Origin: Corynebacterium sp.
GTDB lineage: Bacteria > Actinomycetota > Actinomycetes > Mycobacteriales > Mycobacteriaceae
Direction: 5' to 3'
DNA length: 40,710 bases
Assembly (NCBI RefSeq): GCF_030538285.1
Contig: NZ_JAUNUG010000025.1
Location: 1 to 40,710 of the forward strand
Below are positions 1 to 40,710 of the stretch, one piece after another (position 1 is the first letter of the stretch; each line of letters begins with the position of its first letter). The notes beneath the pieces are model-generated. The model made no database searches. It was not told the DNA's origin and saw nothing but the letters and a program-made list of their open reading frames with translations. A program made the translations under genes and the position numbers.

Positions 1-41
1 CGAGCGCCCCAGAACGACACACCGTCGCACTGGGGCGCTCG
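1..41. terminator. Perfect 11-bp inverted repeat, probable terminator of an upstream gene
   Basis: Bases 1-11 (CGAGCGCCCCA) are exactly complementary to 31-41 (TGGGGCGCTCG), with a 19-base loop. The position at the end of an unseen upstream unit and the GC-rich stem suggest a transcription terminator. No T-run follows on the + strand, so an intrinsic terminator is likely but not certain. The gene it would terminate lies outside the window. Confidence 0.5.
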
Positions 42-331
42 CATTCCCGATTCCAGACATTGCCCGATCGAAGTCCTGGCAGCATCTTAGAATCGCCGAC
101 TACTGGCACCTGTCAATGCAGGTATTGTCCGGTTACTTCACCAGCTGTCGAAGATGTCGTAGTGCAATTGGGGATAGGGATTGTATCCTGCTAGTGACTT
201 TTTCCTTGTCTGTTCCCGAAGGTAGTTACTTGAGCGATTTGCGCCGTACCACGCCCGCAAGTCGCCCCACCTCGCAGTTCCTTTTTAGCCTCGGATTGTT
301 CTTATTGCCTCCGATGGTGGAAAATGGCTTC
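42..331. other. Leader region before the first gene, no supported gene
   Basis: These 290 bases are visibly less GC-rich than the genes that follow. An open frame runs through from position 116 into the first gene, but the translated extension has no recognisable domain, and a far better start with a purine-rich upstream stretch lies at 332. I treat the stretch as promoter plus untranslated leader. I could not assign -10/-35 boxes with confidence. Confidence 0.4.
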
Positions 332-1255
332 ATGTCTGATCGCCCGAACCGTGACCACCAGAACAATCCCCGTGGGGGCCGCCCGCAGCGCGGCGGCCCG
401 CGCCGCCGTGATGAGCGGGGAGGGGGACGCGACGGTGAGTGGCGCGATCGTCGAGAAGCAGGCAACCGGGAGGAGCGACGGGGACGTCCGGGAGGGGAGC
501 GTCGACACGCACAGCGCGCCGGCGCCGAGCGGTCCTCCCACAACCGTTCCGCCCCGCAACGCTCGGGCTTCCGCGAGGAACGCCTCAACAAGCGGATGAC
601 GGAACCGGACCTGCCGGATGACATTGACATCCACGATCTGGATCCGCTGGTGCTCCAGGACCTGAAGGTCCTGAGCAAGGACAACGCTGACGCGGTGGCC
701 AAGCATATGTTTATGGCGGCCACGCTGATGGAAGATGATCCGAAGTTGGCGCTGCGTCACGCTCGCGCTGCGAAGGATCGGGCGGGCCGCGTGGCTGTCG
801 CCCGTGAAACCAACGGCATCGCCGCCTACCGTGCCGGTGAGTGGCGTGAGGCTCTGTCCGAGTTGCGGGCCGCCCGCCGTATGTCCGGGGGACCCGGCTT
901 CATGGCCGTCATGGCGGACTGTGAGCGTGGCCTCGGCCGCCCGGAGAAGGCCGTGGAGATGGGGCGCTCCGAGGAGGCCCGTCAGCTGGATCGCGAGGGA
1001 GCGGTGGAGCTGGGTATCGTCATCGCCGGTGCGCGGCTGGATATGAACCAGCCCGAGAGCGCTGTGGTGACTCTGCAGCGTCTCAACCCTGATCTTTCCT
1101 CTTCTGGCAGCATCAACGCCCGCCTGTCCTACGCCTACGCCGATGCGCTGGCCGCGGCGGGCCGGGTCGATGAGGCGAAGGAGTGGTTCGCTCACGCGGA
1201 CAAGATCGACGAGGAGGACCTGCTCGACGCCGCCGAGCGTCTGCAGGCGCTGTAA
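332..1255 (+). CDS. TPR-like protein with basic RGG-rich disordered N-terminus
   Basis: The start ATG at 332 (MSDRPNRDHQ) follows a GGTGGAAA stretch; 314 and 116 are possible in-frame alternatives. The product is 307 residues. Residues 1 to about 90 are almost wholly Arg, Gly, Glu, Asp and Gln, with RGG-type pairs, and are surely disordered. From about residue 110 the chain becomes an alanine-rich helical repeat (AKHMFMAATLMEDDPKLALRHARAAKDRAGR and similar units) of tetratricopeptide type. By position it is the counterpart of M. tuberculosis Rv1691, upstream of the HAD phosphatase. The family's function is not known to me. The charged tail suggests nucleic-acid or ribosome contact, which is inference. 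It is probably co-transcribed with the next gene, 11 bases downstream. Confidence 0.8.
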   Translation: MSDRPNRDHQNNPRGGRPQRGGPRRRDERGGGRDGEWRDRREAGNREERRGRPGGERRHAQRAGAERSSHNRSAPQRSGFREERLNKRMTEPDLPDDIDIHDLDPLVLQDLKVLSKDNADAVAKHMFMAATLMEDDPKLALRHARAAKDRAGRVAVARETNGIAAYRAGEWREALSELRAARRMSGGPGFMAVMADCERGLGRPEKAVEMGRSEEARQLDREGAVELGIVIAGARLDMNQPESAVVTLQRLNPDLSSSGSINARLSYAYADALAAAGRVDEAKEWFAHADKIDEEDLLDAAERLQAL

Positions 1256-1266
1256 GCTTGGGCACC

Positions 1267-2250
1267 ATGAGTCTTCTGCGCGCCCACGATGCCCTGCTCT
1301 TAGATCTCGACGGCACCGTCTGGGAAGGGGGACGCGCCATTGACGGCGCGGTGGACACCATCACTGCCGCCGGACTGCCGGCCGTCTACATCACCAACAA
1401 CGCCATGCGTGCCCCGCAGGTCGTCGCCGAGAAGCTGCAGGCGATTGGTCTCAACGCCAGCGACACTGATGTGGTCACCGCCGCTCAGGCCGCCATCGAC
1501 CTGGCTGCGGAGCACCTGCAGCCGGGCGACCCGGTCTACGTGGTGGGTACTCCGTCCTTCAAGGAGCTGGCCAGCGCGGCTGGCTACCGTGTCGTCGATT
1601 CGGCGGACGAGCACCCCAAGGCGGTGCTGCAGGGCCTGGACCCGGAGGCGACCTGGGCGGTGCTCTCCGAGGCTGCTCTGGCCATTCGGGCTGGCTCCAC
1701 CTACGTTGCCTCCAATCTGGACACTACCCTCCCGGACCCGCGCGGTCTGCTCGTGGGCAATGGTTCCATGGTCGCGGCCGTGGTTTCTGCTACCGGAGTG
1801 ACCCCGCTCTCGGCCGGTAAGCCGCAGGGCGCGATGTTTGTCACCGCGGCGCAGCGGGTCGGCGCGCAGGCGCCTTTGACCGTCGGCGATCGCCTCGACA
1901 CCGACATCGAGGGCGCCAATGCCGCCGGCATGCCTTCCCTGCATGTTCTCACCGGTGTGTCCGGGCACATCGCCCTTCTGGAGGCCGTGAAGGAGCAGCG
2001 CCCGACATATATCGCCGAGGATATGCGCGCCCTCAACGAGGATCCCGCCACCTTGCGCCCCGGCGCCCAAGGCGGTTTCACCGCCCGTGTCGACGGCAAT
2101 GACATCCTGCTCGAGCGCGGTAACCCGGATTCCACCTCCATTCAGGCGCTGCGCACGGTGCTCGAGGTGGCGTGGTCGATGAAACGCCCCGCAGACCTTA
2201 TTCGCCCGATCAGTGAGGACGCCGCCCGCGTCGTCGCCCAATGGTGGTGA
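1267..2250 (+). CDS. HAD-IIA family phosphatase (NagD / p-nitrophenylphosphatase type)
   Basis: The product is a 327-residue cytoplasmic phosphatase of the haloacid dehalogenase superfamily. Motif I is LLLDLDGTVW near residues 9-18, with the nucleophilic Asp. Motif II is YITNNA (about 42-47), and motif IV is VGDRLDTDIEGANAAGM (about 205-221). The large cap between motifs II and III is typical of subclass IIA, which includes NagD and phosphoglycolate-phosphatase-like enzymes. The substrate cannot be read from sequence. ATG 1267 gives the usual family N-terminus; longer in-frame extensions overlap the preceding gene and have no homology-like features. It is the equivalent of Rv1692 and lies 11 bases after the TPR-like gene and 6 bases before the small gene at 2257. 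Confidence 0.9.
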   Translation: MSLLRAHDALLLDLDGTVWEGGRAIDGAVDTITAAGLPAVYITNNAMRAPQVVAEKLQAIGLNASDTDVVTAAQAAIDLAAEHLQPGDPVYVVGTPSFKELASAAGYRVVDSADEHPKAVLQGLDPEATWAVLSEAALAIRAGSTYVASNLDTTLPDPRGLLVGNGSMVAAVVSATGVTPLSAGKPQGAMFVTAAQRVGAQAPLTVGDRLDTDIEGANAAGMPSLHVLTGVSGHIALLEAVKEQRPTYIAEDMRALNEDPATLRPGAQGGFTARVDGNDILLERGNPDSTSIQALRTVLEVAWSMKRPADLIRPISEDAARVVAQWW

Positions 2251-2256
2251 CCTGCG

Positions 2257-2415
2257 GTGATCACCCCCGGCGATCTGGTGCGGGCGCGACCGGAGGACGT
2301 CGAGAAGCAATTGGCCGACATCCTCGCTGAAACCCCCGCAAGTCTGCCCGAGGAGGCGGATCAACTCACCCGCGCGCATTCCGTGCTGCAGCGCGCTCTC
2401 CAGGAGGGACACTGA
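2257..2415 (+). CDS. Small conserved protein between the HAD phosphatase and TlyA
   Basis: A GTG-started frame of 52 codons begins VITPGDLVRARPEDVEK and ends RALQEGH. Its TGA shares one base with the ATG of tlyA (TGATG), so the two are translationally coupled. The protein is acidic and helical with no transmembrane segment. Its position matches M. tuberculosis Rv1693, also a short protein between the HAD gene and tlyA, which is the main reason to call it real. Third-position GC bias continues unbroken from the neighbours. Function is unknown. Confidence 0.75.
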   Translation: MITPGDLVRARPEDVEKQLADILAETPASLPEEADQLTRAHSVLQRALQEGH

Positions 2416-3239
2416 TGGCGCCTTCGCGCAGGCGGCTGGACGCTGAGCTGGTCCGCCGCAAGATCGCCCGCTCCCGCGAACAGGCGGTGGACATGATCAA
2501 GGCAGGCCGGGTGCACGTCGGAGGGTTCCCGGCGCTCAAACCGGCCACGGTCGTCGAACCGGAGGTCTCCATCCGCGTCGAGGAGGCCGCCGAGGAGGAC
2601 TGGGCCTCGCGCGGGGCCCACAAGCTCTTGGGCGCGCTGGAGGCCTTCGAGCCGCAGGGCCTTGCCGTGGCCGGCAAGAAGGTCCTCGATGCCGGCGCCT
2701 CGACCGGCGGTTTCACGGACGTGCTGTTGCGCCGGGACGCCGCCGAGGTCGTCGCCGCCGACGTCGGCTACGGCCAGCTCATCTGGCGGCTGCAGAATGA
2801 TCCGCGCGTCCGCGTGCTCGACCGCACCAATGTCCGCACTATCACGCCCGAGCAGACCGGCGGCCTTTGCGACATGATGGTCGGCGACCTATCTTTCATT
2901 TCCCTGCGGCTGACCCTGCCCGCGATCGTCGATTGCCTGCGCGAGGGCGCTGATCTGCTGCCCATGGTCAAGCCGCAGTTCGAGGTGGGCAAGGACCGGC
3001 TCGGCTCGGGTGGGGTGGTGCGCAGTCCGCAGCTGCGGACTGAAGTTACCCGCGAGGTCGCCGAGTTCGCCGCCACCTTAGGCTTGAGTTGCCGCGGGGT
3101 GGTGGCCTCTCCGCTGCCGGGCCCGAGCGGGAACGTAGAATACTTTCTGTGGCTGATCAAGGACGGTGGCGCCAGCGCCCCGGATCCCGATCAGCTGGAG
3201 AACATGATCGTCGAGGCAGTGCAGGAGGGTCCGCAGTGA
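2415..3239 (+). CDS. tlyA: TlyA family rRNA (cytidine-2'-O)-methyltransferase
   Basis: The product has 274 residues. An S4 RNA-binding domain occupies residues 4-66, followed by the RGAHKL linker (66-71) characteristic of TlyA. A Rossmann methyltransferase domain follows, with the SAM motif LDAGASTGGF at 91-100, DLS at 158-160 and KPQFE at 186-190. In mycobacteria this family methylates 16S and 23S rRNA 2'-hydroxyls, which is needed for capreomycin sensitivity; that activity is inferred here from family membership. The start overlaps the stop of the upstream 52-codon gene by one base. The end overlaps nadK by four bases (GTGA). Confidence 0.95.
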   Translation: MAPSRRRLDAELVRRKIARSREQAVDMIKAGRVHVGGFPALKPATVVEPEVSIRVEEAAEEDWASRGAHKLLGALEAFEPQGLAVAGKKVLDAGASTGGFTDVLLRRDAAEVVAADVGYGQLIWRLQNDPRVRVLDRTNVRTITPEQTGGLCDMMVGDLSFISLRLTLPAIVDCLREGADLLPMVKPQFEVGKDRLGSGGVVRSPQLRTEVTREVAEFAATLGLSCRGVVASPLPGPSGNVEYFLWLIKDGGASAPDPDQLENMIVEAVQEGPQ

Positions 3240-4156
3240 CTGAGCAACGTGAGGTGCTGCTGGTCCCGCACACCGGGCGCAGTAAGAATCTTTCGGCCGC
3301 CGAGCGGACCGCCGAGCTTCTCGACGCCGCGGGCATCACCGTCCGCGTCCTCGTCCACCAGGATGGCCGCCCGCTGGAGGGCAGCGCGATCCTCTCGCCG
3401 CTGCAGCGCGTCACCCATACTGCCGACGCCGCGGAGGGCTGTGAGCTGGTGCTCGTCCTCGGTGGCGATGGTACTTTCCTGCGTGCCGCCGATCTGGCAC
3501 ATGCCGTCGACGTGCCGGTGCTCGGCATCAACCTGGGCCACGTCGGCTTCCTCGCCGAGTGGGAGGCCGAGTCCCTCGACGCCGCGATCCAGCGCGTCAT
3601 CGACCGCACCTACCGCGTCGAGGACCGCATGACCGTCGACGTCACGGTGTTGGACAATGACCTGGAGGTCATCGGCCGCGGCTGGGCGCTCAACGAGGTC
3701 AGCGTAGAGAACCTCAACCGCCGCGGCGTGCTGGATGCCATCCTCGAGGTCGACGGTCGGCCCGTCTCCTCCTTCGGATGCGACGGCGTACTCATCTCCA
3801 CTCCGACCGGGTCCACCGCCTACGCTTTCTCAGCGGGCGGGCCGGTGCTGTGGCCGGAGCTCGATGCCATCCTGGTGGTGCCGAATAACGCTCATGCCCT
3901 GTTTACCAAGCCGCTGGTGGTGTCACCGCATTCGACGGTCGCGGTGGAATCCAACCCCGATGCCTCCCCGGCGATGGCCGTCATGGATGGGTTCCGCCCC
4001 ATCCCCATGCCTCCCGGTTCGCGGGTCGAGGTGGTCCGCGGTGCCCGCCCGGTGCGCTGGGTGCGTCTGGATGACTCCACCTTCACCGACCGCCTGGTGA
4101 CCAAGCTGCGCCTGCCGGTCTCCGGGTGGCGCGGCCCGCGTACCCAGCAGAAATAG
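3236..4156 (+). CDS. nadK: NAD kinase
   Basis: This is an ATP/polyphosphate-dependent NAD kinase (also called ppnK) making NADP in the cytoplasm. GGDGT is at residues 76-80, followed by the family blocks LGHVGFLAEW and STPTGSTAYAFSAGGP. The GTG start at 3236 sits in a GTGA overlap with tlyA and gives 306 residues, a normal length. The longer in-frame frame from 3089 lies inside tlyA and is discarded. The tlyA-nadK-recN order is conserved across Corynebacteriales. Confidence 0.96.
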   Translation: MTEQREVLLVPHTGRSKNLSAAERTAELLDAAGITVRVLVHQDGRPLEGSAILSPLQRVTHTADAAEGCELVLVLGGDGTFLRAADLAHAVDVPVLGINLGHVGFLAEWEAESLDAAIQRVIDRTYRVEDRMTVDVTVLDNDLEVIGRGWALNEVSVENLNRRGVLDAILEVDGRPVSSFGCDGVLISTPTGSTAYAFSAGGPVLWPELDAILVVPNNAHALFTKPLVVSPHSTVAVESNPDASPAMAVMDGFRPIPMPPGSRVEVVRGARPVRWVRLDDSTFTDRLVTKLRLPVSGWRGPRTQQK

Positions 4157-4161
4157 GTTTC

Positions 4162-5886
4162 ATGCTCGCTGATATCGCCATCGAGAACCTCGGTGTCATC
4201 CCCTCGGCCTCCGCGGAACTGTCTGAGGGGTTGACCGTGCTCACCGGTGAGACCGGTGCCGGAAAGACCATGGTGGTCACCGGCCTGCGTCTGCTGGCCG
4301 GCGGGCGCGCCGACGCCTCCCGGGTGCGCTCCGGGGCGCAGCAGGCCGTCGTCGAGGGACGTTTTGTGACCTCCGCGCTGCCCACTGATACGGCCTCCCA
4401 GGTCGCCGAGCTTGTCGACGCCGCCGGCGGCACTCCCGATGAGAACGGCGAGTTTATCGCCTCCCGTACGGTCTCCGCGGCTGGGCGTTCCCGCGCGCAT
4501 CTGGGGGGACGCTCCGTCCCGGCGGCAACGCTCGCGGAATTCACGGCACCCCTGCTGACGATTCACGGCCAAAACGATCAGCTGCGCCTGCTCGCGCCCG
4601 AGCAGCAGCTGGCGGCACTAGACCGCTTTGACCCGGCCATCGCGCCGCTGTTGGACACCTACCGGCAGGCGTGGCGGGCCTGGCGCGATCTGGCCAAGGA
4701 CCTGCGCGCGCGTACCGAGTCCCGCCGCGAACTCGCCCAGGAGATCGACCGCCTGCAGTTCGCCCTCGATGAGATCGACGCGGTCGAACCAGAACCCGGC
4801 GAGGATGCGGAGCTACTCACCTCGATCCGTCGCCTTCAGGACGTGGACACACTCCGCGAAGAGGCCACCACCGCGCTGGCCGCCATCGACGGCCCGGAGG
4901 CCCTGGGTGGCTACGCGGAGGAGGACCCGGCCTCTACGTTGCTGGGCCGCGCTGAAGCCGCCCTCAGCGCTTCCGAGGACACCGACCTGCGCGAGCTGGG
5001 GGAGCGACTGGCCGCCATCACCAGCCAGCTCGGTGACATCGCCGCGGAGTTGGGCGGTTTCCTCTCCGATCTGCCCGCCGATCCCTCTCTGCTGGAGGAG
5101 TCGCTACAGCGCCAGCAACAGCTCAAAATGCTCACCCGCAAATATGCCCCGGACATCGACGGTGTGCTGGCCTGGCGCGACAAGGCCCGCAAGCGCCTCG
5201 CGCGGATCGACATCTCCTCCGAGGCCCTCGACGAGCTGAAGAAGCAGGTCGCCGCGGCCGAAAAGAAAATGAAGGCTGCTGCGAAGAAGCTCAGCGCCGC
5301 CCGCCGCACTGCGGCCGCGACCCTGGCCGAGCAGGTCACCGCCGAGCTGCAGGGTCTGGCCATGGCCAAAGCCCGGTTGGCAGTCGATGTCCGCAGCATT
5401 GAGCCGGGGCGGGAAGGTGCCGATGAGGTGGAACTCATGCTCGCCCCCAACTCGGGTACCGAACCACGCCCCCTGGCTTCCAGCGCTTCCGGTGGTGAGC
5501 TCTCTCGCGTCATGCTGGCGCTGGAGGTCATTCTCTCCGCTGGGACGCAGGGTGCGACGCTGGTCTTCGATGAAGTCGACGCCGGGGTGGGCGGGCGCGC
5601 TGCCGTGGAGATCGGGCGGCGCCTGGCTCGATTGGCTCTGGACAACCAGGTCATCGTCGTGACGCATCTGCCGCAGGTGGCGGCCTACGCTGACACACAC
5701 CTGCACGTCGCGAAGAATGTCGGCGACGACACGGTGACCTCGGGCGTGCTCACCTTGAGCCCGCAGGAACGCGTCGAGGAGCTGGCGCGGATGCTCGCCG
5801 GACTGGACGACACGGACACCGGTCGGGCGCATGCGGCCGAGCTGCTGGAACGGGCCGCGCAGGAACGGCGCGCCTTCACCACCTGA
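4162..5886 (+). CDS. recN: DNA repair ATPase RecN
   Basis: RecN is an SMC-like ATPase acting in double-strand break repair. Walker A GETGAGKT is at residues 29-36. A long, partly coiled-coil middle (about 160-400) has many Glu, Leu and Lys residues. The C-terminal signature SASGGELSRVML and Walker B region VFDEVDAGVGGRAA follow. The 574 residues from ATG 4162 match the family length; the upstream frame extension from 4126 overlaps nadK and is rejected. It starts 5 bases after nadK, so it shares that operon. Confidence 0.96.
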   Translation: MLADIAIENLGVIPSASAELSEGLTVLTGETGAGKTMVVTGLRLLAGGRADASRVRSGAQQAVVEGRFVTSALPTDTASQVAELVDAAGGTPDENGEFIASRTVSAAGRSRAHLGGRSVPAATLAEFTAPLLTIHGQNDQLRLLAPEQQLAALDRFDPAIAPLLDTYRQAWRAWRDLAKDLRARTESRRELAQEIDRLQFALDEIDAVEPEPGEDAELLTSIRRLQDVDTLREEATTALAAIDGPEALGGYAEEDPASTLLGRAEAALSASEDTDLRELGERLAAITSQLGDIAAELGGFLSDLPADPSLLEESLQRQQQLKMLTRKYAPDIDGVLAWRDKARKRLARIDISSEALDELKKQVAAAEKKMKAAAKKLSAARRTAAATLAEQVTAELQGLAMAKARLAVDVRSIEPGREGADEVELMLAPNSGTEPRPLASSASGGELSRVMLALEVILSAGTQGATLVFDEVDAGVGGRAAVEIGRRLARLALDNQVIVVTHLPQVAAYADTHLHVAKNVGDDTVTSGVLTLSPQERVEELARMLAGLDDTDTGRAHAAELLERAAQERRAFTT

Positions 5887-5912
5887 CGGGCCCCGGCCGT
5901 CACAATGGCCAC

Positions 5913-7097
5913 ATGAGTCTGTTCTCCCGCACCGCCGACCTGCCCGGTCTGCAGGGCGCCCTCCGCGACTGCACTGCCGGGGGCAAAGGCGCACGTCGCC
6001 TGCGCGCCGGTGACATCGCCGTGATTGATACTGCCGACATTTCGCGTCGCGAAGCACAGGCGCTTATCGACGCCCGCCCCGCCGCCGTCATCAACATGTC
6101 CCGCTTCTCCACCGGCGCGGTCCCGAACTTCGGCCCGCACATGCTGCTGGAATCCGAGGTCCTGCTCATCGAGGACACCGGCCCCGAACTCGGCGCCGCC
6201 CTCAAGGACGGCAAGAAGGCCCGTATTACCGACGACGGTGTCATCCACCTCGGGGAACGCAAGATCGGTGCGGGGCAGGTGGTTAGCGCTGCTGACGTGG
6301 AGGCCACCTTCGCTGATGCGCAGCAGTCGCTGGTCGACCACATGGAGGCGTTCTTCGGCAATACCATCCAGTTCATCCACTCCGAGGGGCCGCTGCTTAT
6401 CGACGGCCTCGGGATCCCCGACACCGGCGCCGAGATCGCGGGGCGTAAGGCGCTCGTCGTCAGCCCCGGGCCAGACCACCGCAATGAGGTGAAGCTGTTG
6501 CGCAACTTCATCCGCGAATACGACCCGGTCATCATCGGTGTCGACGCCGCCGCCGACACACTCCTGGAGTTGGGCTATAAGCCGGATCTCATCGTCGGCA
6601 ACCCGGCCGGCATCGGGGCGGACACCCTGCGCAGCGGCGCGCGCGTCGTCCTGCCCGCCGATCCCGACGGCCACGCCGCCGGCCTGGAGCGCATCCAGGA
6701 CCTCGGCGTCGGCGCGATGACTTTCCCGTCTGCCACGGATTCGGCCACCGACCTGGCGCTGCTGCTCGCCGACTTCCACGGCGCGCAGATCATCGTCAGC
6801 GCTGGCAGCCATTTCGACCTGGATGGCGTGTTCTCCAACGAACCCGAGGCCACCCCGACCGCGATGCTCACGCGGGCCAAGCTCGGCCGTCGCCTCGTCG
6901 ACGCCGGAGCCATCACCGATCTCTACACCGTGAGCTCCGGGAAGGGCCTGGCGTGGCTGTGGGCGATCCTCGGCATCCTGGTGGCGATCGCCGCCATCGT
7001 CCTCATCGTCGGGTTGACCGGCGGCGGCAGCTTCACCGATAACCTCATCAACACCTGGAACAGCATCGCGCTGACCTTCCAGGGCTGGTTCCAGTAG
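5913..7097 (+). CDS. steA: SteA-like cell-separation protein with C-terminal membrane helix
   Basis: The product has 394 residues, mostly cytoplasmic. The fold is related to thiamine pyrophosphokinase (DPVIIGVDAAADTLLELGYKPDLIVGN block near 207-233). A single hydrophobic helix at about 346-369 is followed by a short tail of about 25 residues. It corresponds to Rv1697 and to the C. glutamicum gene named steA, shown with steB to act in the RipC-FtsEX cell-separation pathway. The identity rests on position, length and topology. ATG 5913 is the first start after recN, 26 bases downstream, without an obvious Shine-Dalgarno sequence. SteB follows after 13 bases. Confidence 0.85.
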   Translation: MSLFSRTADLPGLQGALRDCTAGGKGARRLRAGDIAVIDTADISRREAQALIDARPAAVINMSRFSTGAVPNFGPHMLLESEVLLIEDTGPELGAALKDGKKARITDDGVIHLGERKIGAGQVVSAADVEATFADAQQSLVDHMEAFFGNTIQFIHSEGPLLIDGLGIPDTGAEIAGRKALVVSPGPDHRNEVKLLRNFIREYDPVIIGVDAAADTLLELGYKPDLIVGNPAGIGADTLRSGARVVLPADPDGHAAGLERIQDLGVGAMTFPSATDSATDLALLLADFHGAQIIVSAGSHFDLDGVFSNEPEATPTAMLTRAKLGRRLVDAGAITDLYTVSSGKGLAWLWAILGILVAIAAIVLIVGLTGGGSFTDNLINTWNSIALTFQGWFQ

Positions 7098-7110
7098 GGG
7101 AGTGACACAC

Positions 7111-8022
7111 ATGGCACGACGTAACTCTTCCGGACGGGCCGGCTGGCTCATCGGCGGCCTCGGCTTTGGCGTGGCCGCGGGTGTGGCCCTAGGCACGCTC
7201 GTCATCGCCCCGAACATGCCTGATGGCCCGGATTCCGCTCCGGCGGAGCCCGAAACCAATGAACGCGCCGAGATCGCGGAGGCGCAGGCGGCATCCGCTG
7301 ACAGTGTCATCGCGGAGCTGTCGAGCTCTGCCGTTGCTGACACCCTCGCAGATCGCCCCGTCCTGGTGATCCGCACCGCGGACGCCGTTGAGGAAGACGT
7401 GGCAGGCGTGCAGTCCCTGCTTGCCGACGCCGCCGCCATCGACGCTGGCACCATCACCTTGCACGAGTCCTTCCTGGGTGCCGAGGGCGCCGACCAGCTC
7501 AAATCCATCGTGGCGAACACCCTGCCCGCCGGCGCGCAGCTCTCCGAGGACCGCCTCGATCCCGGTGTCCACGCCGGGGAGGCGCTCGGCTCCGTGCTGC
7601 TGCTGAATGCGGAGAGCGGCGAGGAGCAGGCCACCTCCGAGGAGCGCGGTCTGCTGCTGCGTGCGCTGCGGGAGGCCGAGCTTCTCGACTACGAGGACGG
7701 CACGATCCTCCCCGCCCAGGTCATCGTGGTGGTCACCGGCGACGCTTCCGAAGGCTTGTCCTCGCGCACCCTGGCTGATTTCGTCGAGGCCCTCGATGGC
7801 CGCGGCAACGGCACGGTCCTCGCCGGGCGCATCCACACCGCCGCCGACACCGGCGCGGTCGGTCTGCTGCGCGCGGGGGAGACGGGTGTGTCCACCGTCG
7901 ATTCCGTCGACCGGGCCGTAGGCCGCATGGCGACGGTCCTGGCAGTCCGCGAGCAGCTTGAGGGCGAGGTGGGGGCCTACGGCTCCGCCGAGTCCGCAGA
8001 GGCAGCCAGCCCGGCGCCCTAA
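7111..8022 (+). CDS. steB: SteB / MctB family envelope protein (annotated copper transporter)
   Basis: The product has 303 residues: a short basic N-terminus, one transmembrane helix at about 11-33, then a largely Ala/Glu/Asp-rich extracytoplasmic domain. This is the family of M. tuberculosis MctB (Rv1698, implicated in copper handling) and of C. glutamicum SteB, the partner of SteA. I see no metal-binding Cys/His/Met cluster, so the cell-separation role fits better here. ATG 7111 is chosen because AGGGGAG lies 8 bases upstream; GTG 7102 is an in-frame alternative adding three residues. The gene is last in the run from the TPR-like gene and is followed by a hairpin. Confidence 0.85.
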   Translation: MARRNSSGRAGWLIGGLGFGVAAGVALGTLVIAPNMPDGPDSAPAEPETNERAEIAEAQAASADSVIAELSSSAVADTLADRPVLVIRTADAVEEDVAGVQSLLADAAAIDAGTITLHESFLGAEGADQLKSIVANTLPAGAQLSEDRLDPGVHAGEALGSVLLLNAESGEEQATSEERGLLLRALREAELLDYEDGTILPAQVIVVVTGDASEGLSSRTLADFVEALDGRGNGTVLAGRIHTAADTGAVGLLRAGETGVSTVDSVDRAVGRMATVLAVREQLEGEVGAYGSAESAEAASPAP

Positions 8023-8038
8023 GCTATATCTCCTCATA

Positions 8039-8087
8039 GATAGGTCGAGTAGGCCGCCTGTCCGGGGCGGGGTCTACTCGACCTATC
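8039..8087. terminator. Long hairpin terminator after steB
   Basis: Bases 8039-8055 (GATAGGTCGAGTAGGCC) pair with 8071-8087 along 17 positions with a single G-U wobble, and GCC/GGC pairs continue inside. It ends the steA-steB unit and may work in both directions. No long T-run is present. The flanking ATAGATAGG word recurs at 8134-8142 in the pyrG promoter. Confidence 0.7.
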
Positions 8088-8117
8088 CATTGGGTGATAT
8101 GCCTGTGGCGGGCCAGT

Positions 8118-8147
8118 TGATTCCTATCTGTCGATAGATAGGATATT
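8118..8147 (+). promoter_or_regulatory. Candidate pyrG promoter with inverted repeat
   Basis: A possible -35 TTGATT (8118-8123) and -10 GATATT (8142-8147) are 18 bases apart; TAGGAT at 8139-8144 is an alternative -10. Either predicts a leader of only a few bases before ATG 8158. CCTATCT (8123-8129) and AGATAGG (8136-8142) form an inverted repeat inside the spacer, which could be an operator. Confidence 0.4.
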
Positions 8148-8157
8148 CTGGTGGTCC

Positions 8158-9726
8158 ATGAGCCAACACATCATTGTCACCGGAGGAGTCGTCTCCTCTC
8201 TCGGTAAGGGGCTGACCGCCGCCAGCCTGGGACGCCTGCTCACGGACCGGGGGTTGCGGGTCACCATGCAGAAGCTCGACCCCTACCTCAACGTCGACCC
8301 CGGCACCATGAACCCCTTTGAGCATGGCGAGGTCTTCGTCACCGAGGACGGAGCCGAGACGGACCTCGACCTCGGCCACTACGAACGTTTCCTGGACCGG
8401 AACCTTAGCCGCATGGCGAATGTCACCACTGGCGCGGTGTACTCCGAGGTCATCGCCCGCGAACGACAGGGCGGCTACCTGGGCAAAACGGTCCAGGTCA
8501 TTCCGCACATCACCGATGAGATCCGCGACCGGATCGTGGATGCCGGCGGGGACGACATCGACGTGGTCATCACCGAGATCGGCGGCACCGTCGGTGATAT
8601 CGAGTCCCTGCCTTTCCTCGAGGCCGCCCGCCAGCTGCGGCACGTCGTCGGCCGTCGCAACATCGCCTTCATCCACGTCTCGCTGGTGCCCTGGCTGGCA
8701 CCTTCGGGTGAGCTGAAGACCAAGCCCACCCAGCATTCGGTGGCCACGCTGCGCTCCATCGGCATCCAGCCGGACTCCATCGTCTTGCGCTGTGACCGGG
8801 AGGTCCCGGCCGGGCTGAAGGGGAAGATTGCCCTGATGTGCGACGTCGAGAAGCAGGGCGTGATTTCCTGCGCAGACGCACCCAGCATCTACGACATCCC
8901 GGGTGTCCTGCACGAGCAGGGCCTGGATTCTTTCCTCATCGACCTCCTCGGCCTGCCCGCAGCCGAACCTGATTCCCGCACCTGGGATGACCTGCTCACA
9001 CGCGTGCGCAACCCGGAAGGCGAGGTCACGGTGGGCATCGTCGGCAAGTACACCGACCTGCCGGACGCCTACCTCTCTGTCGTCGAGGCTGTGCATGCCG
9101 CAGGATTCCATCATCGAGTAGCCACACGCATCAAGTGGATCTCTGCCGAGAACCCGGACCTGGAGGGCATCGACGCCGTCATCATCCCCGGCGGCTTCGG
9201 GTCCCGCGGTGTCGAGGGCAAGATCGACACCGTCCGCCACTGCCGGGAAAACGATATCCCGCTGCTGGGCATCTGCCTGGGCTTGCAGGCCGTGGTCATT
9301 GAGGCCGCCCGTACCGCCGGGTTGACGGGAGCCAACTCGACGGAAGTAGACCCGGACACCGACACCCCGGTCATCGCCGTCATGGAAGATCAAAAGGACA
9401 TCGCCGAGCTGGGCGGCACGATGCGCCTCGGCGCGTATCCGGCGCGGCTGGCGGCGGGGTCGGTCGTCGAGAAGCTCTATGGAACGACTGACATCAGCGA
9501 ACGCCACCGCCACCGTTACGAAGTTAACAACGCCTACCGCGATGCCATCACCGTGGGTTCCGGCCTGGTCTTTTCCGGGACCTCGCCGGATGGGCAACTG
9601 GTCGAATTCGTCGAGTATCCGGAGCACCGTTTTCTCGTGGCCACCCAGGCGCACCCCGAGTACGCCTCCCGGCCCACGCGCGCCCACCCACTGTTCATCG
9701 GATTGGTGGCTGCGGCGCTAGATTAG
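8158..9726 (+). CDS. pyrG: CTP synthase
   Basis: CTP synthase aminates UTP with glutamine. The N-terminal synthetase domain starts [19 protein letters not shown], and [20 protein letters not shown] follows. The C-terminal class I glutamine amidotransferase has GGFGSRG, the nucleophile Cys373 in GICLGLQ, and His499 and Glu501 in AHPEYASR. At 522 residues it is a little shorter than the common 540-590, but no motif is missing. No Shine-Dalgarno sequence is convincing (GGTGG is 3 bases from the ATG), which fits a leaderless or nearly leaderless message. The NUDIX gene starts 5 bases after the stop. Confidence 0.97.
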
Positions 9727-9731
9727 GGGAC

Positions 9732-10379
9732 ATGAGCGAGCCTGGAATCCACGAATTCGACATCCTCCACTCCGAGCTGTTGCTCGAGTCACCGATTATC
9801 GCCGTGCGCCGCGACACCCTGGCCATGCCCGGCGGTGGGACCGGTCGCCGGGAGATCGTCGAGCACTTCGGCGCCGTCGCTGTCGTCGCCGTCCGCGAGG
9901 GCCAGGTCGCGCTCGTGCGCCAGTACCGGCACAGCGTGAAAGCCAGGTTGTGGGAGCTGCCGGCCGGGCTTCTCGACGCCGCCGGGGAAGCCGAGATCAC
10001 CACCGCCCAGCGCGAACTCGCCGAGGAGGCGGGGCTGGCGGCGAAGCGGTGGGAGGTGCTCTGCGACCTGGTCACCTCACCCGGCTTCTGCGAGGAAACC
10101 GTCCGCGTGTTCTTAGCCCGCGAGCTTTCCGACGTCGACCGGGGGGAAGTCGAACACGAAGAGGCCGACATGACCCTGTCGTGGTTCCCGCTTGAGGAGG
10201 CGCGCGCGATGATCCTGCGAGGTGAGATCATCAACTCCATCGCCATCTCCGGGTTGTTGTCTGCCTCCGAGGTGCTCGCCGGGCGGGCGGAACCCCGCAG
10301 CGTCGACGCTCCCTTCCCGTGGCGACCGACGTCACTCGCCACGCGCCGTGAGGGCCCGGATCTGAAGAAGATGACGTGA
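9732..10379 (+). CDS. NUDIX hydrolase, ADP-ribose pyrophosphatase type
   Basis: The product has 215 residues. The Nudix box runs [20 protein letters not shown] with EEAGL after it, the complete GX5EX7REUXEEXGU pattern. Surrounding sequence ([29 protein letters not shown]) is typical of ADP-ribose diphosphatases, so hydrolysis of ADP-ribose or a similar nucleoside diphosphate is expected. The counterpart is Rv1700. The TGA stop overlaps the GTG of xerD by four bases, so the two are translationally coupled. AGGGGAC precedes the ATG. Confidence 0.9.
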
Positions 10380-11260
10380 GGGATTTCGCCCAGACCTGGC
10401 TCGACCACCTGGCAGTGGAACGTGGCCTGTCCGCCAACACATTGAGCAACTATCGACGCGACCTGGACCGCTACCTCGACTGGCTGGAGGATGCCGGACG
10501 GAGTTCACTGGGAGAGGTGGCCACCGCCGACGTGGAGGCCTACGTCGCCGATCTGCGACGCTCCGGCCTGGCGGCCAGCTCCGCGGGACGCGCCCTCGTC
10601 GTCGCCCGCGGCCTGCACAAATTCGCCGTCCAGGAGGGGGCGGTGGGAGTGGACGTCGCGGCCGATGTCTCCCCGCCATCCACCGGCCGGCACCTACCCG
10701 ACACCTTGAGCATCGACGAGGTCACCCAGCTTCTCGACGCCATCCCCACCACCGATCCCCTTGACCTGCGCGATAAAGCGCTGCTCGAAATGCTTTACGG
10801 CACCGGGGCCCGTATCAGCGAGGTACTGTCGCTGGCCGTTGACGATCTCAGCGACTGCGAGGGCATCCTCCGCATCACCGGCAAAGGCAACAAACAGCGC
10901 ATCGTGCCTGTCGGATCGAAAGCCCTGGAGGCGGTCGACGCTTACCTCGTCCGCGGGCGCCCCGCACTCGCGCGCGGAAAGTCCCACGCCCTGCTGCTCA
11001 ACACCCGAGGGGGAGCGCTGTCGCGGCAAAGCGCTTGGGGCATCCTCAAGAACTCCGCGGCCCGCGCGGGCCTGGACAAAGACATCTCCCCGCACACACT
11101 TCGCCACTCCTACGCCACCCACCTGCTCGAAGGCGGCGCCGACGTCCGCGTCGTCCAGGAACTCCTTGGACACTCCTCGGTGACCACCACCCAGATCTAC
11201 ACCCACGTCACCGCCGAGAACCTGCGTCAGGTGTGGCGGGAGGCGCACCCACGGGCGTGA
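10376..11260 (+). CDS. xerD: Tyrosine recombinase XerD
   Basis: This is a chromosome-dimer resolution recombinase acting at dif with XerC. The N-terminal SAM-like domain occupies about 1-90. The catalytic set is complete: Arg146 (ARISEV), Lys170 (TGKGNKQR), His240 and Arg243 ([12 protein letters not shown]), His266 (LLGHSS) and Tyr275 (TQIYTHV). Length (294) and position after the NUDIX gene match the housekeeping XerD of C. glutamicum and Rv1701, so it is not evidence of an integrated element. GTG 10376 lies in a GTGA overlap. Its TGA abuts the stop of the convergent GIY-YIG gene, forming TGATCA with no spacer. Confidence 0.95.
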
Positions 11261-12271
11261 TCATTCTTTTGCTGTGCGTTCCTCCCACAGCTTGGTGAGG
11301 GCCTCGCGAGTAAGCTCCTGGGAGTGCCAGCGACGGAATATGCCCGCGGTGCCCGTGCGCATAAGTGCCACCGCAAGGGCGCGGGCCGATTGGAGCACCT
11401 GAGGATCGGTTTCCAGGACGTCGCGGAGACGGCCAGTCTCGTACTCCACGAAAGTCACCTCGGCTTTGGGGTACGTGAAGTTCCAGGTGTGGACGGTCAA
11501 GCTATCTGGGCCGTCGTAGGCCCATTCATAGACATCGCCGGATTCAGAGTTCTCCAATTCCGGCCAGGGAAATGTGTTGAGCACACTGCATACCTCGACA
11601 TCTTGCAGGCAGCGCAGCATTTCCAGCACTCCCACATTGATCGTGTAGTAGCGGCCGCCATTAGTGGAGGGTGTATCGGAGATTGTCCAATATTTCTCGA
11701 CGGTGCTCAGCGGATCGGGAATCACCAGATCAACGAAAGTAGCTATGTCGCGCAGGCAGGGTTCGTAGGCCGGGAGCTGGGTCATTCTCGACGACCCAGG
11801 AGGTAGCTTTGCGATGGTGCGGTCGAGCTCGTCGGCAGATACTAGCGTGGTTTCCCGATCGAGGAACTCGGAGTCCGCCCAATGGAACTGATCCTGCGGC
11901 GGGATGAACGCATCCAATGGTGACGGTTGGTCATGGTAAAGATTGAGGCTCCTGTTTCGGAGCTTCTTATCGTCTCTTTGAAACTGACGGATGAGTGCAG
12001 CCTCTTTCACGTGAAGTTCGTCTCGAGGATAGGGCGTGAACGAGACGTGAGTGATGTCGGTCCACGCAGGGTGGTGCGAGGTGTCCCAACAGTGATTAGC
12101 GAAGCGTTTGCGAACATCGCGTGCCTGACCGACGTAGAACTCACCGTTGTCGAACTCGAGGACATAAATCCCGCAGCATTCTTCTTCGGCCAGGATGGCG
12201 TTGATGGTGGTGAGCCCGTGGACCGCCCACCGGCGGGAAGCAGAGGAAGTCAGGGTATTGTCCTTTCTCAC
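11261..12271 (-). CDS. GIY-YIG nuclease-domain protein
   Basis: The product has 336 residues. An N-terminal GIY-YIG domain occupies about residues 33-120: CGIYVLEFDNGEFYVGQ has the paired GIY (34-36) and YVG (46-48) strands, followed by ARDVRKRFANH with the expected catalytic Arg. The remaining 210 residues are not recognisable; they are acidic and aromatic-rich. I see no DNA-binding zinc finger. It might be a nuclease, perhaps a defence or homing-type accessory gene, but function is unknown. The GTG start at 12271 has AAGG four to five bases upstream. It lies 41 bases downstream of the ABC-F gene on the same strand and may be co-transcribed. I do not remember it at this locus in C. glutamicum. 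Confidence 0.8.
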   Translation of the reverse strand: MRKDNTLTSSASRRWAVHGLTTINAILAEEECCGIYVLEFDNGEFYVGQARDVRKRFANHCWDTSHHPAWTDITHVSFTPYPRDELHVKEAALIRQFQRDDKKLRNRSLNLYHDQPSPLDAFIPPQDQFHWADSEFLDRETTLVSADELDRTIAKLPPGSSRMTQLPAYEPCLRDIATFVDLVIPDPLSTVEKYWTISDTPSTNGGRYYTINVGVLEMLRCLQDVEVCSVLNTFPWPELENSESGDVYEWAYDGPDSLTVHTWNFTYPKAEVTFVEYETGRLRDVLETDPQVLQSARALAVALMRTGTAGIFRRWHSQELTREALTKLWEERTAKE

Positions 12272-12312
12272 CGTGCCTTACAACTACTTTCCACCCTAGT
12301 TCTGGCTGGGCG

Positions 12313-13773
12313 CTACACGGGCGTGATCTCGAGCCGCGGCCAATGCACCGTGTCCGCGAGCATCTGACGGTCGTGGGTGACCAGGATGACGGCCGCTTGA
12401 GTCTCCTCTAAAGCCTGGGTCAGTTGGGTGACGGCGGGGATAGAGAGGTGGTTGGTCGGTTCGTCGAGAAGCAGGACAGAGGGGTCTTCGCGCAAGAGAC
12501 GAGCGATGTCACGCCGACGTAACTGGCCCATCGATAGCGGGTCGTCCGCATCTGCGGATTCTTGGCGCAGGTAACCGATCGCCGCGGGATCGGGGACCGT
12601 CACCGTGCCGGTAGCAGGTGCCAGCCGCCCGGCGAGCATATCTAGGAGTGTCGACTTGCCGGCGCCGTTGGGCCCGGTGATAACGAGTCGGTCGCCGCCC
12701 CGGATCGTCAAACTGACGGGGCCGGCGAGGCGAGCACCCAGGGAAACCTCCTCCGCGCGAAGATAGGTGCGGGTGGTTTTCGCGTGGAGACGCGGAAACG
12801 TCAGAACCGGTGGTGGCGGGGGCACGGTGACCTTCGCGGCGTCGATAGCTTCCTGCCGACGCTTGACCGCCTGCACCACACCTGGTGCCCGGGATTGGCG
12901 GGCGTGCTTGCCCGTGCCTTTCGGGGGCCGCCAGCCGGTGCTCAGACGCGACTGCGCCTGCTGAAGATCGGACTGCAACTGTGCTTGGCGGGCCGTTTGA
13001 GCAGCATATTCATCTGCCCACGCCTGCTCCAGGGCACTACGCCCCGCTCGATAACCTTCGTGGCCGGTACCCCACACGCGGGGCAGGCCATCGGGTGTGG
13101 GATCAAGATCGAGGATGGTGGTGGCCAGGTCGGCCAGTAGAGCCCGGTCATGGGAGACGACCAGCACGGACCCTTGCCGCTGGCGAAGCTGCTCGGTGAG
13201 GAATCCGAGACCGGTGTGGTCGAGGTGGTTGGTGGGCTCGTCGAGTAGCAAATGGTCATGGTGACCAGCGAGCAGACAAGCCAAGCGGACACGATAACGC
13301 TGTCCGACCGACAGCGAGTTGAGTTCCATGTCGTCGGGGAACACGGCGTCGAGAGCGGCCAGCGCGGTGCGGACCCGGCGGTGGGCGTCCCAGGCGTCGA
13401 GGCGCTCGGCCTCGGCGAGTGCCAGGGCATACTTGTCGGGGTCGGACTCAATGGTGTGGAGCGCTGTATCGAGACGCGCCAGCGCCTGCTCGGCGGGGCG
13501 AATCGTGTCGCGGACGGCCTCTCCGACGGTGCCGAGCGCGCTCATCTGCTGCGCAGCGAGGGCCACGGAACCGTGGACGTGAAGGCGCCCAGCATCGGGG
13601 AGGATGTCACCGATGAGCGTGTTGAGGAGAGTGGTCTTTCCGCGACCGTTGTCACCGACCACGAACACTCGGTTGCCGGCGGACAAGGCGAGGTTAAGAC
13701 CGCGGAATATAGTGCGGGTGCCGCGGACCACAGACAGGTCCTCGGCCACAAGTTGGGCACGACGGGTAGTCAT
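12313..13773 (-). CDS. ABC-F family ATPase, possible ribosome-protection factor
   Basis: The product is 486 residues with two nucleotide-binding domains and no membrane segment, the ABC-F layout. The first Walker A is GDNGRGKTT (40-48) with signature LSVGQ and LLLDEPTNHLDH. The second is GPNGAGKS (367-374) with degenerate signature MGQLRRRD and LLLDEPTNHLS. The linker (about 235-310) is rich in Gln, Arg and Lys, as in ribosome-binding ABC-F proteins. Family members include antibiotic-resistance factors (Vga, Msr, OptrA types) and translation factors (EttA, Uup types). The attenuator-like leader upstream favours the resistance type, which is inference. AGAAAG lies 7 bases before ATG 13773. Confidence 0.88.
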   Translation of the reverse strand: MTTRRAQLVAEDLSVVRGTRTIFRGLNLALSAGNRVFVVGDNGRGKTTLLNTLIGDILPDAGRLHVHGSVALAAQQMSALGTVGEAVRDTIRPAEQALARLDTALHTIESDPDKYALALAEAERLDAWDAHRRVRTALAALDAVFPDDMELNSLSVGQRYRVRLACLLAGHHDHLLLDEPTNHLDHTGLGFLTEQLRQRQGSVLVVSHDRALLADLATTILDLDPTPDGLPRVWGTGHEGYRAGRSALEQAWADEYAAQTARQAQLQSDLQQAQSRLSTGWRPPKGTGKHARQSRAPGVVQAVKRRQEAIDAAKVTVPPPPPVLTFPRLHAKTTRTYLRAEEVSLGARLAGPVSLTIRGGDRLVITGPNGAGKSTLLDMLAGRLAPATGTVTVPDPAAIGYLRQESADADDPLSMGQLRRRDIARLLREDPSVLLLDEPTNHLSIPAVTQLTQALEETQAAVILVTHDRQMLADTVHWPRLEITPV

Positions 13774-13784
13774 GAGAGTGCTTT

Positions 13785-13880
13785 CTGTACTGAAAATGTA
13801 TGGGGAACATGCGAAAGCACGCCTACGGCACGGTCAATGAACCGGCGGGCGTGCGGGGAATGTTCCTACAGGAAGTACAG
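13785..13880 (-). promoter_or_regulatory. Attenuator hairpin in the ABC-F mRNA leader
   Basis: Read on the minus strand, three nested arms form one extended hairpin. CTGTACT (13880-13874) pairs with AGTACAG (13791-13785), GGAACAT-type arms pair 13866-13860 with 13810-13804, and GCACGCC (13854-13848) pairs with GGCGTGC (13823-13817). All three are perfect 7-bp matches. The base stem uses codons 5-7 of the leader peptide on one side and covers the edge of the ABC-F Shine-Dalgarno (AGAAAG, 13786-13781) on the other. A ribosome stalled in the leader would open the base stem and free the gene start. Confidence 0.65.
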
Positions 13881-13892
13881 ATGCATAGGCAT
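13866..13892 (-). CDS. Putative 8-residue leader peptide MPMHLYFL
   Basis: ATG at 13892-13890 opens a frame of eight codons ending in TAG (13868-13866); an internal ATG at codon 3 is possible. A TAACCT -10 box ends six bases before the ATG, so the mRNA would start at the A of ATG and the peptide would be translated from a leaderless end. Its last base is the first base of the second hairpin arm. Short leader peptides before ABC-F and erm resistance genes act by drug-dependent ribosome stalling; this peptide sequence itself is not one I know. Confidence 0.6.
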   Translation of the reverse strand: MPMHLYFL

Positions 13893-13898
13893 GAGCCT

Positions 13899-13929
13899 AG
13901 GTTAAGGCGGGAACGATTCGCAATGTCAA
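13899..13929 (-). promoter_or_regulatory. Promoter of the ABC-F leader
   Basis: A perfect -35 TTGACA (13929-13924) and -10 TAACCT (13904-13899) are separated by 19 bases. The -10 is six bases from the leader ATG, predicting transcription start on that ATG. Upstream, GGCGAC/GTCGCC at 13955-13968 forms a 6-bp inverted repeat with a 2-base loop that could be an operator shared with the divergent pldP gene. Confidence 0.6.
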
Positions 13930-14039
13930 GGCTAGAGGGTAGACCCTACTTCGGGGCGACGTGTCGCCACAGCCGGTGCCGGTGACGATGTACCCTGTAA
14001 AACAACAACGATGTAAGCAGCTTGGTCAAGGAAGAGGGT

Positions 14040-14921
14040 ATGACTGTGAGCCGAGAGGGACTGTTCGACGATCCCGGCGTCGAGCTCGGTCTGACGGGTC
14101 GGCCGGTCCGTGAGCTCCCGCAGCCGGCACCCCTGGACCACCACGGACCTGCCACGATCATCTCGATGTGTAACCAGAAGGGCGGCGTAGGTAAGACGAC
14201 CTCGACCATCAACCTGGGTGCCTGCCTCGCGGAACTCGGTCGCAAGGTCCTGCTCGTCGACCTCGATCCGCAGGGTGCGCTGTCGGCTGGGCTCGGGGTG
14301 GCACACGATGAGCTCGACATCACCGTCTACGACCTGCTACTCGACAATCGGACGTCCATCCACTCGGCCATCCACCAGACCACAGTCAACGGCATGGATC
14401 TGGTCCCTGCGAACATCGACCTTTCCGCCGCCGAAATCCAGCTGGTTAACGAGGTCGGCCGTGAGCAGACCCTAGCCCGGGCGCTGCGACCGGTGATGAA
14501 GGAATATGACTTCATCATCCTCGACTGTCAGCCCTCGCTGGGACTGCTCACCGTCAACGCCCTGGCGTGCTCGCACGGCGTGATCATCCCCATGGAGTGC
14601 GAGTACTTCTCCTTGCGCGGTCTCGCGCTGCTGACCGACACGGTCGAGAAGGTCGGTGATCGCCTTAACTTCGACCTGGAGATCCTGGGCATCCTGGTCA
14701 CCATGTTTGACCGACGCACCTCCCACGCCCGCGAAGTCATGTCGCGGGTGGTTGAGGTCTTCGGTGACAAGGTCTTCGATTCCGTGATCACCCGCACGGT
14801 GCGATTCCCGGAGACCTCGGTGGCCGGTGAGCCGATCATCAGCTGGGCGCCGTCCTCCCAGGGCGCTGAGCAGTACCGCAACCTCGCGCTCGAGGTGCTG
14901 GAGCGGACCGCCAAGCGGTGA
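14040..14921 (+). CDS. pldP: ParA-like division ATPase PldP
   Basis: The product is a ParA/MinD-family ATPase of 293 residues. The deviant Walker A KGGVGKTT is at 47-54 in a SMCNQKGGVGKTT context, LLVDLDPQGALS follows, and FIILDCQPSLG is the switch II region. The first 35 residues are a non-conserved tail. C. glutamicum has a chromosomal ParA and an orphan paralogue, PldP, encoded just upstream of scpA; position makes this PldP rather than the partition ATPase, and no parB follows. The ATG at 14040 has AGGAAGAGGG upstream; the frame can be extended to TTG 14022. Its stop overlaps scpA by four bases (GTGA). Confidence 0.88.
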   Translation: MTVSREGLFDDPGVELGLTGRPVRELPQPAPLDHHGPATIISMCNQKGGVGKTTSTINLGACLAELGRKVLLVDLDPQGALSAGLGVAHDELDITVYDLLLDNRTSIHSAIHQTTVNGMDLVPANIDLSAAEIQLVNEVGREQTLARALRPVMKEYDFIILDCQPSLGLLTVNALACSHGVIIPMECEYFSLRGLALLTDTVEKVGDRLNFDLEILGILVTMFDRRTSHAREVMSRVVEVFGDKVFDSVITRTVRFPETSVAGEPIISWAPSSQGAEQYRNLALEVLERTAKR

Positions 14922-15721
14922 TCGGGGAGCAGCTCGAGATCCCGGGCTTCCGGGTGGCGCTGGCGAATTTCGAGGGACCCTTTGACCTGCTCCTGCAGCT
15001 CATCGGCGCAAAGAAACTCGACGTCACAGAGGTGGCGCTCTCAGAGGTGACGGATGAGTTCATCGCCTATACCCGTGCTCTCGGGGAGACGGCGGACCTG
15101 GATGAGACGACCGAATTCCTCGTCGTGGCGGCCACTCTTCTCGATCTCAAGGCTGCGCGGCTCCTGCCTCGCGGGGAGATCGATGACCTGGAGGACCTCG
15201 CCCTGCTGGAGATGCGCGATCTGCTTTTCGCCCGACTCCTCCAGTACCGCGCCTACAAGCAGGTCGCGGACCTGTTCGCGGAGTGGCAGAAGAAGGCGCA
15301 GCGCCGCTATCCGCGAGCAGTGTCAATGGAAGCGCAGTTCGCGGATCTTCTGCCCCCGGTGACACTCGGACTCAATCCCGCGCAGTTCGCGGAGATGGCG
15401 GCCGGTGTCTTCCGGCCGCGTCCACCGGAGGAAGTGGGCATCGGGCACATTCACCAGGTGGCGGTGTCGGTGCCGCAGCAAGCCGGACGGATCCTGGACA
15501 CACTCAAGCTCATGGGCTCCGGACACTGGCTCACCTTCCAGGCACTCACCCGTGACTGCACGGTGTCCATGGAGGTTGTCGGCCGTTTCCTCGCGCTGCT
15601 GGAACTGTACAAGGCGCAGGCCGTGGAGACCTCCCAGGAGGAGCCACTGGGAGAGCTGTCCGTCAGCTGGACCGGGCTGGACGTGGATCCAGCCGTGGTC
15701 GCAGCGACCAACTGGGATTAA
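14918..15721 (+). CDS. scpA: Segregation and condensation protein ScpA
   Basis: ScpA is the kleisin subunit of the SMC-ScpAB condensin. The N-terminal block FEGPFDLLLQLIGAKKLDV (about 20-38) is the family signature; a helical middle and a winged-helix C-terminus follow, 267 residues in all. The GTG start at 14918 lies in a GTGA overlap with pldP, so kleisin synthesis is coupled to that of a ParA-like ATPase. Its TAA overlaps the stop of the convergent GNAT gene (TTAA). Its partner scpB is at 17119. Confidence 0.94.
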   Translation: MIGEQLEIPGFRVALANFEGPFDLLLQLIGAKKLDVTEVALSEVTDEFIAYTRALGETADLDETTEFLVVAATLLDLKAARLLPRGEIDDLEDLALLEMRDLLFARLLQYRAYKQVADLFAEWQKKAQRRYPRAVSMEAQFADLLPPVTLGLNPAQFAEMAAGVFRPRPPEEVGIGHIHQVAVSVPQQAGRILDTLKLMGSGHWLTFQALTRDCTVSMEVVGRFLALLELYKAQAVETSQEEPLGELSVSWTGLDVDPAVVAATNWD

Positions 15722-16281
15722 GGGCGGGCCTTGAGGAACTCGAGGAGAGTATCCGGCAGCTCACGGTCGGCGTAGATACGCACGTCCGGCTCGGACGGGT
15801 CATCGCCGGTGCCGACACGGCGGCCCTCCCACACCGGGGTCAAGCCGACCTTCGCCAGGACGCGGGCCGAGGCCGGGTGGTTGGTGGTGATGCGCGCGGT
15901 GATCGGGGTATCCGGGTCGAGACGCTTGGCGGCCTTGAGGGCGGCCTCAGAGACCTCGGTGGCAAAACCGTTGCCCCACTTTTCCGGACGGAAACGGTAC
16001 TTGAGGTCCCAGACGCGGCCGTCGACAAGCTCGATGCCGCCGACGCCGATGAACTCGCTCGGCTGATCGCGCAGGTAGACACCCCAGGGGCCGAGGTCTT
16101 TCGCGGCCCAGGAAGCCTGGGTGCGGCCGATGATCTGGTGGGTCTCCTTGACGGACTCGTGGCGGGCCTGCGGGCGGTGCTCCCAGATGCGTTTGTCGCT
16201 GTAGACCTTGTAGGCCTCCTCATCGTGCTTCGCGCTGAGCGGCATGAGGATGAGTCGTTCTGTTCTTGTGATGGTAGCCAT
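15718..16281 (-). CDS. GNAT N-acetyltransferase, RimJ/RimL-like
   Basis: The product has 187 residues. It begins TRTERLILMPLSAKHDEEA, as in RimJ/RimL-like acetyltransferases, and contains RFRPEKWGNGFATEVSEAAL, the acetyl-CoA binding motif A in its Q/RxxGxG/A-like form, and NHPASARVLAKVGL near the C-terminus. The substrate (protein N-terminus or small amine) is not predictable. Upstream TAACAT ends six bases before ATG 16281, so the message is probably leaderless. It is divergent from the rhodanese gene and convergent with scpA, the same arrangement as C. glutamicum cg1612. Confidence 0.88.
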   Translation of the reverse strand: MATITRTERLILMPLSAKHDEEAYKVYSDKRIWEHRPQARHESVKETHQIIGRTQASWAAKDLGPWGVYLRDQPSEFIGVGGIELVDGRVWDLKYRFRPEKWGNGFATEVSEAALKAAKRLDPDTPITARITTNHPASARVLAKVGLTPVWEGRRVGTGDDPSEPDVRIYADRELPDTLLEFLKARP

Positions 16282-16287
16282 GGGGAA

Positions 16288-16304
16288 ATGTTACACACAT
16301 CACA
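16288..16304. promoter_or_regulatory. GNAT -10 box overlapped by a CRP/GlxR-like site
   Basis: On the minus strand TAACAT (16293-16288) is the -10 for GNAT. It is overlapped by TGTTACACACATCACA (16289-16304), which differs at one of ten conserved positions from the GlxR/CRP consensus TGTGA-N6-TCACA. Binding there would block GNAT transcription. The site is also about 70 bases upstream of the rhodanese start, where it could activate. Only sequence similarity supports this. Confidence 0.4.
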
Positions 16305-16363
16305 AACAACATTCGCAGTGATTTGGCGAACTTTATGTGAATGTGGCGAAGATTTCTCCGGAC

Positions 16364-16369
16364 TACACT
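16364..16369 (+). promoter_or_regulatory. -10 box of a leaderless rhodanese transcript
   Basis: TACACT (TANNNT type) ends six bases before the ATG at 16376, predicting that transcription starts on the start codon. No Shine-Dalgarno sequence is present. This decides between 16376 and the upstream in-frame GTG at 16337. No good -35 is visible. Confidence 0.55.
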
Positions 16370-16375
16370 GAGCAC

Positions 16376-17122
16376 ATGATGATCACCGCTGAAGAACTGG
16401 CAGATCTGGGCGACGCGGTCGTGCTGTGCGCCTCGATGGGTCCCAACCCCCCGACTCACGGCATACCGGGTTCCCATCTGGCCGATCTGGAAGGCGACTT
16501 CTCCGACCCGGACAACCCTCTGCCTCATACCGCACCTGCTGACGTACAGGGACTCTTCGAGACGTATGGAGTCTCTGACGGAACTCCCGTGGTGGTCTAC
16601 GACGACGCGGAGGGCGCCACGGCACCCCGCGTGTGGTGGTTGGCGAAGGTCGCCGGTATCAACGCTCGTGTTCTCGACGGGGGCCTGAGAGCCTGGCGGG
16701 ATGCCGGGGGAGAGGTCTGTGAGCTCAGCCCTCCGCCCGGCGGCGGTCGACTGAGCTCAACCGTGCGCCCCGAACTTCTACGCAACCGGGAGCAGGTCGC
16801 CACCGACGGTCGACTCGTCGTCGACGCACGCTCTGCGGGTCGCTTCGCGGGGACCGAACCCGAGCCCCGCCCGGGCCTACGACCCGGACACATCCCGGGC
16901 TCCGTCAACCTGCCGTACACACGGGTTTATGACAACGGTTACCTGCGCACACCCGAGGAACTGCAAGTCTTGTTCGCCGAGGTGGCCGGCGTACGCCGTG
17001 ATCTCACCTTCTCCTGCGGATCAGGCGTCACCGCCTGCGTTAACGCCCTTGCCGCCACCGTCGCCGGATATGAGGACCTCGCCGTCTACGAAGGGTCGTG
17101 GTCTGAATGGGGGGCGCAATGA
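16376..17122 (+). CDS. Rhodanese-family sulfurtransferase (3-mercaptopyruvate/thiosulfate type)
   Basis: The product has 248 residues and two rhodanese modules. The C-terminal, catalytic one carries FSCGSGVTAC. CGSGVT is the active-site loop typical of 3-mercaptopyruvate sulfurtransferases, though thiosulfate is also possible. ARSAGRFAGTEPEPRPGLRPGHIPGS is the conserved block before it. It corresponds to C. glutamicum cg1613 (called sseA2). ATG 16376 is chosen from the -10 placement; ATG 16379 is also possible. It overlaps scpB by four bases. Confidence 0.9.
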   Translation: MMITAEELADLGDAVVLCASMGPNPPTHGIPGSHLADLEGDFSDPDNPLPHTAPADVQGLFETYGVSDGTPVVVYDDAEGATAPRVWWLAKVAGINARVLDGGLRAWRDAGGEVCELSPPPGGGRLSSTVRPELLRNREQVATDGRLVVDARSAGRFAGTEPEPRPGLRPGHIPGSVNLPYTRVYDNGYLRTPEELQVLFAEVAGVRRDLTFSCGSGVTACVNALAATVAGYEDLAVYEGSWSEWGAQ

Positions 17123-17670
17123 TGCCGGGAATGATCAGCCAGCTGCGATCCCAGCTGGAGTCGGTGCTCCTGGTGATCGATACCCCGGCATCGGTGGCTA
17201 CTCTGGCCCGGGTATTGGACGCGGAGGAAGCGACAGTGGAGAGCCTGCTACGCGCCACGGCCGCTGAGTTCGATGAACGTGGCTCCGGTTTTGATCTCCG
17301 GGAGACCCAGGAGGGCTGGCGCCTGTACACTCGCCAGGAGAATGCCCCGGTGGTGGAGCAGTTTCTGCTCGACGGTTCACAAACCAGACTGTCCCGTGCC
17401 GCTCTGGAGACGCTCGCCGTCGTTGCCTACCGTCAGCCGGCGACGCGTTCGCAGATCTCGGCGGTGCGCGGCGTCAACGTCGACGGTGTCATGCGTACCC
17501 TGCAGCTGCGCGGACTGATCCGTGAGGTCGAAGTGGAACCCACCACGGGTGCTCACCGCTATGAGACCACCGAGCTCTTCCTCGAGTTGCTGGGCATCGA
17601 CTCTCTCGAGCGGCTGCCGGACCTGGCACCTCTACTACCGGAGGTCGACTCCATCGACGAGGAGTTCTAG
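17119..17670 (+). CDS. scpB: Segregation and condensation protein ScpB
   Basis: ScpB is the winged-helix partner of ScpA in condensin. The block AALETLAVVAYRQPATRSQISAVRGVNVDGVMRTL (about 96-130) is the ScpB signature. ATG 17119 overlaps the rhodanese stop (ATGA) and follows a G-run; it gives 183 residues. ATG 17122 and 17107 are in-frame alternatives. In C. glutamicum and mycobacteria rluB follows directly; here a foreign block of about 10 kb intervenes. Confidence 0.94.
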   Translation: MMPGMISQLRSQLESVLLVIDTPASVATLARVLDAEEATVESLLRATAAEFDERGSGFDLRETQEGWRLYTRQENAPVVEQFLLDGSQTRLSRAALETLAVVAYRQPATRSQISAVRGVNVDGVMRTLQLRGLIREVEVEPTTGAHRYETTELFLELLGIDSLERLPDLAPLLPEVDSIDEEF

Positions 17671-17951
17671 GGTCAGGAACGTCGAGTGCACGAAACGGGG
17701 TCTGGGTAGGGGGTATGGGGTAAATGTGTCCAAAGTTAACGCAAAGTTGCGCCTGCCACATCCCCGCTGCTGTCTGAAACCTTCTCCGGTGATCCCGGTT
17801 TCTCGGCACAGGTATTAGGGGGTGGGACCGAAGTTCGCCATTCTGCGGCTGTGCATGCAAATGTGGGATCCTCGGAAACGACGCTGAAGGTTCAACGGTT
17901 GATTACTTCCAGTCGGAGAGCATCCGTCTGCTCATGGAAAGGAACTGCGGA
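17671..17951 (+). other. Left boundary of inserted cluster, upstream region of the ATPase gene
   Basis: No gene is supported in these 281 bases. They include G-rich GGTAGGGGGTATGGGG (17706-17720) and a pair of AAAGTT words near 17735-17752. They must hold the promoter of the four-gene + operon, but I could not choose convincing -35/-10 boxes. No tRNA, integrase site or clear terminator for scpB is visible. Confidence 0.4.
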
Positions 17952-19058
17952 ATGGCTACAGTCAGTTTTCGAGAGGCCACTCGGGTTTATGAGGGCAGCA
18001 CAGTACCTGCCGTTGACTCCCTCAACCTAGAAATCGGGGACGGCGAGTTTATGGTGTTCGTCGGACCATCTGGCTGTGGAAAATCGACCTCGCTCCGAAT
18101 GCTGGCAGGGCTCGAGGAAGTCAACAGTGGTGAGGTCTGGATTGGGGACAGGGAAGTAACTCACGTACCGGCAAAAGATCGCGATATTGCGATGGTCTTC
18201 CAGAACTATGCGCTCTATCCGCATATGACCGTCGCTGACAATATGTCATTCGCATTGAAGATCAGTGGCGTAGGTAAAGAGGACCGCAGTAAGCGGATTC
18301 AGGAAGCCGCGAAAATGCTCGGCCTCGAAGACTTCTTGGACCGCAAGCCAAAGAACTTGTCCGGGGGACAGCGGCAGCGAGTCGCGATGGGGCGTGCAAT
18401 CGTGCGAAATCCGTCGGTATTTCTGATGGATGAGCCGCTGTCCAACCTCGATGCCAAGCTGCGTGTCCAGACTAGGACCCAAATCGCTGCGCTCCAGAAC
18501 AGGCTCGGGGTTTCCACCGTATATGTCACCCACGACCAGGTCGAGGCCATGACAATGGGGGATCGGGTCGCCGTCATGAACCGAGGGGTACTCCAGCAGG
18601 TAGACTCACCTCTTGCGCTTTATGATGCACCCGCCAACTTGTTCGTGGCGAACTTCATCGGGTCACCTTCAATGAGCCTATTCGACGCTGAGATAGTCGA
18701 TGGAGGAGTGACAGTAGCAGGTCATCATATTCCGGTTGCGCGCGAAGTTCTCGATCGGGCGACCGGCGCTACCGTGGTCATCGGAATCCGACCCGAGGCA
18801 TTTGACCTTGCCGACGGCGAGGACGGGATTGCGACGCGCATCAATGTCGTCGAACAAACTGGTGCGGACTCCTATTTCTACGGCGAACTCCATACATCTG
18901 AGCAGCCTTCCAGTGCGGAATCTTCAATCACCGCTCGGGTTCAGACCCGGCAAATTCCGGCTGCGGGCGACATTGTCGTGCTCACCGTGGATCCCACCAA
19001 GGTCCATGTATTCGACAAACAGACGAAGCAAAGAATATCTGGGGTGGTGACCCTGTAG
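17952..19058 (+). CDS. ABC importer ATPase, MsmK/UgpC type
   Basis: The product is a 368-residue cytoplasmic ATPase for a CUT1-type importer. Walker A GPSGCGKST starts at 38, the Q-loop is VFQNYALYPHMTV, signature LSGGQ is at 136-140, Walker B MDEPLSNLDAKLR is at about 159-171 and the H-loop is VTHDQ. The C-terminal 130 residues form the regulatory OB-type domain of MsmK/UgpC/MalK, with TGADSYFYGE and IRPEAFDL. ATG 17952 has GAAAGGA 8 bases upstream; ATG 17934 is an alternative. No permease is adjacent. The matching permeases and binding protein are in the convergent operon at 23346-26472, so it most likely energises those. Confidence 0.9.
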   Translation: MATVSFREATRVYEGSTVPAVDSLNLEIGDGEFMVFVGPSGCGKSTSLRMLAGLEEVNSGEVWIGDREVTHVPAKDRDIAMVFQNYALYPHMTVADNMSFALKISGVGKEDRSKRIQEAAKMLGLEDFLDRKPKNLSGGQRQRVAMGRAIVRNPSVFLMDEPLSNLDAKLRVQTRTQIAALQNRLGVSTVYVTHDQVEAMTMGDRVAVMNRGVLQQVDSPLALYDAPANLFVANFIGSPSMSLFDAEIVDGGVTVAGHHIPVAREVLDRATGATVVIGIRPEAFDLADGEDGIATRINVVEQTGADSYFYGELHTSEQPSSAESSITARVQTRQIPAAGDIVVLTVDPTKVHVFDKQTKQRISGVVTL

Positions 19059-20021
19059 TTGAATACGACACGAAAAGTAGTCATCGACTGTGATCCAGGG
19101 ATGGACGATTCAGTCGCTTTGCTCCTTGCACTAGCTTCACCTGAGCTGGATGTGCTCGGCATCACCACGACTCATGGCAACGTAGAGGTCAGTCTCGCTA
19201 CAACAAACGCTCTCAAAATCATCGATCTAGCACAGCGCGCTGACGTGCCGGTGGCACAAGGGGCGGAGGAAGCGCTTCGCGGAGGACGCCCAGTTGATCC
19301 TTTCAGCCATGGTGCAGACGGGCAGGCAGAGAACCATCTTCCTACTCCGCAGAAGACAGCCGAGCCAGTCAACGCGGTGACCTTGATGGCTGATCTGATC
19401 GAGAAGAACTGGGGCGAGGTAGAGATAATCTGCCTCGGTCCCATGGGGAATATTGCAACGCTCGTTAATGACAGACCTGAGCTCATCCGGGGGATCCGGG
19501 GAGTTACCGCCATTTCAGGACTTTTCGGGGTCACGGTCGACGCCTGGAAGAGTGCTACCGGGGACAATCCCGTATCTGAATGGAATGTGTATGTCGACCC
19601 CGAAGCAGCGAAAATCGTGTACGAGTCTCCTCTTGACATCAAAGCCATCGGGCTTGATGTAGCCACGAACTTCAGTATTGATTTTTCCGAGGAGCAGCTA
19701 GAGGCGCTCGACAACGCCCGGGGAGGGGCTGCTGCATTTCTCGCGCAAGCGATCGACTTCGTCAGAAGTCGTGGTTACGGTTCCTATTGCGCTGTGATCG
19801 ATGCCTTAGCTGTTGCTGCAATCGTCTCACCGGATCTGATTGACTATTCACCTGGTCGCGTTGGTATTTCGACAGAGGATCCTCTCACCCGCGGAATGAC
19901 GGTTCTGGACGCCAGGCAGCACCATGTGTGGGATGACTTGCCCCTCATCCAAGTGGCTACCCAGGTCGACTATAAGAGATTTCTCGAAATGATTGTTACC
20001 CGCTTTGCCGTACACGAGTGA
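19059..20021 (+). CDS. Inosine/uridine-preferring nucleoside hydrolase family protein
   Basis: The product has 320 residues. The N-terminal DCDPGMDD (10-17) is the calcium-binding DxDxxxDD motif of nucleoside hydrolases; ITTTHGN, LMADLIEKNW, ICLGPMGNIA and SGLFGV follow in family order. Such enzymes hydrolyse the N-ribosidic bond of nucleosides to base plus ribose; related members act on other ribosyl compounds. The start is TTG 19059, immediately after the ATPase stop with GGGGTGGTGA upstream, a rare start and a sign of tight coupling. TGA overlaps ATG at 20021, but the next gene reads in another frame. Confidence 0.88.
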   Translation: MNTTRKVVIDCDPGMDDSVALLLALASPELDVLGITTTHGNVEVSLATTNALKIIDLAQRADVPVAQGAEEALRGGRPVDPFSHGADGQAENHLPTPQKTAEPVNAVTLMADLIEKNWGEVEIICLGPMGNIATLVNDRPELIRGIRGVTAISGLFGVTVDAWKSATGDNPVSEWNVYVDPEAAKIVYESPLDIKAIGLDVATNFSIDFSEEQLEALDNARGGAAAFLAQAIDFVRSRGYGSYCAVIDALAVAAIVSPDLIDYSPGRVGISTEDPLTRGMTVLDARQHHVWDDLPLIQVATQVDYKRFLEMIVTRFAVHE

Positions 20022-20040
20022 TGAAAAGGAAGTGGTCTCC

Positions 20041-20469
20041 GTGACCGGAGAATGGCACGAATTTGAAGTCGAAACCAAGCCAGAAGAGGGGTTTGCCAAC
20101 CCGGTCTATTTCTTCGACATAACCAGAAATTTGCAGGCTTCTGTCGAAGGAAGGAACGATGGTCTCCTGCACGTTTTCGTACCACACACAACATGCACGT
20201 TGATCATGAACTCAGGGTTTGATGGGACGACTTTGCACGACATTCGGTGCTTCATCGAAAACCAGGTTCCCACCAGCGGGCCCTTCGTTCACCTCCATGA
20301 CGGACCGCAGGATGCCGCTGCACATGTACGATCGCTTTTCGGAGTGAACTCGCTAACTCTTCCAGTGCGAAGCGGAAAGCTTGCCATCAGTGAGAGCCAA
20401 GGCGTTTACCTTCTAGAACTCGATGGTCCCCGAAAGCGCACGGTCATGGTTGCAGAAGCAAGTTTCTAG
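20041..20469 (+). CDS. YjbQ / UPF0047 family protein
   Basis: The product has 142 residues, normal for YjbQ. HTTCTLIMN (49-57), a His/Asp block HLHDGPQDAAAHVRSLFG, and the C-terminal SQGVYLLELDGPRKRTV are diagnostic. Some family members can make thiamine phosphate in vitro, but the natural role is unsettled. The start is taken as GTG 20041, ten bases after AAAAGGA; GTG 20032 and longer in-frame options overlap the hydrolase gene. Its place between a nucleoside hydrolase and a sugar isomerase suggests a step on a ribosyl or sugar-phosphate intermediate (inference). Confidence 0.88.
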   Translation: MTGEWHEFEVETKPEEGFANPVYFFDITRNLQASVEGRNDGLLHVFVPHTTCTLIMNSGFDGTTLHDIRCFIENQVPTSGPFVHLHDGPQDAAAHVRSLFGVNSLTLPVRSGKLAISESQGVYLLELDGPRKRTVMVAEASF

Positions 20470-20507
20470 CGCTATTGACACAGTGAATATTGAAGCGGGA
20501 GTTCGAA

Positions 20508-21458
20508 ATGCCAGATGATACATTGGGCCAGCTAACAGCGGCCCTGAAGTCAGCACCGGACATTGATCCTTTCCCACTGAAAGACATGTCTGCCGCGGTG
20601 TTCACCGGGTGCGGGGATTCACTTGCCTCGGCGCTCGTCGCGGAAAGGCGAGGCTACCGGTCACTATCAGCGGGAGATATCGAATGGATGGGGGAGCTTC
20701 CCCGCTACGCAGGGACCATTGCCGGTATCTCACTTTCCGGTACATCCGGAGCCCCTATACGGGCACTGCAGAGAGCACGTAAAGCTGGATGGAAGACTGT
20801 GGCAATCACCTCCTCGGCCACTACGCCTTTGGGGCAGGCGGCAGAGTTTCAGCAACTTGTTCCGAGGCTGGATGTGCAGGAGCGCGTGCCCGTTGCCGGA
20901 CACGTCATGCTCGCTCTGGGCGTCGCGGCTGCATGTGGGATCGATACAGAAGGCGCTCCGTCGCGGTTGGCAAGGATTCTGGAGAGTGACGGCCGGGCAA
21001 TGGTTGATGAGGTTATGAGGCAACTGCCGGCGACGTTGCCTCATGCCGCCACTGTGCTTTCCCTGCCGGATACCCGGTCAGGTGCCAATTTCTGGACACT
21101 GAAGCTTATCGAGGGGTGCGGCATCGCAGCCCGTGACGTGCCCCTTGAGGAATCGGGGCATGTCGACTACTTCATAGGGCCCCAGCCCCACTTGGTTGTC
21201 GAGATTCTGGGCCGACGCGGTCAGGATAGATTCGAGGATCTGGGGCGTGCGCTAGGAAGAAATGGCATGACCCGAGTGAGATTTGATGCCAACTCAGCGG
21301 TCCCAGGAGAAAGTGACGTCGATGACCTACTGAGGGAAATCGTCGTGGCAGTGATTGGTGCCCTGGTGGTCGACGAAGCGTCGACCATGTGGGGACGTCC
21401 GCCGTTCAGGGGAGGGGCGGTAAACATGGATGCTTCTCACATCACCATCAGCTACTGA
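20508..21458 (+). CDS. Double-SIS sugar isomerase/deglycase-like protein
   Basis: The product has 316 residues with two sugar-isomerase (SIS) halves. The first contains FTGCGDSLASA (32-42) and ISLSGTSGAPIRALQRARKAGWKTVAITS (about 76-104), including the Ser/Thr phosphate loop. The second contains RSGANFWTLKLIEGCGIAARDVPLEESGHVD. This is the architecture of the GlmS isomerase domain, AgaS and FrlB: aldose-ketose isomerases or amino-sugar/fructosamine deglycases acting on sugar phosphates. The substrate is unknown. ATG 20508 has GGGAG six bases upstream; TTG 20490 is an alternative. Last gene of the + operon. Confidence 0.85.
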   Translation: MPDDTLGQLTAALKSAPDIDPFPLKDMSAAVFTGCGDSLASALVAERRGYRSLSAGDIEWMGELPRYAGTIAGISLSGTSGAPIRALQRARKAGWKTVAITSSATTPLGQAAEFQQLVPRLDVQERVPVAGHVMLALGVAAACGIDTEGAPSRLARILESDGRAMVDEVMRQLPATLPHAATVLSLPDTRSGANFWTLKLIEGCGIAARDVPLEESGHVDYFIGPQPHLVVEILGRRGQDRFEDLGRALGRNGMTRVRFDANSAVPGESDVDDLLREIVVAVIGALVVDEASTMWGRPPFRGGAVNMDASHITISY

Positions 21459-21728
21459 GATCTTGGCGACCAACTACTTTGGTAGTCGTGTCGCTGAGGA
21501 CACGTTCACTTCCGCGGAGATGTCCAAGGCACATCGATGTCGGAAGAATACTCATGTCATCCTGGCTCGCCACTGCGAGCAAGATACTCCCCCGGGGGCT
21601 TTAGCTGCCCTCATTGGGAACCGATGGGGCTCAGGCACTGTGTGAGTTCACAATAGCGGGCTCCGATGCGATGCGGGCTCGTCAACGCCTTCACTACGGA
21701 TGAGGTGCTGTCGACAGCGGCCGTGACG
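21459..21728. other. Intergenic stretch between convergent operons, no supported gene
   Basis: Two small hairpins follow the SIS gene: ACTAC/GTAGT (21473-21486, loop TTTG) and CGTGTC/GACACG (21487-21504). A 71-codon frame at 21430-21645 spans the rest but starts inside the SIS gene, has no recognisable motif and no ribosome-binding site. The length is unusual between convergent genes in this compact window, so it may contain decayed coding sequence, which I cannot identify. Confidence 0.4.
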
Positions 21729-21764
21729 AAGGGCGGTGGCTGCACAGTTGCAACCACCGCCCTT
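21729..21764. terminator. Strong bidirectional terminator between the two island operons
   Basis: AAGGGCGGTGG (21729-21739) pairs perfectly with CCACCGCCCTT (21754-21764). TGCA/TGCA can extend the stem inside the loop. The stem has A residues on one side and T residues on the other, so it works as an intrinsic terminator for both the SIS operon and the HAD operon. Confidence 0.85.
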
Positions 21765-21774
21765 AGCCATCGAC

Positions 21775-22569
21775 TCAGTCCTTCAAAATCTCCCGAACGA
21801 AGGCGAGTACGCCTTCGGCTTCGGGAGCCTCTGTGACGACATCAGCCGCCAGCTTCGCGTCATCGATGGCATTGGAAACGGCGACGCCCGTACCCGCCAG
21901 AGTGAGCATGTCGATGTCATTCTGATGATCCCCGAACGCGACCACCTCAGCAGTCGAGATGTTCAGATACCTGAGGATCCACTGGAGTGCGTTAGCCTTT
22001 GTCGCCTCCTCATGGACCAGTTCGACAGCCTTGTCGGTGTACTTGGTGTACCCGTAGCCATCTCCGAGCTGGCTGCACCAATCTTCGATTCGGTCGATTC
22101 TGCCGTCTCGAATGTCGTCCATCACCGTGACTTTCTCAACATAGAGAATGTGCCAGTCTGATCCATCAATCGGCCTGACTTTGTGGTAGCGGTCGAACTG
22201 CTCGCGTTGTCGTAGGATCCACGTCGTTTCCCGGTGCACGTACTCGGTGCTATCAATCGTATAGATGATCGACAGCCCCATGTGATCGGCGACGCCCAGG
22301 AGTTCCCGCAGCCCCCGTAAGGGAATCATTCTCTGCCATAGGACACGCCCGTTCTCGATGACCTTGGCACCGTTGCTCACGATGTAGGGAACGGAGATGT
22401 CGAGGTGCTCTGCAAAGGTAGAAGCGAGTTCGTTGGTCCGGCCCGTGGCGATAGTGAAAGCCACCCCCTTGTCTCGTGCGACAGTAGCCACCTTGAGCGC
22501 TGACTCGGAGAGAATTTCGTCTCTACCGATCAGTGTGCCGTCCAAATCGCAGACGATCAATTTGGTCAT
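21775..22569 (-). CDS. Cof-type HAD-IIB sugar phosphatase
   Basis: The product has 264 residues. Motif I CDLDGTLIGRDE has nucleophile Asp8 and Asp10; TIATGRTN is motif II; VVAFGDHQNDIDMLTLAGTGVAVSNA is motif IV in the C-terminal part. The IIB cap lies between them. Such enzymes dephosphorylate sugar phosphates or cofactors such as FMN and pyridoxal phosphate. It is the last gene of the five-gene - operon, with AGGAG before ATG 22569, inside the end of the phosphoesterase gene region. In this setting it would remove phosphate from the sugar phosphate released upstream (inference). Confidence 0.9.
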   Translation of the reverse strand: MTKLIVCDLDGTLIGRDEILSESALKVATVARDKGVAFTIATGRTNELASTFAEHLDISVPYIVSNGAKVIENGRVLWQRMIPLRGLRELLGVADHMGLSIIYTIDSTEYVHRETTWILRQREQFDRYHKVRPIDGSDWHILYVEKVTVMDDIRDGRIDRIEDWCSQLGDGYGYTKYTDKAVELVHEEATKANALQWILRYLNISTAEVVAFGDHQNDIDMLTLAGTGVAVSNAIDDAKLAADVVTEAPEAEGVLAFVREILKD

Positions 22570-22578
22570 GCAGAACTC

Positions 22579-23340
22579 CTAGATTCGAATCGGTACGCAG
22601 GAAACGTGATCGTGGCTGATCCGGACCAGACTCCAGTGGCGATGATTCAGCCGCACCGGAGCAGCGTCGCTGGACAGATCGGTCTCCCAACAGAAGGCAG
22701 GGGACGACCAGCCCAATGTGTGCCCCGACACCACTGCGCCAGCGTGGTGATAGTGGCCGGAGAGCACACAGCGAACTTTCGAATTGCTGATGACCTCCGA
22801 AAGCCGCTCGGCTCCCTCCATGAGAGGTCTGTGCAGGCTCTGCAACGGAGAAGTGAAGATCGGATGATGCACGACAAGAACACTGACGGAGGAAGTCGAA
22901 TGAACAAGCCGGTCACTGAGCCAGCTCAGTTGCGAATCGGACAGCCGACCATTGCCGTCGTCGTTGACGTTGGAATCCAACACGATGATGTCGAGGTCGT
23001 AGGAGCTGACTACCCCCGCGAACGGCTGCACTCCACCCTCTTCTGGTGGCTGCTGTGGAAGGGGCTGAATGCTCTGCATGAAGGCCTGCCGGTCGTCGTG
23101 GTTGCCCAGGGCCGGGATCACCGGCACCGGGCAAGCGGCGAAAAGCGCCCTCAACATCGAGTATCCATGGTTTGATCCACGTTGAACCAGATCACCGGTG
23201 ACGAGAATGGCTTGCACACCCCATTTCTCTACGGCGACCCGGAACCCCTCGCGCAGGATGGCGAAATCACCATCCGGCTGGTCGAAATTTGAGAGGTGGA
23301 GATCGGTGAACTGCGCGATTCTCCATTCAGAGCTGACCAT
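22579..23340 (-). CDS. GpdQ-like class III metallophosphoesterase
   Basis: The product has 253 residues, a binuclear-metal phosphodiesterase of the CpdA/GpdQ/Rv0805 family. All metal motifs are present: Asp13-x-His15 (FTDLHLS), Asp50 (VTGDLVQ), Asn80-His81 (LGNHDD), His158-His159 (VVHHP) and His196-x-His198 (SGHYHHAG). The stretch PALGNHDDRQAFMQSIQPL closely recalls the glycerophosphodiesterase GpdQ; cAMP phosphodiesterase remains possible. There is no signal peptide, so it acts on substrate after import. It lies 5 bases after the binding-protein gene. The ribosome-binding site is weak, suggesting coupling. Confidence 0.88.
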   Translation of the reverse strand: MVSSEWRIAQFTDLHLSNFDQPDGDFAILREGFRVAVEKWGVQAILVTGDLVQRGSNHGYSMLRALFAACPVPVIPALGNHDDRQAFMQSIQPLPQQPPEEGGVQPFAGVVSSYDLDIIVLDSNVNDDGNGRLSDSQLSWLSDRLVHSTSSVSVLVVHHPIFTSPLQSLHRPLMEGAERLSEVISNSKVRCVLSGHYHHAGAVVSGHTLGWSSPAFCWETDLSSDAAPVRLNHRHWSLVRISHDHVSCVPIRI

Positions 23341-23345
23341 GAGGT

Positions 23346-24704
23346 TTAAAGACCCGCGCGTTCGTTGTAGCGGGCGATGACCTCGGAACCTTCGGCTTCA
23401 GCGCTCTCGAGAGTGGCCTTCACATCGTTTCCGGCTGCGATAGCGTCAATGGCCGGCTGAGCAGCGTCAGATCGCAGAGATGCCATGGCACCGCTGTGGC
23501 AACCTCCGGTGATGAACGACCCTTCTGCCGACTCAAGCTGGTCGAGGATCACGGTTGCCTGCGGAGAAGCCTCGGGGCGAGCGAGTTCGATGGCAGCGGT
23601 GCTGTTCGGCAGGTAGCCGGTTGCTGCAAAGATCTTGGCCTGGGACTCAGGGCTGCCCATGAACTGGACGAAAGCGGCCGCTGCCGACTGCTGGGTATCA
23701 TCCTTGTCCTGTCCGATGACCCACAGGGCGTTACCGCTCGGGGCCAGACCACCGTCCCCATGATCAATCGGGCAGGGGTACACGGTGAATCCGTCGGGCA
23801 GCATGGACGAGACGTTTCCGAGGTTTCCGGAGGAAGCCATAAGCATGCCTGCGGTTTCGCTGCCGAAGGCGTTCTGCGCCTCTGAGCCCTGCTGACCGAC
23901 ATTGAGAAGGGCCTCAGACTCAATGATCTCCTGCATGTTCGTCCACTGCGAGATCTGAGCATCAGAGGAGTAGTTGACTGCATCGGCCGGCTCTCCACCC
24001 AACCCGTTGTCAGGCGTGCAATACAGCTCTCCGGCCGAGGAGGTCATGACCTCAAGCCAGTAGGAGTTCAGTCCCAGCGTGAGGCCAGCGGTACCTGTCG
24101 AATCCTTGATGGTCTGTGCCCACTCGGTGAGCTCTTCTACGGTTTCAGGGCCGTTGTCGGTGCTCAGCCCGGCTTCCTCGAGTAGGGAATCGTTGGCGTA
24201 GATGACCGGCATGGACACCTGGAAAGGCATCGCCTGAAGCTTGTCATCGTAGGTGTAGTACTGGTCGATGATCGGAACCAGGTCCTCGATGTTATCGGCC
24301 ATCTCACCCTCAGCCAGATCGGCGATTGGGGTGACCAGGCCTGAGTCGTACATGAACCCGGTGCTTGTGTCGGTGACCTGCATGACATCGGGCAGGTCCA
24401 CGGTGCCGACGGCGTTGGTCAGGCTGGCGATGGCGTCCTGGTATGAACCCTGGTAGATCTCGTTGACCGTGGCGTTGACGTCGTTCTCAGCGTTGAATTC
24501 CTCCACGAGCTGGCGGATGATGTCGGCCGAGGCGCCCGAGGCGGAATGCCAGAATTCGATGGTCACGGCTTCGGCCGGTGCACCATTCGAAGCGTCGGTG
24601 TTGTTGGCGTCGGTGTCACCGCTGTCTGAACAGGCGGTAAGGAACAGCGCCGTGGCGAGCGAGAAACCGGCGACTGCGGTTGAATTCTTGTGAAACTTGA
24701 TCAT
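23346..24704 (-). CDS. UgpB-like extracellular solute-binding lipoprotein
   Basis: The product has 452 residues. The lipoprotein signal has lipobox LTAC with Cys25. Mature sequence EFWHSASGASADIIRQLVEEFNAENDV, then YQGSYQDAIASL and DLPDVMQVTDTSTGFMYDSG, follows the order of E. coli UgpB (glycerol-3-phosphate / glycerophosphodiester binding). CUT1 family-1 binding proteins also bind sugars, so ligand identity is inferred. It is membrane-anchored outside the cell and feeds the two permeases encoded just upstream. It starts two bases beyond the stop of the second permease gene. Confidence 0.9.
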   Translation of the reverse strand: MIKFHKNSTAVAGFSLATALFLTACSDSGDTDANNTDASNGAPAEAVTIEFWHSASGASADIIRQLVEEFNAENDVNATVNEIYQGSYQDAIASLTNAVGTVDLPDVMQVTDTSTGFMYDSGLVTPIADLAEGEMADNIEDLVPIIDQYYTYDDKLQAMPFQVSMPVIYANDSLLEEAGLSTDNGPETVEELTEWAQTIKDSTGTAGLTLGLNSYWLEVMTSSAGELYCTPDNGLGGEPADAVNYSSDAQISQWTNMQEIIESEALLNVGQQGSEAQNAFGSETAGMLMASSGNLGNVSSMLPDGFTVYPCPIDHGDGGLAPSGNALWVIGQDKDDTQQSAAAAFVQFMGSPESQAKIFAATGYLPNSTAAIELARPEASPQATVILDQLESAEGSFITGGCHSGAMASLRSDAAQPAIDAIAAGNDVKATLESAEAEGSEVIARYNERAGL

Positions 24705-24706
24705 GA

Positions 24707-25558
24707 CTATTTCTCCGATCCTTGTGTGAGTCCCTTGGCAAGGAACTTCCGGCTGCTCAGAACGAGCAGAATCATGGGAATGGTGACTACAAACAGCCCG
24801 GCCAGTACGGCGCCGGTATCAGTGGCAGACTCGTCTGCCAGCTGGGTCAGGCCTACTTGGACTGTCCGGTTTTCAGGGGATTTGGTGATGAGCAGCGGCC
24901 ACATGTAGTTGTTCCATGCGCCGATTGCAGTGGTGACGGTCACGGCAAAGACCGTCGGGAGGTTGAGAGGGATGAGGAAGGACCACATGAACCGAAGTGG
25001 CCCAACTCCGTCGAGGGTGGCGGATTCATGGATCTGCCGGGGAAAGGTCAGAAACGCCTGCCGGAAGAGAAAGATTGCGGTTCCCGACGCGATCATGGGT
25101 AGGAAGATCGCGACGATCGTGTCGAACAGTCCCATCTGAGTGATCGTTAGGTAATTTGCCACGATGATTCCCTCGGCGGGAATCATGAGGGTGATCATCA
25201 CAAAAATGAACAACCACGTCTTCCCCCGCATCTTGCTGAACACGAGTGCGTAAGCGAACAAGATGGACGTCACCAGAACGAGGACCGTTTCCGCAATCGT
25301 CACGATCACGGTGTTGATGAGCTGGTCGAACAGAGGCGCGGCTCGGAAGGCCCTGGCGAAGTTGTCGAAGGTAGGGGGATTTGTCAAGAATCCCACGACA
25401 CCCTGAGACAATGCCGCTGGGGTTTGGAATGCTCCCAACAGGCCGAAGAGAACCGGGAACAAAATGACGAAGGTCATCAACCACAGGTAGACGACGAGGC
25501 CGGTCTGAAAGGCCCGCTTCTGTGGACTACGACGGCTGGATTTCACGGTGGTGGTCAC
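24707..25558 (-). CDS. ABC importer permease, UgpE type
   Basis: The product has 283 residues with six predicted membrane helices, beginning LVVYLWLMTFVILFPVLFGLLG. The EAA loop ESATLDGVGPLRFMWSFLIPL (about 193-213) contacts the ATPase, and GAWNNYMWPLLI is typical of CUT1 MalG/UgpE permeases. GTG 25558 overlaps the stop of the first permease by four bases (GTGA). It needs an ATPase, which is absent from this operon and presumably supplied by the gene at 17952. Confidence 0.92.
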   Translation of the reverse strand: MTTTVKSSRRSPQKRAFQTGLVVYLWLMTFVILFPVLFGLLGAFQTPAALSQGVVGFLTNPPTFDNFARAFRAAPLFDQLINTVIVTIAETVLVLVTSILFAYALVFSKMRGKTWLFIFVMITLMIPAEGIIVANYLTITQMGLFDTIVAIFLPMIASGTAIFLFRQAFLTFPRQIHESATLDGVGPLRFMWSFLIPLNLPTVFAVTVTTAIGAWNNYMWPLLITKSPENRTVQVGLTQLADESATDTGAVLAGLFVVTIPMILLVLSSRKFLAKGLTQGSEK

Positions 25559-26472
25559 GAGTAATGCACCCGCCTCTCAATGAAACGGAACTGAATGGCG
25601 GTGATCACGAGGACGATGAGCATGAGGATGACGCCGCGAGCTGCAGATGCTCCGTAATCTGCTGTTCCTGTTCCGAAGGCCGAGTTGTAGATTCCGATGA
25701 CCAGAGTGGTGGTCGCTCCACCCGGGCCACCACCGGTCAGGACGCTGATGATGGCGAACTGACGGAGAGCAAAGATCGTCAACGTGATGATCAGGAAGAA
25801 GATAGTGGGTGAAATCAGCGGTAGCTGTATCGACCACATTTTCCTGAGCTCAGAGGCCCCATCCATTGAGCCGGCCTCCATCACATCGTCAGGGACACCG
25901 TCCAAGGCGGCCAACAGAAGTAGCGTGACGTATCCGATACTGAACCACACTTCGACGGTGGTGACGCTGAACAGTGCCCATGTCTCATCAGTTAGCCATC
26001 GTGGCGGCTGATCGATTCCCACAAAAGCCAGGAACCGATCGAGAGGACCACTGACCGGCTGCAGAATGGACCTAAAAGCGACAGCGGTTGCGGCGACAGA
26101 CATTGCCATGGGAATGAGCACGAAGCTTCGTAGAAAAACAGTTCCTTTCAGCCGAGCCGAAAGGGGGATGGCGATTGCCAGACCAACTACAATCTTCCCG
26201 ACGACGGATCCCACGGTGTACACAAGCGTAATGAACAGCTCTCTGAGGAAACGCGGGTCAGTGAACATCAGTCTGAAGTTCTCGAAACCCACGAAGCCCG
26301 TTGGTTGACCGAAGATATTCGTCCCCTGCATGGACATAATGAGTGTCCGAAGTAGTGGATAATACTGGAACAGTAGAAAGACAATGATGACCGGAAGCAC
26401 GAACAGAACAGGCCACAATTGCGGCGGCTGTTTCCGTCTCGGGCCAGAGCGAGCCGGCATCTTTACTTCCAC
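25555..26472 (-). CDS. ABC importer permease, UgpA type
   Basis: The product has about 305 residues and six helices; LWPVLFVLPVIIVFLLFQYYPLLRTLIMS is the first. The EAA loop is EAGSMDGASELRKMWSIQLPLISPT. It pairs with the UgpE-like permease. The start is taken as GTG 26472, eight bases after GGAGG; TTG 26487 and ATG 26460 (after GGAAG) are alternatives. It is the first gene of the - operon, preceded by an untranslated leader of about 165 bases. Confidence 0.88.
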   Translation of the reverse strand: MEVKMPARSGPRRKQPPQLWPVLFVLPVIIVFLLFQYYPLLRTLIMSMQGTNIFGQPTGFVGFENFRLMFTDPRFLRELFITLVYTVGSVVGKIVVGLAIAIPLSARLKGTVFLRSFVLIPMAMSVAATAVAFRSILQPVSGPLDRFLAFVGIDQPPRWLTDETWALFSVTTVEVWFSIGYVTLLLLAALDGVPDDVMEAGSMDGASELRKMWSIQLPLISPTIFFLIITLTIFALRQFAIISVLTGGGPGGATTTLVIGIYNSAFGTGTADYGASAARGVILMLIVLVITAIQFRFIERRVHYS

Positions 26473-26610
26473 AAGTGGAGCCTCCAACCGATCCCTCCTC
26501 AGGTAGTCGAGCAGTGCACCTCCCGATCCTCAACCGGATCGCGGGCACTGGATAGCGAAAGGTTCGATCGTGCTTCCGATGTTTCGAAGGACGAGCGAAG
26601 CCTGGGCCAA

Positions 26611-26637
26611 ACTCTTTCAGGGTTGTCGTGAAAGAGT
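26611..26637. promoter_or_regulatory. 9-9-9 inverted repeat, candidate operator at +1 of the importer operon
   Basis: ACTCTTTCA (26611-26619) and TGAAAGAGT (26629-26637) are perfect inverted arms with a 9-base spacer, centre to centre 18 bases. The repeat begins at the predicted transcription start of the minus-strand operon. A repressor there, most simply the GntR/UTRA protein encoded next door, would block transcription. It could also be a stabilising 5' hairpin in the mRNA. Confidence 0.5.
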
Positions 26638-26644
26638 CCCGATC

Positions 26645-26673
26645 AGTATCGCAGTGGAAGTAGTGCCCCTCAA
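26645..26673 (-). promoter_or_regulatory. Candidate promoter of the importer operon
   Basis: On the minus strand, -35 TTGAGG (26673-26668) and -10 GATACT (26650-26645) are separated by exactly 17 bases. The predicted start is near 26638, about 165 bases before the first permease start. The remaining intergenic bases up to 26901 hold the palindrome CTGAATTCAG (26841-26850) and nothing else I can name. Confidence 0.5.
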
Positions 26674-26901
26674 CCGTAAAAGGGCTTTGGCCAGAGGTTA
26701 TGCAGAAAACTTGATGGCTTAGTGGTGGCCGGTTGATACCTCGAAAATTGAACCTTGTGGTGGCATTTTGAGACAAAGAGACGGTGTTGCTAAGACATCC
26801 CGGTTAGCCTGCAGTTCACGTGGATGTGCCTTGCCGCTGACTGAATTCAGCTTCAATTCACTTGCTCGCAATGAGAAGGTTTGCCCTGTATTGGGGTGTT
26901 T

Positions 26902-27687
26902 TCACGGTCCGAGAAGGAGGTTGTCATTGCTGCTCTTGCGTACCTGGCGGAACCTGACACGGCTGCTGAGCCAGACGGTCCGCGAAAGTTGGATCAATTT
27001 ATCGTCCTTGTCTCTCGTCACCGCAACGACGGTGAACAGAGGTTCATCCGGGTCACATTGGAGCAGTTCTGTCTCGTATACAGTTGTCAACTGGATTGAA
27101 AGCAGATTATCGATCGTGTGGGAAGCCAGCTGGAAGTTCTCGCGGAGTTTGCGAGACAGCGAGCCCTCAATGAGTGGGTGGTCGGAAGTTAGACCCGGTA
27201 CGCGTTTTCCCGGTATCCACGACTGAGAGATCCCCACCGGGTAGCCGTCGATAAGTTGAACCCGCTCAACGATGATGAATGGTCCGGCCAGCTCAGTTTC
27301 GTGAACTGTCTGAGTGCACATGGCGGCAACTTCCGAGGGGATCGCGGGAGTTGAGTCATTTCTGGTGACGATTGCGTCTACCCGACGTCCTTCCTCCTCC
27401 AGCCTGGTCCGCCAGGGAACGGTTAAGGCCAGTTCCTGCTGAACTGGAAGGTGTTTCTGAGTGACGTATGTTCCGTCTCCGTGTACCCGTTTGATGAATC
27501 CGTCTTCTGCCAGTGCGCCCAGAGAATGTCTCAGGGTCACCCGGCTGATGTCGTAGCGATCCGCGAGGTCTTTCTCGCTGGGCAGCTTCGTCCCGGGCGG
27601 AAGTTTTCCCGTGTTTATTTGCTGCTTGAGGTCTTGAAGTACCTGGTACCAGATCGGTGTGGATGAGGTTCGGTCAATCTCTCTCAT
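26902..27687 (-). CDS. GntR-family regulator with UTRA ligand domain (HutC subfamily)
   Basis: The product has 261 residues. The N-terminal winged helix is IWYQVLQDLKQQINTGKLPPGTKLPSEKDLADRYDISRVTLRHSL (about 12-57), the standard GntR pattern. A UTRA ligand-binding domain from about 90 to 245 includes VERVQLIDGYPVGISQSWIPG. HutC-type regulators usually sense a sugar phosphate or related metabolite of the pathway they control. Its place at the edge of the cluster suggests it controls both operons and perhaps itself. AGAAAGG precedes ATG 27687 by 7 bases. Confidence 0.9.
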   Translation of the reverse strand: MREIDRTSSTPIWYQVLQDLKQQINTGKLPPGTKLPSEKDLADRYDISRVTLRHSLGALAEDGFIKRVHGDGTYVTQKHLPVQQELALTVPWRTRLEEEGRRVDAIVTRNDSTPAIPSEVAAMCTQTVHETELAGPFIIVERVQLIDGYPVGISQSWIPGKRVPGLTSDHPLIEGSLSRKLRENFQLASHTIDNLLSIQLTTVYETELLQCDPDEPLFTVVAVTRDKDDKLIQLSRTVWLSSRVRFRQVRKSSNDNLLLGP

Positions 27688-27689
27688 AA

Positions 27690-27703
27690 TGAGACCTTTC
27701 TCA
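27690..27703. promoter_or_regulatory. Inverted repeat over the gntR ribosome-binding site
   Basis: TGAGACCTTTCTCA is TGAGA-N4-TCTCA, and its spacer contains the gntR Shine-Dalgarno. It may be an autoregulatory operator or an RNA hairpin. A possible gntR -10, TATGAT on the minus strand, is at 27755-27750. The rest of the gap to rluB (27704-27856) is the right edge of the insertion. Confidence 0.3.
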
Positions 27704-27856
27704 GGGATTCCGCGCTGCCGAGTCTGTCCACTCTGCAGGAGTCGGAGCCATCATAGGCTCTACCGGACCCGGGCCCGTGGATTTCCGCTCTGATGGTTGC
27801 CCTCCGGTAGGGTGGAGCGGAACCAATTGCATACCCCAAGATAGGACACGATCTAC

Positions 27857-28762
27857 GTGACTCCACCCGCTCGCCGTGACGGCACACCGGACAAGGACCA
27901 ACAGCCCAAGAAGCTGAAGGCTTCCGAAATTCCGCTGTCCAACGCCCGCCCCGCCCGCCGCCAGAATGTTTCCGCCCGTTCCGTCGCTGAGAGCCTGGGC
28001 GCTGACTGGCTCTACGATGACGCCGCTGAGGAGGGGGTGCGCCTGCAGAAGGTGCTCGCCCAGGCCGGTGTCGCGTCCCGCCGCCACGCTGAGGTCCTCA
28101 TTGAGAAGGGCCGCGTCGAGGTCAATGGCAAGATCGTCACTAAGCAAGGTGTGCGCGTCAACCCGAACCTGGATGTCATCCGCGTGGACGGGGTGCGAAT
28201 CCACGTCAACGAGGATCTGGACTATTTCATCCTCAACAAGCCGCGCGGCATGCTCTCCACCATGTCGGACGATGAGGGGCGCCTGTGCGTCGGTGACCTC
28301 GTCGCGGAGAAGATCGTCTCCGGGCAGCGTCTCTTCCACGTCGGCCGCCTCGATGCTGACACCGAGGGTCTGCTCCTGCTCACCAATGACGGTGAGCTGG
28401 CGAACCGCCTCATGCACCCAAAGTATGAGGTGTCCAAGACGTACCTGGCCACGGTGCTGGGTGAAGCGGATCGCCGCTTGATCACCACCCTGAAGAAGGG
28501 CATCGAGCTTGAGGACGGCCCGGCGAAGGCTGACTACGTCCAGATCGTCGATACGCATGAGGGCCAGTCGCTGCTGAAGATCGAGCTGCATGAGGGGCGT
28601 AAGCACATCGTGCGTCGCATGCTCAAGGCAGCCGGTTTCCCGGTGCAGCGCCTGGTGCGCACCAAGATCCACACCGTCCAGCTCGGCGAGCAGAAGCCCG
28701 GCACCCTGCGTGCGCTCAACACCTCTGAACTGACCTCGCTGTTCAAGGCGGTGCAACTGTGA
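27857..28762 (+). CDS. rluB: rRNA pseudouridine synthase RluB/RsuA family
   Basis: The product has 301 residues. An unconserved basic tail (1-50) is followed by an S4 domain (VRLQKVLAQAGVASRRHAEVLIEKGRVEVNG, about 57-87). The catalytic domain has GRLDADTEGLLLLTNDG, with the catalytic Asp in RLD. HEGRKHIVRRMLKAAGFPV is the C-terminal family block. RluB-type enzymes modify 23S rRNA helix 89; RsuA-type modify 16S, and the family cannot be split firmly by eye. The GTG start at 27857 lacks a clear Shine-Dalgarno sequence. It overlaps cmk by four bases. Its natural upstream neighbour scpB is now 10 kb away. Confidence 0.92.
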   Translation: MTPPARRDGTPDKDQQPKKLKASEIPLSNARPARRQNVSARSVAESLGADWLYDDAAEEGVRLQKVLAQAGVASRRHAEVLIEKGRVEVNGKIVTKQGVRVNPNLDVIRVDGVRIHVNEDLDYFILNKPRGMLSTMSDDEGRLCVGDLVAEKIVSGQRLFHVGRLDADTEGLLLLTNDGELANRLMHPKYEVSKTYLATVLGEADRRLITTLKKGIELEDGPAKADYVQIVDTHEGQSLLKIELHEGRKHIVRRMLKAAGFPVQRLVRTKIHTVQLGEQKPGTLRALNTSELTSLFKAVQL

Positions 28763-29454
28763 CCTTCTCCAACATGCCTGACGGCGGTCTCATTCTCGCC
28801 GTTGACGGGCCCTCCGGAACGGGTAAATCCACCACGTGTCGCGCACTGGCCAAGCGTCTGGACGCCAAGTATGTCGATACCGGTGCGATGTATCGTGTGG
28901 CCACCCTCGCGGTGCTGCGCGCGGGTGTTGATCCCGCCGACACCGCCGCCGTCATCGAGGCCACCCGCGATCTGCCTCTGGCCGTCAACGATGACCCGGA
29001 TTCCACTGAGGTGCTTCTCGCCGGCGAGAACGTCGCCGCCGAGATCCGCGGCCGCGAGGTCACCCAGAACGTCTCCGCTGTCTCCGCGGTGCCGGAGGTC
29101 CGCGAGAACCTGGTCGCCCTGCAGCGCCGCCTGGCCGCCGAGGCGCACCGCGCGATCGTCGAGGGCCGTGACATCGGCACCGTCGTGCTTGCCGACGCCC
29201 CCGTCAAGGCCTACCTCACCGCCTCCCCGGAAATCCGTGCCCGCCGCCGCTACAACCAGGACCGCTCCGCCGGCCGGGAGGCGGACTTCGCCACCGTGCT
29301 AGCCGATGTCATCCGCCGCGATGAGCTGGACTCCTCGCGCACCACTTCGCCCCTGCGTCCCGCAGAGGACGCCCACCTCATCGACACCTCCGAGTTGACC
29401 CTCAACCAGGTGCTCGAGACCCTCATCGACCTTGTGAAGGAGTCGCAGCGATGA
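28759..29454 (+). CDS. cmk: Cytidylate kinase
   Basis: Cytidylate kinase phosphorylates CMP and dCMP. The P-loop [17 protein letters not shown] lies near residues 15-31, [17 protein letters not shown] binds CMP, and [15 protein letters not shown] and [10 protein letters not shown] (lid) follow. The 231 residues are standard. GTG 28759 lies in a GTGA overlap with rluB, and the end overlaps der by four bases (ATGA), so three gene products are coupled. Confidence 0.96.
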
Positions 29455-30950
29455 ACGACGACAACTCATACGAAGAGATGGAGACGGAGTTCGTCTTCCC
29501 CGGCGAGGACGAGATCGAGGAGGTCGAATACGACGGCCCCGACCTCGAGGAGTTCGACTTCGAGGACATGACCGAGGAGGAATGGGCCGCCCTCGAGGAG
29601 AAGCTCGGCGTCGAGCACAACGAACACCTCGAGGAGGAGCTGTGCACCGTCGCCATCGTCGGCCGCCCCAACGTGGGTAAATCGACGCTGGTCAACCGCT
29701 TCCTGGGGCGTCGAGAAGCAGTCGTCGAGGACTTCCCCGGCGTCACCCGCGACCGTATCTCCTACATCGCCGAGTGGGGCGGACGCCGCTACTTCGTGCA
29801 GGACACGGGCGGCTGGGACCCCAACGTCAAGGGCATCCACGGCGCCATCGCCCGCCAGGCGGAGGTGGCGATGCAGACCGCGGATGTCATCGTCATGGTC
29901 GTGGACACCAAGGTCGGCATCACCGAAACCGATGCCGTCATGGCGAAGATGCTGCAGAAGGCCGACGTCCCGGTCCTCCTGGTGGCCAACAAGTTCGATT
30001 CCGACTCGCTCTATGCGGACATGGCGGAGTTCTACGCCCTCGGTCTCGGCGACCCGTGGCCGGTTTCCGCGCTGCACGGGCGTGGTGGTGCGGATGTCCT
30101 CGACGAGGTGCTGCGCCTGTTCCCCGAGAAGCCGCGCGCCGCCTCGATCACGGAGGGTCCGCGGCGTGTTGCGCTCGTCGGTAAGCCCAATGTGGGCAAG
30201 TCCTCCCTGCTGAACAAGGTGTCGAAGGAGGAGCGCTCGGTCGTCGATAATGTGCCTGGCACCACCGTCGACCCGGTCGACTCGCTTGTGCAGCTGGAAC
30301 AGAAATTGTGGAAGTTCGTCGACACCGCGGGCTTGCGCAAGAAGGTCCATACCGCGCAGGGCCACGAGTACTATGCCTCCCTGCGCACCCGCGCCGCGAT
30401 CGACGCCGCCGAGGTGTGCGTCATGCTTATCGACGCCTCCGAGCCCATCTCCGAGCAGGACCAGCGCGTCCTGTCCATGGTCCTGGAATCGGGCAAGGCC
30501 CTGGTCATCGCGTTCAACAAGTGGGACCTCATGGACGAGGACCGCCGTGACCTGCTCGACCGTGAGATCGACCAGCAGCTCACCCACCTGCCGTGGGTGA
30601 CGCGCATCAACATCTCCGCCCAGACCGGTCGCGCCCTCCAGCGCCTCGAACCCGCCATGATCGAGGCCCTGGAGAGCTGGGACAAGCGTGTGTCCACCGG
30701 TCAGCTCAACAACTGGCTGCGCGAGGCCATCGCCGCCAACCCGCCGCCGATGAAGGCCGGCCGTCTGCCGCGCGTGCTGTTTGCCACCCAGGCGTCGACC
30801 CGCCCGCCGGTGATCGTGCTGTTCACCACCGGCTTCCTCGACGCCGGTTACCGCCGCTACCTGGAGCGCAAGTTCCGCGAGCGCTTCGGTTTCCACGGCG
30901 CCCCGGTGCGCATCGCGGTGCGTATCCGCGAGCGCCGCGCCCGGAAGTAG
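29451..30950 (+). CDS. der: Ribosome-assembly GTPase Der (EngA)
   Basis: Der has tandem GTPase domains and acts in 50S subunit assembly. The first P-loop GRPNVGKST is at 71-79, the second GKPNVGKSS at 244-252; NKFD and NKWD are the guanine-specificity motifs. The C-terminal KH-like domain is complete. Residues 1-64 are an added, strongly acidic segment (about half Glu/Asp), a feature of actinobacterial Der. 499 residues. ATG 29451 overlaps the cmk stop. Confidence 0.96.
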
Positions 30951-30966
30951 GGGAGCGGCTCTTCCG

Positions 30967-30988
30967 GCGGGGTGCACCACTGCCCCGC
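30967..30988. terminator. Weak hairpin after der
   Basis: GCGGGG (30967-30972) pairs with CCCCGC (30983-30988) around a 10-base loop. No T-run follows. It could end the rluB-cmk-der transcript, but the arms are short. Confidence 0.35.
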
Positions 30989-30998
30989 AGTCAGCCCC

Positions 30999-31004
30999 TA
31001 GGCT
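30999..31004 (+). promoter_or_regulatory. -10 box of leaderless lipoprotein gene
   Basis: TAGGCT (TANNNT) ends six bases before ATG 31011, and no Shine-Dalgarno sequence is present. The pattern predicts transcription start on the ATG and confirms that start. Confidence 0.5.
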
Positions 31005-31010
31005 GCAAGT

Positions 31011-31853
31011 ATGAGAAGAGTACTCCTGAGCACTGCCGCCGTAGTTCCGCTCGCCCTGGCGGCCTGTTCGCCGGGTATCGAGGAACCGACATGGATGACG
31101 GAGCAGGCCTCCGAGCCTGCCGTCGACTACACGCGGGTCGACGCCGCGGAATTCGGCGACGGCCAATTCAACATGACGTCTCCGGACGGTTCCGTGGAAT
31201 GCCAGTTCAATCATCAGCATTCCTACGGCAGGGTCGGGCCCATGTCCGGGGGGTGCGTGGGCGGTGGGGTCGAGGGGCTCGTCTGGTTGTCCAACGTGCG
31301 CGACCATTTCCTCCTGGAGCAGCGGGATTCCGGCTATCCCGGCCACATGGCCGCGGGTAAGGCGCTGGAGGTCGGTGGAGTAGTACCTATGGGCACTATC
31401 CATTGTTTCTCCTCGGCGGCCGATGCCATCGGGTGTATGGACATGTACTCGGGCGAGGGTTTCGACATCCGCGGTGACGAGGTCCTCCTCTTTGACCAGG
31501 CTGATCACCAGCAGGTCTTAGGGGGTGCAATCATCGGTGAGTACTTCCACATGAGTTTTGACAACGGTGGCTCCATCTATTGCACCGGCTCCCTGACCTG
31601 TGGCAACGCCATCGACCTCAACTTCCCCGACGACGACAACATTGTCTCGTTCGATCTGGAAGGCCCCACTCCTGCCGTCGAGCGGACCGGTTCCGGGGAC
31701 ATCGGTCTGGCCACGTCCCTTGCCCAAAGAATTGAGCCGGGCAACTACCACTACGGCGATCTTTCGCTCGCGCACGACGGTCAGCGGGCGACGTTCACCA
31801 CCCCAGAGGGCGAGACATTCTGGGTCGGCATCGACGGTTTCGGTGTGGAGTGA
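31011..31853 (+). CDS. Secreted lipoprotein of unknown function
   Basis: The product has 280 residues. The signal peptide RRVLLSTAAVVPLALAAC has lipobox LAAC and lipid-modified Cys19. The mature domain has repeated short strands and several Cys (SVECQF, GGCVGG, IHCFSS, IGCMDM, IYCTGSLTC), suggesting a disulfide-bonded beta-rich extracellular domain. No enzyme motif is visible. Similar lipoproteins of unknown role are common in corynebacteria and mycobacteria. It faces the methyltransferase gene convergently. Confidence 0.85.
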   Translation: MRRVLLSTAAVVPLALAACSPGIEEPTWMTEQASEPAVDYTRVDAAEFGDGQFNMTSPDGSVECQFNHQHSYGRVGPMSGGCVGGGVEGLVWLSNVRDHFLLEQRDSGYPGHMAAGKALEVGGVVPMGTIHCFSSAADAIGCMDMYSGEGFDIRGDEVLLFDQADHQQVLGGAIIGEYFHMSFDNGGSIYCTGSLTCGNAIDLNFPDDDNIVSFDLEGPTPAVERTGSGDIGLATSLAQRIEPGNYHYGDLSLAHDGQRATFTTPEGETFWVGIDGFGVE

Positions 31854-31856
31854 AAC

Positions 31857-31945
31857 GTTCGAGAGGCGATGGACAGGGTCCGTCCATCGGGTGTTTCCAA
31901 TGTTCGAGAGGAATGGGGTCTCGGTAAACGTCTCTCGACCATTGG
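31857..31945. repeat. Repeat-rich bidirectional terminator region
   Basis: GTTCGAGAGG occurs twice directly (31857-31866 and 31902-31911). CCAATGTTCGAGAG (31897-31910) is an inverted match, 13 of 14, to CTCTCGACCATTGG (31932-31945). A separate perfect hairpin CGATGGAC/GTCCATCG lies at 31867-31889. Between convergent genes these most likely terminate transcription both ways. Confidence 0.6.
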
Positions 31946-31970
31946 GGAAGGGGCGGGGGAAGGGGCAGGC

Positions 31971-32750
31971 TTAACGCTCCAGCACGAACGCGTCTGTGCG
32001 GTAGGGGATAGCCAGCAGCTGGCCGGGCTGGTACTCGAGGCGCTCGATAAGATACCAGCGCAGGTTCTCCGTCATCCGCTCTCTCACGGCAGTAGAAGAT
32101 TTCAGCCAGTAGGAGCGGGAGGCCATGAGATCGAAAAGCTGCTCCACCCGCAGGTGCTGCACCCAGCGGGTGCGCAGCTCTCGCGACACCCGCCACGGTG
32201 CGTGCACCTCCGGCACAAAGCCAGGGCGCTGCACATCCCCGGAGTGCATGATGCGCGCCAGGCGCAGGATCCACGGGTGGGAGACATCGAGGTTGTTCCA
32301 CACCAGGACCACGCGCCCACCGGGGCGGACGACGCGATCCAGCTCGGCACACGCCTCCGCGGCGTCGACCCAGTGCCACGTCTGCGCGCAGGTCACGGCA
32401 TCCACGGACCCGGCCCGTAGCGCGGTGGCTTCGGCGGTGGCGCGCCAGACGGGGACGTCGAAAAGCGAACGCAGCACCCGCACCATGTCTGGTGAGGGAT
32501 CGCTGGCCACGACGTCGTGCCCGGCGTCGACAAGCAAGGAAGTGAGTTTGCCGGTGCCGGCGCCGAGATCGGCGACGATGCGGTGGTCGTCGAGAAGCGA
32601 GACAACCTCGGGCGGGTAGCCGGGGCGCACCTCGTCGTAGGTGTCGGCGCCCTGGCGAAACGCCCACGCGGACTCGCGGCGGTGCGCGGCGTCGGTGAAT
32701 TCCGGGGTGTCCTTGGTGGAAGCCTGGCGGAAAGCGGGGGAGTCACTCAC
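31971..32750 (-). CDS. Class I SAM-dependent methyltransferase
   Basis: The product has 259 residues. Motif I is IVADLGAGTGKLTSLLVDAG, followed by VVASDPSPDMVRVL, VDAVTCAQTWHWVD (motif II region) and ELDRVVRPGGRVVLVWNN (motif III), typical of UbiE/methyltransferase-11 small-molecule enzymes. The substrate is unknown. The GTG start at 32750 is about seven bases from a TATCTT -10 box, so the transcript is probably leaderless. It is divergent from the ABC exporter, sharing the promoter core. Confidence 0.88.
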   Translation of the reverse strand: MSDSPAFRQASTKDTPEFTDAAHRRESAWAFRQGADTYDEVRPGYPPEVVSLLDDHRIVADLGAGTGKLTSLLVDAGHDVVASDPSPDMVRVLRSLFDVPVWRATAEATALRAGSVDAVTCAQTWHWVDAAEACAELDRVVRPGGRVVLVWNNLDVSHPWILRLARIMHSGDVQRPGFVPEVHAPWRVSRELRTRWVQHLRVEQLFDLMASRSYWLKSSTAVRERMTENLRWYLIERLEYQPGQLLAIPYRTDAFVLER

Positions 32751-32756
32751 GCCAAG

Positions 32757-32763
32757 TAAGATA
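32757..32763. promoter_or_regulatory. Shared bidirectional -10 element
   Basis: TAAGATA reads TAAGAT (32757-32762) on the + strand, eight bases before ATG 32771, and TATCTT (32763-32758) on the minus strand, seven bases before GTG 32750. One 7-base element can thus serve as -10 for both divergent genes, with only 20 bases between start codons. Confidence 0.5.
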
Positions 32764-32770
32764 GCCGATC

Positions 32771-34192
32771 ATGTCCCGACTTCCCGCCGCCGATGATCCT
32801 AGGTGGCTTCCGAAAACCGTTCTCTCGCGCTGGCGCTGGACGGTACCGGCGGGCATCTTCATGGCGATCAGTTTCCTGTCGAATGGGCTGTCGCCGGTGA
32901 TCATCGGCCGGGCGATTGATGATCTGGATCGTGTCTTCTGGTGGATCGGGGTGCTGGCCGGTGTCTTCGCCGTGGGCATGGTCGCCAGTTGGTTCGGAAG
33001 GCGGCTGCTCAACCGCTCGATCCTGGTCATCGGACATGACCTGCGTATGGAGGTCACCGACCGCATCCAGGATTCCCGCGGTGTCGGTGGAAGGCGCCGC
33101 ACCCCGGGAGAGCTGTTGTCCATTGCCTCCTCGGACACCCAGCGTGTGGCCGACGCAGTTTTTATGGCGGTGTTTCCCATCGCCGAGATCGCTTCGGTGC
33201 TGTATGTGGGCATCATGATGCTCTACATCAACGTGCCGCTGGGCATTGCAGTCCTCATCGGCGGGCCGTTGCTGGTGTGGATTGCGTTGCTGGCGGCGGG
33301 CCCGTTGCGGCGCCGTTCGGGCAAGCGGCAGGCGGCGCTGGCCCGAGCGGCGGCAACCGCCACGGATGTGGTGCAGGGGCTGCGCATCCTCAAAGGTCTC
33401 GGCGCGGTGAACACCGTGCGTGGCCGCTACCTGCGTGTTTCCGATGAGGCTTATGAGCGCACCGTCGACGCCAACCTCGCACAGGCGCGCCTCAACGCCG
33501 TCACCGAAGCTACAGGGGCGCTCTATGTCATCGCCGTGGCCATCGCCGCGGCGTGGTTAGCACTCGAGGGCCAGATGAGTATCGGCGAGCTCATCACCGC
33601 CATCGGATTGACGCAGTTCGTCATCATGCCGATGACCATGCTGGGCAAAAACATCGCCTCGCGCTGGGCGGCAGCACAGGCCTCCGGGCGGCGGATCCGC
33701 GAGGTGCTCAGCGCACCACCCCTGCTCGGCGAGGAACGCCTCCAGGCCCCCGACTATCCTGCCGGGCTCACCGTGATCGCCGGAGCTGCGCCAGACGACC
33801 TCATCCTTGCCCCGCGGGATAGGGTGGTTGTCGCCCCACATGCGGCAGATCTTTTCGACGGCTCCGTCCTGGACAACGTCCACCCGGACACCGAGCTCGC
33901 GCGACGCGCCCTGGAGGTCGCCGCAGTGGAGGACATTCCCGGTGGACCCGACCGGGAGGTGGGGGAGAACGGACGCAACCTCTCCGGCGGTCAGCGCCAG
34001 CGCGTGGCCCTGGCGCGGGCGATCGCCGCCGACCCGGAGATCCTCATCCTGCAGGACCCGACGACGGCAGTCGACTCGGTGACTGAGGTCCGTATCAGTC
34101 AGCGCGTGGCGCGCGCCCGACAGGGCCGGACCACGGTGGTCTACACCGACGCACCGGCGTGGAAGGCCGTCGCCGATGAGGTGATCGTATGA
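32771..34192 (+). CDS. ABC exporter half-transporter A with degenerate, shortened ATPase domain
   Basis: The product has 473 residues. An exporter-type membrane domain (six helices, about 15-315) is followed by an abbreviated nucleotide-binding domain. There is no Walker A. The domain passes from PAGLTVIAG straight to the post-Q-loop block DLFDGSVLDNV, with the Q-loop Gln replaced. Signature LSGGQ (404-408) is perfect. Walker B has Gln428-Asp429 in place of the Asp-Glu pair, and the H-loop His is missing (VVYTDAP). It can only contribute the signature to the ATP site formed with its partner at 34189, which it overlaps by four bases (ATGA). The substrate is unknown. Confidence 0.9.
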   Translation: MSRLPAADDPRWLPKTVLSRWRWTVPAGIFMAISFLSNGLSPVIIGRAIDDLDRVFWWIGVLAGVFAVGMVASWFGRRLLNRSILVIGHDLRMEVTDRIQDSRGVGGRRRTPGELLSIASSDTQRVADAVFMAVFPIAEIASVLYVGIMMLYINVPLGIAVLIGGPLLVWIALLAAGPLRRRSGKRQAALARAAATATDVVQGLRILKGLGAVNTVRGRYLRVSDEAYERTVDANLAQARLNAVTEATGALYVIAVAIAAAWLALEGQMSIGELITAIGLTQFVIMPMTMLGKNIASRWAAAQASGRRIREVLSAPPLLGEERLQAPDYPAGLTVIAGAAPDDLILAPRDRVVVAPHAADLFDGSVLDNVHPDTELARRALEVAAVEDIPGGPDREVGENGRNLSGGQRQRVALARAIAADPEILILQDPTTAVDSVTEVRISQRVARARQGRTTVVYTDAPAWKAVADEVIV

Positions 34193-35925
34193 GGTTCCCG
34201 CTCGCCGATCTCGGCCAGGTGCGCCGTGAAGTGGGCCGTCAGATCGCGCGTGTGCCCGGCGCGCCGGCCCAGGGCCTGCTGGCGTTGGTGCTTCTCAGCC
34301 TGGGTGCCGCGGCGACGGTCGCGGTGCCGTGGCAGCTGGGCCGGATCGTGGACATCGTCATCGAGGGTGGTTCCCTCTGGACGGCAGTCGCCTGGCTCGT
34401 GGCCGCGGCCGTGTCCGGGGCAGGGCTCAGTGCCGCCGGATTCTTCTACGTCTCACGCCTGACGGAGCGTGTCATCGCGCACCTGCGTGAGGAGATGGTG
34501 GGTACGGCGCTGGGTCTGCCCGTGCACCGGGTGGAGGATGCCGGCACGGGTGATCTGGTCTCGCGTTCCACCGATGATGTCGCCGTGCTGTCCTCAGCGG
34601 TGACGGAGACGGTGCCCATCCTGTCGAGTTCTTTGTTCACCATTGTCGCCACCGCGGTAGCCCTGGTCACGCTGAACTGGCGCTTCCTGCTCATCCTGGT
34701 GCTCGTGGCGCCGCTGTACTGGGTGGCCTCGCGCCGTTACCTGGCGGTGGCGCCGGGGCGTTATGCGGCGGAGCGTTCCTCCATGGCCGATCGCGCCCGC
34801 AAGTTACTGGAGGCGATCCACGGGCAGGCCACCGTCCGGGCGTACCGGATGGAGTCCGAGATGCACGAACGCATCCGGGTCACCTCCCAGGCGGTGGTAG
34901 ACCACGGGTTCTCCGCCCGCCTGACGATGATCGTGCTGCAGGTCTGGATGTCGGTCGGCGAGTTCATCATCCTCGCTGGCGGCCTCATCGTCGGCTGGTG
35001 GGCCGTGAACAACGGGGATTTGAGCATCGGCGCGGTCACCGCAGCGATGCTCATGCTCATCCGTCTGCGCGGTCCGCTCATGATGTTCATGCGCGTGCTG
35101 GACACCGTGCAGTCCGCCTATGCCTCGCTCACCCGCATCGTCGGTGTGGTCATCGATCCGCCCGCCCCGGTCGCCGACTCCGGCGCACGGGCCCCGGAAG
35201 GCGTCGTCGAGATGCGCAACGTCAGCTTCTCCTACGGCGGCGATTGGGCCGTCCGCGACGTCTCCCTTTCGATCCGCCCCGGTGAGACCGTGGCGCTCGT
35301 CGGCGCATCCGGCGCCGGAAAGACCACGGTCGCCGCGCTATTGGCCGGTTTGCGCGTCCCCGACGAGGGTTCCGTGCTTGTCGACGACACCGAGGTCTCC
35401 TCCCTCTCCGACGCCGAGCGTGTGGCCCGGCTGGCGATGGTGTCCCAGGATGTCCATGTTTTTTCCGGCACGTTGCGCGAGGACCTCACCCTGGCACGCC
35501 CGGAGGCGAGCGACGCCGAGCTTCTCGACGCCCTCGACCAGGTCCATGCCGACTGGTTCCACCAGCTGGCCGATGGCCTGGACACCGAGATCGGTTCCCG
35601 CGGACACCAGCTCGACCCAGTGGAGGCGCAGCAACTGGCTCTGGCGCGGATCCTCCTGCTTGACCCGAAGGTCGTGGTCATGGATGAGGCCACCGCCGAA
35701 TCCGGTTCCGCCGGAGCCGGGGACCTCGAGGCCGCCGCCGAGGTGGTCACCCGAGACCGTGCCGCGCTCGTCGTTGCCCATCGACTCGACCAGGCGGCCC
35801 GAGCTGACCAGGTGCTGGTCATGGAGGAAGGCCGGGTCATCGAATGCGGTAGCCACGAGGAACTCGTCGAACACGGCGGGCGCTACACCGACCTGTGGGC
35901 CGCCTGGTCGCGGGGGCGCGCATGA
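34189..35925 (+). CDS. ABC exporter half-transporter B
   Basis: The product has 578 residues: a six-helix exporter domain and a full-length nucleotide-binding domain. Walker A GASGAGKT (372-379), Q-loop MVSQDVHVFSGTLRED, Walker B with Asp499-Glu500 (VVMDEAT) and H-loop VAHRLD are intact. The signature is destroyed: the LSGGQ position reads LDPVEAQQ (475-482). It complements half A exactly, giving one complete ATP site and one empty one. The ATGA overlap at both ends couples it to half A and to the lipoprotein esterase. Confidence 0.92.
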   Translation: MRFPLADLGQVRREVGRQIARVPGAPAQGLLALVLLSLGAAATVAVPWQLGRIVDIVIEGGSLWTAVAWLVAAAVSGAGLSAAGFFYVSRLTERVIAHLREEMVGTALGLPVHRVEDAGTGDLVSRSTDDVAVLSSAVTETVPILSSSLFTIVATAVALVTLNWRFLLILVLVAPLYWVASRRYLAVAPGRYAAERSSMADRARKLLEAIHGQATVRAYRMESEMHERIRVTSQAVVDHGFSARLTMIVLQVWMSVGEFIILAGGLIVGWWAVNNGDLSIGAVTAAMLMLIRLRGPLMMFMRVLDTVQSAYASLTRIVGVVIDPPAPVADSGARAPEGVVEMRNVSFSYGGDWAVRDVSLSIRPGETVALVGASGAGKTTVAALLAGLRVPDEGSVLVDDTEVSSLSDAERVARLAMVSQDVHVFSGTLREDLTLARPEASDAELLDALDQVHADWFHQLADGLDTEIGSRGHQLDPVEAQQLALARILLLDPKVVVMDEATAESGSAGAGDLEAAAEVVTRDRAALVVAHRLDQAARADQVLVMEEGRVIECGSHEELVEHGGRYTDLWAAWSRGRA

Positions 35926-36731
35926 GAGCGCTTGTCATCGCACTGACTCTGCTGCTGGCCGGATGTACGGTGCCGGAGGAGGTGACGGGGACGTCGATAA
36001 GCATCGGCTCGGATCAGGAAACGGTGACAGGGGAACTCAACGGACGGAGCTACCGCGTGTCCACCCCGGACGGGTTCCACCGCGGGAAGCCGTGGCCGGT
36101 GGTGTTCGCGTTCCACGGCTGGCGCGAATCCGCCGAGCGGATGGAACAGATCAGCGGGCTCAACCAGGCGCAGACCATCGTGGTCTACCCCGACGGGGTG
36201 GAGCAGGCCTGGGCACCCGCCCCCTATGCCACCACCAGCTCGGAGGAGGACCTGGCCTTTATTACCGCGCTCATCGAGCGCATCGACGATGACTACCCCG
36301 TCGACCGCACCCGCCTTTTCGCCACGGGCTTCTCCAACGGCGGGGGATTCGCCGCCTACCTCGGCTGCCGGATGCCGGAGACTTTTCGGGCGGTGGCCCC
36401 GGTAGGCGCTGCCTACTACGAGAAGATCCACGCTGACTGCGCTGCAGAACCGGTCGCGCGGCTCGACGTCCACGGCACGAATGACCGGACCATCAGCTAT
36501 TACGGCGGCACCCGCCACGGCACCCGCTATGAATCTGTGCCCGCGGTGTTGGACCGTATCGCGGAAACCAATGGTTGCCACGGCTCAACAATGACCCGCC
36601 GCAACCAGGACGTCATTGTCCAACACTGGCAGGGATGTGAACTTCCGCTGGTACACATGCGTGTCGGCGGCGGCGCACACGTCTGGCCGGAGGAAGCGAC
36701 TGCGGAGGTGCGGGCATTCTTCGGCGTGTAG
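35922..36731 (+). CDS. Lipoprotein esterase, PHB-depolymerase/feruloyl-esterase-like (LpqC type)
   Basis: The product has 269 residues. The signal peptide ends at LLAGC (Cys15), so it is a surface lipoprotein. It has an alpha/beta-hydrolase fold: oxyanion region FAFHGWRES, nucleophile Ser138 in GFSNGGG, Asp in HGTNDRT and His in GGGAHVWP. It resembles mycobacterial LpqC and polyhydroxybutyrate depolymerase-type esterases; the natural substrate is probably an envelope or host ester (inference). ATG 35922 overlaps the exporter stop, so esterase and exporter are made together. Confidence 0.88.
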   Translation: MRALVIALTLLLAGCTVPEEVTGTSISIGSDQETVTGELNGRSYRVSTPDGFHRGKPWPVVFAFHGWRESAERMEQISGLNQAQTIVVYPDGVEQAWAPAPYATTSSEEDLAFITALIERIDDDYPVDRTRLFATGFSNGGGFAAYLGCRMPETFRAVAPVGAAYYEKIHADCAAEPVARLDVHGTNDRTISYYGGTRHGTRYESVPAVLDRIAETNGCHGSTMTRRNQDVIVQHWQGCELPLVHMRVGGGAHVWPEEATAEVRAFFGV

Positions 36732-36741
36732 CGTTGTATTC

Positions 36742-37776
36742 ATGAGTGGCAATGGATCGCGGCGAGTCGCGGTAGTGTTCAACCCCGTCAAGGGTGAACC
36801 GGAGGAGATGAAGCAGCAGGTCATCGACGCAGCCGACCGTCACGGCTGGCAGGAGCCGACCTTCTGGGAAACCACCGTCGAGGACCCCGGTTTCGCCCCC
36901 GCCCAGCAGGCCGCCGAACAAGGCTACGACATGGTCTTCGCCGCCGGCGGGGACGGCACCGTCCGTTCCGTGGCCGCCGCCCTGCGCGGCACCGACTCGA
37001 CTCTGGCGATCATCCCCATGGGCACCGGCAACCTGCTGGCCCGCAACCTCAAGCTGCCGCTGGATGTCCCGGAGGCGATCGAAACCGCCTTCGCCGGCCG
37101 TGACACCGACATCGACGTGTGCACCGCCCTGCTCACCCGGCCGGACGGCGAATCCGAGGAGATCGACTTCGTCGTCATGGCGGGCGTGGGGCTCGACGCC
37201 CAGATGATCGTCAATACCGACGACGACCTGAAGAAGAAGATCGGCTTCCTGGCCTATGGGGTGGCCATCGCCAAATCACTTACCGGGGGCCGCCGGCTGC
37301 ATCTGACCTGGCGCCTCGACGACGGGCCCACCCGCCGCACCCGCGTCCACTCACTGATCGTGGGCAACTGCGGTGATCTGGTCGCCAGCGTCCCATTGCT
37401 TCCCGACGCCGTGGCCAACGACGGCCACTTCGACCTCGTCGCCATGCGTCCCAAGGGCCTGGCCGGCTGGGGACTCATCGTCGGTCGCCTGGCCTCCCAG
37501 ATGGGTCGGAAAGTGCTCAACCGACTGCGTCGCCGCGACGAGCAGATCACCGGTGGCTCCGACGATATCGAGCAGCTGCAATACGCCACCGCCCGCCGCC
37601 TCGAGGTCTCTGTGCCCACACCCGAGACCTTCGAGGTCGACGGCGACGAAGTAGGAAAGGTCACTGCCTTCACCATCACCATTGAGCCGGGCTGCCTCGT
37701 CGTGCGTGAGCCAGTGCCCCCGCCAACGGCCGAACCGGGCGAGCCGCGCCCGGGAACCCAAGCTTTCGGAGGATAG
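36742..37776 (+). CDS. Diacylglycerol kinase-family lipid kinase
   Basis: The product has 344 residues. GGDGT (69-73) is the nucleotide loop; IIPMGTGNLLARNL follows, then the C-terminal beta-sandwich with FEVDGDEVG. This is the DgkB/YegS/LCB5 catalytic family, phosphorylating diacylglycerol or a related lipid at the membrane face. ATG 36742 is chosen because TAGCGT lies seven bases upstream, suggesting a leaderless start; the in-frame extension from 36616 overlaps the esterase gene. It is next to an esterase and exporter that may handle lipids. Confidence 0.9.
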   Translation: MSGNGSRRVAVVFNPVKGEPEEMKQQVIDAADRHGWQEPTFWETTVEDPGFAPAQQAAEQGYDMVFAAGGDGTVRSVAAALRGTDSTLAIIPMGTGNLLARNLKLPLDVPEAIETAFAGRDTDIDVCTALLTRPDGESEEIDFVVMAGVGLDAQMIVNTDDDLKKKIGFLAYGVAIAKSLTGGRRLHLTWRLDDGPTRRTRVHSLIVGNCGDLVASVPLLPDAVANDGHFDLVAMRPKGLAGWGLIVGRLASQMGRKVLNRLRRRDEQITGGSDDIEQLQYATARRLEVSVPTPETFEVDGDEVGKVTAFTITIEPGCLVVREPVPPPTAEPGEPRPGTQAFGG

Positions 37777-37872
37777 CGCGGGGGTGATCGGAGGGTAATT
37801 GCCCGAGTGATGGCGTGAACAAGTAAGTTTATCCACGTAACACGTCACACTTGGCCCCTGGAAGGAACCCCC

Positions 37873-38862
37873 ATGTTCTCACGCACCAAGGTAGTGGCTG
37901 GCTTCGCGGCCGCCGCACTTTTCCTCACCGCCTGCACGAGCGAGACCGAGTCCACCGACTCGGGCACCACCGCAGCCGCCGGTGATGATGCCTACTCCAT
38001 CGGCATCAACCAGCTCGTCCAGCACCCCGCCCTCGACGCCGCCACCGCAGGCTTTAAGGAGGCCCTGGAAGAGGCTGGCGTCGAGGTCTCTTATGACGAG
38101 CAGAACGCCAACGGCGAGCAGGCCACCGCCCTGACCATCGCCCAGCAGTTCGCCGGCAAGGACCTCGACCTGGTGCTGTCCGTGGCCACTCCGGCCGCGC
38201 AGGCCACCGCCCAGAACATCACCGACATCCCGGTCCTGTTCACCGCCGTCACCGACCCGGTTTCCGCCGAGCTGGTCGACTCCGAGGAAGCCCCGGGCGC
38301 CAACGTCACCGGCACCTCCGATGTCGCCCCGATCGAGGACCAGCTGGACCTGCTCAAGGAGCTCGTCCCGGATGCAGAGAAGGTGGGCATCGTCTACGCC
38401 TCCGGTGAGGTCAACTCCCAGGTGCAGGTCGACCTGGCGAAGGAGGCCGCGGGCCCGCGTGACCTGGAGATCGTCACCCAGACCGTCACCACCGCCAACG
38501 ACATCCAGCAGGCCGTCGAGGCCCTCGGCGACGTCGACGCCATTTACGTCCCGACCGACAACATGGTCGTCGCCGGCATCGCCTCCCTGGTCCAGGTCGC
38601 CGAGCAGAAGCAGATCCCGGTCATCGCCGCCGAAGCCGGCACCGTCGAAGGCGGCGCCGTAGCCACCCTGGGCATCGACTACACCGAGCTCGGTCGCCAG
38701 ACCGGCGAGATGGCCGTGCGCATCCTGCGCGACGGTGAGGATCCGGCCACCATGTCCGTGGAGAAGGCCACCGAGTTCACCTACGTCATCAACGAGGACG
38801 CCGCGGAGCGTCTCGGCGTCACCATCCCGCAGGAGATCCTCGACGAGGCCGAGACCGTATGA
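37873..38862 (+). CDS. ABC transporter substrate-binding lipoprotein, TrpX-like family
   Basis: The product has 329 residues. The lipoprotein signal has lipobox LTAC and Cys21. The mature protein (IGINQLVQHPALDAATAGFKEAL, LVLSVATPAAQA, PVLFTAVTDPVSA, TLGIDYTELGRQTGEMAVRIL) is the ABC_sub_bind family that includes streptococcal TrpX. Family members bind aromatic amino acids or other small ligands; specificity is not readable. GGAAGGA lies six bases before ATG 37873. A weak promoter, TTGCCC (37799) with TAAGTT (37824), 19 bases apart, precedes it. No T-box is visible. It overlaps the permease by four bases. Confidence 0.92.
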   Translation: MFSRTKVVAGFAAAALFLTACTSETESTDSGTTAAAGDDAYSIGINQLVQHPALDAATAGFKEALEEAGVEVSYDEQNANGEQATALTIAQQFAGKDLDLVLSVATPAAQATAQNITDIPVLFTAVTDPVSAELVDSEEAPGANVTGTSDVAPIEDQLDLLKELVPDAEKVGIVYASGEVNSQVQVDLAKEAAGPRDLEIVTQTVTTANDIQQAVEALGDVDAIYVPTDNMVVAGIASLVQVAEQKQIPVIAAEAGTVEGGAVATLGIDYTELGRQTGEMAVRILRDGEDPATMSVEKATEFTYVINEDAAERLGVTIPQEILDEAETV

Positions 38863-39758
38863 TCGGGTCCGTCGAGCTCGGCCTCATTTACGGGGTGATG
38901 GCACTGGGCGTCTTCTTGACGTTCCGTGTCCTCAACTTCCCCGATCTGACGGTCGACGGCAGCTTCACCACGGGTGCGGCGACTGCCGCGGTGGGCATCC
39001 TCAACGGATGGCCCCCGCTGCTGGCCACGCTCGCCGGATTTGTCACCGGCTTTCTTGCCGGCGTCATTACCGGACTGCTCCACACGAAGGGCCGTATCGA
39101 CGGCCTCCTCGCGGGTATTCTCACCATGATCGGCCTGTGGTCGATCAACCTGCGCATCATGGGTGGCGCGAACATTCCCATGCTGCGCCAGGAAACCGTG
39201 TTCACGCCGCTGCGTGAGGCCGGCATCCTGGGAACCTGGGCCGGTGCGGGCATCCTGCTCGCGGTTGTCCTGCTGCTCGGCTTGGTCGTCGTGTGGTTCC
39301 TCACCACCGACCTGGGCCTGTCGATCCGGGCAACCGGCGACAACGGACCTATGATCACCTCCTTCGGCGTGTCCACCGACTTCACCAAGACCCTCACCCT
39401 GGCACTGTCCAACGGTTTCGTCGGCATGTGCGGCGCGCTCGTCGGCCAATACCAGGGCTTCGCCGACATCTCGATGGGTATCGGTCTCATCCTCGTCGGC
39501 CTGGCATCCGTGATCATGGGCCAGGCGATCTTCGGACAACGCTTCCTGTGGCTGGCGGTCATCGCCGTCATCATCGGTGCCGTGCTCTACCGCTTCATCA
39601 TCTTCCTGGCGCTGCAGGTCGGCCTCGACCCCAACGACATGAAGCTGATCACTGCTCTGCTCGTCATCGTGGCGCTGCTGGTGCCACGTTGGAAGGGCCT
39701 GACGTCCCGTTTCAACAGGAAACCGGCGGCTGCGACCGGGGCGAAGGTGGCTGCGTGA
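38859..39758 (+). CDS. ABC importer permease, TrpY/branched-chain-like
   Basis: The product has 299 residues and about eight hydrophobic helices. It begins GLIYGVMALGVFLTFRVLNFPDLTVDGSF, as in the LivH-related permeases paired with ABC_sub_bind proteins. ATG 38859 overlaps the binding-protein stop (ATGA), and its TGA overlaps the ATPase ATG by one base. It forms a single importer with its neighbours. Confidence 0.92.
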   Translation: MIGSVELGLIYGVMALGVFLTFRVLNFPDLTVDGSFTTGAATAAVGILNGWPPLLATLAGFVTGFLAGVITGLLHTKGRIDGLLAGILTMIGLWSINLRIMGGANIPMLRQETVFTPLREAGILGTWAGAGILLAVVLLLGLVVVWFLTTDLGLSIRATGDNGPMITSFGVSTDFTKTLTLALSNGFVGMCGALVGQYQGFADISMGIGLILVGLASVIMGQAIFGQRFLWLAVIAVIIGAVLYRFIIFLALQVGLDPNDMKLITALLVIVALLVPRWKGLTSRFNRKPAAATGAKVAA

Positions 39759-40549
39759 TGCTCACTATCGACAACATCTCCAAGACCTTCTTCTCCGGGA
39801 CCGTCAACGAGCGCGTCGCCTTGGACGGCGTCGACCTCACACTCGACGAAGGCGATTTCATCACCGTCATCGGTTCCAACGGTGCCGGCAAGTCGACGCT
39901 ACTCAACGCTGTGGCGGGCCGTTTGTTCGTCGACTCGGGCACCGTGCTCATCGACGGCAAGAAAGTCAACAAGCTTCCCGAGCACAAGCGCGCCCGCTTC
40001 GTCGGCCGCGTGTTCCAGGACCCGCTGGCGGGCACTGCCCCGAACCTCACCATCGAGGAGAACCTCTCGCTGGCGTTGCTGCGCGGCAAGGGCCGCGGCC
40101 TGGGTCGCGGTCTGACTAAGAAGCGGCGCGAGGAGTTCGTGGAGAAGCTCCAGTCCCTGGAACTGGGCCTGGAGAACCGCCTCTCCGCGAAGGTGGGATT
40201 GCTCTCCGGCGGCCAGCGCCAGGCGTTGTCTCTGCTGATGGCCGGTTTCACCAACCCCCGGATCATGCTTCTCGACGAGCACACCGCCGCCCTCGACCCC
40301 CAGCGCGCTGAGTTGGTCACCGGGTTGACCGAGCGCATCGTCGCCGATGGTGGGCTGACCACTCTCATGGTCACCCACAACATGGAGCAGGCCATCCGCC
40401 TCGGCAACCGCCTCATCATGATGCACGAGGGGCGCATCGTCTACGAAGCCGATGCGGAGACGAAGGCGAAGCTCACCGTCCGTGATCTCCTGCAGGAGTT
40501 CGCGAACATCAAGGGCGCCACGCTCTCCGACAAGGCGTTCCTCGGCTAG
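39758..40549 (+). CDS. ABC importer ATPase, TrpZ-like
   Basis: The product has 263 residues. Walker A GSNGAGKST is at 39-47, Q-loop VFQDPLAGTAP, signature LSGGQRQALSLLMA, Walker B MLLDEHTAALDP and H-loop VTHNMEQA. Completes the binding-protein/permease/ATPase operon. ATG 39758 lies in a TGATG overlap; GTG 39755 is an alternative. The much longer in-frame reading from 39293 lies inside the permease gene and is discarded. Confidence 0.93.
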   Translation: MLTIDNISKTFFSGTVNERVALDGVDLTLDEGDFITVIGSNGAGKSTLLNAVAGRLFVDSGTVLIDGKKVNKLPEHKRARFVGRVFQDPLAGTAPNLTIEENLSLALLRGKGRGLGRGLTKKRREEFVEKLQSLELGLENRLSAKVGLLSGGQRQALSLLMAGFTNPRIMLLDEHTAALDPQRAELVTGLTERIVADGGLTTLMVTHNMEQAIRLGNRLIMMHEGRIVYEADAETKAKLTVRDLLQEFANIKGATLSDKAFLG

Positions 40550-40565
40550 CTCCCTGCTTCTCGAC

Positions 40566-40597
40566 GCCCCGCTGCCCCCGCAGCGGGGCTTCCTTCG
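40566..40597 (+). terminator. Intrinsic terminator of the importer operon
   Basis: GCCCCGCTGC (40566-40575) pairs perfectly with GCAGCGGGGC (40580-40589) around a CCCC loop, followed by TTCCTTCG. It begins 17 bases after the ATPase stop. This is the clearest intrinsic terminator in the window. Confidence 0.88.
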
Positions 40598-40604
40598 TCC
40601 ACGG

Positions 40605-40710
40605 GTCTGCCGAACGTCAGACGGTCACCCACGCTTAGGGCCAGGATTCTGGGTCTAAGGGCGCCGGCCCGTCTGACGTTGCGCAGACCGACCCCAGCGT
40701 CTGCCAAACG
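40605..40710. repeat. Nested inverted repeat with flanking direct repeats
   Basis: AACGTCAGACGG (40613-40624) is perfectly inverted at 40669-40680. Within it CTTAG/CTAAG (40634-40638, 40655-40659) and CCAG/CTGG (40641-40644, 40649-40652) nest, giving a 68-base imperfect palindrome. GTCTGCCGAACG (40605-40616) recurs as GTCTGCCAAACG at 40699-40710, 11 of 12. No coding sequence. It might be a miniature element, a protein-binding array or part of a structured RNA; the window ends inside or at it. Confidence 0.6.

Follow-up and report, generated by a model that had tools for sequence, protein, structure and literature searches.

The window analysed here, a stretch of 40,710 nucleotides from a Corynebacterium sp., carries an island of ten intact genes (17952-27687, within the checked stretch 17671-27856) between scpB and rluB. 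They form two convergent operons, four genes on the plus strand and six on the minus strand, with gaps within each operon of -4 to 38 bp. The families of all ten have been matched in Pfam and NCBIfam, which corroborates the gene set and arrangement given in the initial annotation, and the flanks have been confirmed as ScpB and an S4/pseudouridine-synthase (RluB-type) protein. The assembly is reported to be 6.7% contaminated; the genes flanking the island are congeneric.

The plus-strand operon begins with a UgpC/MsmK-type ABC ATPase with a MalK-type OB/TOBE C-terminus (17952..19058), whose gene abuts that of a nucleoside-hydrolase-family protein of a divergent clade (NH; 19059..20021; Pfam IU_nuc_hydro, 251.5 bits). 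It continues with a YjbQ/UPF0047 protein of a divergent subfamily (20041..20469) and a SIS-domain protein (20508..21458), predicted from its domain and its actinobacterial relatives to be a phosphosugar isomerase or deglycase. The minus-strand operon comprises a GntR/UTRA regulator (26902..27687; Pfam GntR and UTRA), a UgpA-type permease (25555..26487), a UgpE-type permease (24707..25558), a UgpB-like solute-binding protein (SBP; 23346..24704), a calcineurin-like (class III-type) metallophosphodiesterase (PDE; 22579..23340; Pfam Metallophos, 62.5 bits), and a Cof-type HAD-IIB phosphatase (21775..22569). Between the operons, an inverted repeat can form a strong stem-loop on either strand (-40.5 and -47.9 kcal/mol over the 91 nt of 21700-21790), and this stem-loop (21713..21780) is a probable bidirectional terminator.

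The distance between scpB and rluB is 11-303 bp in 26 of 29 congeneric loci (these 29 come from the best-matching among 60 other genomes), including the three closest, with ScpB 83-86% identical, and the ten-gene block is an insertion because this gap is closed there. In the remaining three, neither rluB nor island genes were seen within 1.5 kb. The island SIS gene was not found in the other 150 congeneric genomes searched (one carrier in 151). GC per kb is 0.53-0.61 within the island and mostly 0.63-0.70 outside, and GC3 is 0.56-0.74 in its genes, compared with 0.71-0.90 in six flanking genes. The island has been inserted between scpB and rluB, as initially claimed, and the comparison of base composition and codon use proposed at that time agrees with this. 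Border repeats or a tRNA hinting at the insertion mechanism were sought and none was found, and Rfam at its gathering threshold gave zero matches in the window. It could be argued that these are ancestral genes, retained in this genome and lost from its relatives, since a Corynebacteriaceae isolate (L027) carries a related SIS gene, a GntR gene, and part of a PfkB gene. However, the rarity of the SIS gene among congeneric genomes, the closed scpB-rluB gap, and an island GC and GC3 unlike those of the flanks largely refute this explanation, which has been rejected as extremely improbable.

The best solved relative of the binding protein, whose translation shows a lipobox-like LTAC near the N-terminus, is E. 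coli UgpB (E 3.1e-36). According to the part of the source used here, the residues of UgpB responsible for phosphate coordination and for the glycerol-3-phosphate (G3P) clamp have been assigned (PMC12718374). The island protein keeps all four phosphate ligands (Tyr65, Ser144, Ser270, and Tyr346 in E. coli numbering) as well as Gly307 and Arg397, the Gly/Arg hydroxyl ligands, and has Asp in place of Glu89, as occurs in the glycerophosphocholine-binding protein. The two-Trp clamp of G3P-binding UgpB is absent: Trp192 is replaced by Leu, so that the clamp should open, and alignments differ on whether Tyr or Trp occupies the second site. Taking into account that the protein scores 154.7 bits against an NCBIfam UgpB equivalog cut-off of 411, its sequence indicates a protein that works like UgpB without being filed as UgpB. 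Both permeases also fall below their equivalog cut-offs; the UgpE-type one is 36-44% and the UgpA-type one 38-45% identical to permeases beside UgpB-like genes in ten wider loci (L154-L163). The ATPase passes the cut-off for UgpC (NF008653, 467 bits; cut-off 432) and has the Pfam domains ABC_tran, OB_MalK, and TOBE_2; four further ATPases of the UgpC/MsmK type are encoded elsewhere in the same genome.

In five of these ten wider loci (L155-L159), a UgpQ/GDPD-like gene adjoins that of the binding protein; the GDPD assignment was confirmed by Pfam in both of the two tested, and in the one locus tested for it (L159) an inositol-monophosphatase-family gene follows. These GDPD-type enzymes are unrelated to the island's PDE. 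The other five loci, including the closest one (L154), gave zero phosphodiesterase hits. The nearest plasmid relative of the binding protein, a Paenarthrobacter SBP (40%), has as neighbour a 250-residue protein without a Pfam match, and no adjacent phosphodiesterase was identified there. The kept phosphate ligands, together with the GDPD genes beside half of the importer relatives, support a phosphodiester as the substrate of this importer. Some UgpB proteins bind the phosphomonoesters G1P or G3P, in the part of the source used here (PMC12718374).

An ordinary oligosaccharide importer lying beside unrelated phosphoesterases would be compatible with the MalK-type domains of the ATPase, with matches of the permeases and binding protein to maltose- and glucose-type families, and with the lack of a phosphodiesterase in half of the wider loci. 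Nevertheless, MalE has none of the four phosphate ligands, and the four SBP2 proteins aligned (of 15) from the related nucleoside-type operons discussed below have one of the four, and phosphodiesterases recur beside the importer type of the island. A plain sugar importer has therefore been rejected as the likelier reading, given four of four ligands against none in MalE, and is considered very unlikely.

The motifs DLH, GD, GNHD, HH, and GHYHH, of the type that provides the metal ligands of class III metallophosphodiesterases, are all present in the PDE, which by its sequence is a metallophosphodiesterase of this type. The initial description of this enzyme as GpdQ-like holds as regards these motifs, but not as regards its nearest relative, since the best solved match is Rv0805 (E 1.4e-16), ahead of 2dxl and 2zo9 (E 3.5e-12 and 4.1e-12), which we take to be GpdQ. 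In 24 of the 29 best-matching loci, relatives of the island PDE adjoin genes for a binding protein or a permease; eight of these adjacent binding proteins (from the 16 loci with such a hit) have been aligned, and they lack the equivalent of Tyr65 and are 23-25% identical to the island's. This recurrent proximity to ABC-importer genes, added to the ligands and the GDPD neighbours, is in line with the original proposal of phosphodiester uptake, and the ligand is probably a phosphate-bearing compound of this class. The HAD-IIB phosphatase passes the TIGR00099 cut-off (153.8 bits; cut-off 137) and contains the motifs DLDGT and GDHQND.

Nucleoside hydrolases of the IUNH family have a DxDPGxDD motif and an E-x-N segment of the ribose site, and a His-Asp pair near the C-terminus belongs to the active site. 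The island NH carries the segments DCDPGMDD and SEWN, and at the C-terminal position has Ile-Asp, as do 13 of 13 aligned relatives, whereas two solved relatives have His-Asp. Lacking the His of these two hydrolases, the NH may not cleave ordinary nucleosides. YjbQ passes TIGR00149 (87.5 bits; cut-off 67.75) and has Ser at two sites which, in five of five PDB relatives (one organism contributes two of the five), are occupied by a Glu after HTT...N/Q and a Trp before Gln. Proteins of the YjbQ/UPF0047 family occur widely, and no settled role is known for them.

The SIS protein was originally called a double-SIS isomerase; one weak SIS half is seen by Pfam, which bears this out in part. All 15 scanned members of its family show a SIS domain (E <= 0.01), and 15 aligned sequences have in common the invariant segments S.SG.S.A, LEESGHVDYF, and FRGGAVNMDA.H, with Glu and His among the invariant residues. 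Among the profile matches is 3eua, a putative fructose-aminoacid-6-phosphate deglycase, over the 47 residues of the SIS core. A single-sequence search of 396 genomes of the phylum gave partial matches scoring 26 bits or less in 11 other genomes, and a profile search, which scored up to five candidates per genome and may thus miss family members, gave best matches below 50 bits in 304 further genomes (of 394), which were taken as generic SIS domains and not as members of the family. Zero matches were obtained in the plasmid collection and no relative was confirmed in viral contigs; the single-protein scan of genome contigs detects close relatives only.

The possibility has been considered that RNA debris is imported, in the form of short oligonucleotides or 2',3'-cyclic nucleotides, which the PDE would open, the HAD phosphatase dephosphorylate, and the NH split. 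The best NCBIfam match of the PDE is indeed the 2',3'-cyclic nucleotide phosphodiesterase SpdA, although this match is weak (73.6 bits, below the cut-off of 400). A UgpB-like gene on a Thermus plasmid adjoins a surE nucleotidase gene, and a Thermus UgpB relative binds the dinucleotide U3G, according to the part of the source used here (PMC12718374). Such a route would not need SIS or YjbQ, and the NH is devoid of the usual His; this substrate is considered unlikely.

Relatives of NH, YjbQ, and SIS occur together in a rare nucleoside-type operon, found at 17 actinobacterial loci (L014-L029 and L095), with the layout NH-PNP-importer-ARH-YjbQ-PfkB-SIS-GntR, and for which no description was found in the literature searched. 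The island NH is 42-45% identical to that of 13 of the 17 loci, with SYC..ID and TGDN.VSEWN (or a close variant) in common; YjbQ is 62-69% identical in 15 and 39% in L095, and SIS 45-55% in 16 loci and 40% in L095. A GntR protein 32-40% identical to that of the island is encoded in all 17, in L023 outside the module; this resemblance is weak, as even the L023 protein reaches 32%. L018 is truncated by a contig start. The sequence of L027 ends upstream of SIS, so that its missing NH, YjbQ, and importer genes are uninformative; the alignment of the related loci holds 14 of 16. The YjbQ subfamily is tied to SIS, PfkB, and nucleoside-cleaving enzymes in 16 of the 17. These relationships lend support to the ribosyl or N-ribosidic part of the initial proposal. 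The operons carry kinases, with a PfkB gene directly before SIS in 17 of 17, many also PNP, ADP-ribosylglycohydrolase (ARH), or adenosine deaminase (ADA), and some ribokinase, and most use a different importer, of the SBP2 type. An island-type PDE, HAD phosphatase, or UgpB-like SBP was found in none of the 17. The island is the reverse, with PDE, HAD phosphatase, and UgpB-like SBP but no PfkB kinase; the five PfkB genes found in this genome are all on other contigs.

No second locus with both halves was found besides the window, and hence their union rests on one case. They could be two independent systems brought in by one insertion, a glycerophosphodiester operon (importer, PDE, HAD phosphatase, and GntR) and a nucleoside or ribosyl module (NH, YjbQ, and SIS), acting on different compounds. 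The importer occurs with GDPD and without the other half in L155-L159, NH-YjbQ-PfkB-SIS is accompanied by another importer in most of the 17 loci, and an operator common to the upstream regions of both operons was sought and not found (one GGT-N4-ACC-like site was seen in the island at 26730, and none in the 16 related loci scanned). Against independence, the first gene of the NH operon encodes an importer-type ATPase, this operon itself contains neither a permease nor a binding-protein nor a kinase gene, and both halves share the low GC and the single insertion site. Two separate systems are considered somewhat doubtful.

No description of the island's gene set was found in the literature searched, in line with the initial annotation, to which no described pathway with this set was known. 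Compared with E. coli Ugp (UgpBAEC and UgpQ), the island has a UgpB-type SBP in which the phosphate ligands are conserved, permeases of the UgpA/E type, a UgpC-class ATPase, and a phosphodiesterase within the cluster; it differs in the calcineurin-like nature of this enzyme (UgpQ is a GDPD), in Trp192 being Leu, in the UgpB match below the equivalog cut-off, and in the added HAD phosphatase, NH, YjbQ, SIS, and GntR. The nucleoside-type operon shares related NH, YjbQ, and SIS and a GntR/UTRA of similar sequence, and differs in its kinases, its importer, and the PNP, ARH, ADA, and ribokinase genes present at some of the loci. Fructoselysine (frl) type operons combine GntR/UTRA, an importer, a PfkB kinase, and a SIS deglycase; the island resembles them in its SIS protein, ABC importer, and GntR/UTRA, but has no kinase, carries NH and YjbQ, and shows a SIS match limited to the 47-residue core. 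The importer and regulator of the Agrobacterium acc (agrocinopine) system belong to other families. By its description, acc resembles the island in the ABC import of a sugar phosphodiester, followed by a phosphodiesterase (AccF) and a phosphatase (AccG), and its repressor senses the phosphosugar product; NH, YjbQ, and SIS are not mentioned for acc in the part of the source used here (PMC4526662).

It is proposed, with moderate confidence, that the island is a horizontally inserted catabolic set for an organic phosphodiester with a ribosyl or nucleoside-like group. We infer the substrate, the enzyme activities, the sequence in which these act, and the joint function of both operons as follows. 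The UgpB-class ABC importer would bring in the phosphodiester, which the metallophosphodiesterase would cut in the cytoplasm to a phosphorylated sugar or nucleotide; SIS, as isomerase or deglycase, and YjbQ would process the phosphosugar, the nucleoside hydrolase would remove the base or another N-linked group, and the HAD phosphatase would remove the phosphate, the GntR/UTRA protein being predicted to sense an intermediate. In the nucleoside-type operons, an unphosphorylated sugar would enter and PfkB would phosphorylate it; in the island, the phosphodiester itself would supply the phosphate, and this would account for the lack of a kinase. The glycerophospho-sugar and the entry into central metabolism suggested initially would be conjectural additions to this scheme. 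More tentatively, the phosphodiester may supply its own phosphosugar and make PfkB dispensable, with the altered-site YjbQ subfamily and SIS acting on this phosphosugar, in a route not yet described.

If this is true, the YjbQ/UPF0047 family would gain a physiological role in sugar catabolism. On the importer side, UgpB-class transporters may feed something other than glycerophosphodiesters. A YjbQ subfamily tied to a kinase in its relatives, and here to phosphodiester-uptake genes without a kinase, provides a concrete hypothesis, and raises the question of which phosphosugar is common to YjbQ and SIS.

All ten genes that the initial annotation had placed between scpB and rluB are present and intact (17952-27687), and they form the two convergent operons it described, with ATPase-NH-YjbQ-SIS (UgpC-type ATPase, nucleoside hydrolase, YjbQ and SIS proteins) on the plus strand facing PermA-PermE-SBP-PDE-HAD (UgpA- and UgpE-type permeases, UgpB-like binding protein, metallophosphodiesterase and HAD-IIB phosphatase) on the minus strand. 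Gaps within the operons range from -4 to 38 bp, a strong stem-loop lies where they meet, and the GntR/UTRA gene shares the strand of PermA and lies 414 bp upstream of it. GC falls to 0.53-0.61 in the island, and the suggested comparison with the flanks gave a GC3 of 0.56-0.74 for island genes versus 0.71-0.90 for six flanking genes.

The proposed insertion was borne out in relatives. ScpB is present in 61/61 congeneric genomes, and in 26 of the best 29 loci read from the 60 others, the three closest relatives included, rluB follows scpB after 11-303 bp; in the remaining three, the 1.5 kb next to scpB shows no rluB and no gene of the island. Of 151 congeneric genomes searched, only the one to which the window belongs yielded the SIS gene. 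A search for a tRNA or border repeats that could explain the arrival of the block found none. The contig fits its genome despite a reported assembly contamination of 6.7%, since its ScpB is 83-86% identical to those of congeners. A further stretch of somewhat lower GC (11261-13773, about 0.60-0.64), directly downstream of a phage-integrase-family (XerD-type) gene (10376-11260), encodes an ABC ATPase protein of 486 aa, in which two ATPase stretches are present, and a 336-aa protein lacking a Pfam match (E <= 1e-8).

A tblastn scan of named genomes yielded 16 loci with a SIS relative (47-55% identity), all labelled as actinobacterial, in hosts including Arthrobacter, Streptomyces, Kribbella, Agromyces, Prauserella and a Corynebacteriaceae isolate; one more (L095, genome G868) came from a profile search across 394 class genomes. 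These 17 loci share SIS, GntR and PfkB (17/17 each), the PfkB match always ending within 300 bp ahead of SIS, together with YjbQ (16/17, the exception being a truncated locus), a sugar-type binding protein (15), a second PfkB (14), NH (13), nucleoside phosphorylase (PNP) and ADP-ribosylglycohydrolase (10 each), adenosine deaminase (7) and ribokinase (4). The suggested search for co-occurrence of SIS, NH and YjbQ with UgpB-like genes found a UgpB-like SBP in 0/17 of these loci, and PDE and HAD also in 0/17 (E <= 1e-8). No description of this nucleoside-type operon was found in open-licence papers.

A near-complete version forms a single array at L095:4635-18236, comprising PfkB2, a second SIS protein (382 aa), YjbQ, PNP, PfkB, SIS, importer, ADP-ribosylglycohydrolase, ribokinase, NH and adenosine deaminase, with GntR just upstream on the opposite strand. 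Arthrobacter sp. Soil762 carries the YjbQ-PfkB-SIS set twice on one contig (L020, L023), with about 28 kb between the copies; in the second copy, SIS is followed by an NMT1/THI5-like gene, and the region upstream yielded none of the usual importer genes. In Arthrobacter sp. 35W, two subfamily YjbQ genes (L015:4522-5082 and 8647-9096) lie on either side of the importer genes.

The window NH and 13/13 related sequences share SYC..ID, where two solved hydrolases carry the His-Asp pair of the active site, and SEWN in a similar setting. The YjbQ proteins share NSG.DGTTL.DIR and SQG, except for the more distant one of L095 (39%), and that of the window lacks the Glu and Trp found in five solved YjbQ proteins. 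Through these shared departures, the island NH and YjbQ are tied to the same lineage as SIS.

The best match of the island SBP among solved structures is E. coli UgpB (E 3.1e-36). According to PMC12718374, UgpB coordinates phosphate through two Tyr and two Ser, binds the glycerol hydroxyls through Glu, Gly and Arg, and clamps glycerol between two Trp. In alignments, the window SBP has 4/4 phosphate ligands and also retains Gly and Arg, with Glu replaced by Asp and the first Trp by Leu, the second Trp position being ambiguous. E. coli MalE keeps 0/4 phosphate ligands, and SBP2 proteins from four related nucleoside-type loci 1/4 each. As judged from these residues, the binding site is UgpB-like, despite a score under the UgpB equivalog cut-off. 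In a Thermus plasmid (L092:4210-8083), a UgpB-like SBP with 4/4 phosphate ligands adjoins a surE 5'/3'-nucleotidase gene, a hint of nucleotide-type ligands for some UgpB relatives.

The solved structures 2dxl and 2zo9 are presumably GpdQ, to which the island PDE had been likened. SBP relatives (E <= 1e-40) occur in 17/394 class genomes, the window's own included. Among ten wider loci drawn from the other 16, a UgpQ/GDPD-like gene immediately adjoins SBP in five (L155-L159, all from one bacterial family), with permeases close by; Pfam confirmed GDPD in both loci checked (L155, L159) and, in L159, the single locus checked for it, a gene of the inositol-monophosphatase family. The other five, the closest (L154) included, showed no phosphodiesterase match. 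The island PDE matches in 121/394 class genomes (E <= 1e-12, own included), and 24 of the best 29 other loci have an SBP or permease gene within about 1.5 kb; eight aligned SBPs from PDE loci keep two Ser/Thr and one Tyr ligand, and lack the equivalent of Tyr65 (E. coli UgpB numbering). Thus, the pairing of importer and phosphodiesterase recurs with unrelated enzymes. It is likewise found in Ugp/UgpQ, with an unrelated enzyme, and, according to PMC4526662, in agrocinopine catabolism, with AccF as phosphodiesterase and AccG as phosphatase.

Compared with the nucleoside-type operon, the island shares the core, lacks PfkB (the genome has five PfkB genes, all off this contig) and has instead PDE, HAD and a phosphate-type importer; the simplest reading is that phosphate arrives with the substrate. 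The ATPase heading the NH operon may link the two halves of the island. The main rival is that two unlinked systems lie side by side; four further ATPase homologues are encoded in the genome (E <= 1e-60), and therefore that of the island is not the sole candidate partner. If phosphate does enter with the substrate, a phosphodiester would be imported and cut to a phosphosugar or nucleotide, and SIS/YjbQ, NH and HAD would then act on the cleavage product.
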